A DNA stretch of 64,000 bases from Hexactinellida sp. DTS-2022. Taxonomy: Eukaryota > Porifera > Hexactinellida. The notes below the pieces were generated by a model. It searched no databases and was not told the origin of the DNA. It was given only the letters and a program-made list of their open reading frames with translations. The stretch lies in assembly GCA_028753945.1 (NCBI GenBank), contig JAPNXP010000012.1:4672501-4736500 (forward strand), written 5' to 3'. The first letter of the stretch is position 1, and each line of letters starts with the position of its first letter. A program made the translations under genes and the position numbers. This document shows, one piece after another, positions 1 through 64,000 of this stretch.

Positions 1-494
1 GCTGGTCTGCTGGGAGGGCTGGCAGGGACCTCGTCCCCCTGGGTGATAAACTCGTCCAGAGTGCCGTGCACCAACAAGCTGGTCAGGAGGGAGTGTACCC
101 GCTTCGCCTCTTTGAAGGTAGGCCGCCTCGTGTTGACGGGCACCGGCCGCACGCGGGACTCGTCCTTCGCAAACCCGAAGCTCTCCCCCTCTGCGTAGAA
201 GGTCTGCTTGCTGCAGACAGGAATGCGCTTGGAATGTGTCGGCCACAGCTGGTCTGCTGGGAGGGCTGGCAGGGACCTCGTCCCCCTGGGTGATAAACTC
301 GTCCAGAGTGCCGTGCACCAACAAGCTGGTCAGAAGGGAGTGTACTCTCTTCGCCTCTTTGAAGGTAGGCCGCCTCGTGTTGACGGGCACCGGCCGCACG
401 CGGGACTCGTCCTTCGCAAACCCGAAGCTCTCCCCCTCTGCGTAGAAGGTCTGCTTGCTGCAGACAGGAATGCGCATGAATATGACGTCACAGC
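1..494. repeat. 247-bp tandem duplication inside ANKZF1
   Basis: The stretch starting at 1 recurs at 248, with about 226 bp nearly identical in each copy (a handful of substitutions, such as in the segments near 90-105 and 337-352). The period of 247 is not a multiple of three, so the second copy is read in a different frame. It may be a real local duplication or an assembly artefact joining two alleles; the differences show it is not one sequence simply counted twice. Confidence 0.9.
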
Positions 495-1383
495 GGGCGA
501 GCTTGTCGCTCCAGCCACGCAGCAGCTCCTGTATCTCTTTGATAAGAGCCGCCTCGTTGGCCCTACGCATCTGGGCCCCCACGGAGCGAGCGAGACTTGT
601 CTTGTCGTGCGTGGACTGTAGGGTGCCTCCCTTGGCGCGTACCACGTACCGATGGAATGTTTTATGACAGATGACAGATTCCCCGTGGAAGATGGCTCCG
701 GCAAAATGCCCAGCTGACTGCATCAGGACCGCAATACGTGATTTCTCCGACACGAGAGAGATCTGTTCGATCAGCTGATCCACGGTAGCAGGCGTGTGTG
801 CCGGGTGGTGCACCAACTCTCTGTGCACTGAGCACACTGTGTTGTCCGAGCGGCAGAACAGCATGAGTAGGGGCGGGCTCTTAGCGAGGGTGCCACCCTC
901 CGCGTCAGAGGTGTCAGAACCGGAAATGCTAGAAATGTCCTGAGAGAGGAGGAGGCCGAACTCCTGCTCCCCCAGGCGCCCCTTCCCGGCCAGCTGCAGA
1001 CGCAGGTTGTAGCGGTGCCAGTCCTCCCGGTAGTGTCCCAGCATCTCCGGGCGCGAGTCGAAGGTGACGTCACAGAGAGAGCAGGAGAGCGTGTCCAGAC
1101 TGGGAGCTGTCTTGGCAGGGGTGTCAGGGGCCGGGGGCGTAAGGAGGGGGCTTAGCGGGACGAGAGAGTCGAGTTGGGATTCCAATGTGTGTTTGTTGGA
1201 GAGGACATCTCGGAGGAGATGTGTTTCGGAAAGTTTCTGTTGCCCCGACTCTGAAAATACAGAAAGTACTGTGTTAGGTATAGCGAGTGAGTGAGTAGAT
1301 TTAGTGCGAGGTGATATGGAGTTGAGGGTCAGTGGGTTTGTGTTAGAGGGATACTGAATATTGTTTTCAGTTTTCGTAGCCAT
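1..1383 (-). CDS. ANKZF1: ANKZF1/Vms1-type peptidyl-tRNA hydrolase (partial, runs off left edge)
   Basis: Reading the minus strand from the ATG at 1383 gives a frame open to the window edge. It holds a C2H2 finger (CSLCDVTF...HYREDWH, near residues 120-145) and a VLRF1 release-factor-like domain with FHRYVVRAKGGTLQS, MRRANEAAL and TRRPTFKEAKRVHSLL, all recalled from ANKZF1/Vms1. This family cleaves peptidyl-tRNA on stalled 60S ribosomes in ribosome-associated quality control; the Gln in GTLQS lines up with its catalytic Gln. The C-terminal ankyrin and coiled-coil parts lie outside the window. Past about position 248 the frame enters a tandem copy of the preceding segment shifted by one base, so protein beyond that point is doubtful. 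The frame can be missed because it has no stop inside the window. Confidence 0.85.
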   Translation of the reverse strand, partial: MATKTENNIQYPSNTNPLTLNSISPRTKSTHSLAIPNTVLSVFSESGQQKLSETHLLRDVLSNKHTLESQLDSLVPLSPLLTPPAPDTPAKTAPSLDTLSCSLCDVTFDSRPEMLGHYREDWHRYNLRLQLAGKGRLGEQEFGLLLSQDISSISGSDTSDAEGGTLAKSPPLLMLFCRSDNTVCSVHRELVHHPAHTPATVDQLIEQISLVSEKSRIAVLMQSAGHFAGAIFHGESVICHKTFHRYVVRAKGGTLQSTHDKTSLARSVGAQMRRANEAALIKEIQELLRGWSDKLARCDVIFMRIPVCSKQTFYAEGESFGFAKDESRVRPVPVNTRRPTFKEAKRVHSLLTSLLVHGTLDEFITQGDEVPASPPSRPAVADTFQAHSCLQQADLLRRGGELRVCEGRVPRAAGARQHEAAYLQRGEAGTLPPDQLVGARHSGRVYHPGGRGPCQPSQQTS

Positions 1384-2021
1384 TTTGGGAGTTGGGATAA
1401 GTTGAAGAGTTTGAATTGTAGTATATTTATAGGTTAATTAGAGTACCTATTTATAGAACAATCTGGAGATCATTACATCAATAGAAATGCAAAAACACGC
1501 GTGACATGAACCACCAATAGGAGAAATAGACACTATTGCAAACAAGTATGTTGCAGATTGGAGTTGAGTTCAAGTAATGTACAGTTGATAACGAGTAGAA
1601 CAATACTAATATAATACTATTGTTCCATTAATTCGTAGAGACCGAATTGAGTGAAGTAAGTATCTAAAAGTAATACACTTTAATTCAAATGATTTCTAGT
1701 AGATTAGGCTAGACAAGAAAGAAGCAATAGAAGAAAGTCATATTTATTGAGTCAGGGAATCCGAGGCCGTAAGAGACTATATTAATCGGAAATGGATTCA
1801 AATCAGTCCATTTAGCCGGGACCAGGTAAATAGGGGTTCGTTTAAAACGTAATATCTGCTTGATATAACAATACAAGTCATGAATAAATGATGCAAATAA
1901 TTAATAGACTAGTTAAAAAGATATATAAAAACTGTCAAGTCATGTTTCAAGTATGAATTAAAAGAACAAAACTATTTACAAATTAAAAATATTGTAAAAG
2001 CAACAGAAAGTAAAATTATTT
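1384..2021. other. Intergenic: ANKZF1 promoter side and BAIAP3 3' flank
   Basis: AT-rich DNA between two minus-strand genes. No supported gene, RNA or repeat was seen. The right part should contain the 3' UTR of the BAIAP3 gene and the left part the promoter and 5' UTR of ANKZF1. Confidence 0.6.
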
Positions 2022-5000
2022 TCATTTTGAAGTTGTGATAACCTTTGACTGCGCAGACATGAGTCCTCGGATGTACTTCAGGAAGAGGGTAGCCTCTTTA
2101 TCCGCCGACCTGTCTGACAGGATATGCAGTATAGGGGCGTCTGTCGGGAACATAAAGTTGAGTGTGATGGGCTTGGCTTTACCCTGTGTATCTGCGAAAA
2201 GCGTTGAAACGACCGCGATGTTGTTCATGTCCAGGTATACGGAGCCTGCGTACTCGTCCTGAGAGAGTCTGTCCCTGGACCAAAGTGATAGCTGCACAAC
2301 CTTAGAGTTCTCCAAGAGTTTCTTGAGAGTAATGTCAACAGAGAACTCCTCATTGAAGAGAGCAGATAGAGTCTTCCTGTGGTGTTTGGTCTTCAAAGTC
2401 TTCATCTCGCTGAGATCAGGCAGGAGGTTGACAGTAATGTAGGGGTCGCAGGAGCTAGTGAATGAGTCCACTCGCGGGAAATTCTCACCTCGGAGAATCG
2501 ATATGTTAAGGGTGCCCTTGGCTGTTTGGTAGTATACACTGAATGTCAGACACCCATATTTTTGTTGTATATTTATATTCGCTCTCGCTTGATCGCGGTA
2601 ATACTTGTCGATTAGATCTTTGGTGTCCAGACTGTAGAGCTTGAAATAGTTCTGAAGAATCTCAAACTCGAAAGAGTGCATCTGCTGCTCGTTCAGCCCA
2701 TCTCCGTTCCCGTAGAAGAACTGGTACAACACCTCGAGACTCAGATACAGACGTTTGTACTGACCCTCAGCCTTTATCTTGTCGTCCTTGTACATAATTA
2801 ACGTCTTTATAACTCTCAACCAGAGTTCGTTAAGAAGTACTGCGAAGTGCTCTTGCGTGAGAGTGTCGCACGAAGCCTGGATATTGCTTACCATCCATTG
2901 CATTAGCGGATCGATTGCAAGATCAAACTCGATATCGAAATTCTGAATTATAAAATCGTGATAAATCTCACGGAACTGCCCCTCGAAATAGTTCCCCAGC
3001 AATATCAGCATCTTGGACTCCGTATTCTTGACATCCTCGATGGAGTCGTCCAACACTCTCTGAAGCGTGTCCACTGGGGACTGCTCCAGACCCTCGAAAT
3101 CCTTTGAAATGGAGGCCCATTTGAGTCTGGAGGGGATCTCCTTCAGATGGTACTGAGTCAGATACACGTTGTTCAGCAGCAAGCAGGCATTTTCGTCGAT
3201 TGTGAATCTCTTCTTCGTAACAATTTCCCCCTTGATATTCTCCTCCAGTTTCTTTAACAAAAGCAGTGCAAAGTACTTGGCTATGTCTCCCCCAACGATG
3301 GTGAGCTTAATAACAAAGTTGAATGTGTCCTCGCTCACTGGCCACTGCAGCCGCTCGTAGAACTGGTAGCACTGCTCGAAGCTCAGGGCGGTGTCAACTG
3401 CTGATGACGTCACCTTCACGTTACTGTGCGTGTCGTACACTTGTCCTGAGTCGTAAGTGACCACCCGCTCGAGACAAGCCGTCGCGATGGATCTGGTGAC
3501 TTCCATCCACGTGAGGACGCACGGTTTGAACCACACGTAGAGTTGCTGCAGACACAAGCCTTCCTCGGGAATGTGTTTAGCGTAGACACTGAAGTTGAGG
3601 ACGTCTCGCACGCCCTGGTAGAGACGGAATATGACCAGAGCTCCTTTGGATTTCTCCATTATTTCATTTTCAAGGTTTTTCTCTTCTTTCCCTAACACTA
3701 GGAAATGCTCCTTCACATCGAAGGTTCTGAAGAATTCCTTTATTTCCTTTGCCAGGAACGCTTCCAGTCTGTAGTAAACTAAATCGAAGTATACGACTCC
3801 AACCTTCTTGAACGGCTTCTGGTAGCCCGCCCAGCTGTTCGCCAGGTACTGAGCAGCTGAGCAGCACACGTCCGAGAGGGTGGCGGCCTGGTCGAGCTCG
3901 GGGTTGGTGGGGGAGAGGGGCTGCGCTTTCGCGAATTCCAAGTCTATCCAAGTGTCGATATCCTTGAGAATCTTCTCCTTTAGGATATCGCTTAGCAGCA
4001 GATCTTCTGGCAGCCTGCGCGTGAACTGCAGGAACTTGAACACCTGCGTGAGGGACTTGAGAACAGCTGAGAGCTGGGATATCGATCTGGGGCAGTTGTT
4101 GGGAAACACATTGCTAGTTTTCTCCAACAGCTGCAGCTCGTGTTTGTAGATGGAGTAGAAGTGCTCTGATATATTTTGCACGGATTTCATAGGAATGATC
4201 TCTATCTGCTGCTGCCACAAAGAGGACAGTATTAGGGTAGTCATGCACAGCTCATCGCGCACATAGGTGTACTTGGTGATATATTTCGCGAGCAGAGGCA
4301 GTCTCACTACAGTGGACTCGAATTCGCTCATAACGAGCAGCTCCTGCATGGCGTGGGAGGCGGAGAGATAGGGCTCGGGCAGCCGCCCGTTCAAGAAGGG
4401 GTTGTTCATCTGCGTGCAGTGCCGCGCCGCCTCCAGGAGGAAGGTCTCCAGCAGCCCCGGCCCCTGGCGGCCCTCCTTGTACGCCCGGAAGAGAGAGTCC
4501 TCTAGACGCACGTGCGTCTGGACTGTGAGGTGGATTTTGCCGCGGTAGCTCTTGCCGGAGTGAGACCTGAGTTCGTACCAGGTGCTGCAGGGCGAAGAGG
4601 TGTCAAAAGTAGCGAAATCCACAAAACACCGCCCCATAAAGTCGTCCTGTCCGGAAGACAAGTGGTCCTTAACTTTAGCCTTGAGTCCTTTCCTAGCTGT
4701 CCTGGACACAAACCTCTCTATCTCTTCGTCAGAGTCCCACACCTCGACCAGCAGCAGCTCGTCCGCTCTCACCTCAAACTCGAACCCCTCCTTCCAGACG
4801 GGCTCCAGGGTCCGGGGCACCACCTGGCTGCTCTGCGCCAGAGAGCCCCTCGGGAGCAGCTCTGCCATCTTTCCTCTCGGATTCCGCGCCACCGCGTCCC
4901 GACTCACCAGCCCGAGGCGGCAGTAGGGGTCCGCCTTTCCATTCGCGTCCGAGACGGGCAGCTCGGAGCCGGCCTCCAGGGAGATGGAAAGGGTGCGGTT

Positions 5001-5823
5001 AAAGAGACACTCCGCGTCCGCGTCCCGCCTCCAGGCCACCGCCTCCTCCTCTCGGATCTCCAGCATGCTCTCCACTGCTCTTATGCAGACCGAGTCCTCG
5101 ATCTGTTGGAAGCGAATAATAATAATATGTTGTGTTGTTACAGTAGACCCCCCCCCTCAAAATGTGTTCGCCTTATCCGGAATTCATATTATAAACCAAT
5201 ATCCTTTGTATTGAAAAGGCTTGAAGGGGACTGAAATAGTATTCGTATTAACCGTAATTTCGTATTAACCGTACTAACGAGGTTCTACTGTAATTACTAA
5301 TTAATTTATTAATTTCATTAATTAGCTAATAACTTACATTGCTGTTAATTGTATTGACAGGCTCTTTGCCATTGGGTTTCTTGTAGCTAGACCTGTACAG
5401 AGCTTGTAAGAGCATCTTATGGATCAGCTGTTTATCTTTGTTGCTCAGCAAACACCCTTCCAACTCCCCTGGAGCTCCGGACATGTGAATATGAATGGAG
5501 TTATCAAGCAACTGATCCTCAGAACTTGTGACTAGTTTAGCTGCCTCCTCAAAGTAGTTGTTTGTCTGTGAGAACATGTCCGGTATGCTTAAGAGACCCA
5601 ATGGTGTACCGCTTGATCCCTCCTTCGTTATGTCCTTGTTGCGCTTGTTGGGGTCCTGGAATCTCGATAGGACATCTTTGATTTTTAGACTCGTCTTTGA
5701 GAAAGATATTTGGCTGCTGGGATTCTTCCATCTCTGTCCATACGATTTTAGATCTTCCTGCTTCTCCGACATTTTGCTAGGCCTGGGGAGAATCTTGGAA
5801 CAAGTCCGTTTGATATAATACAT
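2022..5823 (-). CDS. BAIAP3: BAIAP3/Munc13-4-type C2-MUN-C2 exocytosis factor
   Basis: Two exons on the minus strand: 5823-5338 (donor AAT/GTAAGT) and 5102-2022 (acceptor TTCCAACAG), joined in phase 0 to give about 1188 residues, close to the 1187 I recall for human BAIAP3. A first C2 domain lies near residues 195-360, with intact calcium loops (SDANGKADPY and VWDSDEE). A long helical MUN/Munc13-homology region follows, then a second C2 near 1040-1170. The family primes dense-core and secretory vesicle fusion by acting on SNAREs at the plasma membrane. In the second C2 the usual WDxD loop reads WSRD, so one calcium-binding Asp is replaced. UNC13D is the alternative paralogue. The 235-bp intron carries a MITE. 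Confidence 0.88.
5141..5290. mobile_element. pogo/Tc1-type MITE in BAIAP3 intron
   Basis: A 150-bp non-coding element bounded by TA on each side. It begins CAGTAGACC and ends GGTTCTACTG. The inside has the 'TTATCCGGAAT' and 'CGTATTAACCG' strings shared with copies near 22.9, 25.3 and 60.5 kb. Termini starting CAGT with a TA target duplication are typical of pogo/Tigger and other Tc1-mariner relatives. Confidence 0.75.
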
Positions 5824-6359
5824 TGTGTTAGATTAATATATATGAGTATAATTCCGTTTATATAATTATCATTCGGTCAGTATTTATACTTAATATTACT
5901 TTCTTACTCAAAAGTGCAAATCATTAAGTAATGCTGAAAATCCAATAATTATTAAATATAAACAACGTTTAAGGTCACACTTTTCTTAAATCATTAAATA
6001 TGACATTGGAAAAATCCTATTTTAATCTCAAATGGTTCGAAATATTTCCCGGATTGTTAGCTAATATTACCTCGAGAAACTTACTACAAAATAGTTGAGG
6101 AAATTACAGAAATATGAGAAAAGATTTAAGAATATTAATTAAGCCATTATTTAATCACTACTCAGTAATCACCATGATGATATATAACAACATGCTGACA
6201 AGTATTTTGTCATAACTATTATGTAATACCGTATTTAAATTTTATACGTAACATATGTGTGCAAATTGATATTTCAATATATTTTTAAGATACACGTGTA
6301 GGGATACAATCCTCTGGGAAGAGGCAAAACGAGTTCACGTACTTGCACAAAATAAATCA
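5824..6359. other. AT-rich intergenic, no gene seen
   Basis: The spacer between the BAIAP3 5' end and the CEP120 3' end. Short ORFs only. It must contain the BAIAP3 promoter on its left side. Confidence 0.6.
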
Positions 6360-9179
6360 TTACTTGTTAGCATTTAAGGCCGCGTTAATGTTCTCATCTA
6401 GCCGCACGATGGTGGGATCATCTCTCGAGTAGACCCCGGTCTGCAGCAAGATGTTCCTCTGCTCCACCCACCGAGCTATCTTGGCTTCCAGCTCGTTCTT
6501 AACGGGACCTCCTCTCATTGACCCGCTAAGACTGAGCGTGTCCATGGTCCTGGCCTGCTCCTCTTTGTCAGCTACGAAGCTCCCTCTCGACCCCACTGCG
6601 GTTGCCTGCAGCTGTTCCAGCTCCTGCTTGGTCCGCTGCAGCTCCCCCTGTGTGTCCTCTCGCTGCATGTACGCGTGTCTCAGCTGCTCCAGTTCCTGTT
6701 GCTCCTGCTTCAGCTTAGCCTGGCTCACCGCGTACTCCTGCTGCCGCATCTTCGCCAGCTCCTGGAGAGCCCGTCCCCACTGCTGTCGGTACTGCTGCTT
6801 GGCCTGCAGCGCCTGCGACAGCTGTTGCTCCAGTTTCCCCTTCTCGGCCTCGGACACTGTCAGCTCCGCTTGCAGCTTAGCTTCCGGCTTGGTGCGGCTC
6901 TCCTCCATAACCCGCTGGAGCTCGCTGTCCCGCTGCTTCAGGCGGCGGTCCGCCTCTTCCAGACGCTCCTGCAGAGTCTTTATCTTCTCCTCGCTGAGCA
7001 CCAGTCGGCCCCTCTCAATGGACAGCTTCTGTTCGCACTCGGCAGTCACCTCGCGTCTGAGACTGCCCCTCTCGCCCTCCCACCGCTCCAGCTGCAGCGA
7101 GAGGCTCTGCTCCCTCCGCTGCAGCTCCTGCTCCCGCAGGTCCAGCTCGCCGCCCCTCTCCCGCACCTCCTGTAGCCCGCTGCGCAGCTCGCTCTGCAGC
7201 TCTTCGTACTGACGGGACTTGCTCTCCAGGTCCTCCCGCTGTCCCGTCTCCTGGCGACTCCACTCCTGCGCGAGTCGCTCCAGCAGCTCCGCCTCCTTGC
7301 TCCTCAGCCTGTCTCGGAACTCCGTCTCCTCCCTCTCCTTCCAGATCTCCAGCTGCAGCGCCTCGCGGTACTCAGAGGAGGCCAGCGCCCGCTCCAGGGG
7401 GGCGGGCCGGGGGGCCTGCTGCACCTGGGGAGCCTGAACTGGCTCAGCTGTTGGTTGTACGGTCGGGGGGAGCGGCTGTGCGGTCTGATGGTCCGGCGTG
7501 AGGTGCGGAGAGGTGTCAGTGTTCGCAGGAGCGAGTGAGAGGTTAATCTGCAGCTCCGCGAGTGTCCCGGCGCGGGAGAGGAGCGGAGAGCTCATGGAGT
7601 GCGAGAAAGCGCGAGGGGAGACTGCGTGCGAGAAGACGGAGGAGAGCAGCACCGTGGAGGTGGCGACGGGCTGCGACTGGGAGTAGAGCTGGATCTGCAG
7701 AGGCTCGGTCTGCGTGTGCTCCATGAGCAGCGATAGGGGAGAGCTGAGGTCGAACATACAGCAGGAACTATGGATGCGCTGCGGCTGGGAGAGAGGCAGC
7801 GAGGCAGGGAGCGGGATCTCGATCGGGTGCGTGAGAGAGAAGAACGGATAGAGGTAGTGCAGGGAGTAGGAGCCCTCGGGGGGCAGGGAATGGTTTGTGA
7901 TGGTGGGAATGTCGATAGTGAAGCAGAACGTCAAACTATCCTCTGGGGCAGGCGGGGCAGGAGGGAGAGGTACGGGGTTGATGACGTCAGGGGACTGCAG
8001 GAGGGGAGAGGGGGGGTCGGGGGGCGCCAGGTGCAAGCCGTCGAGGTCCGGGAAGGGAGGGGGCGGGGCGACGAAGGCCTCTGTCTCGTTTTCCCGAGCG
8101 GCGAGAGGCTGCTCCGGAGAGGAGTCGATCCGCAGGGAGGCGGACACGCTGAGACTGATCAGCTGTTCGTTGAGAGCCGTGCTCTCCGCCTGGCGGGGCA
8201 GCAGACGGATGTGCTTCTCTATGTGGGTGGGGAGGGCCTCGTGCGGCCGGAAGAGACTCGCCGAGAGCTCCAGCAGAGGCATCTCTCCGCTGGCGATCGC
8301 GTGCTCCTCGGAGAAGAGAGTGAGAGACACGGGGCTGTGTCCGGTGAGCACTAGGTGTAAACTTTCGCGAGAGGAGAATATCCTCATGGTGATCCGCTCC
8401 GGCTTGAAGGTAGTGGAGGCAGCGGAGGAGAGCTCTGCCCGCTGGTCGGTGCGCTCGCTCTCGGCGCCCAGAGTTAGGGAGAAGGTCTCGGACTGGATCT
8501 GGGACCCGAGCAGCGAGTACACCAGTCGGAGAGTGGCGTCCGAGTGGGAGGAGCCGTAGGCGGGGTAGTTCTCAGGGCTCAGCACAGACTGGATTGTGAA
8601 GGTCAGCGCGAAGAGCAGCCTCTGCAGCTCTGCGGTCTGCTCCTCCTCCACGATAAAGTAGCCGTGCTTCGGGTCGAGGGTCATTCTCGGGAGGCCGGGG
8701 CGCGGGGGGGGCGAGGCGGGGGAGGGATCGGGTCGGTCGAGGAGAGAGGGGGCGGGGGCCCCGTCGGCGGCGGCGGCGGGCTCTTGCGTGAGGATAACGA
8801 ATATCTCGGGCTTGAGTCGGGGGTAGGACACGTTCAGGAGTCGCACCCAGTGCCCCTTGGCGGGCCGCTGCTGCGCTGTCCGCAGGTCCAGCAGCAGGTA
8901 CCCCACCTGCTCCCGGGCCTTGGAGCGGTTGTCCAGCGCGCAGAGGACCAGTTTGAGGGGCGTGCGGTGCAGGCGGTGCTGCTGCAGCTGCTTCTGGGAG
9001 ATCTCCCAGCAGAGCTCCGTGTTCACGTGGGGAGAGGTCAGGTGGGGGACTGGGTCCGTGGAGAGAGACTTGCCAGAGAAGTTACTCTCCACGACCAAGC
9101 AGTGTCCCGGTCTAGCCGGGAAGTAGCGCCCCTCTGAGATCCCCACCACCAGCAGCTGGAGCTTCTCCTCTCCGGCCAT
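6360..9179 (-). CDS. CEP120: CEP120 centriole elongation protein
   Basis: A single uninterrupted frame of 939 residues from the ATG at 9179; human CEP120 is about 986. The N-terminal C2-like domain matches CEP120 closely (LLVVGISEGRYFP, the LDLRTAQ motif, HRLHRTPLKL). A proline-rich middle and a second C2-like region follow, then a coiled coil over roughly the last 280 residues, ending in VEQRNILLQTGVYSRDD, the family's conserved tail. CEP120 promotes centriole growth and ciliogenesis. The frame is open upstream to an ATG at 9287, but the extra 36 residues do not resemble the family, so I place the start at MAGEEK. The absence of any intron is unusual for an animal CEP120. Confidence 0.92.
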   Translation of the reverse strand: MAGEEKLQLLVVGISEGRYFPARPGHCLVVESNFSGKSLSTDPVPHLTSPHVNTELCWEISQKQLQQHRLHRTPLKLVLCALDNRSKAREQVGYLLLDLRTAQQRPAKGHWVRLLNVSYPRLKPEIFVILTQEPAAAADGAPAPSLLDRPDPSPASPPPRPGLPRMTLDPKHGYFIVEEEQTAELQRLLFALTFTIQSVLSPENYPAYGSSHSDATLRLVYSLLGSQIQSETFSLTLGAESERTDQRAELSSAASTTFKPERITMRIFSSRESLHLVLTGHSPVSLTLFSEEHAIASGEMPLLELSASLFRPHEALPTHIEKHIRLLPRQAESTALNEQLISLSVSASLRIDSSPEQPLAARENETEAFVAPPPPFPDLDGLHLAPPDPPSPLLQSPDVINPVPLPPAPPAPEDSLTFCFTIDIPTITNHSLPPEGSYSLHYLYPFFSLTHPIEIPLPASLPLSQPQRIHSSCCMFDLSSPLSLLMEHTQTEPLQIQLYSQSQPVATSTVLLSSVFSHAVSPRAFSHSMSSPLLSRAGTLAELQINLSLAPANTDTSPHLTPDHQTAQPLPPTVQPTAEPVQAPQVQQAPRPAPLERALASSEYREALQLEIWKEREETEFRDRLRSKEAELLERLAQEWSRQETGQREDLESKSRQYEELQSELRSGLQEVRERGGELDLREQELQRREQSLSLQLERWEGERGSLRREVTAECEQKLSIERGRLVLSEEKIKTLQERLEEADRRLKQRDSELQRVMEESRTKPEAKLQAELTVSEAEKGKLEQQLSQALQAKQQYRQQWGRALQELAKMRQQEYAVSQAKLKQEQQELEQLRHAYMQREDTQGELQRTKQELEQLQATAVGSRGSFVADKEEQARTMDTLSLSGSMRGGPVKNELEAKIARWVEQRNILLQTGVYSRDDPTIVRLDENINAALNANK

Positions 9180-9232
9180 CTCACAAGTGATACTAATCAG
9201 TTGCGAACGATTCAATATGCATGGCATGTAAG

Positions 9233-9421
9233 GATGAGGAGAACCGACAGATGTGTCGCAACATGATTGGTGCTGGTAATAACTCATCCGGGATTAGGTA
9301 TGGTAGCCATAACTTGCGCATAGATTTTGTGGCAACAGATTGGTATACATGGCACATGCGCAGTAGTTTTGTGCTCATATGTCTAGTGGTGTGCATGCGC
9401 AATTGATTGGTGCGCATGTGC
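9233..9421. promoter_or_regulatory. Cluster of NRF1-like motifs upstream of CEP120
   Basis: Three 11-mers at 9352-9362, 9391-9401 and 9411-9421 each match TGCGCATGCGC on one strand with one mismatch, and a fourth GCGCA half lies near 9316. NRF1 sites are common in CpG-rich housekeeping promoters. The segment also has loosely repeated text (ATTGGTGCGCATGTGCAAT-like), so the motifs may reflect a degenerate repeat rather than regulation. Confidence 0.35.
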
Positions 9422-9489
9422 AATAAATTTGTTTGCGTCGCAACCAAGGGTTTTATCTAGGATTTTCTTTTCCGGTGTAAGCGCGCTTT

Positions 9490-9628
9490 GGGGACCCTAG
9501 CGTTTTAGGGGCCCTGTCCCTAAAGCCCTAGCGTTTTAGAGACCCCGTCCCATATCGCAGTATTTTAAAGCCCAGGGGCCCCAAAACGCTAGAGATTTAT
9601 GGACAGGACCCTAAACGCTGGAGTCCCC
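9490..9628. repeat. Imperfect fold-back repeat
   Basis: The left arm (9490-9545, with two TAGCGTTTTAG blocks) and right arm (9575-9628, with AAAACGCTAG and CTAAACGCTGG) are inverted copies over about 54 bp with scattered mismatches. It could be a small MITE or a decayed one; no clear target duplication was found. The rest of 9629-10064 shows no gene. Confidence 0.6.
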
Positions 9629-10064
9629 ATAACGTCATTATACCTACACTTTTTTTATTGAACACCCTAAAGGCGTCAGCCATAATACATAATCGGTATA
9701 ATTCAATGACGAGGCATTATTTGAAGGAGGTAAATGTACGGTACCCAAAGAGGGATTTATCCAGGAATTTATATGGCCAAAAAATCTTGTTAGAGACCTG
9801 GCACCAAATTAATGAATTATAAAAAACTGCAACTAACAACAGAGTTGTGTCTCCAGACTCCAGTTGTGGGACTTTCTGCTCGTGAGAGAACTCTGTACCA
9901 TCAAAACAGATATTCTTTCACAGAATCGGCTTATTATAGCCACAAATGTTGTCAGAGTATATTCTGTTACAAACGAGACTATAAGTAAATGCTACTGTCT
10001 GCTCACACAATTATACACACAGCAACCTAACAGTATACACAACTAACCGAACTACAGAGCACAA

Positions 10065-11291
10065 ATGGCAGAACGGTACCCACAAGTTCCCCTCCCCACG
10101 GACCCGATCGAGGCTCGCATTCACGCGAAGTTCGATCAGCTGATCGTATGTCTCAACTGCAGACAAGAACAGTTGATCGCTGAGCACAGAGAGAGACAGG
10201 AGGAGAGACGCCGCGACTACAACTCGCGTTCGGACGGTAAAGAGCTGGCCAACACGAGAGTTAATCTCCAAACCAAATGAAGGAGAACCTGCTCCACTCC
10301 ATGCGGGAGATTTTGGTTAAAGAGATCGAGACTCGGATGGGACAGCTGGAGGTGGCGGAGAGAGAAGTGGAGGTGTTGTTTGAGTGCCACACTCAACAGC
10401 TGGAGAAGACCATCTCTGCACTGGGATAGCTGGCAGAGAGGGAGATAGTTCCAGTTCCAAACTACCCCGCACTCCTACAACCTCGGATCTCAGTCGGGAA
10501 GAGAGGAACAGGTCTGCGAGAACTCGTCTGGTCTAATGGTATAGCTTTTGATGAGCAAACTCAGCAAATCTACGTAACGAACGGACGTTTATTTTCATAC
10601 AATAATTGTATTTAATGTATTCTCTGTTACCGGAGAACACATTAATGCATTCTGTAAGGGACAATTTGTGCGGCCAGAAAGCATAGCCATGAATGGGGAT
10701 GAGGTGTATGTGAGCGACTCATTATTACATTCCATACTCCACTATAAGTTGCCAGGTTTCCAGTTAATAGCTAAGGCAAGAAAGGAACTGGTAACGGAGA
10801 GTTCGAATTTCCTCGACAACTCACAATAGCGCCTAGCGGGTCTGTTTTTGTAGCAGATACATAACAGACTGAGAGTCGTAGTGATGACCCGTAAACTCAA
10901 ATTCCAACTGTCCATCTCGCATGCCAGCATGAAACGACCAGGTGACGTCAAACTCCTGGGGAATGCGGTGTTTGTTCTCAGCTCTAGTGACAACCCGTGT
11001 CTCCATGTATTCTCACAATCTGGTGAGAAACTCCGCTCCCTCATAACACGTGGCACATTAAGAAACGAACAAGTTAGAGTAGGATACTTCTTCTGTTTCG
11101 ACAAACAACAGAATATCTTCATTAGCGACTATGAAGCTAGATCCATTAAAGTATTCTCTCGAGAAGGATCTCTGCTACACACACTGGGATATACGCAGGA
11201 GGAAGAAAGGAGAATAAAGCCCAGTGGAATAGCAAACACGATTATTTGTGCTTCTATTGGTACTAAGTTTGGTCTGCATATTTTCTATTAA
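10065..11291 (+). pseudogene. Decayed TRIM/NHL-repeat-type gene
   Basis: Successive frames on the plus strand form one decayed protein. An acidic/basic coiled-coil start (MAERYPQVPLPTDPIEARI...) is followed by MKENLLHSMREILVKEIETR at 10277 and then NHL beta-propeller blades such as SNGIAFDEQTQQIYVTNG, RPESIAMNGDEVYVSD, PSGSVFVADT and QQNIFISDYEARSIKVFS. The layout resembles TRIM-NHL proteins without a visible RING. At least one in-frame stop (TAG at 10427-10429) and several frame changes break it; the longest intact piece is 10881-11291. No intron signals explain the breaks. It is probably a dead duplicate of a host gene, though short introns or base errors cannot be excluded. Confidence 0.65.
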
Positions 11292-12491
11292 ACTGATATC
11301 TTCAAATAAGTGTTTAATTAATTAATACTCTCTATAGTCAGTTCTCTCTAATAGTCCACTTCTCTACTGTCCACCAGTTTGTTGTACAATAATATCCAAA
11401 TAATCAAGTTATACTCGTTTGAGTCGTTTCCTTACTCATTTATAGATCTAATAACCCAATTTCTAAATGTATAATTATCTACTAGTCCATTTTGTAAATG
11501 TATAATTATCTACTAGTCCACTTTTGTAATTTATTACATTTCTTATCGTGTTTCTATTCAACTTTTAAAGATGTATTGTCTTGTTCTTTCAAAGTGATCT
11601 AAAATATTTTGGTAACACAAGTTTTATTAATACGTACCAAGTAAATTCTTTATTCATTTGCACTTTGCACCTATGCTAATTCCTATAAAATATTAAGATC
11701 CTAGGATTCAAAATTATGACGTATTGAATTCTCACGTTTGCAAAGTGAGAAAATCCACATACCTTGCACATAACTCACACAACATGCGAGATAGAAACGA
11801 GAAATTTAATACCAAATTTACCATAGTACCAATACCAACATATTCCCAACACGAACAGCTTACTTATACAAAATTTGAAAAACATTTATTCACATTATTG
11901 AGAAGGATATTGATTCAAACAACTAACCGCAGACAGTTTCAAGAATGTGAATTTATACTTGCACAGGAAATGATGGCATAAGTATGATGTAAATGCGACC
12001 AAATTCATATACAAATAAATGGTTACTATGACTACAGCATACGTATATATACACAAATATTCAATGTGATTAGATTATTTCTTCTTTTCATGATTCAACT
12101 CGAATATACTGGAAAACAACTAAGGTAACTATTTTACTCGTGTATGCGATCAAAGTTCGCTTCTATTATTCATTTTACTATACATAATCAGTGGCGGTTC
12201 AGGTTTCAGGTGGGGTGGTGTTTCGGGTTCAGAGTCTTCTCCCCTGTCCTGGCCCTGTGTGGATTGCTACTTTTGTTCAACTAAGAACCTTTTCTTGAAT
12301 TTATTTTTGGGTATGTCTTAGCTGCCTCTTGCGTACTCTGCAATGAATTTTCCAATTAGTGTACATTTGTCCTATCAATGTCCCAGTTATTAAATGGAAT
12401 AATTGCTCCAGTTGACCAGTTCCTATGACCGCACCTGGACAATACCCCGCATCTATATTTGAATTGTACTCAATAGTATGTATTCGAGTAT
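11292..12491. other. AT-rich spacer, no gene seen
   Basis: It has only short ORFs without recognisable motifs. A short near-duplicate, 'AATGTATAATTATCTACTAGTCCA', of two adjacent copies is present near 11460-11520. Confidence 0.5.
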
Positions 12492-12499
12492 GTATATTG

Positions 12500-12898
12500 C
12501 AAGGTTGCAACCGAATAGTTGACCGAATAGTTGCTTGCCGATTAGCTAGTAGTCGGTCGGGTACCCAAATCCAGGTTTATTGTTTTTTTATGAACCCTGA
12601 TGTATTTGGCTCATCAAATAAAAGCATTTGGCCTACCTGATGATAATATTTTGCTGATCTGATATTAGTATTCGGTTGACCAAATAGTAATATTCGGTTG
12701 ACCGAATAGTACAATTTGTCAACCGAATACCAACCTATATTCAACAAAATATCATTAACAGGTGAAGCAAATACTTGTATTTGTAGACATGGATATATAT
12801 GCGGTCCAAAATGACAAATAATACCGGGTTTCGGTAAGCGACCGATTATTAGCTAATCGGCAAGCAACTATTCGGTCAACTATTTGGTTGCAACCTTG
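12500..12898. mobile_element. hAT-type MITE with 8-bp target duplication
   Basis: A 399-bp element with terminal inverted repeats of about 60 bp, starting CAAGGTTGCAACC and ending GGTTGCAACCTTG. It is flanked by GTATATTG at 12492-12499 and 12899-12906, a direct 8-bp duplication, which is the hAT hallmark. The repeats contain several copies of ACCGAATAGT. It has no coding capacity. Related fragments occur near 23218 and 25618. Confidence 0.85.
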
Positions 12899-12967
12899 GT
12901 ATATTGTATACTACGTGTTATAGCTCTGTTGTTCCGCTAATTAGACTGCAAAATCTGCCTGATTACA

Positions 12968-13651
12968 ACGAGTGTTATCTTAGCAGCGGATTCAGCAGCG
13001 GATTCGCAAACCTCACTTTTAGGCTAATAACTCAAAAAGTATAAGTTGCACATGAAAAGTGATCACATTATCGGGAAGAGAAAAGTTGGGACAACCCATA
13101 TATAATCCCAAAATGTCAAAATTCCTGAAGATGACTTAGCAATTTTCGCTCAAATTTAGACCTCGGTTTTTCCATAATAACTCAAAAATTATTCATTTTA
13201 TAAAATTTTCCTTTTAACCACATATATATCTCACTTGGGACATCGTGTCATCTGAATTTCAAAACAAAATATTCATTTTTGAAAAAATATTTTTAACATT
13301 AATTTCACTAAAATAAATTTCTTGATCTTATCGGCGGATTCGCAGACCTCACGTTTATGCTAATAACTCAAAAAGTTTACGCTGTACGTGAAAAAATTTC
13401 ACATCAGCGGAAAGATGAGAGTTGTGACAACCCATATATAATCCCAAAATGTCAAAATTCCTTAAGATGACTCAGCAATTTTCGCTCAAATTTAGACCTC
13501 GGTTTTTCCATAATAACTCAAAAATTATTCATTTTATAAAATTTTCCTTTTAACCACATATATATCTCACTTGGGACATCGTGTCATCTAAATTTCAAAA
13601 CAAAATATTCATTTTTGAAAAAAATAGGAATAACATAAATTTCACTAAAAT
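12968..13651 (+). repeat. MULE left terminal inverted repeat
   Basis: 684 bp. It is built from two tandem subunits of about 325 bp, each beginning near GGATTCGCA(A/G)ACCTCAC and containing CCCATATATAATCCC and TAGACCTCGG. Tandem subrepeats in long terminal repeats are known in MULEs, where they hold transposase binding sites. Confidence 0.9.
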
Positions 13652-13792
13652 AAGCATTCAGTGAGATTTGCATACTTATTACCAACTGTACTTTACTTAT
13701 TCATATTAACATTGTATAGTAAACTCTCTGTCAATAATTACTTTATACTATGTCCTTTGTTGATTATTCAAGAGTTCTCACTATATATATAA

Positions 13793-14753
13793 CGAGCCCT
13801 TCGGTCTCGGTCGCTTTGCGACAGATCGGTGCTACGCACCTCAAGTTAACGGCCGCTATGCGGCCTTACTCCTCACATTTTCTACCATGGAAATGGTAGA
13901 TAGGGACGTTATGATTTTGATTTTCATTAATTTGTTTACCTATTTGTGTAAACAACAACAACAACAAAGACTCATATTAGAATTTTATAAATGCGAAATT
14001 CGTGTTCAGCACACTTGTTTACTTATAATACCCGTTGGAAGCTAACTTCTAGGTTGATTTTGAATTTTAATTAATTTTTTACCTATTTTGTGTAAACAAC
14101 AACAACAACAAATATTAATATGAGAAATTTATAAACGTGAAATTCGTGTTCGGCATACTTGTTTACCTATAATACCCGTTGGAAGCTAACTTCTAGGTTG
14201 ATTTTGAATTTTCATTAATTTGTTTACCTATTTTGTGTAAACAACAACAAAAAATATTAATATGAGAAATTTATACACGCGAAAATCGTGTTCAGCATAC
14301 TTGTTTACCTATAATACCCGTTGAAAGCTAACTTCTAGGTTGATTTTGAATTTTCATTAATTTGTTTACCTATTTTGTGTAAACAACAACAACAAATATT
14401 CATATGAGAAAAATATAACCGCGAAAATCGTCTTCAGCATACCTGTTTACCTATAATATCCGTTGGAAGCTAACTTCTAGGTTGATTTTGAATTTTCATT
14501 CATTTGTTTACCTATTTTGTGCAAACAACAACAACAAATATTCATATTATAAATTTATAAATGCGAAATTCGTGTTCAGCATACTTGTTTACCTATTATA
14601 ATTATCATTTGTTTACCAATTTTTACATTTGACAGTTAGTTTACATCTCATATACTAATGCGGTTTCTATTTCGCCCATCACTTTAATACAATCCGGACA
14701 AACAAACACACACACACACACACACACAACAATCGAGATTTAATAATATAGAT
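13793..14753 (+). mobile_element. Hairpin-head repeat, copy 1
   Basis: The head is a chain of short hairpins with three-base loops: 13793-13809, 13810-13822 (GTCGC/TTT/GCGAC), 13828-13840 (GGTGC/TAC/GCACC) and 13851-13865 (GGCCGC/TAT/GCGGCC), then an 8-bp stem at 13881-13900. About four to five tandem units of roughly 142 bp follow, each with CTAACTTCTAGGTTGATTTT and (AAC)n. The tail is an (AC)n run and CAACAATCGAGATTTAATAA. The same order recurs at 48995-50099. It has no coding capacity. The layout of block, minisatellite and microsatellite recalls non-autonomous Helitron (DINE/HINE) elements, but I see no decisive Helitron end. Confidence 0.8.
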
Positions 14754-15233
14754 ATAGATATATATAATATAATATAAGGAACACCCCATTCTTCTATTAG
14801 ATTTTTCAGCAACTTTATCACTTCTTTCAAAACACAACAATACTTTTACATTTTTCGTTTCTTTTACATCTTCACTTCTTTCACACAACATCTTTTTCAC
14901 CTGATTTGTTATTTCGCATTTATTTTCGGCTCAGTTCCTTGATTTTTCAAAGTCGATACTTCCAATTCAAGTAAGTTTATCCATTTTATTACCAAACCGA
15001 AGGTAACTTAATAAATTGTTAATTGTATGGCTGGTAGTATCAGTATACATTATGTAACTCACATCTAATATATAATGAGTATATCAAACACCCAAGACCC
15101 TCAAGGATTGGGGTACGGTGATCCCAAAGTTGGCCAGACCAATAAAAAGTTTCTTCCTCAGGCCCTGAATTAATAAAAGGCATAATATTCTTAAAATATT
15201 ACTTATTATAATGATTATCGTTTTCATCTAGTA
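14754..15233. other. MULE 5' leader region
   Basis: AT-rich DNA between the hairpin-head insertion and the transposase start. It should contain the transposase promoter. TTTTCATCTAG just before the start codon at 15234 looks like a splice acceptor. No gene is seen. Confidence 0.5.
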
Positions 15234-18200
15234 ATGACTTCAATTGAGCAATTCGTGGAAGCTCTCCACAAACTCGGGTATGATGACTTCAAAGTTATAC
15301 AAGATGCCTTGAACAAGGGAGACAGGCGTAAACCGAAATCTGTTTGGGGAAAGCTGTCAATTACCCTTTTCGGAAAGAACAAGGCTACTAAGCGTGATTC
15401 CCTCTGCGCCAAATGGAGAATGAATCGAGGAAATTTTCAATATCTCGTAAGGCAAATGATCAGTGCGCGCAAGTCGATCAGTCCTAATGATGTACCCCAA
15501 TTGGCAGTAGAGCACATCACTACTCAGTTTGAAATCGCAAGTTCTTATGCTATTGATGTAGAGCTCAGTAAGATGATCAGTTGTAGTGAGTTTGATTTCA
15601 GTATGCCTAGTTTACAGCGAGACATAATGAATAATGTATTACTAACTTTATTGGCATCTGGTAGCGATGACTGCGAACTTAACGCTCTTATGTCTAAGTT
15701 GGCTTCTTCTCCTCCTCATACAGGGAAGACTGATAGCCATTTTTGGTTGTTCATAAACTGTGATAATAGTCTATGGTTAGATGCAGTAAAATATTTCAGC
15801 TTACAGTGTCCCTTTATTAGTGGTCAGTTCATGTTAGTGGATGACAAACTCAACGATCTGTCTAAAAAGTTTAGTTACTGTCTAATGGAGTCAATGCAAT
15901 GGACTAGACTAATTAGGAGAAATTGTAACTTAGTGGAAGCATGGATTGTAGTTGAAACTATTAGTTGTAGGATATTAGAGTTATTTGGGAATTCCTATGT
16001 AGCGTTCACAGCCCAACAACTAGATTCGTTCATTGGCTTTATCCTATCTTGTCGAGAAAATTTAGATATTCTAAGGTCATTTCATGAATCTCTATCCCCA
16101 AAATTGCATGATACTTCTTCTTGTTGTTCTACAGTTCACCAAGTCCCTGTATTGTCATCTACTGATGGCCCACAACCTGAAATTGAAATTATTAAGTCTC
16201 ATTTCCCTGATTCCAATTTGTTAGTGGCATCAGTAGATGACAATACTTTGGGGAATGAAGTTATAGTTGAACACTCCATGCTTAGGGAAGAAGTTTGTGG
16301 TGACTTTTTGATAAGTGGAATGGAATGGAAATGCATTACACAAATTCACGGAGACTCTTTAGTATTTTCTAAAGATTGGACAAATTTATTTACTTCAAAG
16401 ATTGAGGAAAAATTTGTTTGCGTTCTTTCTTTTAAATACAAAAAGTTTAATAAACTTAATAGTAGAAAACAAAACAGCTGTTTTTTTAGAGCTAAAGCAG
16501 TGTGCAAGTTTCAAAATTGTTTTGAGTTTACATTCGTAATAAAGAAAGATCCGTCAGAGTGTAAAATTGATGAAAATATTATTGTAGAGTATGTAGCTTG
16601 TGGAACCTTATCTGAACAGCATTCCGATAATACAACTGTGCACTCACGAAAATTATCACATTTGCATAGGTTAGAAGTTGCAAAAGATGTAGCAGATAAA
16701 TCTGTAAATGCTTATTTCTATGATCAATTTGATTCCGTAGAGAACACAAATTTAGCTCTTAATTATGGCAACCTAAGTAAGATTAGAAGTGCTGCAGTTC
16801 TGCGAAAAGCGAAATTTGATTTGTCTAGTTTACAGAGATATTCTAATGATAACTGGGCTGAGTTAATTAGCTTACAACAATATTATCGAAATAGTGTTAT
16901 TGGCCTTCATGTTAGAGGTTACATTCAGTCATTAAGTCATAGTCCTTTTATTGTACATCTGTATACTGAAGATCAAATCAAAATATTGAAATTGTTTAAA
17001 GATACAAGGATTGTTCTTCACTTGGATGCCACAGGCTCAATTGTAAGGAAAATAGAACCCTCACTGAAGAAAATATTCTATTACGCTCTTACTGTAAGAC
17101 ATCCTACCTACTCCACTAGTCCAGTTCCACTTGCAGAAATGATTAGCTCAGGCCACACTAGCGCTGAAATAAGTTATTTTTTGCACAAATGGTCGCTAGA
17201 TGCAAAGAAAATACTGGGAGATCTAAACATTTCACAAATTGAAATAGACTTCAGTTGGGTTTTGATTCACAGTTCTTGCAGTATTTTTCTCAAGTGTGAT
17301 ATAGAATCTTATCTTAATAAATGTTGGAATATGGTAAATGTAAATTCTGATGTTCATAAAAGAGATTTCAAAGTAATTATTCACTTATGTTCAGCACATT
17401 TAATGCACAGTATAGGATTTCATATAAATAAGAAATTTAAATTAAACAAAGATGCAAGAAAACTGTTTTTACATTGTATCGGATTTATAGTACGCTCTGT
17501 TGAACTTACAAGTATCAATAAGTTGTTCCAATCTTTATGCTATGTATTTATGAGTCGTTCTTTGAGTGCAGAGGTAAAGGCACATATTCATTTGTTAGAG
17601 ACATGCATAAGTAATGAAAATGTAGATTTCTTAGAGACTAATGAATATTTGGAGGAAGAATATATGGACGATAATAATCCCATTGAAAATAAAGATAGTA
17701 AAACATTCAGAGAAAAATCCCCTTTCGGCAAACATTTTGTAAATATTGCAAAAATTTGCAAAACTTGGATCGACAATAATCATGGAAGAAAGGAAGATCC
17801 AAATCCTTGTTATATTCCTGAGCTTATAGAGTACTTGTTAACATATTACTTACCAATATTGCCTTTATGGAGTGGAATCGTAATAGGACCTACTAGTGTA
17901 TCAGGTAAGAATAATAATAATAACATTTTTAGTAACGCCATTGTGGAGAATTGGATGCGTATTGTTAAGTTAAATATCTTGGAATCGAAAACTAATTTGA
18001 GGCCTGGAGATTTGATAAAATTGTTGTATCCGAGTATATTAAGTAGGCTATCAGCATTTCACTTTGCCTTTCATCCGCGAGCGAAGAAGATATTTAAAGG
18101 CCATAAACGAGTGAGAGATAATTTGGAAGAGCAATGTGTTGAAGAGTGGTCTAGGAAAAAGAAACTGTATTGTGGCTATTTACAACCAAAATCATATGAA

Positions 18201-18980
18201 TTTCCGATATTAAAGAAACCAAAGCTAAATAGTAAAAGTAACGTATGTAAAGTTAAAAGTAAATTTGTCCCACGGAAATGTGAAAAGTTATCCAGGTTAC
18301 GTTCGCAAAGTGCATCACAGGTAACTCGAGTGGCCTCTATAATAACAGATGAAGAAATTGTTGAGACGGGGATAATACGGTATGTTCTGCCAAGCTTTCG
18401 TCCTCCAACTATTGACTGGCAGATATATACGTGTAAAAAGTGGAACTTTCAATTTCGCGAGGCGGTACCGTACTCTTATAATATTATTTTAGATAATGAG
18501 GAAAGTTTATTTAATTATGACCCAAATTGTACTAAAGATATAATAGGTGATGGAAATTGCTATTTCTCGACAATTTCTTATCTCATGACTGGCAGTCAAA
18601 TTTTCCATGCAGAGTTTAGGGATATACTAATTGATAACATGCTAGGCAACCTGAGCATAAGTTGCAACAAATATTTAAGAACAAAATATGTATATACGCA
18701 AGGTAACTATCGAAATGTACAGGACTGGGTTAACAAAACTGGAATGAGGAAGAGTGGAAAATGGGCTACAGATCTTGAGGTGTTTGCGACTGCTTTGTTA
18801 TTTAAAATTGACATCTGGCTATTCTTAGGTCCATCGGGAACACGTTGGGTTGGATTTTCAGGGAATGGATCCACTTTTGATGAATTAATCAAGGAACCAA
18901 CCCCGAATGGCATTTATATACAGAATGTTGGAAATCATTATGAGCCCATTATTTCTGTGAAATTTGAAAATAATAATTAA
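15234..18980 (+). CDS. MULE transposase fused to a C-terminal OTU cysteine protease
   Basis: One intact frame of 1248 residues. The middle holds a DDE transposase: D598 in LHLDATG, D672 in IEIDFSW, a C719-x2-H722 pair in LCSAHLMH after the second Asp as in MULE transposases, and a likely catalytic Glu, E905, in NAIVENWMR. The C-terminus is an OTU-type deubiquitinase-like domain with the DGNC nucleophile motif (C1109) and the catalytic His in NHYEP (H1235). The N-terminal 550 residues are unrecognised; a basic segment near 1000-1060 follows the DDE core. A protease on a transposase recalls plant MULEs with ULP1 peptidases. The OTU part might remove ubiquitin from the transposase or its partners; that is inference. 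All active-site residues I can name are present. Confidence 0.88.
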   Translation: MTSIEQFVEALHKLGYDDFKVIQDALNKGDRRKPKSVWGKLSITLFGKNKATKRDSLCAKWRMNRGNFQYLVRQMISARKSISPNDVPQLAVEHITTQFEIASSYAIDVELSKMISCSEFDFSMPSLQRDIMNNVLLTLLASGSDDCELNALMSKLASSPPHTGKTDSHFWLFINCDNSLWLDAVKYFSLQCPFISGQFMLVDDKLNDLSKKFSYCLMESMQWTRLIRRNCNLVEAWIVVETISCRILELFGNSYVAFTAQQLDSFIGFILSCRENLDILRSFHESLSPKLHDTSSCCSTVHQVPVLSSTDGPQPEIEIIKSHFPDSNLLVASVDDNTLGNEVIVEHSMLREEVCGDFLISGMEWKCITQIHGDSLVFSKDWTNLFTSKIEEKFVCVLSFKYKKFNKLNSRKQNSCFFRAKAVCKFQNCFEFTFVIKKDPSECKIDENIIVEYVACGTLSEQHSDNTTVHSRKLSHLHRLEVAKDVADKSVNAYFYDQFDSVENTNLALNYGNLSKIRSAAVLRKAKFDLSSLQRYSNDNWAELISLQQYYRNSVIGLHVRGYIQSLSHSPFIVHLYTEDQIKILKLFKDTRIVLHLDATGSIVRKIEPSLKKIFYYALTVRHPTYSTSPVPLAEMISSGHTSAEISYFLHKWSLDAKKILGDLNISQIEIDFSWVLIHSSCSIFLKCDIESYLNKCWNMVNVNSDVHKRDFKVIIHLCSAHLMHSIGFHINKKFKLNKDARKLFLHCIGFIVRSVELTSINKLFQSLCYVFMSRSLSAEVKAHIHLLETCISNENVDFLETNEYLEEEYMDDNNPIENKDSKTFREKSPFGKHFVNIAKICKTWIDNNHGRKEDPNPCYIPELIEYLLTYYLPILPLWSGIVIGPTSVSGKNNNNNIFSNAIVENWMRIVKLNILESKTNLRPGDLIKLLYPSILSRLSAFHFAFHPRAKKIFKGHKRVRDNLEEQCVEEWSRKKKLYCGYLQPKSYEFPILKKPKLNSKSNVCKVKSKFVPRKCEKLSRLRSQSASQVTRVASIITDEEIVETGIIRYVLPSFRPPTIDWQIYTCKKWNFQFREAVPYSYNIILDNEESLFNYDPNCTKDIIGDGNCYFSTISYLMTGSQIFHAEFRDILIDNMLGNLSISCNKYLRTKYVYTQGNYRNVQDWVNKTGMRKSGKWATDLEVFATALLFKIDIWLFLGPSGTRWVGFSGNGSTFDELIKEPTPNGIYIQNVGNHYEPIISVKFENNN

Positions 18981-20110
18981 TTATTATTGGAATGTGGCAA
19001 TCCTTCCTTCTATTATTCCCTCTTTTAACCTCAATTAAACTATTTCTCTTTCTATTTTCTATCTTGCACTTTGGCGTTTTTAAAATGACGCGAAGGCGTT
19101 TCGCGTAGAAACGCATTTAGACTGCAACATAGTGACAAGTTCAGTGTTGGATCAAGTTCAATAATTTGAATTATTTTTTGTATATTATTGCATCAGATCA
19201 TTTTCATAATGCTCACCAGATCGATCAATTCAATCATTTTCACTTATTCAAATCGTTCAACTCTTCCGTTTTAGCATTCGAATCAATTTCAGATCATTCA
19301 AATAATTATTTTCCTATTAACCAACTCGATCAAATCAATTCAAAGTATTTTTCAGATCAAAATAAATTAACTCAACCTTGCCGGCCCGCCACTGACACCA
19401 TAGTTTGTTGTAAGCGCATATTACATAGTGGCTGTGTTTAATAAAAGCGAGTAGGTCGAGGGTTAGCCTCCAGTTGAGTCCCTGGAATGGGACGAAACCT
19501 GCCGGATGACCGCTTAAGAAAGTAAACAAGTCTATTTTGGGGAAAGAAGGAACATGAAGCATTCAGAGTCAGATAAAAGTTACGCAAATTATTATATGGA
19601 AATGATATTTGAACCCTTATTGGAGTTGTTTAAAACACCGAACATTGTTATAGTAAGCAGAATAATCATTGTGTACTGATATTGCATCCTAATTATTAAT
19701 TTGTTTGTACTATTATGTAGAGCTAAGTGTGTTTAAACTGATTCATTAATAATGATTAAGTGATTAGAATATATCAATCTATCAATCATATTATTTATGT
19801 TAAATGAAACTCAAAGGAGAAAGGATGAGTTGTGTTTACTTGATGTAAGTATAATTACTCGGTGTAATTATGAAGTGCAAGTAGTGAATTCAATTCCTCA
19901 GAGGTGACCAGACAATTCGGTTCCTGTGAAAACAGTGACGCAAATCGAAGCAATGCGTTTCAAATATATTTGTATATGAGGTGTTTGTATTATGTAAGGC
20001 ATTTTAATTATTCTACAGAGGTACCAAAAACTTTAATTCCTGTGAACACTGTGACGCATATCAAATAAATTCTTATCAATAGTATTATTAGAGTTGACAA
20101 CATGAGATAT

Positions 20111-20279
20111 CTTATATGTAGACCGTCTAGAAATAGACCAGGTTTTATTCCCTATATATTAGTATTACCCATAAAAAGCAGGGCAAGTGGTCTACAGAAT
20201 TTATAGACGGTCTACAAAATTTTGGCTTATTTGTATGGGCTTTTATAGACCGTCTATTTCTAGACGGTCTACATATAAG
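20111..20279. mobile_element. Small MITE inserted in the MULE
   Basis: A 169-bp element whose ends are inverted copies of about 30 bp (CTTATATGTAGACCGTCTAG and complement). The TAGACGGTCTAC motif repeats inside it. The superfamily is not clear, since no exact target duplication is visible. Confidence 0.7.
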
Positions 20280-20335
20280 GATGCTCTGACAACATATCCA
20301 ACATTATGGATATTGGAAATCATCATTGTAAGCCG

Positions 20336-21018
20336 ATTTTAGTGAAATTTATGTTAAAAATATTTTTTCAAAAATGAATATTCTGCTTTGAAATTTAGAT
20401 GACACGATGTCCCAAGTGAGATATATATGTGGTTAAAAGGAAAATTTTATAAAATGAATAATTTTTGAGTTATTATGGAAAAACCGAGGTCTAAATTTGA
20501 GCGAAAATTGCTGAGTCATCTTAAGGAATTTTGACATTTTGGGATTATATATGGGTTGTCACAACTCTCATCTTTCCGCTGATGTGAAATTTTCTCACGT
20601 ACAGCGTGAACTTTTTGAGTTATTAGCATAAACGTGAGGTCTGCGAATCCGCCGATAAGATCAAGAAATTTATTTTAGTGAAATTTATGTTAAAAATATT
20701 TTTTCAAAAATGAATATTTTGTTTTGAAATTTAGATGACACGATGTCCCAAGTGAGATATATATGTGGTTAAAAGGAAAATTTTATAAAATGAATAATTT
20801 TTGAGTTATTATGGAAAAACCGAGGTCTAAATTTGAGCGAAAATTGCTAAGTCATCTTCAGGAATTTTGACATTTTGGGATTATATATGGGTTGTCCCAA
20901 CTTTTCTCTTCCCAATAATGTGATCACTTTTCATGTGCAACTTATACTTTTTGAGTTATTAGCCTAAAAGTGAGGTTTGCGAATCCGCTGCTGAATCCGC
21001 TGCTAAGATAACACTCGT
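20336..21018 (-). repeat. MULE right terminal inverted repeat
   Basis: 683 bp, inverted relative to 12968-13651 and nearly identical by eye, with the same two-subunit structure. The outermost bases are AACACTCGT, followed by the target duplication. Confidence 0.9.
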
Positions 21019-21027
21019 CTGATTACA

Positions 21028-21957
21028 TATCTATAATAGTGTTAGTCAAATAGCAATGACCTTCATTGTATATCCCTCCATGAAAAGTTTTAGTGAAAAT
21101 AAATGAAAGTAGCGTTTACAACAATTTCAGTTTTAAACCTGTTATAACAATTCCTCCACTGCTCCCGATTAACCGGTGTTGCATTTAAGCGGAGTCTACT
21201 GTATTTATATATATTTATATTGGACCCGACACAAGTTGACGTTTCAATCAAATTTTAATATTTACTTGGAGGACAAAGGGCTAAAAGCATATACTAATGT
21301 AGTATATTTACTGGCCATTGATTAATTTTAATTGTTACTAAGTTAAGCATAACTTAATACACAGTCACAGGTTGATTATATTACAGGAAATCATAAATTA
21401 ATATTTTAGGTGGCCGCTAGTGACTCGCGTAACAGTAATACTATTGTTTCATAGTAGTGTTGTGTCCAGGGGTTTATCGAGGTGCCTGGCTTTTGGTACC
21501 AGCCAGGCATCGGTTTAGTTGCAAAAGTGCTTGCAGTGTGGTTCAATTAGGTGCCGGTTTGGCACTTAATTTGATGCCAGGTGCTGTCCAGATTTTTATT
21601 GCCCAGAAATTCCTTGATAAATCCCTGTTTGGGGTTTCCTCCTTCAAAAATGCCACTCCTGTTCGGATTAGAGAGGGTCGGATTAGCGAGGGTGTACTGT
21701 ATTTTACTATACATATTGCATACTAGTATAAAAGGAATATTACATTTACAATGAACTCTCGTTATAACGAAGTGCTTGAGCCTGTAAATTCCTTCGTTTT
21801 ATTCCGAAAAGCGGAATATAATTTATGCATTTAGTTTTAGTTCTATTGGGGAATCTCCATTTCGTTATAAGTAGTTAATTCATTATATCAGACTTCGTTA
21901 TAACGGGAGTTATTGTTATTAATATACCCAACAATGTATATTTCCAATTGTTTATGT
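21028..21957. other. Spacer with MITE fragments, no gene seen
   Basis: AT-rich. It holds short pieces like the CAGT/TA MITEs (GGAGTCTACTGTA near 21182-21194) and fold-back text containing CGTTATAACG near 21770-21910. The short ORFs lack motifs. Confidence 0.45.
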
Positions 21958-21997
21958 TAGAGAATTACATGGCAACCCCCTACACCCCCTGCCCTAC

Positions 21998-22225
21998 TTG
22001 TGGGCATTCCCCCCACGCCCAACCTGGGACCCCCCGCCCCCCCATACGGGCCCCCCATGGACTCCCCCCAGCGGATTCCGCATGGAGATGTTCCGAGCGG
22101 TGGAACGGGCTACCAACCGGGATAAAATTGCGACTGCCGTCATGGTTGACATGGCGGCCGCCGCATTCCGCGTCCCCACGATTTGGGACAGGGGGAGGGG
22201 GCCCGTGGAGGCTCTTATAAGGTAA
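21998..22225 (+). other. Exon-like frame, copy 1 of a duplicated segment
   Basis: A proline-rich lead (PPRPTWDPPPPHTGPPW) is followed by MEMFRAVERATNRDKIATAV and MVDMAAAAFRVPT, and then a possible splice donor, AGG/TAAGTA, near 22220. The counterpart at 24487-24606 keeps the frame (ATAVMVNMAAVAFGVPTLGD) although the DNA has diverged, which hints at former or present coding use. I recognise no family and found no partner exons. It could equally be part of an unclassified mobile element. Confidence 0.3.
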
Positions 22226-23812
22226 GTATTATTCTTGTTTATTCTCTACTTTAATTTGTATGTTTGTTTCGCGACGGATAGTAATAGTACTCGTTTATAG
22301 GATCATTTTGAATTTTCATCAATAAGTTTGCTCATTATGTTAGACAACAGTAACCAGAACAACATAATTTATTCATTTTCGAATTTATAAATGCGAAATT
22401 CTGAATTAGCATACTTTCCGAGTTTGCCGAATTAAAACTAGCTAATCTAACTTGATGATTAATCGTGATTTGTGACCCAGGTTCACATCTGTAACCTAGA
22501 GATACCTGTCCTGAAAATTGGGCTTAATAGAACTGTTCTGTGGAGAGGATACAGACCAAAATACCAAGCAATAAGATTAGAACTGGGCCACTATACTATA
22601 GTATAGTCGGCACAGTAAAAACAGATAACTAACAAGTAGTCATTTTAATGAGGGTCACTACGTAGTTGGCACAGTTGTAATTTTTTTCTATTTTTATTCT
22701 ATATCTCATTCATCATTCAGATCCCTGACACCACGCAGGTAATTGTTTATTTAGGGAATTTAGTAAACATAACTTCACACAGATCTGAAATATATTGTTA
22801 GCGAAGTTTTAAAATAATTAAGCCGAAATCAGATTTAAGTAAATAATTCTATAAATACAATTAGTACGAATATCAGTGGACCGTCAAAATGCGTTTGCCT
22901 TATCCGGAATCTTATTTATCAAATATCATTTGTATCGAAAAGGCTTTGAAGTGAACTGAAATAGGAAATAGTGTTCGTATTAACCGGAAATTCGTATTAA
23001 TCGTGTTCGTACTACGAGGTACTACTACTGTAATCTGGAGTAGTCTAAATGTTGTTAAAATATTTACGACGAGTTTCCATTAGAAACGAGACTTTATTCT
23101 TGATTTTATTAGGACGAGCCCATACACTACCCGCCCATGTGCCTCCCCCTATACTCCTCTTAACATTTCGTGAGACTTGAGATATATTTATTTCTCAACA
23201 GAACATCTTTATTATTCAAGGTTGCAATTGATTAGTCCTGTTCGGTTGGACCAAATACTATTTTGCAAATACTACTTATAATAAAACCACATTAATACGA
23301 CTACTAATGAGCCGTCAAGATTTTTGTTTACCTTATCCAAATTCGTATTAACCGGTATCACTGAGAACCTTTGTAGGATCCAAAAATTGTGTTCACACTA
23401 GCCGAAAACTCTTATTAACAGTGTTCGTACTAAGGAGTTCTCCTCTAATTTCCGAATATCGTTCGGTATTTGGTTGGGAAGTTAATATATCGGTTTACCT
23501 ATTCTAAAAAGGGTATTAAATCTAAACACCTGCGGTTTTATCACGAGAGAGAATTTTTTAGACCTCTACAAACACAGCCTAGGGCTCCCAGTCCCCCCAG
23601 GAGCCTGCTCCCTAGGTGAGCAAATTATCAAGGCTTCTAAGAAGGTATGCCTTTACATTTATTTTGATATTTTATTATATACGTACATCAATTTTGAATA
23701 ATTCACAGCATGATGTAGTATAACTTGCATTAGTTAATTCTATTATATAAATACTGACAGTATCTATGATTCACCGTGATCATGTAACCCCACTTGCGAT
23801 AGTAGTACTTAG
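22074..23812 (+). repeat. Large tandem duplication, copy 1
   Basis: This segment matches 24470-26291 in the same orientation, nearly identical from about 22220 on. It includes the exon-like frame, a CAGT/TA MITE (22858-23030) and a hAT-MITE fragment near 23218. The two copies differ by short indels and by a GC-rich patch (23570-23625), replaced in copy 2 by a longer AT-rich stretch. Confidence 0.85.
22858..23030. mobile_element. CAGT/TA-type MITE, copy in first duplicate
   Basis: It is flanked by TA on both sides and ends GGTACTACTACTG. It lacks about 10 bp at its left end that copy 25248-25430 retains. It shares GCCTTATCCGGAAT and CGTATTAACCGG with the element in the BAIAP3 intron. Confidence 0.65.
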
Positions 23813-24469
23813 TACATGCGATTATATGTTTGGACTTTATTTTTATAGGTCTAAAAGCCCAAAGAAACGAGGTGGACCTATTTGTCAATATTACCTAATT
23901 CTCTCTACTATAGTGACAAAGAAAATTAACTTAAGTTAATAATACATAATACGTATGATTTAATGCCTTATACTATAGTATAATGAATTACTTGTTTTAT
24001 CTACGACCGTGCCAAATTTTAACTTCCGTCCGGATTTATTTATTTTCTTCTCGACATACTAATATATTAGTTGCAGACACATATGAACCGCTGTTCATAC
24101 ATACTATATCAATTTATATTGTCTTGTACTTTATAAATAATAAATACAATAACATGTATAATATATTGGGAATTGCATTGTGGTTCTCTTAATTTATTGA
24201 ATAGTAACCTTTATTCTTTAATTTTGAAGTACGTACTATAATATTTATCAATTTATAATTGAGAGAAAATCCCGACGCCGTCCGTTTCCTAAAAGTTCTT
24301 GATTATATAAATGTAGTTCATATTAATCATATACAGTCTTAAATCGAGATTATATATTCTATTTTCATCACGTTTTACTGTGTCTACTACGACCAGTATT
24401 TAAATACATTTCTTAGGGATTTCGTCTGCTTGATAATAAACGGATCATGACTAATTACAAAAGCCCCCC
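23813..24469. other. Spacer between the duplicates, no gene seen
   Basis: AT-rich; only a weak 69-codon frame is present and nothing in it is recognisable. Confidence 0.45.
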
Positions 24470-26291
24470 TATGGACGATATTTCGAGTGGTGGAAATTTT
24501 ATTCGCACGGAACCAAATGGCGACAGCCGTCATGGTTAATATGGCAGCCGTTGCCTTTGGCGTGCCAACCCTTGGGGACGGGGAGGGGGTAATGGGTCCA
24601 CTTTGTGGTAAGGACTATTCTTGTTTATTCTCTACTTTAATTTGTTTGTTTGTTTCGCGACGGATAATTATAGTACCTACTCGTTTATAGATTCATTTAG
24701 AATTTTCATCAATTTGTTTGCTCATTATGTTAGACAACAGCAACAAGAACAACATAAAATATTCATTTTCGAATTTATAAATGCGAAATTCGGAATTAGC
24801 ATACTTTCCGAGTTTGCCGAATTAAAACTAGCTAATCTAACTTGATGATTAATCGTGATTTGTGACCCAGGTTCACATCTGTAACCTAGAGATACCTGTC
24901 CTGAAAATTTTGGCTTAATAGAACTGTTCTGTGGAGAGGACACAGACCAAAATACCAAGCAATAGATTAGAACTGGGCCACTATACTATAGTATAGTCGG
25001 CACAGTAAAAATAGATAACTAACAAGCAGTCATTTTAATGAGGGTCACTACGTAGTTGGCACAGTTGTAATTTTTTTCTATTTTTATTCTATATCTCATT
25101 CATCATTCAGATCCCTGACACCACGCAGGTAATTGTTTATTTAGGGAATTTAGTAAACATAACTTCACACAGATCTGAAATATATTGTTTACGAAGTTTT
25201 AAAATAAAAAAGCCGAAATCAGATTTAAGTAAATAATTCTATAAATACAATAGAACTTCGTTAGTACGAATATCAGTGGACCGTCAAAATGCGTTTGCCT
25301 TATCCGGAATCGTATTTATCAAATATCATTTGTATCGAAAAGGCTTTGAAGTGAACTGAAATAGGAAATAGTGTTCGTATTAACCGGAAATTCGTATTAA
25401 TCGTGTTCGTACTACGAGGTACTACTACTGTAATCTGGAGTAGTTTAAATGTTGTTAAAATATTTACGACGAGTTTCCATTAGAAACGAGACTTTATTCT
25501 TGATTTTATTAGGACGAGCCCATACACTACCCGCCCATGTGCCTCCCCCTATACTCCTCTTAACATTTCGTGAGACTTGAGTTATATTTATTTCTCAACA
25601 GAACATCTTTATTATTCAAGGTTGCAATTGATTAGTCCTGTTCGGTTGGACCAAATACTATTTTGCAAATACTACTTATAATAAAACCACGTTAATACGA
25701 CTACTAATGAGCCGTCAAGATTTTTGTTTACCTTATCCAAATTCGTATTAACCGGTATCACTGAAAATCCTTTGTAGGATCCAAAAATTGTGTTCACACT
25801 AGCCGAAAACTCGTATTAACAGTGTTCGTACTAAGGAGTTACTCCTCTAATTTCCGAATATCGTTCGGTATTTGGTTGGGAAGTTAATATATCGGTTTAC
25901 CTATTCTAAAAACGGTATTAAATCTAAAAACGATTATGATAACTATTCGGTCAACCGAATATCACTATTGAATAAATTGAAAAACTACGTATTCGGTTAG
26001 AATCCAGTTAGATTATACTTTATTTGTGCGGTTTTATCATGAGAGATAATTTTTAGATTACTACAAACACCCAAGGCACCACCAAGTCCCATAGGTGCTC
26101 TCCAGGTGAGCAAATTATCAAGGCTTCTAAGAAGGTATGTCTTTACATTTATTTTGATATTTTCTTATACACGTACATCAATTTTGAATAATTCACAGCA
26201 TGATGTACATTAATTAATTATATTATATAAATACTGACAGTATCTATGATTCACCGTGATCATGTAACCCCACTTGCGATAGTAGTACTTA
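24470..26291 (+). repeat. Large tandem duplication, copy 2
   Basis: The partner of 22074-23812. It carries the shorter exon-like frame (24487-24606), the complete MITE at 25248-25430 and an extra stretch with ATTCGGTCAACCGAATA near 25940-25960. The shared segment GTGAGCAAATTATCAAGGCT near 26105 (23617 in copy 1) is conserved. Confidence 0.85.
25248..25430. mobile_element. CAGT/TA-type MITE, fuller copy
   Basis: 183 bp between TA dinucleotides (25246-25247 and 25431-25432). The left end is CAATAGAACTTCGTTAGTAC; the right end is GGTACTACTACTG after TTCGTACTACGA. It belongs to the same family as 5141-5290 and 60411-60603. Confidence 0.7.
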
Positions 26292-27876
26292 GAGTTTAGG
26301 TCCAATATCATCACTAGTTTTACTATCCCTGCGATTAACCCTATTGAGTTATTAAAAAGTGTAGAAAACAGTACTAATACTGTTTTCTGCCCCCCGATAA
26401 AACGGATCATATTGGCACTATGCTCGGGGAAAGGTACTGGATATGTTCCAAGTGTGTCCGTTCTATTTTAGAATAGCCCTGAGGGATCGAGCCAATACTG
26501 TAGTTTATTTACTAAGAAAATTTAAATTGTCCTACAAACAGATTGAGGTCATGATTATTAATCTCAAAAGTAGTGATTTACTAAAAAATAATTTGGGAGC
26601 ACACAAATAGAAAACTACGTTATTACATCTATCAATAAACGTCAATGACACTAAGAGACTCCTTAGTAAAAAAGTAAACGTCTTATAATTTGAAGGTTTA
26701 CATCAAGCGCCATTTGTGTAAATTTAGGAAAGTTACTGTAATACAAACTATTTTATTACAAGTACTAAATGTGGTATAATCATCATTAACAACAATTATG
26801 ATCTAAACAAATAAATACCACATAATGACTTGAAACTTAATGTCACTAGCTATAAATACAGGAAATTAAAAAACAAATTATTCGCTCCACACCTATATCT
26901 CATTAATTATTAAATTATTTGATTGTTAATTTTTGAATCATAACTACATGATAGTTACTTACTTTTTGCTAGATGGATATAGATCTACAAGATTTTATTA
27001 ATTTTGACGTTTAGGGGCACAGGAGGCGCAGGCGACGTTCTCGGGTAGGAGGAGCCTGGACCAGGAAGTCCAGGCTCCTGGATATTTTAGAATTAATAAT
27101 CAGGTAATAACCACTTAATTGAGGGTTTTTTCTAATTTAATTGAGCTTTTTTAAATAACCTTTTTCTTTTAGACAGTATTAAAGTAACCATTAAAACAAA
27201 TAGATGAACTCTTGCGTTTTTTCTTTTTTTGTTAGAAAGGCTTACACTCACGGGGAGTTGTATAATGGTACTCAATTATGTTTAATTCGAACCCCTAGCC
27301 TCTTATATGCTAGATTGAAAAGAACTACCCTTATGATGCAGCTGAAACGAACTACCCTTAGTAAACAAATATAACTATCTTGCATGATATGTCTGTTTAT
27401 TGTACAAGTATTAAATCAATCTTTCTACGCATCCCACAAATTTTAATCCCGTTCTACTACTAGATCATAATCTATGTTAATTAAGCGGTCTTATTCTCAC
27501 CTTTAAACTATTATTATGCAGAGATTAAATCCAGAATGAATAGATTTCTTTGAATTATTAAATTACTTTTTTTATAATACAATTTACTGAAATAATTAAT
27601 TGCGTATAATTTACCAACCACATGTTGCACTTTGAGCTAACAAGTAAACCTTTAATATAGCTGAACGAGCTACCCTTTAAGAAATAATTTAGCTATTATT
27701 TAACTAATAATTATAATTAATAACTATTGAGTAATGAAAATTAACTTACATAACATAATTTCCCAAACTAATTACAGTATCTAATCACAATCCAAAATGA
27801 ATTTAGCCGCGTTATTAAGTAATAGTATGTAATTCACTAGCCAATTATTAATGTGACTGCTTTTTGGGGAGGAAAA
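26292..27876. other. AT-rich spacer with two perfect short hairpins
   Basis: No gene is seen. Perfect inverted repeats lie at 26363-26388 (11-bp arms AGAAAACAGTA, 4-base loop) and 27050-27079 (12-bp arms AGGAGCCTGGAC, 6-base loop). The second sits in a GC-rich island, 27013-27080, that stands out from its surroundings and is followed by a GTAATA donor-like site. Confidence 0.5.
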
Positions 27877-27993
27877 GGCCGCGAAGCGGCCGTTAATTGT
27901 ATCACGTAGTGACTAACACGAACGAACAAAAGTCGCTTCGCGACTTTTGTGAGAGAGTGATCCGTCGCGAAGCGACCGAGACCAAAGGTCTCG
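27877..27993 (-). mobile_element. Hairpin-head repeat, diverged copy 3 (head only)
   Basis: On the reverse strand this has the same chain of hairpins as 13793-13865: CGAGACC/TTT/GGTCTCG (27977-27993), GTCGC/TTC/GCGAC (27964-27976), an extra 10-bp stem (27927-27949), TCAC/TAC/GTGA (27902-27912) and GGCCGC/TTC/GCGGCC (27877-27891). Stems stay paired although sequences differ from copy 1. The tandem units and tail of the family are not present next to it. Confidence 0.7.
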
Positions 27994-28060
27994 TTTCATT
28001 AAAACTACGTATACTATACCTTGGATACGATTTTTACCATTCTTCATTGTACATTTTTAG

Positions 28061-28234
28061 ATTCATCGGCACCTGAGACGGAAACACGAGGTATCTGCCA
28101 AGTCCGAAGCGGGAAAGGAGATCGCATCCTTGTCGAAATTAGGAAGAATTGTAATTCAAGCAGGACATTTTGCGGAAGATCCTGAAAGGCAGATAATTGA
28201 TGAAGAGCCCAATGTAATTATTAAGGAAATATGA
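28061..28234 (+). other. Exon-like frame, possible BED-type finger end
   Basis: A pyrimidine-rich acceptor (ACATTTTTAG) precedes a 57-codon frame ending at TGA 28232-28234. It starts IHRHLRRKHEVSAKSEAGKE; the HLRRKHE block resembles the His end of BED zinc fingers found in hAT transposases. No upstream Cys-containing exon was found, so this may be a last exon or a remnant. Confidence 0.3.
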
Positions 28235-29518
28235 GTCATTACATTGCATTCTTGCAATCAAGAGGGATGATATAGGGAAATACTTACAAGGTATAGGTAT
28301 ACGCCCAAACTGTGTTAAGTTTGGGTGGAAATCTTCAATCACTGAAAGATAGAAACGAAATCTTCATGAGATGCTCCTCTGTCAATCAAAGTCTACATTT
28401 CTGAGAAAGTATTGGGCTCTAAGATATTTTATTATTAATGAACTGGATTTTTTCAACTAAAAAGCACATACGCATTTCTTTTTGTATTACATTACCTTAA
28501 ACATTGTAACAAATTCACTTTCAAATTACAGAACAGATTTTTATTTTGCAATAATTAATAGTTTCAGACAGAATAGATTCTTGTATTCTACATTAAAATC
28601 ATTTATTAAAACTTGATAATAGCAAGTCTAATTAGGTTCCTATAATAATTCCCCTTAGGGGCTGGAATTTCCGGCGAGGCCCTTTTGCTCCCCAACAGGC
28701 TGTTTAGTTTCCCTTAGGTACTTTTGTTTCCCCTTAAGACTTTCTGGTTCATCTTAGGTCCTTTTGTTCCCCTTAACCTCTTTTGTTTTCCCACCTTTTT
28801 TTTCTCTTATTCTTTACTTTTCTCCGTTTTTATTCCACATTTCTTTAAATTGGTCTTATTTCTTAATTACAATGGCTTTTCGATTCTTATTTTATCTTGT
28901 TTCAAATTCAATTGCAATTTGTTATTCTTTTCTTCATATACAGCAGTCTTTTAATTTTCAAATTGATCATTTATTTGTTACGCATATGCAAAATGCTTTT
29001 ATTTCCTTTGTTTTCTCTTAGGCCTTTTTAATTCCCTTTTGGTCCTTCTGTTTCACAAATAAACACACAAACAACAATCGAGTTTATTACATATTATAAT
29101 ATTATTAATAAATTTACTGACTTTAATTAGCTGAAGTCATATCATATATTTGCTACTTCAGTTACTGGTAACTGGTCAGTTACCAGTAACTCAGCTCCAT
29201 ATAAGTAATCTGAGTTTCATAATATAGATTATTGTAACATTAACAAAAAACAATTTTCCACTGTATCTTGAGTCTTGAATTTTGGAACCAAATTGCAATT
29301 TAAGAGTAATAATACGTACACTCACGTTTATCAAAATGCAAAACTATATTCTAGCCTTAAACCTGACTGGGGATGGGATCTTTTTATAATTTAAACAAAA
29401 CAAAGGAGAAGTTACATAAAAAGAGGGTTTGTGAAACAATGTTACTAATTAATATACAAGTTAGTCTGGATTAACAAACATTAAATAAATAAGATAATGA
29501 TATACGTGTATAACAACA
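28235..29518. other. Spacer, pyrimidine-rich block and palindrome
   Basis: 28650-29050 is T/C-rich with loose repeats of CCTTTTGTTCCCCTTA. A tail-like CAAACAACAATCGAG near 29068-29082 matches the end of the hairpin-head repeats. A perfect palindrome with 15-bp arms (AGTTACTGGTAACTG) and a 2-base spacer lies at 29160-29191. No gene is seen. Confidence 0.5.
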
Positions 29519-30706
29519 TTAATTGAAGTTTAAAGCGTAAATTTGAAGATTGAGAGTGTTGTCAACAATAACCCCAAGTTCTTTCAAATCATTCAGGTCA
29601 AATTTAGCAATCCTGTGTTGACTAATATCTGCAAATAAAACAAATTCTTTAATTTGGTGCAACTCTAAATTTGTCCTTTTATTCAATGTGCAAAACTTCT
29701 TGCCAATTGGATTTATTATAAATGTCCAGAACTTAAAAGATAGGTTGCCACTGTTCTTAAAGAAAACTGATATTTCTAGTGTCTGACCTCTTGTGATTGT
29801 ATATTTCGGTTGGAATACTTTTGAGGAGGGCGGAACCTTAAAAGAAGGACCTTCAATGTTCCGAGCACAATATCTAATAGGTAGATTCCAAATAAGGCTC
29901 AGGGTGTAACCAGCCATTTCGCTAAACCGAATTGCTTGACCCGTCAAATTTTCAATTTTGTTTCTCATTTGTTTCATTTCTAATCGCAAATGAATTAAGT
30001 TATGCTCTTCATTGTGTTCAGCTCGATCCCTCAAAAGCATCCTACAATCGCAACCGAATGCTACGAAATCGCATACAATTTCTGTAAAATCACATACTTC
30101 GATGTGATCTGCTAAATCACATCTTGCTAGTACCAGCTGGCATCTTTCATTGGTACATTCAATCGGGTAGCGGAGGCAAATTGCACAGTGTGTATCCATA
30201 TGTTTGAATATGAAATAGGTTTGACAGTATTGGCACTGAACTTCGCGCATTCTACAATATGATTCTTTATGTTCTGGGAGCAAACAGCTTTTCATCACAG
30301 ACCCACAATTTAGATCACATATTTTTTTGAACATTTCACATGCTGCTACATGTTCCTCGACTTGTACTAATTTCCCCTCCCATCTACATTTCATTTCCCC
30401 TCTTTCGACTCTCAAAGTGGTTGGACAAATAACACCCATGTTTAGTATAGGTTGGGATAAATGAGGCAATGGTATTGGCTGGACCCTTTTACAACAACCG
30501 CTACACGTTATAAATAATGGGTTGCCGACACCACAAGGGTCCTTCATAATTCCATCACACACTCCACAGCTAACTATATTGTTTGTGAATTCATTTAAAG
30601 CCTCTGACAAGATTTCCTTTTTATATCCCCAGTACTTTCCTTCTCTAGATACAAACACTAAATCTTCCACAGTATCAGGTATTATAGTATCATCAATTTG
30701 TGACAC
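29519..30706 (-). CDS. TRAF-like protein (RING-like, TRAF zinc fingers, MATH-like end)
   Basis: About 395 residues. The N-terminal Cys-rich part (CGVCDGIMKDPCGVG, then CSGCC) looks like a degenerate RING. TRAF-type fingers follow (CRMREVQCQYCQTYFIFKH, CDFTEIVCDFVAFGC), then a short coiled coil (LEMKQMRNKIENL) and a C-terminal MATH/TRAF-C-like fold. TRAFs relay receptor signals, often as ubiquitin ligases. The frame opens at a GTG (30706) with no in-frame ATG nearby; AAAATAG just upstream can act as a splice acceptor, so a short 5' exon with the true start is likely missing. The zinc ligands of the RING are incomplete, so ligase activity is uncertain. Confidence 0.75.
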   Translation of the reverse strand: MSQIDDTIIPDTVEDLVFVSREGKYWGYKKEILSEALNEFTNNIVSCGVCDGIMKDPCGVGNPLFITCSGCCKRVQPIPLPHLSQPILNMGVICPTTLRVERGEMKCRWEGKLVQVEEHVAACEMFKKICDLNCGSVMKSCLLPEHKESYCRMREVQCQYCQTYFIFKHMDTHCAICLRYPIECTNERCQLVLARCDLADHIEVCDFTEIVCDFVAFGCDCRMLLRDRAEHNEEHNLIHLRLEMKQMRNKIENLTGQAIRFSEMAGYTLSLIWNLPIRYCARNIEGPSFKVPPSSKVFQPKYTITRGQTLEISVFFKNSGNLSFKFWTFIINPIGKKFCTLNKRTNLELHQIKEFVLFADISQHRIAKFDLNDLKELGVIVDNTLNLQIYALNFN

Positions 30707-30761
30707 ATCTTGCCTATTTTAATAAAGCAAAATTAATAATTTAGGGTTTGCAATGAGACTT

Positions 30762-30907
30762 CATAGGCGTAGCACGCGGACCGGTTGGTCCGGCCATGGC
30801 CGGACCAGAATTCATTTATTCTACTATATTATATAGGAGGGTCCGGTTTTGGCCGGACCACTTTAACTGTTTGGCCGGAGTGTTTTCAGAGCGGTGCGAC
30901 GCCCGTG
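30762..30907. mobile_element. Probable MITE with GGCCGGACC arms
   Basis: A GC-rich fold-back stretch in AT-rich DNA: CATAGGCGTAGCACG at the left, GTGCGACGCCCGTG at the right, and internal inverted copies of GTCCGG...GGCCGGACC. The ends are imperfect and the superfamily is not certain. Confidence 0.5.
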
Positions 30908-31965
30908 AGTTGGATTCGCTTATAATGAAATCTCTTTATTTTAACAAAATTTTCGTGCCTTGAATGTTCATAATAAAAGAACCCGATTCTCTCTGCTTAT
31001 ACAAATGATGTAATGCTGCAATATGATTGTACAAATAAAAACTGTCCTTAGATCGTAGGGTCTTTTTCAGACATTTATTACTATCAAACACAATAAATAT
31101 GTTTCCCCTTTAAGAGCAATACTCCATAAACTGTCTTAAGATCTCACAGATCTACGGAAAAAAGTAAAAAACATTACGATCTTTAACTTTTATTTAACTT
31201 ACGTAGTACAAGTAGTATGTGTGCTAGATCGTAGTCGTTCAGTTGTTATTCCAAGTTCGGGCAATCTTTGTGCCATCAACAAATCAATCAAATAATAAGT
31301 AATTAACGTAAATCCTACAATGGCTAATTTAGTTCATATTTCCTATATGTATTAGTTACTGTATTGATATTATGGTATTACTTAAGAATTATTAAAATGC
31401 TTATATGGTATTATTATATTTTGGAATAAAAATCATATATTATTATGCTAATTAATCTAATGGGCGTAAATACACTCCAAATTTGAACTGTCGATATGTA
31501 GTGAATGGTAAATTTTAATTGTTAAGTATAGTATATTTTATAAAATTGTTATTACAAGCGGTTTACTAGTTTCCGATTCCGATGGGCATTGGTCAACAAC
31601 TTTGGACTTATCTAATGTAACGTGTACAAACTATACGGCATATTATACACTATGAATGTGCCGACTATACTATATTATAGTGGCCCAGCTCAGTATTGGT
31701 CTTAGTGCTTTTTCACTATCTTCTTGAAGTTCATTACTGTTATCAGTTATATATTACAAGATAACTATAGTTTGTAATTTAGTATACCAAAGGAGCCGAA
31801 ATTAATCAAATTATAATCTCAAATTGGTCAGTACAACCAAGTTAGAGGGTGCCTTGGGAGATAAAATCTGAGGCTCTACACTACAGTTCTTTTCGCGGCC
31901 TGTTAAATTTAATTATTAATTAATTAATCTTAGATCAGTTGCATTAGTTTATTCACTCCAGTTGA
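30908..31965. other. AT-rich spacer, no gene seen
   Basis: Only short ORFs. It includes the 5' region of UNC50; TTCACTCCAG at 31951-31960 just before the start codon is acceptor-like. Confidence 0.5.
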
Positions 31966-32712
31966 ATGAGTCGCATACCACTGCCAGCAGTCTGTAAGGC
32001 TGTCTCCTTCCCCCCCAACATACCCACATACTTGCGTCGCGTGTACAGATACCAACACATGGACTTCGAGTACGCCTTTTGGCAGATGTCCTGTCTCCTC
32101 TTCTCCCCATCTAAGCTCTACAAACAGTTTCAGTTCAACAAGCAAACCAAGTCTAAATGGGCGCGTGACGACCCAGCCTTTCTTGTGCTGCTCTCACTCG
32201 CTCTCTGCATCAGCTCTGTAGTGTTTGCTGTTGTTCTTAGACTGTCAGTCTTCGGGTTTTTCAAATTCATACTCTACGTTATATTCGTAGACTGCATTGG
32301 CATGGGTCTAGTCATTGGGACCCTCTTTTGGGCCTTGTTTCGTAGGTTCCACCCTGCTGCTGGTGTGGAGTGGGCATATGCTTTCGATGTGCATCTAAAC
32401 GCGTTCACACCTCTCCTACTGATTGCTCACGGCCTCTTGCTGTGTCTCTTCAAACTCGTGTGTCAGCCCTACATCCTATCCACGCTTCTCGGGAACACTC
32501 TCTGGGTGTTTGCTCTCTTCTACTACATCTACATAACATTCCTAGGCTACTCAGCAGTCTCTCCCACCCGGGCAACCGTATTTATCCTATACGCAGCCCT
32601 GCCTCTCGTCTTATTATATCTAATTTCAATTCCACTGAATTTGAACCTGACCGTTGGTCTGTATACATTCTATGCCAGAAGAGTAGGTCACTCCTCTTTT
32701 GTAGCATATTGA
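31966..32712 (+). CDS. UNC50: UNC50 Golgi membrane protein
   Basis: 248 residues in one exon, about the family length (259 in human as I recall). Diagnostic blocks are HMDFEYAFWQM, ARDDPAFLVLL, VEWAYAFDVHLNAF, GNTLWVFALFYYIYITFLGY and a short Arg-rich end. It has about five membrane segments. UNC50 is an inner-nuclear/Golgi membrane protein needed for trafficking of some nicotinic acetylcholine receptors and related to yeast GMH1. The ATG at 31966 is followed at once by conserved-type sequence. An AATAAA lies at about 32739, 27 bp past the stop. Confidence 0.95.
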   Translation: MSRIPLPAVCKAVSFPPNIPTYLRRVYRYQHMDFEYAFWQMSCLLFSPSKLYKQFQFNKQTKSKWARDDPAFLVLLSLALCISSVVFAVVLRLSVFGFFKFILYVIFVDCIGMGLVIGTLFWALFRRFHPAAGVEWAYAFDVHLNAFTPLLLIAHGLLLCLFKLVCQPYILSTLLGNTLWVFALFYYIYITFLGYSAVSPTRATVFILYAALPLVLLYLISIPLNLNLTVGLYTFYARRVGHSSFVAY

Positions 32713-32989
32713 CTGGTCGTGTGATCATTTGTATTTATTGAATAAAGCATGTTGGCATCAAATTAGGTTTATTATTTAGCGAGGGTTATAATTAGTGCCT
32801 CTTGTGAAGTTAATGTTTTCATTGTAATCTATTGGAGAGACTAAACTGGCGAATAGGCAGTTAGCTGAGATACGATTGGCTACTGGGCACTGATTCGTTA
32901 TTCTACAATGTACTTACTGTATATAAAATTATTTTATTTTCATATTTCAAAATTGATTCTGAGTATTTATTACTTCCTAACTGAATAGA

Positions 32990-35737
32990 ATGCATACTCC
33001 ACAGCAGAAAGTCTCGAATAATGGGAATTTCAATCTCTTCGTTGCTCCTCAGTCCACTTCGCAACCTCTGAACCCACTATTCACCCTAGAGCCCTGCAGC
33101 ACCACTCACACAGTATCGAATGCCACCCGACCACTTGTCATGAAACAGAGAGCCCCCGTGGCCAGCGAGCAGGGCGAGAGGACAGCAGCGAGACAGGAGA
33201 CGGAGAGGGGCGGAAGTCTCCTCTCCCGCCTCAAGCAGGAGGCGGAGGGGATCCGCAGGTGGCAGACCTCGGTGGACATGGAGCTGAAGAACAAAGGCGA
33301 GCACATCCGCGAGATGACGTCACTGATAGAGGAGCAGCGCAAGTCTCTCCTGGAGGTGCAGCTGGAGTACGAGAAGGTGAGTGGGCTGCTGCAGGAGGAG
33401 AGGGGGAACCAGGAACAGCTGAGCAGACAGCTCACACAGACGCGCGACCTGTTCTCAGCTGTGAAGGAGAATGTGGAGCGCGTAGAGGAGGAGGTGCGGA
33501 AGGGCGGGGACGACTCGGTAGACCTGTCTCAGTTCCAGGATCAGCTGATCATCAGATACGAGCAGCTCCGTGAGAGCTACCTCTTGCTCCAGAGCAGGTG
33601 TGAAGCGGTAAACAGAGACCTGCTAGCCGAGGCGAGAGCGAGCAGAGAGGAGTGCGCGGCTGAGAAAGACAGAAATTATATTTTGGTTGAAGATGCAGCT
33701 AAACTGACCAAGGAATTCTCAGACAAGACACAAATGTTTGAGGAGAGTCTAGAGAACCTATCAGCTGACCTGTGCCAGAAGGAGACCACCTGCGACGAGC
33801 TGAGAAGAGAGAGAGACGCTCTCTCCTCCCAGCTGGTGACGACACAGAGAGAGCTGCAGAGTGTGACAGCTGAGCGCCAGCAGCTGGACGCACAGCTGGC
33901 AGATAGAGCGAGACAGCTGGGGGAGATCACGGAGCAGACAGAACTCCTGAAGAGTAGGCACAGCGAGCTGGCTGCTGAGCTGGCAACAGTCCGGACTGAT
34001 AAAGAGACTCTACAGACAACCAGTGCTTCTCTGCAGCAGCGAGTCAATGAACTGGGAGATAAACAGAGCAGCCTGGGAGAGGAATTGTCTGCGACAGAAG
34101 ATAAGCTACAGACAGCCCGCACACAGCTGGCCAGCAGAGACGGAGAGTTGCTGGCAGAGAGAGAGAGCTGTGGTAGCGCGAGAGAGCGAGTATCCCAGTT
34201 AGAGAGTGAGATAGGAGCGCAGGAAGATAGGTTGATATCGAGTGGAGAAGAGCTGTTAGTGGCTAGTGGAGCGCTGAGGCAGATGGAAGTAGAACGAACT
34301 GATCTGAATACGCAGGTGGCAGAGCTACGAGACTCTCTTGATAGTACGAGAGCCGAGTTTGGGGAGACGAGAGCACTGTTAACTTCAGAAATATCGAATC
34401 AGAAAGAATTGGTTGCACGTGTTGAGTTAGAGAGAGAAGAGACCAGGGGACTTTTGTCTCTCAGTGAAGATACTAACAACAAACTGAGTGGGGATATTGA
34501 AACCTCTGTCAAGAGATGTGAAGAAACTCAGAGCATATTGGATGCCAAGACTGAAGAGGCTGCAGCTCTCTCTTCCGAGCTAAACACAGTGCAACTACAG
34601 ATCAGCTGTAATACAGCTGAGATGCAACAAATGTGTGAAACTATTGAAACTATTAGACTTGAGGAAGTTAGTTTGATTGAGAGTCACTCGAAACAGCTTT
34701 CTGATTTGGAGTCTAGCAAATTAGAAGAACTGGCTTGTCATTCCGAGGAGCTCTCGAGGATAAAGGCGAGTAGCGAGTCCGAACTGATTATCTCAATGGA
34801 AAGTATGGAGCAGAGACACGCCGCCCAGCTGGCAGCAGTCACCATGGATAAGCAGAACTTGTTGAATGAAAAGCTCAGCCGTGAGAGTGAGATTAAGGTC
34901 CTCACGGAACAGTCGCTGTCCGACCGACAACAGCTGGAACAGGCCCGCGCCGTGGCGGTGGAGAGTCAGGAGCAGAGCAAGAAGCGAGTCTCCGAGATGC
35001 TGGAGTCGCTCTGCAGATACAAGAAGGAGAGCCAGGATATTCTCTATGCTAAGAACAAAGAGATCGAGGAGATACGGGCGAAGCAGGCCACCGAGCTTGA
35101 AGCAGAAGTGAGTAAGGTCACTCTTGAGTTCAATGAGGAATTGAATTCCGTTACAAATGAAAAGCTGAAATTAGAGACTCTGTTATCGAACATTCAGAAG
35201 GAGAAGAGACAAGAGCTCTCAAACGCTAAGAGATCAATCACTTCTACTCCCAAATGTCCAGACGCTACCAATAGCTATCCACTGTTGCGGACTCCTTGCA
35301 CCCCTTTGGCCTCTAACGAGCCTCTCCAGCTCAGGACCCCTAATCACAGGGGCGCGACGCAACATGTTCCTCCAAGTTCTCAAGCTGAGAATGGAACGGA
35401 TAAGCGACAAACTCGAAAGGCCGCTGGAGACAGTAATTTCAGGACTCCTTCTGTCCACCCCAGTTCCAATTTGAAGCAGAAACGAAAGAAGATTAGACTC
35501 GATGACGTCAGCATGGAGATACTTAATTCGCAAGATGAGATCTCTTCCAAACACCCGGCCTCCTCAAGACCGGGGCCCGCTCGCTCTTGTTCTACCCCCA
35601 GTCGGTCCAAGGAGAATATCCCCTGCTCATATGCCAGCAGGCCCCGCCCCGCAAAGCAGAGCTCTAAATCCAAACGATCCAAAGAGTACAACTGGTTCGA
35701 TAACGACGTGGTGTTCGGTATAGGAACTGATGATTGA
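32990..35737 (+). CDS. SYCP1: SYCP1-like synaptonemal complex transverse filament protein
   Basis: 915 residues in one exon. The N-terminus has NLFVAPQS, like ALFVPPRS of vertebrate SYCP1. The family's conserved segment follows near residues 75-170 (LSRLKQEAEGIRRWQTSVD, IEEQRKSLLEVQLEYEKVS, TRDLFSAVKENV). A coiled coil runs to about residue 740; then comes a Ser/Pro/Lys-rich tail with several TP motifs and basic patches (KQKRKK), as expected for the chromatin-binding end. SYCP1 dimers zip homologous chromosome axes in meiotic prophase. Vertebrate SYCP1 has many exons, so a single-exon copy is notable; the ORF is intact. Similarity of long coiled coils is easily spurious, but the N-terminal match is specific. 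Confidence 0.82.
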   Translation: MHTPQQKVSNNGNFNLFVAPQSTSQPLNPLFTLEPCSTTHTVSNATRPLVMKQRAPVASEQGERTAARQETERGGSLLSRLKQEAEGIRRWQTSVDMELKNKGEHIREMTSLIEEQRKSLLEVQLEYEKVSGLLQEERGNQEQLSRQLTQTRDLFSAVKENVERVEEEVRKGGDDSVDLSQFQDQLIIRYEQLRESYLLLQSRCEAVNRDLLAEARASREECAAEKDRNYILVEDAAKLTKEFSDKTQMFEESLENLSADLCQKETTCDELRRERDALSSQLVTTQRELQSVTAERQQLDAQLADRARQLGEITEQTELLKSRHSELAAELATVRTDKETLQTTSASLQQRVNELGDKQSSLGEELSATEDKLQTARTQLASRDGELLAERESCGSARERVSQLESEIGAQEDRLISSGEELLVASGALRQMEVERTDLNTQVAELRDSLDSTRAEFGETRALLTSEISNQKELVARVELEREETRGLLSLSEDTNNKLSGDIETSVKRCEETQSILDAKTEEAAALSSELNTVQLQISCNTAEMQQMCETIETIRLEEVSLIESHSKQLSDLESSKLEELACHSEELSRIKASSESELIISMESMEQRHAAQLAAVTMDKQNLLNEKLSRESEIKVLTEQSLSDRQQLEQARAVAVESQEQSKKRVSEMLESLCRYKKESQDILYAKNKEIEEIRAKQATELEAEVSKVTLEFNEELNSVTNEKLKLETLLSNIQKEKRQELSNAKRSITSTPKCPDATNSYPLLRTPCTPLASNEPLQLRTPNHRGATQHVPPSSQAENGTDKRQTRKAAGDSNFRTPSVHPSSNLKQKRKKIRLDDVSMEILNSQDEISSKHPASSRPGPARSCSTPSRSKENIPCSYASRPRPAKQSSKSKRSKEYNWFDNDVVFGIGTDD

Positions 35738-36053
35738 ATTCTGTATAATTATAATTGCTATAATCATTCTTTTCTTGGATTACAAGCTCAGTATGTATAG
35801 AAATTTTATTGAACTTAGACTGCTACTGCTACTGTGTGTGTGTTTACTTTTTCAGTTTATCTGAATGTTGCAATTATTGTTGATATTACCCAGACCAATT
35901 GCTAATTTAGAGTACCGAAATACGTACGTACTGGCCCATGTATGTAATCATTTAAAGGTTGAGAAAATATTTTATTGTAATGGCTTTCTTAAATACATAC
36001 AAAAGTATCAATAGAAGTGTTCGTCTGAATCAGCAATTTAGAGTGCAATAATA
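35738..36053. other. Spacer, no gene seen
   Basis: The 3' flanks of two convergent genes (SYCP1 plus, HTH-PHD minus). It includes a short (TG)n run near 35834. Confidence 0.5.
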
Positions 36054-36689
36054 TTAAGTAACACATCCGATAATATGTTGCCTAATCAGGTTACATTTCG
36101 GACACCAAACATCGTTAGATTCTCCATCGCTTTTCCCGCATATAGAATGAATAAACAGCTTGCAACCTGGACAACAGTGCGCACCAGTAGTAGCCGAATA
36201 ACACACCACGCAGTTCAGCAATTTAGTTTCATCTGTTCTTTGTGTGATATCGTGGTCTGTGTGGGGTATGGGAAAATCAAATGTAAATTGGTGTGTATCC
36301 TTTTCAGGGCTTTGTGGCTGCTCCCACTTGCCCGCAGAATGCGTTAACTCTAACTCATTCCTAATAATCCTCTGAATACTGTTTCTGGAAATGCCCGTTG
36401 ACTCCTCTATCTGTCTGATGCTCATGCCGCTGTTATCTTCGAGTATGCTCTTCACAAGATGGATGTTGTCCTTGTTGGTCGCACTCCTGGGGCGACCTGT
36501 GCGCGTGAGGTCCTCGGTCGTACCGGCTCGGTCTTTCTTGAATCGGTTTATCCACTTGTAAACACTCGATTTGGAGAGACGACCGTCTCCGTAGATAAGC
36601 GCCAACTCGTGGAGAATTTCGCTCCCAGTTTTGCCTTGTTTCCATAAGCAGCGAATGGTATTTCGTTTTCCTTCCTTTGAAACTTCCAT
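36054..36689 (-). CDS. Mariner-type HTH DNA-binding domain joined to a PHD-like zinc finger
   Basis: A 211-residue intact frame. Residues 1-55 (KRNTIRCLWKQGKTGSEI, SKSSVYKWINRFK) and 60-115 (TGRPRSATNKDNIHLVKSIL, SIRQIEESTGISRNSIQRII) are the paired helix-turn-helix and GRPR hook of mariner/SETMAR-type transposases. No DDE catalytic domain follows. After an unclassified linker comes a C4HC3 finger with C160, C163, C173, C176, H181, C184, C196 and C199 spaced like a PHD finger. This looks like a captured transposase DNA-binding domain linked to a chromatin-reader-type finger. I saw no terminal inverted repeats round it. A piggyBac-type Cys-rich tail is the alternative reading of the finger. 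Confidence 0.75.
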   Translation of the reverse strand: MEVSKEGKRNTIRCLWKQGKTGSEILHELALIYGDGRLSKSSVYKWINRFKKDRAGTTEDLTRTGRPRSATNKDNIHLVKSILEDNSGMSIRQIEESTGISRNSIQRIIRNELELTHSAGKWEQPQSPEKDTHQFTFDFPIPHTDHDITQRTDETKLLNCVVCYSATTGAHCCPGCKLFIHSICGKSDGESNDVWCPKCNLIRQHIIGCVT

Positions 36690-36987
36690 TGTTCAATAGT
36701 TAATGAACTAATGCACTAAATGTATTTCAGTATTTATATACTGTAGATGCTCCGTAATAATAATAATAAACACTACTCGTACAAAGCATTAGATAAATAT
36801 TTGTCGCCCTATTTACCCTCTAATTAAGCCTCACTCTATGAGTGGAACAGAGTTATACATGATAGCAGCAAACTTTAGGCCACTGTTAGTTGGAATCTTG
36901 TTTCAGCTCCACCGCCCGCGTCAGATCCTCCCGCACGAATATTGTCATTATTGTCATAATTTCCATTATTACACCTTCATTTCAAAG
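36690..36987. other. Spacer 5' of the HTH-PHD gene
   Basis: The presumed promoter of the minus-strand gene. TAGGCCACTGTTAG at 36877-36890 repeats the end motif of the adjacent MITE. No gene is seen. Confidence 0.45.
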
Positions 36988-37231
36988 TAAGGCCACTGTT
37001 CGTTGCCAATTTTATTGTAGGACACACTCTAAAATAGCCATAATTAGCTAGTAACAAAATCAGAACCTATAACAAGCATTATTACCCAACGATTGCATAT
37101 TTTATCAATAAGCACTCACAAATTAGAATATTTGCTCTGATAATTATTAACTATGTCGTCATCAAATAATGAGGTAATGATAATGAGATGCCGCCCGCCC
37201 GCATCCTCTGATAGACTTAACAGTGGCCTTA
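36988..37231. mobile_element. MITE with TAAGGCCACTGTT termini
   Basis: 244 bp starting TAAGGCCACTGTT and ending AACAGTGGCCTTA. It is non-coding. A related fragment lies just upstream at 36877. The superfamily cannot be set from the ends. Confidence 0.7.
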
Positions 37232-37267
37232 AATATTAATAATAATCATCCTGAAGCGCATAAGCGT

Positions 37268-37702
37268 ATGGGCGCCGAAACTCCAACGTTAGGGGGGGTG
37301 TTATCTAATATTCAATTGTAAAAAAACTATACGTATGGCAGGTATGGGGAATTGAATCAATGTTGGAGGGTATAATTGTGTAGATATATACTTCATCTAC
37401 TGATATTTATACAAACTCTCTATGGAAGCATTATTTCCCAATTGAAATTACTTATATAGAGCTGAGCTTTGTACAGTTCAGTTTTTCACTATGTGTATTC
37501 ATGCACTGAGAAAGGTCAGTTTTTTTCCAGAGTTCGAAATTGACCTTTAGAAAGTAAGCCTGGGCTTTTAGTATGGGATAAAATCTGAACTCTACAAAGC
37601 TCAGCTCTATATAAGGATTCCCTTCCCAATTTACTTCCCTGACTGCTCCTCGGCCAGGGGGGTGACATCCTCCCTGACCCCCCCCCCCCTTTCGGCGCCT
37701 AT
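37268..37702. mobile_element. MITE with ATRGGCGCCGAAA termini, hosting another MITE
   Basis: The left end is ATGGGCGCCGAAA and the right end TTTCGGCGCCTAT, inverted copies over 13 bp. Inside lies the 179-bp element 37444-37622, so the order of insertion is clear: this one first. Confidence 0.65.
37444..37622 (+). mobile_element. 179-bp MITE with 9-bp target duplication, copy A
   Basis: Direct repeats TTCCCAATT at 37435-37443 and 37623-37631 flank the element. Its terminal inverted repeats of about 30 bp contain TTATATAGAGCTGAGC. Copy B at 43259-43437 is the same length in inverse orientation. A 9-bp duplication fits a Mutator-like mobiliser. Confidence 0.9.
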
Positions 37703-37872
37703 GCTGAAGCGTACGTTTGCTTGGTAATTTTGAGACGCTTGTATTAGCTAACTGTGGATGTTTTAATACAAATTAGTATACTGTGTATTTTGAATGAGGT
37801 GTAGATTGAAACGTTAGTAAAACAATTATAGGAATTTAATTATCAACTCATTAGATAATTATCCCAAGAGAG

Positions 37873-38484
37873 ATGTTTCAAGATAATATGCATTTTAGCC
37901 CGCAAGAAGGCATGCAGATTCCCAACTCCGACTTTGGGAGCTCTCCTCCGATTAACTCTTCTTTCACAGCTGAAGATTCTATCCTAGAAGAACTGGGGAT
38001 AGACTTTAACCTGATTATCAACAGGACTAAGCAGGTTATCAATCCTGTCATGGACTCTCCCGTTTCCTTCTCGAAGGAAGCGGATCTCGTAGGTCCGTTA
38101 GTTCTATGCTTGTTACTCGGCGGAATTCTGCTATTGGGCGGCAAGAGTCATTTCGGGTACATTTATGGATTAAGCATTCTATCTTGTCTCGGGATCTACC
38201 TGCTTCTGGGGGGACTGGCGCCACACACCCCTCAGTTCATGCTGGTGGTCAGTGTCCTTGGCTACAGCATACTTCCCATTCTGCTGCTCGCTACACTGGG
38301 TATATTCGTCTCCATCAACAGCTATGCGATCGGTAGTGTGATTACGCTTGTGAGCGTGGTGTGGTGCACCCTCTCGTCGAGTCGAATATTCGCTCACTCT
38401 CTGGATATTAAGTCACAGCAGCTCCTGATTGCGTATCCTTGTGGATTGGTTTATGGAATATTCGCTTTGTTAACTGTTTTCTGA
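37873..38484 (+). CDS. YIPF5: YIPF5/Yip1 ER-Golgi membrane protein
   Basis: 203 residues, one exon. After a polar N-terminus the family signature ILEELGIDFNLIINRT appears, then DLVGPLVLC, FGYIYG, a SVLGYSILP segment and the end QQLLIAYPCGLVYGIFALL. There are five membrane segments. YIPF5/Yip1 works in ER-to-Golgi transport with Rab GTPases and in COPII vesicle formation. The human protein is about 257 residues, so the Gln/Pro-rich N-terminus is shorter here. It begins a plus-strand run of closely spaced genes. Confidence 0.93.
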   Translation: MFQDNMHFSPQEGMQIPNSDFGSSPPINSSFTAEDSILEELGIDFNLIINRTKQVINPVMDSPVSFSKEADLVGPLVLCLLLGGILLLGGKSHFGYIYGLSILSCLGIYLLLGGLAPHTPQFMLVVSVLGYSILPILLLATLGIFVSINSYAIGSVITLVSVVWCTLSSSRIFAHSLDIKSQQLLIAYPCGLVYGIFALLTVF

Positions 38485-38572
38485 TTCTTATAATATAATT
38501 GTGACTCTATATAGAATGCTTATATTTCTAGTATATTTCTATTTACTTTGGGATTTAGTTTGATACACTACT

Positions 38573-38797
38573 ATGATGGCAGTTCTTTCTCTCGCTCTGC
38601 TCACACTCTGTTTGTCTCCAGTTTATTCAGATTGGAAGCACGAAAGCTTCACTACTCTCTCGGTTCTGAATTCAGGCAAGCTAAACCCAGCGGTCACATC
38701 CGTGGTGTGTATTATCATCCTAATAGTTTGTGTTCTGGTGGCTACTTATGTGTATTGGCCAGTTAGGGCCAGTCGACAGAATCAAGTGAGGACTTAA
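38573..38797 (+). CDS. Small single-pass membrane protein with signal peptide
   Basis: 74 residues: a signal peptide (MMAVLSLALLTLCLSPVYS), a 23-residue outer part, one membrane helix (about residues 42-63, CIIILIVCVLVATYVYW) and a short basic tail. This layout recalls FXYD or other single-pass regulators, but the FXYD motif is absent and I do not recognise the family. It lies 88 bp after YIPF5 on the same strand; GGGATTTAG upstream of the ATG is acceptor-like. The intact signal-peptide/TM pattern argues that it is real. Confidence 0.6.
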   Translation: MMAVLSLALLTLCLSPVYSDWKHESFTTLSVLNSGKLNPAVTSVVCIIILIVCVLVATYVYWPVRASRQNQVRT

Positions 38798-39067
38798 TCT
38801 TATTTATGCATTCCTTTTATTGGAGTTAACTTATTTTCTTTCAATTAAACTTTTCATTGGTTTGATATAATACTGGAGCCTTGTATTGTGCATAATATAC
38901 TGTTATAGGTTATCCTATTTGTTTCCTCACAATCCTATAATGAAAAGTCGAGTGAACATCCACACTTGCAATGAATTGATACAAAATTAAAATCAAATCG
39001 ATACCTTATAAGTTATAATTAATTAAATAACAACTTTCTATATTTCCAGTAACTTTGCTGTAAGTAA

Positions 39068-39889
39068 ATGTCGTTCGACACAAACACCTCCTGGGAAGGC
39101 TTAGTAGACAAACTCACTAAGAAACAAACCAAAACGCTAGTCACGAAGATACAACGCAACAAGCAATCCAAACAACTGAAGAATATATCCGGAAAGCTAG
39201 ACAAGCCCTCTCCACATACGGGCCGCAGTGTTAAGTCTCGCGTGGAGGAGAAGCTGCGCTCCTCCAAGTTCCGCTGGCTGAATGAACAGCTGTACACCCG
39301 ACACAGTTCTGGGGCCCTGGAGCTATTTACCGACTCTCCCGACCTGTTCTCTGTCTACCACGAGGGTTACTCCCTGCAGACACAGAGATGGCCCGTTAAC
39401 CCTCTGGACCGGATTGTGTCTCGCCTGCGCTCGCTGCCCGCGGACCTGGTGGTGGCGGACCTGGGGTGTGGAGAGGCGCGGCTCGCGCTGGAGGTGGAGC
39501 AGAAGGTGTTATCGTACGATCTGGTTTCTGTGAACAGACGAGTGACAGCGTGCGACATGCGGGCCCTGCCTCTGGAGACGGGCAGTGTGGACATCTGTGT
39601 GTTCTGTCTCTCTCTGATGGGCACCAACGTAGGCGAGTTCCTGTTGGAAGCAGGCCGCATTCTGAGGCGCAGGGGAGAGCTGGTGATAGCCGAGATAGCC
39701 TCGAGGTTTGGAGAGATAGACCGGTTCGTAGCGTCAGTGGAGGAACTCAACTTCAAACTCGTGAGCAGGGAACAGCTGACGGGACTGTTTATTCTGTTTA
39801 TATTCAGAAAGAGGAAAGGTAAGATTGGAAGCCAAACTCCTGAGCTAGAACAGTTCTCACTCAAGCCTTGCTTATACAAGAAGAGGTGA
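39068..39889 (+). CDS. RRP8: RRP8/nucleomethylin rRNA methyltransferase
   Basis: 273 residues, one exon. The Rossmann SAM site VVADLGCGEARLAL, the acidic ACDMRALPL motif, the family signature VFCLSLMGTNVGEFLLEA and the terminal LKPCLYKKR match RRP8. The enzyme makes the m1A mark in the large-subunit rRNA in the nucleolus, and in mammals also acts in the eNoSC silencing complex. The human protein is about 456 residues; here the long basic N-terminal arm is reduced to about 60 residues. RPS6 follows 98 bp downstream. Confidence 0.95.
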   Translation: MSFDTNTSWEGLVDKLTKKQTKTLVTKIQRNKQSKQLKNISGKLDKPSPHTGRSVKSRVEEKLRSSKFRWLNEQLYTRHSSGALELFTDSPDLFSVYHEGYSLQTQRWPVNPLDRIVSRLRSLPADLVVADLGCGEARLALEVEQKVLSYDLVSVNRRVTACDMRALPLETGSVDICVFCLSLMGTNVGEFLLEAGRILRRRGELVIAEIASRFGEIDRFVASVEELNFKLVSREQLTGLFILFIFRKRKGKIGSQTPELEQFSLKPCLYKKR

Positions 39890-39987
39890 CAAACTGTGAT
39901 TCTATTTATTATACTAATTCCGTTAGCAATAACACCTAATTAATTAGCTGTTGGAAAGTAACTTGTTAGCTAAGCGAGTGAGTAACA

Positions 39988-40728
39988 ATGAAGAAATCCA
40001 AACCGATGAAGCTGAACATTGCGTACCCCCCGAACGGGTCGCAGACGCTGCTGGAGCTCGAGACGGACGAGCAGTTCCGCCCCTTCATCGACAAGCGCAT
40101 CTCGCAGGAGGTGGTCGGGGACTCCATCGGGGAGGTCTGGAAGGGGTACACCTTCCGGATAACCGGGGGGAACGACAAGGAAGGTTTCCCGATGAAACAG
40201 GGGATCCTGACGAATGGGCGTGTGCGACTCCTCCTGAACAAGAACAGCGGCTGCTACCGACCCAAGCGGACCGGCGAGCGACGCAAGACCTCTGTCAGAG
40301 GCTGCATCGTGGACAAGAACCTGAGCGTTCTTAACCTCATCGTGATTAAGCGGGGAGAGAAGGGAATCCCGGGGCTCACGGACAGGGAGATCCCGAACCG
40401 CCTGGGGCCTAAGCGGGTGGGCAAGATCCGGAAGCTGTACAACCTCAGCAAGAACGATGACGTCAGGAAATACGTGTTGAAGCGACCCCTCCCCCTGAGA
40501 GAGGGCAAGAAGCAGAGGTTCAAGGCGCCAAAGATTCAGCGTCTGGTGACGCCCGTGCGACTCCGCAGGAAGAGACACCTGAAGTCCATAAAGAAGGTGC
40601 GCGTGCAGAAGGGCAAGGAGCAGGCGGCCGCCTACCAGAAGCTGCTGCTGCTGCGGGCCAAGGAGGCGCGCACCCGGCGAGTGAGCAGCATCTCCAAGCG
40701 ACGCGCCTCCAGCACCAAGTCGCAGTGA
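39988..40728 (+). CDS. RPS6: 40S ribosomal protein S6
   Basis: 246 residues from the first ATG or 240 from the second. Conserved blocks: [83 protein letters not shown]. The C-terminus ends with Ser clusters ([13 protein letters not shown]), the place of S6-kinase phosphorylation in animals. Family members begin MKLN, which is the second Met (40006); the first (39988) adds MKKSKP and has a good context, so the start is undecided. It is a single exon, whereas RPS6 usually has introns in animals. Confidence 0.97.
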
Positions 40729-40893
40729 GCTCAATCGTAGGATAATAGATCTGTAATGAATAGTTAGGGAATAGTAGTTATGTGCTGATTAGTAGTATTA
40801 ATGTACTATTATTTGGATATCCTATGGGTTTTTAATTGTTGGTATTAATCTCGAGAATTCTAACATAAAGCTAGAGTTCTGTTCCCCCTGACA

Positions 40894-41655
40894 ATGCTGA
40901 GTCTCCGCTCCCTGCGATTGAGTGTGGGCTGTCCGCGCCGCTCCCTCTGCACCTCTGCCCCCCTACGCAAGCACCTGCTGCCCGGACAGATAAAGCGCGC
41001 ATACAAGAAGCCGGCGTACAGAATGAACGAGTCGTTTCGGTTCCCAGACTACTACAGGTGTTCGCAAGCGCAGTGGGACAATGCGTACTCAGAATGCGAT
41101 TGGTCGGACGTGCACCCTTCTGAGAAGCCGCTGGACCCGCACTTGATCGGGCTCCCCATCCGGGGCGGGGGCCACAAGATCCGGAAGGAGCTCCCGCCCC
41201 TAGCGGAGGGTAACGCCGTGTTCTGGCAGTCCCCAAACTTCTTCCACCTGACCCCCCCTGCCATAGAGAAGCACTGCGCGGCGCTGCGACCGCTGCTAAC
41301 CGAGTGGCCCCCCGACCTCCCCGACTGTCCGGTCGAGGTGGAGACCACAGACTTCCTGCTCTCCGGAAACGAGCGGTACCACCAGGACGGGAGACACGTG
41401 AGGATGCAGGTCGACTTCGATTCCCTCCAGCTGACCGGCCGGGCCCGGGACAAGATGCTAGAGCTGCTGGAGGAGAAGTACGACATCGATAGGAACGTCA
41501 TAAAGCTGGAGTCCCGCAGATGCCCCACTAAGACGCAGAACAAGGACTATCTGTACTACCTGCTCAAGGTGCTGTATTTCGAAGCTAACAGGTGTGATAA
41601 GTGGGAAGAGATGCGACTAGACACCGACGGATCCACTGTCAATGAAAATATATAA
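40894..41655 (+). CDS. MRPS35: Mitochondrial ribosomal protein S35 (mS35)
   Basis: 253 residues, one exon. The N-terminus is Arg/Ser-rich and lacks acids (MLSLRSLRLSVGCPRRS), a typical mitochondrial presequence. The core matches MRPS35: LPIRGG, SPNFFHLTPPAIEKHCAALR, TEWPPDLP, RCPTKTQNKDYLYYLLKVLY. The protein belongs to the small subunit of the mitoribosome. It lies 163 bp after RPS6 and 132 bp before PAXBP1 on the same strand. Confidence 0.93.
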   Translation: MLSLRSLRLSVGCPRRSLCTSAPLRKHLLPGQIKRAYKKPAYRMNESFRFPDYYRCSQAQWDNAYSECDWSDVHPSEKPLDPHLIGLPIRGGGHKIRKELPPLAEGNAVFWQSPNFFHLTPPAIEKHCAALRPLLTEWPPDLPDCPVEVETTDFLLSGNERYHQDGRHVRMQVDFDSLQLTGRARDKMLELLEEKYDIDRNVIKLESRRCPTKTQNKDYLYYLLKVLYFEANRCDKWEEMRLDTDGSTVNENI

Positions 41656-41787
41656 TTGATTCACTTATATTAAAATTTAAAAGCAATAATTTGACATAAT
41701 TTTATCTTATCCCACTGATAACAGTATCGAACAATTGTATATAGTATTACTATTTATTTCTGTGTTTAGATATAGTAAATAGGAATA

Positions 41788-44700
41788 ATGCTAGCGCCGG
41801 GTAAGTTCGGAGGGAAGAAGAGGAATTTCAGAAAGCGGCTCTCTGACAACGTGGAGGTGATACAGGAATGCGGAGACACTGGCCCTGTCGTCCTACCATC
41901 TCCCGCTCCTAATCCGGTAGGATTAACCAGTAAGCATAGTTACAGGAGACCACCACACCCTATGTGTTATTCATTTAATAATTACTCAATTGTAGGTTTG
42001 CCCGGTTTGTATTATACTTATAGGGAAATTGAATCGTATTTACTTTAGATAAATACTTGCAGTTAGTAGGTAAACAAGTATGTCGGTTGCGTATTGCCAA
42101 CTTTCCAATATGATAAAGCGAATAAAAAACTTAAATATATACAAACGAGACCGCGCAGGGATAACTTATTAATGAATTACTAATTAGCTAATTAGTGAGA
42201 GTGAATCGAACAGATTATATCCTGTTTATAGCCTAAAGTTATGCAGTGCCCTATAGGTCAGAACTCCGCTCTCTCTGCACACACTGGATTGTAGCGATGA
42301 CGAAGACACGGTAGAGCCGGTCCGTCTGAAGCGGACCTCTCAGAGCCGAAAGATGACAAAGGAGAGTCTCTTCTCTCAAAGGTGTGGGCCCTCTTACCGC
42401 GACACGAGTAATGCTACCGGTTCGTTAGAGATAGCTTCTTCAAACCTGGAGCCAGACCCGGCTCCTAGAGACGAGGTAAGGTTAGTAAGTTCAGCTCGAC
42501 TCAACTGGTCTCTTTACATACATACTCCCATTAAACTAGCCACTAGGTTTCACCTGCTTATACGCTAAAAATTAAACTAAATTTATGGAAACTCATCTAA
42601 GAATGTGTATAGACATGTCTGTTATGGACATGTCTGTTATAGACATGTCTGTTATGGACATGTCTGTTATAGACATGTCTGTTATGGACATGTCTGTTAT
42701 GGACATGTCTGTTATAGACATGTCTGTTATGGACATGTCTGTTATAGACATGTCTGTTATGGACATGTCTGTTATGGACATGTCTGTTATAGACATGTCT
42801 GTTATGGACATGTCTGTTATGGACATGTCTGTTATAGACATGTCTGTTATGGACATGTCTGTTATGGACATGTCTGTTATGGACATGTCTGTTATAGACA
42901 TGTCTGTTATGGACATGTCTGTTATGGACATGTCTGTTATGGACATGTCTGTTATAGACATGTCTGTTATGGACATGTCTGTTATAGACATGTCTGTTAT
43001 GGACATGTCTGTTATAGACATGTCTGTTATGGACATAAAAGTCATAAAACAGTGGGTAGCAATTCTGACACGGCTTATGAACTTCCATGGTACCTCTAAT
43101 AGTGGTAGCAATTCTGACATGCAATAGTCCAATCTATTTCCAAAAATTTAAATTTTCATGATTAACATGATTTTTTATTATACAAGTGAAAACCGGTTTT
43201 TTCTAACACCTGTTTTTTCTAACTAATCGGTTTTTTTATAACTAGCTATTTATTATAAGGGAATCCTTATATAGAGCTGAGCTTTGTAGAGTTCAGATTT
43301 TATCCCATACTAAAAGCCCAGGCTTACTTTCTAAAGGTCAATTTCGAACTCTGGAAAAAAACTGACCTTTCTCAGTGCATGAATACACATAGTGAAAAAC
43401 TGAACTCTACAAAGCTCAGCTCTATATAAGTAATTTCTTATTATAATTGTGTAAGAAATTCCAATTTTGTTTTATTTTTTTCTTCCATCCCTGGGCAGGG
43501 AAATCTAAGCAAGCTAATGAACACTAATGAATATTAACAGCACATGGTGACATTCTACCTTCCATAACTTTATATACTTGACCACAGTCCTGACTATGAA
43601 CCCGGCTATAACAAGGGTTGGTATTTAAAATAACTCTTTGTACATAATTAATGCTACGTGTAGTAACATAGCAGTAATTACAGTCTACAGTAGTAAAATA
43701 CAAATAGTAAGTTCGTGGAGAGTTCTCCCTTAAGAAGAGTTGCTATCAGAGGACTCGTTAGCTAACTGTGTGGACACTAGTTGGTAGGAAGAAGGTAGCG
43801 GTTTTATTATCTTCTGCAGGATATTCCCTTCTTTCTGTTTGGTTCTCCTCCCGGGCAGATTGTCTTTCATTCTCATCTGTCGAGCGATTGTGTATTTCCC
43901 TCTCCGCTTAAGCATCCTCCGCTTGTAGCCGCCCCAGTACACCCACGAACCGAAGCAAATACAAATGTTGGAGAGACAGGAACACAGGGCTAACGGCAGA
44001 TAGGAGAGTAGCATAGACCTAATGCAGCTAGAACTCATGTCCCATCCGAGGCCTTCTAGCCCGTCAGAAGAGGTAGGTGCATCCTCAGTAGTGTACGTAA
44101 GACTGCTCTCTGTGGTATCAGCTGCTGTCTGAGCTAGTTGTGAAGTTGTAGCTGTTGTAGTGTGAGGGTGTGTTGAAGTAGCGACTGTAGTGTTAGTGCT
44201 GTTAGTAGTTGAGTCAGTTCGAGCCGGGGGTAGACTAGTAGAGTTCGAGTCATTCTGTATTATTGTTATGTTGCATTCCTCTCCCTCACACTTGTCGCTA
44301 TCCAGACACCCCGTCACGTGATGACAGGACTGATTATCGCTGCACTCACACTCCCCCCGACACTGGTCCCCATAGGTCCCCGCTGGACACAGAGAGTCGC
44401 ACTTCGTTCCCGTGTACCCCGGGCCGCACAAACAGACGCCGGTCTCTGGGTGGCACGCGCCAGGGGTGGGGCACCAACACATCGTGTTGCAGTCGGGTCC
44501 GTAGAAGTAGGCGGGACAGGGGTGCTCGCACAGCTGTCCTATCCACCCGTCCTCACACAGGCACTCACTCGCAGCCTCGCCGGCCTCGCAGTATCCGTGC
44601 TGTCCACAGGTTCCGTTAGCGCAGAGGAGCTCAGCGCACCCCCGGCCCGTCCAGGGGCTGGTACATAGGCACTCTCCCCCCACGCACTCCCCGCGCTTGT

Positions 44701-47700
44701 TGCAGTCCTGCGGCACACAGCTCGCCTCGTGAGCACACACGACACTTGACACCTGTCGCATGCACCTGTACTCGGGGCCGCCCGGACAGTGGTCGCTCAC
44801 GTGGTTCGCCAGGACTCCATTCCTCACGAGAGTGGCAGACCCGCCCCCGTCCAGATTGATCGCATTAACAGCGCCCTGCCGTATCATTATGTCGGCCAGC
44901 TCGAACAGGTTGACTCCCCGCTTCCTCGTCTGTCCGTCCACAACAGCCATCATAACTCTTCCCTGTCTGTCATGGCCCACCGCGGTGCGGGCCGACACAA
45001 CGTTAACGAACTCTGTGAGATTCCCAGTCTCCTCGTTGTGGTCGGACTCTATGCGCATGCTCTCGTTAACGAAGTTGCTTCCGTTCTTGACCAGCCAGAT
45101 GACCCCGCTCAGCAGCTGCAGGAAGGGGTCCGTCTTGTTGCGCACCTCCTCATTCGACAGGTACCCTACGAATATCTTGCCGCTCGCTTTTATACCGAAG
45201 TTAGCGTTCACCACGTGGTCCGACTCTCTCACGAATCTCCCGTCGGACACGAGGTTCCCCAGACAGGCGCTGGTGCCCAGTCGGAAGAACCCTGCGTTTT
45301 GTGCCACCACGCACCCGCCCCTCCTCCTGCTGGCCGTCACCTGCACGGTGGCTCGCGCGGGCCAGAACCTGCCGCAGCTGCCCGGTGTGAAAGGCTCCAG
45401 CACTGAGAAGGTAGTACGCGGATGGTCCACAAAGGTAACTGTACCTAGTGCCGATCTACCCGGGTCTTTAGTTGCGTCGATGAACTGTAGAGTCTGTATG
45501 TGTGCCCACCCATTGACGTTAGGATCCTGTGTCTCGTAGAAGTGTGTGAAGTTGTGTTTGGTTGTGTTTGTTGTTGATCTCTCGAAGCGAGGATAGTCCA
45601 AGTATGGGGTGAGAATATCTGTGGGTGTGCTAGATAGAGAGTCACTGGGTAACTGATTGATTTCTGCCTGTACCAGTACGAAATGTAGAGCCACTAGTAG
45701 AGTCGATATGCTAAAAAGATGTTTCATATCGCTATGAAAATACTTTATGATAACTTTAGTTAATTTATAACTTATGACTACTAAGTCAAATTAGTTAATA
45801 ATGATTTTGACAAATGTGTCCACCTATGTATTAGCAATTATGTATGTAAGGTTGCTCTAGAAATTGATTAATTATTACAAATAAAGATTTGACTATGTAT
45901 TGGAACATAATGGAACAGCTCTTGTAGATATTATTTGAGTTCTTTCTGTTTACTGACTTCTAAATATATTTTAACAATTATTTACTTATTGACTTCCTCC
46001 TGATGAGATTTATATATTCAGGAATATGAACTACTTTTGCCTGTAACAATGCACATACTTATGCCAGTGATTGCTTTTGCTTGTTTTTATGGCTTAGACA
46101 ATTGTTAGTTTTCGTATTGTGGCATCATTAGAGAATATTCCGTTTGGTTGCACGAATATACCATTATTCAGTACTATTTGGTATAGTTAGGTTATTAACA
46201 AGCCTACTGCTTGTAATTTGATTTCAACAAAACTCCCGTTAATACTCTACGTATAGATTTACAACAGCATTATCATTAGGGCTTAGCGACGAGTGAGGAG
46301 CTGACCAAACTCCGCTCTAGCGTGCAGATAGGTATAATCCCAGATGCCAACGCGATCCATCTCGCTAAGACGCAGCGGGAGATAGCCAGGAGGAGACAGG
46401 AGCGGGAGACCGCCTCCCCGCTCCCGGCATTTATCCCTATTAACAAGCGTACCACGGTGCCCGATACACAGGTAGAAAAACCCCAGCACAACTCTAGGTT
46501 AATTCGAGAGGAAATGGACATAGATCTCAGCGAGGAAGAAGAATCGCTAACACTCAACCATAATTCTAGTAAGAGTCGGAAAGTAGCGATTTCCTATAAC
46601 CGAGACCTCAGCTCAGAAGATGACGACGAGGTATAAAGTATTAATTATTACATAATCGGATATCAGCGTTTAGCGGGTTGTCTAATAGAAAATGCATTGC
46701 TCAATTAGCAAGTGAGTAAGTAACCATAATTTGTAAATGCGACTTGCTATTACATAATTTACATTAGTAACTTAGCAAGTCGCATTTACAAATCATAATT
46801 GCTAATATTTGTAAGATCAATACGTATATTGTTCTTACAATAATTAATAAAAGATGGTTTGATAATTTACATTGGTTTTAACAACACAAACAAATCTACT
46901 TAACTGAGCAAATTTGTCTCACAAATAGGGCCAATAGTCTCTATACTTAACTACACGTAATTATAACTGGGTGATCACCGTTTCTTTACATTCCTGTTTT
47001 CCTTGACTGATAGCAGAATCAAGTTCCCGGGTCCATACTGCAGGAATATCACCAGCGCTGCCTGTAACATTAATCCCAGAGCTAGCGACTTTGCCAGAAA
47101 CCCTAGCCCCTCCAGCGTCCCGTATCCGTCCACTTCCTCTATACCAATTAGCGCAGTCACCGTCGGCATAATTACAAGCATTAACCCGATGTAGCGGTGG
47201 AACAGCATTATCGCTTCTTTGTATCTCAGGGCAATCCTTATCGGGATCAGAAAGAAGATTAGACCTACTAGCCATTGCAGCACAAATACAACAATCGTTA
47301 TCGCCCCGAACCAACTGTGAATGCTTGTGAAATGAACATTGTATCCATCTAGCTTATACTTAACTATAATTACTAGACCAGCTGCTGCGAGCGCGAGGCT
47401 GGCCAGTAGGAGCACGGCGTGTATGATCTTTAGATAGATTCGATCCAATTTTATAATTCTGTAGCGGTATATGAGCACTGCATTCACGGGCAGGATGCAT
47501 AGACCCATGACCATGAATATTTTGTGGAGATTGAAGAATTGATAGGTCTTCGAGTCGAGAGAGAAGCCCTGGGTTTTGCTATCTTTCGCGTGGAATCTGA
47601 CAGTCAGCCAGCTGAAGAGCAGGGAAATATTAACAACAACAACAATGTTCACAAGCACTAATACCACCAGCCTACCCACTCTTCGAGACAGCATCTTCAG

Positions 47701-50018
47701 AAGTGGGAAATAACTATGGATTGACTCATCATCCCCTGTTCTCTGAATCGTGATAAGTGGTGCGCCTTCTTGCATTTCTGTTCTCACTCTATTCATGCAA
47801 ATCTACAGATTATAGTACGGCTATATCTCATCCCCTTTATATGAAATGCTATCTTCATTTATCCACGAGCCTTTGCTTGTGATCCTATTACATACTCTGA
47901 TGATATCAAGATACAATTTTAACTCCCAAGTTACTCGCCCACATGTCTATATTACAAATCTAACATATTTCAATAAATTACGCTCGTGGTTGTCTATGAC
48001 TTGATCGAATTATTTTCTGTCTCACATCATAATATAAATAGAAAGGTGAATGGATTGACCTAATCATACCCAGTATTTTATTTTTGCAAATAATCAATAA
48101 CACCACAATCAATCCTCAAGGTCAACTTGTGATGGTACAAATGTAAGGGCCACTATACGTTTACTATGATACGACATACAGGTACAGTAGAACTCGGTTA
48201 AAACGTACCACCTTGGGAAACAAGTAAAAGTACGTACTAACCTAGGTACGTCTTATCCGTATGCATAATCCACAAGTCGAAGTACTGACTTAACTTGTTC
48301 AATGATATGAATAGTTGAATACTATGTAGGGTATTCAAGTCTTTAAAATAAGTACATTTTATTTACTTGGGAATATAAATTGGTAGTCTTATCCGAGGTA
48401 CGTATTTACAGAATCATTTATAATGGATCAGATAGGAAGATTATTAGAGAACAGTACATAGTATCCGAGAGTACGTACTAAGCGAGTTCCACTGTAACAT
48501 ACATTATATTTGTTTTGTTTGTTTATTGTTTGGTGTGTCCAGGTGAAGAGATGGGAAGAGGAACAGATGATGAAGGGAGTGACAGCTGGAGTTGTGACAG
48601 ACGAGTGTGCTGCGAGTAATAACCACTATTCTGCAGAAAGCAGCAAACTGCGCTATTCAGACAATGGAGATAAAGCGTCGGTTGAGAACAAACGAGTATT
48701 CTCACAGCAAGTTATAGTTGAAGATGGGATAGAGAGGTGAACTTTATTTATGCATGCATAATCCAGCGGATATTTGCAAATTAAGTGATTATATTGAATT
48801 TGCATTCCTGATAATTCATTTATACTTTAGTCTTGGCGAGTCTATGTTGTTATTGTCATCATTAATATCCACAGTCCATTTGTTACAAAGAATTGGACTT
48901 GGTATCCATCAAGCAACGCAATAAATAATAGGGATTTAATGTAAAGCTTTTTTAAACTTAATACATTTTCAATGGCATTGATATTTAATGAGCACGAGCC
49001 CTTCGGTCTCGGTCGCTTTGCGACAGATCGGTGCTACGCACCTCAAGTTAACGGCCGCTGTGCGGCCTTACTCCTCACACTTTCTACCATGGAAATGGTA
49101 GAAAGGGGCGTTATGATTTTGAATTTTTTATTAATTTGTTTACCTATTTGTGTAAACAACAACAACAACAACAAATACTCATATTAGAATTTTTTAAATG
49201 CGAAAATCGTGTTCATCATCTTGTTTACCTATTATACCCGTTGAAAGCTAACTTCTAGGTTGATTTTGAATTTTCATTAATTTGTTTACCTATTTTGTGT
49301 AAACAACAACAAATATTCATATGAGAAATTTTTAAACGCGAAAATCGTGTTCAGCATACTTGTTTACCTATAATACTCGTTGAAAGCTAACTTCTAGGTT
49401 GATTTTGAATTTTCATTAATTTGTTTACCTATTTTGTGTAAACAACAACAAATATTCATATGATAAATTTTTAAACGCGAAAATCGTGTTCAGCATACTT
49501 GTTTACCTATAATACTCGTTGAAAGCTAACTTCTAGGTTGATTTTGAATTTTCATTAATTTGTTTACCTATTTTGTGTAGACAACAACAAAAAATATTCA
49601 TATGAGAATTTTTTAAACGCGAAATTCGTGTTCAGCATACTTGTTTACCTATAATACCCGTTGAAAGCTAACTTCTAGGTTGATTTTGAATTTTCATTAA
49701 TTTGTTTACCTATTTTGTGTAGACAACAACAACAAATATTAATATGAGAAATTTTTAAACGCGAAATTCGTGTTCAGCATACTTGTTTACCTATAATACC
49801 CGTTGAAAGCTAACTTCTAGGTTGATTTTGAATTTTCATTAATTTGTTTACCTATTTTGTGTAAACAACAACAACAAATATTCATATGAGAAATTTATAA
49901 ACGCGAAATTCGTGTTCAGCATACTTGTTTACCTATTATAACATTTGAAAGTTAGTTTATATCTCAATATTAATTGCGGTTTCTATTCCCCCAATCACTT
50001 TAATACAATCCGGACAAA

Positions 50019-50074
<56 letters not shown>

Positions 50075-53000
50075 ACAATCGAGATTTAATAATATAGATG
50101 TTCTTAACTTCTTATTCAGTAAACTCATAAATATTATACACGATTGTTCTGATGAAATTATTCTTATTATCCTGAAATGCATATCAACTTATTAACCATA
50201 TCCCTAGGCCGATACATAGGGTTTGTAGCGCATGGTCCAATCAGCAGTAGTTTGTTGAGAGGTATTTTTCTATTAATCATAATACAAATTGTCCCTAAAT
50301 TCCCTCAATATTGCTCCTAACCCATGCGTCCTACCGCTACCGATGCCCATACCGAGTCTACGCCCCTGTTAACCTTCTCACTCGCACATGCTAATGGAAT
50401 TAATCATAATTTAAAATTCTTATTTAAATTTAAATATTATTTGCAGCTCCAAAGATACTTCGGAACTCATTTCAGATGTGTCAGTTCAGTCTATGCTGCA
50501 AGCTGTAAGAAGCCAGTATGGAGAATTAGAAGAAACTTATTCGTTCACTGAGATGGAGTGGGACAGGAACTTAAAAACTATATTAGCTACCGAGGAAAGT
50601 TTAACTTCATCAAAAGAAAAACTTGAGAACGAGAAAAATAATTATAGGTAATTGTTACCCATTTATTCTGTCATCGACAAACCTAGGCCAATCGATAATC
50701 AATGTTGGTAGAAATGCTGTTAACAGCATCTAATTTGCTGTTAACAGTTACCTTTCTTCCCCAAAGTATTAAGTTTACATCCTCCCAAAAGTAAATTTTG
50801 CCATGTTGTGATATGGATGAGTTACATTCTAGTAACAATATGTGTTTTTAATTTAGAATAAGTTAGCTGCCGTTAACTGTTTTAATTTGCTATTAATAAT
50901 ATCTTATTAACAAACAGTACATATCTGTAGTTAACAGCAAGTTAAGTTAATAGCTTTAACGGCAATTTTGACTCCCGATATATATGTAATTTCCCTCCAT
51001 ACTTCTTATGCATCCAATACCCTTTCGTGATGGTAAAATTTCAAAATTCCTTTATTATATGCAAGAATACGAATGATCAGAAATCGCTATTAACAGCAAA
51101 AAATGCTGTTTGCTGTGAACACATAGGCATTTACATATACGCATCTGACATTAATATTATTAAAGTTTATCAATTTTGAGTTCTTATTTACGATTTACAG
51201 GAAATATATACATTGTATATGTTTACCGTATGTGGAAAATAATGTATATTAATCGATTTACTCTGAAAAGTTTAATATTTACAGTTAAAATACAGTTAAA
51301 ATCCCCCATTATTCATTAAAATATTTAACCTTCTAGAATCTAGATACTAACTTTAATCTTTATCGGAGGTTCTACCTTTAATACCTTATAATATTAATAC
51401 GTTTTATGCGAGAGATAATTCACGTATTATACAACTTTGATTCCATGTATCAGATTTCCACTTTATAATCTAATCGGATTTACAGGTACACTGTAGACTA
51501 ATTAGCTCCAGCTCCAATATTATAAATGCATTAACGAAGACGGCTACAAATGTGTTCTCCCAACAACACACGATCATATTACGATATATTAAGATCATTT
51601 CTTATAATAACACATCCAGCATATATCATGTATATCTAATGATTCTAATCAAATACTTTTGGTAAAATTTATTCCTCCTTCACTGTCTGCTCTAAATATT
51701 GTAATAATTGATGAAAATAGCTGGATATTAATAGAATTAATTAACAGAAAGTTCAGGTTTTGACTATTTTAGATATTTGGTTCATTTGATCATGTTGCCA
51801 CGTGTATATTTGCATATAATTAGCATATATCCACTATCCAAAGTGCACAAGTTCAGGGTTTCTGTAATTATAATTCCCTCGCCTTAGATTCTTTCATGAA
51901 ATTGGTGACTACGTACATGACCTATTGGAATGTATCGGAGAGAAGACAGTTATTATAGATCGCATGGAGTCACAAATAATAGGAATCCGTTCTGAAATAG
52001 CTCAACATATTCTTGAAAATAGGAAACAGATTCTATTAGAGAGAGATCGTCTCTCTAGACAGGATATTTTAATTGCACAGTCTGCTTATCCGTCAGAAGT
52101 CCAGTTCGACTTGATGACTGAAGACGAGAATAATAATCTAACAGAGTTGTGTGCCAGTTATGAGAAGAAGAGAGATGATGTTATACGTGAGTCGGTTGAG
52201 CTGTTCTCTGATGCCCTGGAGGTATACTCCTCAGCTGATCGAGTCATTCAACGATTCGAAACTTGGAGACTGAATCACACTGAGTCCTACCAGCAATCTT
52301 ACATCCCATTATTCCTACCCAAGTAAGCTATTAGTACCATTGTGTATAACCTCTTTTGATGCAAACCTCTTAGGATCCTAGCTAATTACGCGCGCCTAGA
52401 GCTCCTGAAATGGGACCCCCTAAGTTCAGAGGCGACCAGCTGGAAACTGCACAGATGGTACGTCTCTCTTCTCCCGGTTTCAAGCCCGGAGAATGATCTC
52501 CTCTCCCCTCTCGTCGAGCTAGCCTTGGTCCCCCTCCTAACACAGACGGTCAGTTCCGTGTGGGATCCCATGTCCGCATCGCAAACCCGAACGCTCGCGC
52601 TGTCCCTACTGCAGATTAGTAATGTGAGTGGTACGCAGGTATCAATCAATGGTTAACTAATAGAAACATTTTAATAGGAGTTTCCAAATCTTGACAGCAA
52701 CAAACCAATGCAGAACTTATACCAAACAGCAACCAAAAAGTTTGTTGCTGCTACTCAGGGTTTCTACATGCCAATGTTCACTAAGGATCACCTGGAGAAG
52801 AACTCCGAGTCCGAGTCTCTGCTTAGTTACCAGTTCTGGCTTGGCGTTCAGCTCGGGACTAACATATCTCTGTGGACCGGTCTCATCCCGGAGCACACCT
52901 TGGTTGAGCTTATTCTAGACGGCCTGTTGAACCGGTTCCTGACGCTAGCGCTGCACCAGTTCTCCGACTGTCTGCAGTCGGTGGAGAAGTGTGCTAGGAT

Positions 53001-53229
53001 CGTAGACTTCCTTCCCGACAGCGTGAAGAGAGGGACGCACCACTCGGAGGTAGGGGCCCTCGTCAGGTACATGTGCTGGCTCGTAGAAGCTCTGGACCGG
53101 GAGTCTATGGCAGGACCGGACTTCATTAAGAAGAGAGCACGCGATGGGAAAGTAGAACTGATATCTCTTGTCCGGTGTTTGTCTTCTCAGCAAGCTACTA
53201 ACTTAGCACAACAGTTTGTCAATAAATAA
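41788..53229 (+). CDS. PAXBP1: PAXBP1/GCFC family protein, eight exons with nested genes
   Basis: Exons by splice signals and phase: 41788-41916, 42257-42475, 46280-46630, 48543-48736, 50447-50647, 51888-52322, 52374-52623, 52678-53229, giving 776 residues (human about 917). Family landmarks in order: NFRKR start; DCSDDEDTVEPVRLKR; IIPDANAIHLAKTQREIARRR; RLIREE; VKRWEEEQMMKG; FFHEIGDYVHDLLECIGEK; ARLELLKWDPL; SVWDPMSASQTR; ISLWTGL...DGLLNRFLTLAL. It is a nuclear protein; PAXBP1 bridges PAX3/7 to H3K4 methyltransferase in vertebrates, and GCFC proteins are tied to splicing. Introns 2 and 3 hold opposite-strand genes, and intron 4 a hairpin-head repeat. All eight joins keep the frame, so confidence is high. 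Confidence 0.9.
42611..43036. repeat. 15-bp minisatellite of p53-type half-sites
   Basis: 28 copies of (A/G)GACATGTCT spaced by GTTAT, running 42611-43025, plus a broken copy to 43036. Every decamer fits the p53-family half-site RRRCWWGYYY. Units are otherwise identical; only the first base varies (10-12 A, the rest G). The array lies in PAXBP1 intron 2. It has no stop in several frames on either strand, which follows from its composition and is not evidence of coding. Confidence 0.95.
43259..43437 (-). mobile_element. 179-bp MITE with 9-bp target duplication, copy B
   Basis: It is flanked by TTATTATAA at 43250-43258 and 43438-43446. It is almost identical to the reverse complement of 37444-37622, which suggests recent movement. 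It lies in PAXBP1 intron 2. Confidence 0.9.
43730..45727 (-). CDS. NAGPA: NAGPA, lysosomal-enzyme uncovering enzyme, nested in PAXBP1 intron 2
   Basis: 665 residues, one exon. A signal peptide (about 1-21) precedes the phosphodiester glycosidase domain (about 65-340; AQNAGFFRLGTSACLGNLVSDG, RTAVGHD, NAINLDGGGSATLV). Several EGF-like Cys-rich modules follow (about 345-490), then a Ser/Thr-rich stalk, one membrane helix (about 570-595) and a cytosolic tail. The enzyme removes GlcNAc to expose mannose-6-phosphate on lysosomal hydrolases in the trans-Golgi. The tail holds YQLV, a YxxPhi sorting motif like that of the human enzyme. TATTTTCATAG just before the start is acceptor-like. The whole gene lies inside an intron of a gene on the other strand. 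Confidence 0.93.
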   Translation of the reverse strand: MKHLFSISTLLVALHFVLVQAEINQLPSDSLSSTPTDILTPYLDYPRFERSTTNTTKHNFTHFYETQDPNVNGWAHIQTLQFIDATKDPGRSALGTVTFVDHPRTTFSVLEPFTPGSCGRFWPARATVQVTASRRRGGCVVAQNAGFFRLGTSACLGNLVSDGRFVRESDHVVNANFGIKASGKIFVGYLSNEEVRNKTDPFLQLLSGVIWLVKNGSNFVNESMRIESDHNEETGNLTEFVNVVSARTAVGHDRQGRVMMAVVDGQTRKRGVNLFELADIMIRQGAVNAINLDGGGSATLVRNGVLANHVSDHCPGGPEYRCMRQVSSVVCAHEASCVPQDCNKRGECVGGECLCTSPWTGRGCAELLCANGTCGQHGYCEAGEAASECLCEDGWIGQLCEHPCPAYFYGPDCNTMCWCPTPGACHPETGVCLCGPGYTGTKCDSLCPAGTYGDQCRGECECSDNQSCHHVTGCLDSDKCEGEECNITIIQNDSNSTSLPPARTDSTTNSTNTTVATSTHPHTTTATTSQLAQTAADTTESSLTYTTEDAPTSSDGLEGLGWDMSSSCIRSMLLSYLPLALCSCLSNICICFGSWVYWGGYKRRMLKRRGKYTIARQMRMKDNLPGRRTKQKEGNILQKIIKPLPSSYQLVSTQLANESSDSNSS
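46280..46630 (+). other. PAXBP1: PAXBP1 exon 3
   Basis: The acceptor CATTATCATTAG precedes 46280 and the donor GAG/GTATAA follows 46630; the exon is 117 codons in phase 0. It is listed separately because it stands between the two nested genes and encodes the IPDANAIHLAKTQ landmark. Confidence 0.9.
46722..46800. repeat. Inverted repeat in PAXBP1 intron 3
   Basis: The arms ATTTGTAAATGCGACTTGCT and AGCAAGTCGCATTTACAAAT pair perfectly over 20 bp with about 28 bases between. This may be a MITE end pair or a local foldback. Confidence 0.6.
46975..47796 (-). CDS. Cytochrome b561-family transmembrane electron carrier, nested in PAXBP1 intron 3
   Basis: 273 residues, one exon, with six predicted membrane segments. 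Candidate haem ligands are the His in FFNLHKIFMVMG, IIHAVLLL, SIHSWFGA and LFHRYIG, the four-His pattern of CYB561 proteins. The family carries electrons across membranes, usually from cytosolic ascorbate to luminal or extracellular acceptors. The Lys/Arg-rich cytosolic ascorbate site is not obvious. The N-terminus carries a 40-residue polar lead. The C-terminal half is more diverged, so the exact subfamily is not set. Confidence 0.8.
   Translation of the reverse strand: MNRVRTEMQEGAPLITIQRTGDDESIHSYFPLLKMLSRRVGRLVVLVLVNIVVVVNISLLFSWLTVRFHAKDSKTQGFSLDSKTYQFFNLHKIFMVMGLCILPVNAVLIYRYRIIKLDRIYLKIIHAVLLLASLALAAAGLVIIVKYKLDGYNVHFTSIHSWFGAITIVVFVLQWLVGLIFFLIPIRIALRYKEAIMLFHRYIGLMLVIMPTVTALIGIEEVDGYGTLEGLGFLAKSLALGLMLQAALVIFLQYGPGNLILLSVKENRNVKKR
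48185..48494. mobile_element. CAGT/TA MITE at the end of PAXBP1 intron 3
   Basis: 310 bp between TA dinucleotides, starting CAGTAGAACTCGGTTA and ending GCGAGTTCCACTG. The interior repeats TACGTACTAA and TTATCCG. It ends 48 bp before exon 4. Confidence 0.75.
48995..50099 (+). mobile_element. Hairpin-head repeat, copy 2, in PAXBP1 intron 4
   Basis: The head is nearly identical to 13793-13865, including CGAGCCCTTCGGTCTCG and GGCCGCTGTGCGGCC (loop base changed only). It continues through about six tandem units of 139-142 bp to an (AC) run of about 50 bp and the tail AACAATCGAGATTTAATAAT. It lies on the PAXBP1 sense strand. The left flank differs from that of copy 1, which marks the head as a true element boundary. 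Confidence 0.85.
50648..51887. other. PAXBP1 intron 5, nothing else seen
   Basis: AT-rich. The words TTAACAGCA and TGCTGTTAACAG recur loosely around 50710-51120, which looks like a decayed repeat. No gene is supported. Confidence 0.5.
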
Positions 53230-53432
53230 TTACTGGCACCAGTAATGCATTTTGATGAGTCGAGTAGATTACTTATCAATTTATCTCTTGAACTTGATTA
53301 GTTTAATTATTATCATAATTCAATAAAAACCATTGAGAAATTTATTATTATTACGTATAATATTCTACCATTACTACTGTAAGAATTTCTACTTTATTAA
53401 TCAGATTTGGATAATCTAGCTTCCTGCACAGT

Positions 53433-54541
53433 ATGAACTCAGAAGCTACTCAGCGTAAGCTCCCGTTCTACTCCGCTAGCGTGGTCGCAGCACACAATAG
53501 CTTGTCTGACGCTTGGGTTATTTACGGGGAGAAAGTGTTCGACATAACTAAGTTCCTGTCACTGCACCCCGGAGGAGAGGAGATCACGCTGGAGCACCTG
53601 GGCAAGGACGTGACGGATGTGTTGAACTCCGAGATTCTACACGCGCATTCTGATAACGCTATCCAACTGATGAAGCAGTATTGTATTGGGGAGTTGGAGC
53701 AAGAAGATAGAAAGGTGAGACATAATATTAATAATTACTTTTTTATAACAAGTTTTTTATTTAAAGTATTTATCTCATTTAGAGCTCCATAAAGAGCTTT
53801 TCACTCGATGGCTATAATGAAGACAAACTGGTTGACTGGAGCAGAGCACTCACTTTGCAAGTTGGCAAGTTAGGAGAGGACTATGACAAGTGGGTACATT
53901 CGCCAGTCAATCGCCCCCTCAGGTTGTTCGACAACCCTGTTCTTGAGTATTTAAGCCGCACCCATTGGTACATGGTGCCGATTGTCTGGATACCCATGAT
54001 TTTCTACATGACATGGCTAGCTTGCACGCAGAGACAACCGTCTCTGTTTCCAGGATCAGCTGTTAGCGACCCAATCCAGTTTCCTCTCTTCACTGTCCTC
54101 TTTTCCTTCGGGCTGTTCGCCTGGACATTTATCGAGTACTGTCTGCATCGATTTGTATTCCACATGGTCCCGAGACACCCCCTGGCCATTTCCTTCCATT
54201 TCATGATACACGGACAGCACCACAAGGTGCCATTCGATACGGAGCGTCTTGTCTTCCCGCCTTTTCCCGCTGGACTTATTATGGTCCCACTTTTCGCACT
54301 CCTCCTTATTTTCGTCCCTGTCTCCTGGGCCCGTGCTCTCTATGCCGGGGGTCTCCTTGGGTACATAATATACGACCTCACGCACTACTTCATACACCAC
54401 GCTTCTCCAAAACCCCAGTCTTATTTCGGGCGTCTTAAGTCCTACCATGCCGCACATCACTTCGCTGAGCCTTCGAAAGGGTTCGGCGTCTCCTGCAAGC
54501 TGTGGGACTATCCCTTCAAAACTATAATCCCCGGGTACTAA
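53433..54541 (+). CDS. FA2H: Fatty acid 2-hydroxylase
   Basis: Two exons, 53433-53714 and 53783-54541, with a 68-bp intron (AAAG/GTGAGA...CATTTAG), phase 0, 346 residues (human 372). The N-terminal cytochrome b5 domain has the haem His in LHPGGEE and a second in HAHSDNA. The C-terminal membrane hydroxylase has the His boxes EYCLHRFVFH, IHGQHHKVPFD, THYFIHH and YHAAHHF, all intact, and ends close to the family's C-terminus. It hydroxylates fatty acids for 2-hydroxy-sphingolipids at the ER. CTTCCTGCACAG directly before the start is a strong acceptor-like site. Confidence 0.95.
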
Positions 54542-55028
54542 CAGAGGCTAGTAGGCCTCAGTTGTAACAATATATAGTCAATATTTGTTTATTATTCGCT
54601 CTTTATATTATTAGGAATTTTGCAATTAGATGATGCGAAATTAATCTTAGGTGTGCAGTCTTGTTCATTATTCATTCGATATGTATTTATATTATCTAAA
54701 TTATTTTCTTTCACATTGTTATTTATTACCTTTTCTAAGTCTATATTTTGGCTTTTTATGTGATTACAATCGAATTACTCAGTTAATATACTACGTTTAT
54801 GAATCGTATTTCAACTTGGAAGAATATAATTTTAATACATACTACATATACAAATATTAATATTTTCTACAAAATCCACACGACAATTGAATATTGGCTA
54901 AAAACAAACTAGTATACTGAAGGTCGAATAGCTAAATAATACATATTATTTACAAATATCTAACGGGCTAAATCCAAAGCTTAGTTGAATTAATTGTTTA
55001 CAAACTTATATGTACAAATACAAACTAC
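54542..55028. other. AT-rich convergent 3' flank, no gene seen
   Basis: The space between FA2H (plus) and the channel gene (minus). One T-rich short frame has no motif. Confidence 0.5.
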
Positions 55029-58000
55029 TTACACCCTCTGTGCAATTTGGGTGAGTTTCTCGAGAATCTCTTTGTTCTGGTTCTCGAGAGCTTCTAGCTT
55101 CGTCTTCAGCTCCTGCACCTCTGTGGACGGAGCCATCTTCTTCTTGATCTCGTCTACATCAGTCTGCTGAGTCCTCAGTCTCTTCTCGATAGAGTTCTGG
55201 AGTATCTCCTGAGTGCGACTGTTCACTTTCTGCTGCTGCTGGAGCTTGTTGATCACCACGTGGAGACTCTCTGTCGGCTCCTGAGTTGTGAAGTCGTCGT
55301 CATCCAAACGCGAGATTCCTGTACAGGGATTAGTTAATAATAATAATATACGTATTATGCTATTAGTAATGAGTTAATTATTATACTATAGGAATGTGGA
55401 CTAACCTGCATTGAAGTAGTCCACCCATTCCTCATCTTCCATTATGTAATGCTCATCGTAGAACCTTTTCCTGAAATCAAAGAAGAGCGCTAACAGAGAA
55501 GTCGTCTGTGTCTGTATGATGAACTCGAGGCGGAACTTGGCCACAGTTTTCTTTGCGTTGGCTTTCACTTCAGCATATGTATCCGAGAGCTGAGCAATGA
55601 ACACATTCAGATACACAACAATGATTAGGAACAAGAACACAATGTACACGGCCGCAGCTACGATATTAAAGCTGTTGAATACATAATTGAACTCTAATGC
55701 GTTTCCTTCCAGCAACACACGGATTGGGTAGATTAGCACGTTGTAATACTTGTCGAGTCCCTCAGCCTGGAGATCTGAAAGGTTGAACAAGGTGACGTAA
55801 TAGTCGGGTGATGTGCTGCCATTTGCGCCGGTGGTCTCTCCCACTATTATCGGTACACGGAAAGAGAGGTAGAGTGTGGTGGAGAAAAAGAAGAAAGTGA
55901 GGAACAGTAGCAACAGAAACTTGGGAACATCTTTCAACAGAATTAGAATTATGATTCGCATGTAGGTCCCGAAGAGCTTGAAGACACTGAGTAGTTTTGT
56001 TAGTCGAAACGCGTTTATTGCAAATGCGAAGGTAGCGAATATCCATTGGAACTCAAGGTATGGACTTGTTGAGCGGGCTAAAATAATTATGCGAAATACG
56101 ATCAGAATGAAGAGCAGTGTTATGCCAATTAAGTCCAGCCAGTTGTACCAATCTTGGAAGTAATCAAGTAATACCCGAACGATGAGGTTTCTCTGTAGAC
56201 GCTCCCTGAATTTGTCAAACTTGCTTTCTTTCTTTTCTGATTCAGGCGGTTCCTCTGCGTCCTGCTCTTCCTTTTTCTCTTTCTCTTCGTTCTTTTTCTT
56301 TCTCTGTTCCTTTAATTTCTTTTCATAGTCAGAATCGTCATCCGTATCATCTGAATCGTAATAATCGTCGTCGTCGTCGTCGTCTGAGTAGTCTCCCCAT
56401 CCGTATTCCCCCCAGTCATCATCATCATCATCGTCATCAGTACTTTCGTCGCTGTCATCATCGTCATCACTTTTAGCTCTTTTCTCGCTACCCAACCCAA
56501 GAGAGCCATCGTCGGAACCATCGTCATCAGCAGCCTTAGTAACAACTTTATCATCAGATTTGTCGCTTTTGTCGGATTTATCAGATTTGTCGCTTTTGTC
56601 AGATATGTCTGATTTGTCGCTTTTGTCACAAACGCTGTCACTATCCGATTTGTCTGCGTCATCGGTCTTAGCAGGCACATCAACATCCCCGGTGTCCCCA
56701 TCACTGCCTCCTCCTGACTTGTCTGACTTTGTAGACTTCTCCGTAGCATCAGACTTCTGGGAAGTCTTTGAGTGTATGCTTGAGCCGCCGGGAGATTTCC
56801 TCCCTCCATCATCATCACCACCGTCGTCAGCAGGTTTAGGTTTCACTTCTCCATTGGCATCAGCTCCTGATTCCTTCTTTTCTCGAATGGTCTTCCCAGC
56901 TGTTTTCGTATGTGGCTCCCGTCTCAAGTTCCGCTCCTGCTCCTCCTGGAGGCGCGACTTCCTCTCTTGCAGTTTGTCTCCTATCTCTTTGCGCGCATAG
57001 AATATCACCTGGATTATCTCTGCCGACTCCGTCACGATGTTACTCATCCAGAACAGAACCACATAAATCTCGCAGAAGAACCTCAGTATGTCCCAGCCTG
57101 TGAAGGGACGTACACTATTATTGTAGAGAGTGGTCGCTGTCGGGTGTTCTTGTGCGGCCTGTGCCAACGCGTACAGCATTGCAGCCAGAAAGCTGATGAA
57201 AATGAATGTCTTGAACCACAGGAGAACATTCCCATATCGCTTGAACTTTTGATTGACGAGAAGACGAGTCACTCCGTGATATGCGATCTCCTCATTGTCA
57301 CACGAGGCGAATCTCTGCAGTAAGTAAGGCTTTCTCCTTCCTTCCTCTTCGTACTCCCACTCATCTTCTGGGGTCACGTTGTTACGATCGATTTCCAGGG
57401 TTGTGAAGTCAACTTTCACTGTAGAAGAAGAAATATCAAATGCTATTAAATTTATAACAATTGCATAACAATAAGTAGGTATGTTTGAGTTCGTTTTTGT
57501 GTCATTAAATTAGTGTTGTGGCGTTGTTATATCGCAGACTACTATGTAATGTTGTATGTAGTGGACTATTCTAAATGCAAGTTCTAACTTCTAAGGTACC
57601 GTATATACTCAAATAGTAGCCCCTATTCGAATAATCGCCTACCTCCAATAATAGCCCCCCCCCCCCCCCCCCAAATTAGCAAACAAAATTAACTACCGGT
57701 ACCCTGAGTAAATTTCTTTATCTAATATTAGTCGCAATACGATTATCAACCGACTATACTAATTAAATTGTATCAACATGTGATATTCTCGAAAAGTCAC
57801 AAAAATTATTGTTCAGAAAATGGCCTAAAAAACAATAATCGCCTAGGCTACTATTCGAATAAATACGGTATGTATCGACTTCTTCAAGGTAGCAGGCAGT
57901 AACTAACTACAATAAACTCGTTTATACGAAAATAGACGAGGCGAAATTTATTCTACAGTTATATACTAGAGTAGACTCTCGTAATACAAAACCAAGGGAC

Positions 58001-59403
58001 CATCTAAAATGTTCCCCTTGCCCGAAATTCATATAATCCGGAGTCACTTGCATGCATTTCTATAGGCAAGGGGAATTAAACCTTATAATCCTTAACTCAC
58101 CTCTGTTTTTGTCCAACTCTGGCTCAATCAGACAGTCCAGCATAGTGAGCAGACTTTTGTAGAGCTCCTTGGTCAGTACCTTGTGCCAGCCTAAGTTCTT
58201 GAAGTTATCCACGCCCGCATGAGCTCTCACTATCACGGAGAGAGCATCGTCCTGCTTCTTGTTCCTTGCGATGGTGAATGCGTCGGCTCTGTTCTTGTCC
58301 TTTGCATCAAGCGAGGCTCCACTCAGCAGTAGCTCCCTCACAGCTGGCGCATTTCCGCCTTTGCAAGCCATCATCAGTGGTGTCTGATAGAACCGATTCC
58401 GTGCGTCCGCGTTAGCTCCGTTGTTGACCAGGATGGGAATCAGCGTCTCTCTTCCCTCGATCGCGGCGATGAAGAGCGGCGTCATCCCCCTGCGGTCCTC
58501 TGCGTTCACGTCTGCTCCCGCTCTGATCAGGTTGTAGATCAGCTCTTCGGGAGCGTTCTGGATGGCCACGAAGAGGGCAGTGCGTTTCGCCTTGTTCACC
58601 TCGTCCACTTTAGCGTTTTTCTGTATGAGGAGACTGACGCAGGTGCTGTAGCCATTGCGACTCGCCAGGTGCAGCGCAGTGTTGCCTTCGCTGTCTTTCT
58701 GGTCGATATCGACGGAGTCCGTGTGTTTCTCCAGCAACAGTTTGAGAACCTCCCGACTGCCGAAGAATGCGCAGAAGTGGAGATAGCTTGCTTCGGGATC
58801 ATTGTAGGCGTGTTTGGTTTCTTTCTTTGGCGGTTCACCCTCGTACTCGTCGTATATCTCTTTGAAATTGACATCTCTCTTCATCAGCATCTTCGCAATC
58901 AACACAGAGTTCTTAGTGCACGCTCTCTGCATGGCCGTGTTCACATACATCTCGCCGTCATCCACACCTTCCTTTATGGCTCGTAGCAGCACCAGACAGA
59001 AAATGTCCAATCGATCGATGTTTGCTGCAAAAGTAAGCGGCGTGATGATGTCACCCTTCTCATCCCACTCGTACACGTCAATGGGAGCTCCTGCCTCGAT
59101 TAACTTCTTCACCGTTTCAGCTTTTCCCTCTGTCATTGCTTCCTCCAAATCCTCTTGTTTGCTTTGGTCAATTGTTATCTCTTCAAAATCCTTTTTGAGG
59201 ATATTTTTGATTAGCTGTAGAATTGTCTCATTTTTCTCTTTTGCGTCCTTTGTTTCTTTATCTTCGTCCTTTTTTTCTCCATCTTTCGCCTCTCCATCTT
59301 TCTCATCGACATCTTTACTCGCTCCCTCATCCATGTCCAATGGTTTTATCTCAGGAAGTTCGATTTCCTCCCCGATCAGTTTTTCTTTTTCCTCTGTTGC
59401 CAT
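55029..59403 (-). CDS. Ankyrin-repeat TRP-type cation channel with Asp-rich loop
   Basis: Three exons, 59403-58101, 57418-55406 and 55318-55029, phase 1 at both joins, about 1201 residues. An acidic/Lys N-terminus leads to 7-8 ankyrin repeats (about 85-400; GNTALHLASRNGYSTCVSLL, GMTPLFIAAIEGRETLIPIL). Then come six membrane segments, with a cytosolic insert of about 250 residues between the second and third, rich in Asp, Ser and Lys (runs of KSD and of D). The sixth segment ends YLNVFIAQLSDTYAEV, the TRP-type gate region; the tail holds a coiled coil (about 1120-1200). It is probably a membrane cation channel; the subfamily (TRPV-, TRPA- or PKD-like) is unclear. I chose the ATG at 59403, since the frame above it opens with TTG. 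Confidence 0.85.
57599..57868. mobile_element. MITE with CCGTATWTACTC termini in channel intron 1
   Basis: 270 bp between TA dinucleotides. The left end is CCGTATATACTCAAATAGTA; the right end is TACTATTCGAATAAATACGG. A run of about 17 C lies at 57654-57672. The TA flank suggests a Tc1-mariner origin. A separate CAGT-like MITE fragment (AGTAGACTCTCGTAATAC) is near 57966-58045 in the same intron. Confidence 0.8.
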
Positions 59404-60052
59404 GCTTTCAACAGAGTCGATTATGAACAATTACAACTTGTAGTATTGTTGCAGCAAATTTGAGTTTTTATATGCAATTATTGTACTACAGTCCTACCTG
59501 CTGTAACACTATACGGTCTCCTTTGGACTCTGATTTAATTAACTTAGTTAGGTTCGCATTACAATTCAGTGTATTATTTAATGATTAATGTATAGTTGTT
59601 ATTTTCTACACCAGTATCAGTTTCCTACTTACTCCAATATTGAACAATTTATGCCCATAATACCACTTCTATAATTAAATTATGGCAGACTAATCGACAA
59701 TAAGTTGTTAATAGTTTAATTGTTGGATACATTCCTATCTACATTTTAGTCAGATTCGCATCGTTAGAAACCTGTTCTGCTGTCACAGAATCCCAATGTT
59801 CAGTTCTTTATTGATAGGAAGTTTACAAATTCCTTTTGATTATATTATAAAAACACTAATGTAATGTAACAGTTTATTCTTGTTCGCTTAATTTAATAAT
59901 TATCTATTCTAAAATACAAATTAATAAAGATCGGAATTTGGCCTAAACGTTTGCCTCAGGCCAGGTTGGTAATTAGCTGACTGCTATAACAGATTTGATT
60001 AGCATTAGTTCTCAAAATGCACCGTCGTATAACCTCTAAGATTACTGATATA
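59404..60052. other. AT-rich spacer, promoter side of the channel gene
   Basis: No gene or named repeat is seen; short ORFs only. Confidence 0.5.
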
Positions 60053-60239
60053 CAGTGGAGCCTCCCATAACGGACACTCCAAATAGCGGACAACCTCTAA
60101 ATAACGGACAACCCTCGTGGCACGGATTTATTTATTTAGCATATGTCTAATAGAAAAGCAACCTCTAAATAGCGGACAACCTCTAAATAACGGACAACGG
60201 TTCCGGTCCCAAGGTGTCCGTTGTTCAGAGGCTCTACTG
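60053..60239. mobile_element. CAGT/TA MITE with internal AACGGACA repeats
   Basis: 187 bp between TA dinucleotides, starting CAGTGGAGCCTC and ending GAGGCTCTACTG. Inside, AACCTCTAAATA(A/G)CGGACA occurs several times. Confidence 0.8.
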
Positions 60240-60410
60240 TATTATATTATAGTTGTTATAAATTATACTCTATGTTAGTGGGCTAGTGGCTGATTGGGAG
60301 AAGCTAGTGTAAAACTATAAATATATTATTGAAGCAAAACAGGCAACTCTTGAGAATTTAATAACAAAGTTTATTGTATTTTTAGTTACATTTTCTGCCC
60401 ATTTGAACTA

Positions 60411-60603
60411 CAGTAAACCTCGTTAGTATGAACACGGTTTGTAATGAAATATGAATATGAAATTCCGGTTAATACGAGCACTATCTCAGTCCCCTTCAAA
60501 GCTTTTAAAATGAAAATGATACCAATTTATACGAATTCAGGATAAGACTAACACATTTTGACGGTCCCCTAGTGTTCGTGCTCGTACTAACGAGGTTCTG
60601 TTG
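60411..60603. mobile_element. CAGT/TA MITE related to the BAIAP3-intron copy
   Basis: 193 bp between TA dinucleotides, starting CAGTAAACCTCGTTAGTA and ending ACTAACGAGGTTCTGTTG. In reverse it shares the ATTAACCGGAAT-type core with 25248-25430. Confidence 0.75.
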
Positions 60604-60670
60604 TATCCTCTTATAATTTACAGAGAATTATTATTGCATTGGATATCTAGTATTTAAAGCTGTATTTTAA

Positions 60671-61771
60671 ATGGGCAATTATTTCAATTCTAATGCAAAC
60701 ACCATAAGAACTGAACAAGCTGACACTCCTCAGCAGCAGCCGGCTACTAAACTGCCTACAAATAATGTCGTTAGTTCCAAGCCCAGTGCTCCGACTTTCA
60801 GTCTGAGAGAGCCTCTGCTCTTCTCTCTGCTAGCTAGCTACGATAGAATCCTGCTAGCGGGCTGTGGAGGGGGATACGACTTCATGAGCGGACTGCCGCT
60901 TTATTTTTCTCTTAAGAACTTAGGGAAAAGTCCATTCCTCGCGAACCTATCTTTTACGTCATTGAATGAGGCCAAACAATTGAACCCCAATGACGTCGTT
61001 TTAAAATGTGGGTTTCGTGTTCACTCTGGCACTAAGGTCAATAGCGCAAGGTACTTTCCTGAGCTCTACACTTGTCAGTGGTTCCATGAGAGAGGGGAGG
61101 AGGTTGAGGTGTTCGCATTTGACCACTGCCTTGCGACCCAAGATTTGGTAGACTGCTACCAATGGATTTGCGAGGAGAGAGGAATCCAGGCAATTGTCCT
61201 GGTGGACGGCGGGACTGACAGTCTCACGTATGGAGATGAATGCAATATGGGCACTCCCATGGAGGACCATACTAGCATGGCTGCGGTGGATAAGGTAGAA
61301 GGAGTAGGACTCAAGCTGCTCTGCTGCATTGGGTTCGGTGTCGATTCTTTCCATGGGATTAGTCACGGACTGTTCCTAGAGAATGTGGCGAGAGCAGAGA
61401 AACAGGGGCATTTCTATGGTTCGTTTTCTGTGTCGAGACTTACCCCTGAAGCTGGTCTGTACATGGAATGCTATAAATATGTCTCTTCAAAAATGCAATC
61501 ATCCATTGTCTGCTCTTCCATTATTAATGGGATACAGGGAGAATTCGGGAATTTTCATACCACTGAGAGAACCAAGAACTCTACTCTATTTATTAACCAC
61601 CTTATGTGTATTATGTGGACCTTTGATCTACCTGGGATTTGCAAGGACATTCCATACCTGGATAAGATTAAGAAGTCCTCAGGGTATCTAGAAACTGATG
61701 CTATCATTCAATCACATAGATCGAAGATAGGGGATCGCCGTATCCGGGAACATCTACCCTTACCTATGTGA
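60671..61771 (+). CDS. DUF1152 family protein, possibly N-myristoylated
   Basis: 366 residues, one exon. After a Gln/Thr-rich lead of about 50 residues, the DUF1152 signature GCGGGYDFMSGLPLYFSL appears, then VLVDGGTDSLTYGDE, the GFGVDSFHGISHG segment and SSIINGIQGEFGNFH. The family's biochemistry is not known to me; it is common in bacteria and scattered in eukaryotes. The start MGNYFNSN offers a Gly2 for possible myristoylation, so it may sit on membranes; that is inference. Domain length looks complete. A bacterial origin by old transfer is possible, but GC content and codons do not stand out from the neighbours by eye. Confidence 0.8.
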   Translation: MGNYFNSNANTIRTEQADTPQQQPATKLPTNNVVSSKPSAPTFSLREPLLFSLLASYDRILLAGCGGGYDFMSGLPLYFSLKNLGKSPFLANLSFTSLNEAKQLNPNDVVLKCGFRVHSGTKVNSARYFPELYTCQWFHERGEEVEVFAFDHCLATQDLVDCYQWICEERGIQAIVLVDGGTDSLTYGDECNMGTPMEDHTSMAAVDKVEGVGLKLLCCIGFGVDSFHGISHGLFLENVARAEKQGHFYGSFSVSRLTPEAGLYMECYKYVSSKMQSSIVCSSIINGIQGEFGNFHTTERTKNSTLFINHLMCIMWTFDLPGICKDIPYLDKIKKSSGYLETDAIIQSHRSKIGDRRIREHLPLPM

Positions 61772-62130
61772 TGTTGAGTGTTTTATATGTAAATATTCCG
61801 AATAATTTATATAACGTTTCAAACTTGTAGTTAATCATTGGTTAACGGTATTTCTCAATTAATTAAATAGACAGTAGTGATGCTTCTATTTAATGATCAA
61901 TTTGTTGTCGAATAATTTAGATATAAGTGTCATAATTATGAAGTCTATGAATCACCTTTCACAAAGGAATACATAAAGCGGATATGCTGATTCCTAGCAT
62001 TTTACACAAGGCAATGGCACTCACTCAATTTTTCTGGACCAGGGATTCATTACTATATTCAACTAAATATATCAGGGTTTCATAGATATATTTTTTCTGG
62101 CGGGGGAAAGTTTGTGGATCCACGTTATAA
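61772..62130. other. 3' flank of DUF1152 gene, no gene seen
   Basis: AT-rich, short ORFs only. Confidence 0.5.
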
Positions 62131-62255
62131 AAAATCCAAAATTGCAGCCTGTGCCGACAGCATGTTCCATTGGAGGCACTATCAATAAACCAACCAACAA
62201 AATATAGTGCCACCAAAGGAACATGCGTCGGCACAGGCTGCAATTTTGGATTTTT
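62131..62255. repeat. Long hairpin, 52-bp arms
   Basis: The left arm 62131-62182 (AAAATCCAAAATTGCAGCCT...) and right arm 62204-62255 (...CTGCAATTTTGGATTTTT) pair with one indel and two mismatches, leaving a loop of about 21 bases. It fits either a small MITE with long terminal repeats or a precursor-like hairpin RNA. No target duplication was found. Confidence 0.7.
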
Positions 62256-62767
62256 ATGATTATTCTTTTTTACTATGTGTCAGAATTGAGTATTTATTAC
62301 TAATGAATTGCTCAGTGAATGAATTGCTCAGTAAAGTAAGTTACGATGTAGTAGATGATACCGCAAGACTTGATATATCTTGATATTGATATAGATATAG
62401 TATACTTGATATAGTATCATGATGATGATACTGCAAGACTTGATATATTATCTTCTCGTGGGTTTTTGGGGGGTCGATTTGAAAAAGCAATCTATGATAT
62501 AAGGATATAAGGATCCCGCCGACTATCCAAGGTTTCTAGATCTCAAGAGCTAGAGAAGCGTAGAAAATATCAACAACGGTGTTGAAGTTGAAAAGTCATC
62601 TTTCACACCTTTAGTATTCTCTGCTTGTGGCGGAATGGGACATACAGCAAACATTTTCAACAATTGTCTAGACAGCCGGACAGTTTGTTGGCTGCGCACA
62701 AACCTCCCTTTTGCACTACTCCGCTCTGCAATTTTATGCATACAGGGCAAACATATTAGAAGGACAA
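62256..62767. other. Spacer with short ATGATACTGCAAGACTTG duplication
   Basis: The words GATGATACYGCAAGACTTGATATAT occur twice (about 62355 and 62423), separated by a GATATA-rich stretch. No gene is supported. Confidence 0.5.
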
Positions 62768-64000
62768 AGAATCCGATGCAAGACCAAGAAATTCAATTTC
62801 AAGAACAAGAAATCCAATTCAAGACCAAGAAATCCAATTTCACGAACAAGAAATCCAATTTCAAGAACAAGAAATCCAATTCAAGACCAAGAAATCCAAT
62901 TTCATGAACAAGAAATCCAATTTCACGAACAAGAAATCCAATTTCACGAATAAGAAATCCAATTTCACGAACAAGAAATCCAATTTCATGAACAAGAAAT
63001 CCAATTTCTCGAACAAGAAATGCAATTTCGAAAACAAGAAATCCAATTTCTCGAACAAGAAAACCAATTTCTCGAACAAGAAATCCAATTTTCGAACAAG
63101 AAATCCAATTTCACGAATAAGAAATCGAATTTCTCGAACAAGAAATCCAATTTCACGAATAAGAAATCCAATTTTCGAACAAGAAATACAATTTCTCGAA
63201 TAAGAAATCCAATTTCTCGAACAAGAAATGCAATTTCACGAATAAGAAATCCAATTTCACGAACAAGAAATCCAATTTCTCGAACAAGAAATGCAATTTC
63301 TCGAACAAGAAATCCAATTTCACGAATAAGAAATCCAATTTCTCGAACAAGAAATCCAATTTCACGAACAAGAAATGCAATTTCTCGAACAAGAAATCCA
63401 ATTTCACGAACAAGAAATCCAATTTCACGAATAAGAAATCCAATTTCTCGAACAAGAAATCCAATTTCACGAACAAGAAATCCAATTTCACGAATAAGAA
63501 ATCCAATTCCACGAACAAGAAATCCAATTTCTCGAACAAGAAATCCAATTTCACGAACAAGAAATCCAATTTCACGAACAAGAAATCCAATTTCACGAAC
63601 AAGAAATCCAATTTCACGAATAAGAAATGCAATTTCACGAACAAGAAATCCAATTTCACGAATAAGAAATCCAATTCCACGAACAAGAAATCCAATTTCT
63701 CGAACAAGAAATCCAATTTCACGAACAAGAAATCCAATTTCACGAATAAGAAATCCAATTTCACGAACAAGAAATCCAATTTCTCGAACAAGAAATCCAA
63801 TTTCACGAACAAGAAATCCAATTTCACGAACAAGAAATCCAATTTCACGAACAAGAAATCCAATTTCACGAACAAGAAATCCAATTTCACGAATAAGAAA
63901 TCCAATTTCACGAACAAGAAATGCAATTTCACGAACAAGAAATGCAATTTCTCGAACAAGAAATCCAATTTCTCGAACAAGAAATCCAATTTCGTGAACA
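62768..64000. repeat. 21-bp minisatellite, continues past the window
   Basis: About 58 units of AA(C/T)AAGAAATCCAATTTC(A/T)CG and close variants (CCAAT/GCAAT). Occasional 20- or 15-base units shift the phase. Two forward frames and one reverse frame stay open for long stretches, giving heptads such as NKKSNFT, TRNPISR and VKLDFLF. There is no non-repeat coding context at the left end, so I call it satellite DNA, not a gene. Confidence 0.92.

Follow-up and report, generated by a model that had tools for sequence, protein, structure and literature searches.

A probable Mutator-like DNA transposon encoding a protein with an OTU-like C-terminus in a hexactinellid sponge

Does the long reading frame at positions 15234-18980 of this 64,000-nucleotide stretch of hexactinellid DNA (the window) encode a Mutator-like transposase joined to an OTU deubiquitinase-type domain, as a sequence-only reading had proposed, and is such a pairing undescribed? 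The frame itself was confirmed. It is intact over 1248 residues and preceded by an in-frame stop, and 1248 open codons would arise by chance with a probability of ~10^-44 (independent bases, ORF's own composition). The residues singled out in that reading (D598, D672, C719, H722, E905, C1109 and H1235) were all found at the positions given.

The ORF was found to lie inside a complete DNA transposon of 8,051 bp (window 12968-21018), within which it is the sole long ORF. The terminal inverted repeats are identical at 649 of 656 ungapped positions, or 97.3% over 706 bp in a gapped alignment, and each contains two ~336-bp tandem units. A perfect 9-bp target-site duplication, CTGATTACA, abuts both element ends. 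On the + strand of the whole window this 9-mer is present at two places and on the - strand at none, and a 9-bp match was obtained at 6 of 200000 random junction pairs from the window (pairs less than 50 bp apart were skipped). The copy looks like a complete, recent insertion, and young. The ORF is enclosed by a 9-bp duplication and by terminal inverted repeats of ~700 bp, which strengthens the claim that it encodes a transposase. Neither the repeats nor the duplication appeared in the sequence-only reading. The nested unclassified repeat listed in Table 1 has a second copy outside the element, at ~48994-50099.

Table 1. Features of the transposon and its flanks, in window positions.
Feature	Position	Strand	Basis or detail
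Left target-site duplication copy, CTGATTACA	12959..12967	.	Direct repeat abutting element
Left terminal inverted repeat	12968..13672	+	~30-bp terminus, then ~336-bp units from 12998 and 13334
Nested unclassified repeat	13792..14753	.	142-bp minisatellite and AC run
Candidate 5'-UTR intron, 261 bp	14971..15231	+	GTAAGT...CATCTAG, spotted by eye
Transposase ORF, 1248 aa	15234..18980	+	Intact frame
Putative DDE core, residues 598-905 (D598, D672, C719xxH722, E905)	17025..17948	+	Motif order only
OTU-like cysteine protease region, residues 1060-1248 (D1106, C1109, H1235, E1237)	18411..18977	+	PF02338 match, motifs
Right terminal inverted repeat	20314..21018	-	Pairs with left repeat
Right target-site duplication copy, CTGATTACA	21019..21027	.	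Direct repeat abutting element

MULEs have terminal inverted repeats of more than 100 bp, with ~700 bp being typical, and duplications of 8-10 bp (PMC5225508), and composite repeats are described for a Phantom-type Mutator/Foldback element, whose duplications are mostly 9 bp (PMC3169594). The 9-bp duplication and the ~700-bp repeats of the present element both lie within the MULE ranges.

Pfam scans of the protein listed no match to a transposase family at E up to 10, whatever the superfamily, a limit at which HMMER filters discard most matches above ~0.1, and NCBIfam and PHROGs searches returned no match. The Pfam scan detected no zinc finger in the N-terminal half, and no FLYWCH match was obtained for the whole protein, residues 1-349 or residues 350-470. 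The sequence-only reading had proposed a check against MULE profiles, and a Mutator-type profile was made from 30 prokaryotic loci with PF10551 hits, such hits having turned up in 57 of 249 genomes and in none of 6 more. Residues 560-960 did not align to it, scoring 12.7 against 26.3 for the best of 40 shuffles, in a comparison of low power made with a single divergent query; the whole protein scored 23.7 against the same 26.3, and a left-out member of the profile scored 608. A profile from 11 of these loci, read on one strand only, was likewise negative, with 12.3 for the transposase part, a top value of 24.1 among 60 shuffles and 13.6-20.7 for further regions of the protein. A second cluster, of six unidentified frames from the same loci, was negative too (18.4 against 22.8). 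The AlphaFold model of residues 560-960, predicted from the single sequence, had a mean pLDDT of 35.2, too low for the fold to be read.

The D-D-CxxH-E residues, which the sequence-only reading had listed with E905 as a candidate, do not serve as evidence by themselves: a loose pattern with MULE-like spacing occurred in 2613 of 5000 shuffles, which is chance level. A stricter pattern, written after the sequence had been viewed, occurred in 5 of 5000. At 74 residues, the distance from D598 to D672 agrees with the range of 60-76 that 11 of 12 arthropod MULE clades are reported to have (PMC13359780). The 47 residues from D672 to C719 exceed the 11-19 found in prokaryotic Mutator-like families (PMC3942029), and the 233 from D672 to E905 exceed both the 120-135 of 8 of the 12 arthropod clades and the limit of 214 in the others (PMC13359780). 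We infer a Mutator-like type without detected homology, on the grounds that the duplication is 9 bp, the repeats are long and composite, and the order of the motifs is plausible; D598, D672 and E905 would be its DDE residues. Since neither the Pfam scans nor the prokaryotic profile tied the protein to a Mutator-type transposase, we speak of a Mutator-like element and assign it to no MULE family. The earlier claim of a Mutator-like transposase was supported in part: the element is a transposon whose duplication and long composite repeats suit MULEs, but neither a transposase model nor a profile alignment was obtained.

The OTU-type domain was better than chance. PF02338 matched the whole protein with E = 0.0011 and residues 1060-1248 with E = 1.1e-4 and 23.2 bits, 0.1 bit short of the curated cut-off of 23.3. 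The C-terminus contains the motifs DGNC and NHYE, and when the protein was shuffled 5000 times, the pattern DGNC...[NST]H[YFW][DENS] turned up once. The Asp-x2-Cys and late His of OTU proteases are present as D1106, C1109 and H1235, which we take to be the catalytic set (Asp three before Cys, Cys, late His). In a PDB sequence search with the OTU part, 3 of the 10 matches listed to E = 10 were OTU-type (6dx2, 5jze and 4bop), all matches being weak. The best was 6dx2 (E 0.016), which like 5jze is deposited as 'RNA-dependent RNA polymerase'; both are presumably viral OTU domains, and 4bop is OTUD1. The single-sequence AlphaFold model of residues 1060-1248 had a mean pLDDT of 33.8, again too low for a fold reading. 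By its motifs and its PF02338 match the C-terminus resembles an OTU cysteine protease, and it may act by removing ubiquitin.

We consider it likely that the element is a Mutator-like cut-and-paste DNA transposon that is autonomous, or was so until recently, and that it combines composite, Foldback-like terminal repeats with a DDE core and a C-terminal OTU cysteine protease. The same transposon would belong elsewhere if its protein came from another CxxH superfamily (hAT, P or Kolobok), from Zisupton/KDZ or from an undescribed superfamily. This is consistent with the missing MULE model match and profile alignment and with the long D2-to-CxxH and D2-to-E spacings, and the CxxH motif is common to hAT, Kolobok, P and MuDR (PMC3706591). 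The 9-bp duplication argues against it, given ~8 bp for P and hAT and 6-7 bp for Dada (PMC3706591), and 5-7 bp for some hAT elements, 8 bp for Zisupton and 7 bp, without inverted repeats, for Kyakuja (PMC12730594). Repeats of ~700 bp are again typical of MULEs (PMC5225508), and hAT, P and KDZ likewise had no Pfam match listed. We hold an origin outside the MULEs to be rather unlikely.

For the OTU part, questions of both activity and origin arise. Most OTUs have Asp or Asn two positions beyond the histidine, and this protein has Glu there (E1237). Together with the weak PF02338 match, this would suit a domain that kept the OTU fold without being a deubiquitinase, and that instead cuts a different ubiquitin-like protein, serves to process its own transposase or only binds proteins; the counterparts in Ginger1 and Mutator elements include SUMO-type Ulp1 (PMC2836005). 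With the Cys and the late His both there, as is an Asp three residues ahead of the Cys, all in their presumed roles, such a loss or change of activity seems somewhat unlikely. As to origin, MULEs are prone to acquiring fragments of host genes (PMC6446971), and with a single copy to judge from, the segment might be a host fragment captured as in Pack-MULEs and fused in frame, with no function in transposition. The frame is unbroken, however, with no intron and with the OTU motifs intact. The GC3 of the OTU part is 0.328, versus 0.284 for residues 560-960 and 0.49-0.87 for 9 of 10 other window ORFs tested; the tenth (29519-30706, 0.333) is low like the OTU part. Codon usage of the OTU part correlates with that of residues 1-960 (0.59) and not with that of the ten other ORFs (-0.38). 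Because the remainder of the ORF has this AT-rich usage too, and most neighbouring ORFs do not, the OTU part does not appear to be a recently captured host exon, and we regard a functionless captured fragment as highly improbable; an old capture is conceivable. The sequence-only reading had itself raised a separate host exon, and a separate or recent one was rejected, the OTU part lying in a single frame inside the repeats and sharing the codon usage of the transposase part.

Several known systems bear comparison with the Mutator-like element favored here. Ulp1 acts on SUMO, and Mutator elements with that protease differ in this respect from the present one, whose domain is OTU-like. They are known from plants, hydra and lancelet and have in common with it a ubiquitin-like-protein protease on a Mutator element (PMC2836005). 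Ginger1 shares the outline architecture, being an animal cut-and-paste transposon whose transposase has a C-terminal OTU (PF02338) or Ulp1 domain, with OTU in the Hydra, Aplysia and pea aphid elements (PMC2836005). Its own features are a Gypsy-type integrase, a zinc finger, a GPY/F motif, repeats of ~40-270 bp and 4-bp CCGG/CCGT duplications (PMC2836005), whereas the present element has no integrase Pfam match, ~700-bp repeats and the 9-bp duplication CTGATTACA. Identity with Ginger1 was rejected on the missing integrase match and the duplication length. Phantom/Muta and Foldback-type animal MULEs share the 8-10 bp duplications, the long internally repetitive repeats and the D-D-CH-E order (PMC5225508, PMC3169594, PMC6446971, PMC13359780). 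Their proteins have 416-554 aa in Aedes, with an N-terminal FLYWCH finger in 13 of 14 families (PMC5225508), and arthropod MULE ORFs range from 313 to 1136 aa (PMC13359780). The present protein differs in its 1248 aa, in having no FLYWCH match and in its OTU-like C-terminus, an OTU domain not being mentioned for theirs in the available portions of these papers. Helentrons likewise have an OTU-like cysteine protease on an animal transposon's own protein (PMC6431247), but they are rolling-circle Rep/helicase elements and not DDE cut-and-paste transposons.

Relatives were sought in viral contigs and prokaryote genome contigs. Protein scans gave 2, 12 and 5 pattern matches, with none confirmed, while 16 prokaryote and 2 viral loci came from pattern scans; when the ORF was compared by tblastn with the 16, and with 48 fetched loci, no match appeared at E up to 1. 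No second copy of the transposon was found among the contigs scanned. In a PDB search with the eS6 protein of the window, the best chain was 9eho_HH, followed by vertebrate chains, which ranked above Drosophila, fungal and plant ones; this pattern suggests a non-insect animal as host. An OTU domain on a Mutator-like transposase did not appear among the papers listed in literature searches, which is weak evidence of novelty, as subscription papers fell mostly outside the search and Repbase was not covered; of 15 papers containing both MuDR and OTU, only the Ginger and giant-transposon papers concern transposons, judged by title and abstract. The claim of an undescribed system may apply to this particular combination, and is weakened by the published OTU and Ulp1 fusions of Ginger1 and the Ulp1 of Mutator elements (PMC2836005). 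The transposase-OTU pairing is a variation on a known theme, with similar pairings in other transposon families. Only tentatively, at a little less than even chance, can we propose that the element represents a lineage that makes 9-bp duplications, lies beyond the recognised MULE profiles and has an OTU deubiquitinase built permanently into its transposase.

In the proposed mechanism, the N-terminal half of the protein would bind the terminal repeats and the DDE core (D598, D672 and E905) would cut and rejoin DNA, while the C-terminal OTU cysteine protease would travel on the same single protein. Its likeliest target would be the transposase itself or proteins of the transposon-end complex, so that the complex is spared ubiquitin-driven turnover; nearly as likely would be an action at the break, on repair or chromatin proteins that carry ubiquitin. 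A lineage with a fixed OTU domain would add one more case of a DNA transposon gaining a ubiquitin-type protease to those of Ginger1, Helentrons and Ulp1-bearing Mutator elements, which would suggest that host ubiquitylation is an obstacle that transposition must overcome repeatedly. Should the fusion recur in other copies, a ubiquitin-family protease would have become joined to the mobility protein in several unrelated types of DNA transposon, indicating a common host obstacle such as transposase turnover or ubiquitin signalling at transposon breaks. Since this copy has an intact frame and seems young, the role of the protease is testable, and a yeast transposition assay has been used for the mosquito MULE Muta1 (PMC5225508).

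All results for the element rest on one copy, an 8,051-bp DNA transposon. Of the 656 ungapped positions of its terminal inverted repeats, whose outermost bases are ACGAGTGTTATC, 649 match; with gaps included, identity is 97.3% across 706 bp. On its two flanks lies the 9-mer CTGATTACA as a perfect direct repeat, which was absent elsewhere in the window on both strands; a chance 9-bp match was obtained in 6 of 200000 draws of random junction pairs, with pairs <50 bp apart skipped. Since the terminal repeats are near-identical, the duplication intact and the frame open, these features indicate a recent insertion. Each terminal repeat contains two tandem ~336-bp units, which were 91% identical inside a single repeat (292/320 left, 291/319 right), compared with 99% between the outer units of the left and right repeats (316/319) and 97% between the inner units (309/320). 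Because the units differ more within one repeat than between repeats, the unit doubling is, judged from these identities, older than the present insertion. Besides the 1248-aa ORF, the longest ATG-started ORF in the element was at most 75 aa, and with GTG/TTG starts allowed the second-longest was 91 aa.

Positions of features in and around the transposon and elsewhere in the window
Feature	Position	Strand	Description
Complete transposon enclosing ORF	12968-21018		Terminal inverted repeats and 9-bp duplication
Transposase ORF (putative)	15234-18980	+	Intact, 1248 aa, in-frame stop upstream
Second repeat inside element	about 13792-14753		Relative at about 48994-50099
Inverted-repeat element adjoining transposon's left end	12494-12904		Two 190-nt arms, 75% complementary
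Inverted arms in transposon, just before right terminal repeat	20111-20279		Perfect 28-nt arms, 113 nt apart
Direct ~1.4-kb copies	22125-23526, 24515-25928		94.6% identical, starts 2.4 kb apart
Inverted 181-bp pair	37444-37624, 43257-43437		99.4% identical
Tandem array	42608-43036		15-bp unit, 28.6 copies; long open frames, both strands
Tandem array	62785-64000		21-bp unit, 58.1 copies; long open frames, both strands
Cep120-like	6360-9287		Single long ORF
UNC-50	31966-32712		Single long ORF
eS6	39988-40728		Single long ORF

The second repeat is probably a nested insertion, because its relative lies outside the element; no clear target duplication was seen at that other copy. The family, which is unclassified, has an AC run and a minisatellite made of 142-bp units.

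The sequence-only reading had called the protein a Mutator-like transposase, and the residues it named (D598, D672, C719, H722 and E905) were all confirmed in place. The transposase half is nevertheless the least secure part of the reading: a loose D-D-CxxH-E pattern occurred in 2613 of 5000 shuffles, and a stricter DDE pattern, composed after inspecting the sequence, in 5 of 5000. No transposase model was listed in Pfam, NCBIfam or PHROGs, where HMMER filters drop most matches above E ~0.1. Residues 560-960 scored 12.7 against a profile built from 30 Mutator-type transposases of prokaryotes; the highest score among 40 shuffles was 26.3, and a left-out member of the profile reached 608. Single-sequence AlphaFold, run without relatives, gave no usable model for residues 560-960 or 1060-1248. 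The D598-D672 spacing (74) fits Mutator-like elements (MULEs; PMC13359780), but D672-C719 (47) and D672-E905 (233) are longer than the spacings given in PMC3942029 for prokaryotic Mutator-like families and in PMC13359780 for arthropod MULEs, respectively. In the cited sections, target duplications are 8-10 bp for MULEs (PMC5225508), about 8 bp for hAT or P and 6-7 for Dada (PMC3706591), 5-7 bp for some hAT, 8 for Zisupton and 7 for Kyakuja, which is without inverted repeats (PMC12730594), and 4 bp for Ginger1, an animal DNA transposon family (PMC2836005). Because the models and profile were negative and two spacings are too long, the Mutator-like assignment rests on the 9-bp duplication and long repeats; these match MULEs better than hAT, P, Zisupton, Kyakuja, Dada or Ginger1, and we consider the assignment likely.

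Residues 1060-1248 matched PF02338 with E = 1.1e-4 (23.2 bits, cut-off 23.3). A PDB search with this part gave 10 sequences up to E = 10 (best 0.016), three of them OTU-type (6dx2, 5jze and 4bop); 6dx2 and 5jze are deposited as RNA-dependent RNA polymerase, and we take them to be viral OTUs. D1106, C1109 and H1235, presumably the catalytic residues, are present, and a DGNC...HY pattern occurred in 1 of 5000 shuffles of the protein. Two residues after H1235, where most OTUs have Asp or Asn, sits E1237.

GC3 was 0.328 in the OTU part and 0.284 in the DDE part, versus 0.49-0.87 in nine of ten other window ORFs (mechanical calls, all with a Pfam match above cut-off except 32990-35737); the remaining ORF, 29519-30706 (zf-TRAF match), resembled the transposon in its low GC3 of 0.333. 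In codon usage, the OTU part correlated at 0.59 with residues 1-960 and at -0.38 with the ten ORFs pooled. From the GC3 and codon usage shared with the rest of the ORF, we conclude that the OTU-like region belongs to the element's own gene and is no fresh host capture.

The idea of an animal transposase with a fused deubiquitinase-type domain is already known. Ginger1 transposases have C-terminal OTU or Ulp1 domains and Ulp1 is found in plant, hydra and lancelet Mutator elements (both from portions of PMC2836005); OTU is also present in Helentrons (PMC6431247, in part). The main text of an arthropod MULE survey of 4268 genomes (PMC13359780) has no mention of OTU, protease or ubiquitin, nor does the text of a eukaryote-wide MULE survey (PMC6446971) mention OTU, protease or ULP. 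No paper among the matches listed describes OTU on a Mutator-like transposase, Repbase and most subscription literature lying outside the search. Because the literature searched has no such case, an OTU joined to a 9-bp-duplication element seems undescribed within it. No relatives turned up in the virus and prokaryote collections scanned, as expected for an animal transposon.

The anatomy is observed and each biochemical step is inferred. In the mechanism that we consider most likely, the transposon protein would bind the terminal repeats and excise and insert the element through DDE chemistry, and the OTU domain would strip ubiquitin either off the transposase or off proteins at the element's ends. 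According to a proposal in the Ginger paper, OTU/Ulp1 domains may act on repair factors in transposition (PMC2836005, in part); we consider this only slightly less probable than a role in protecting the transposase itself.

UNC-50, eS6 and the Cep120-like protein are each contained in a single ORF, suggesting that the stretch or the host may be intron-poor.
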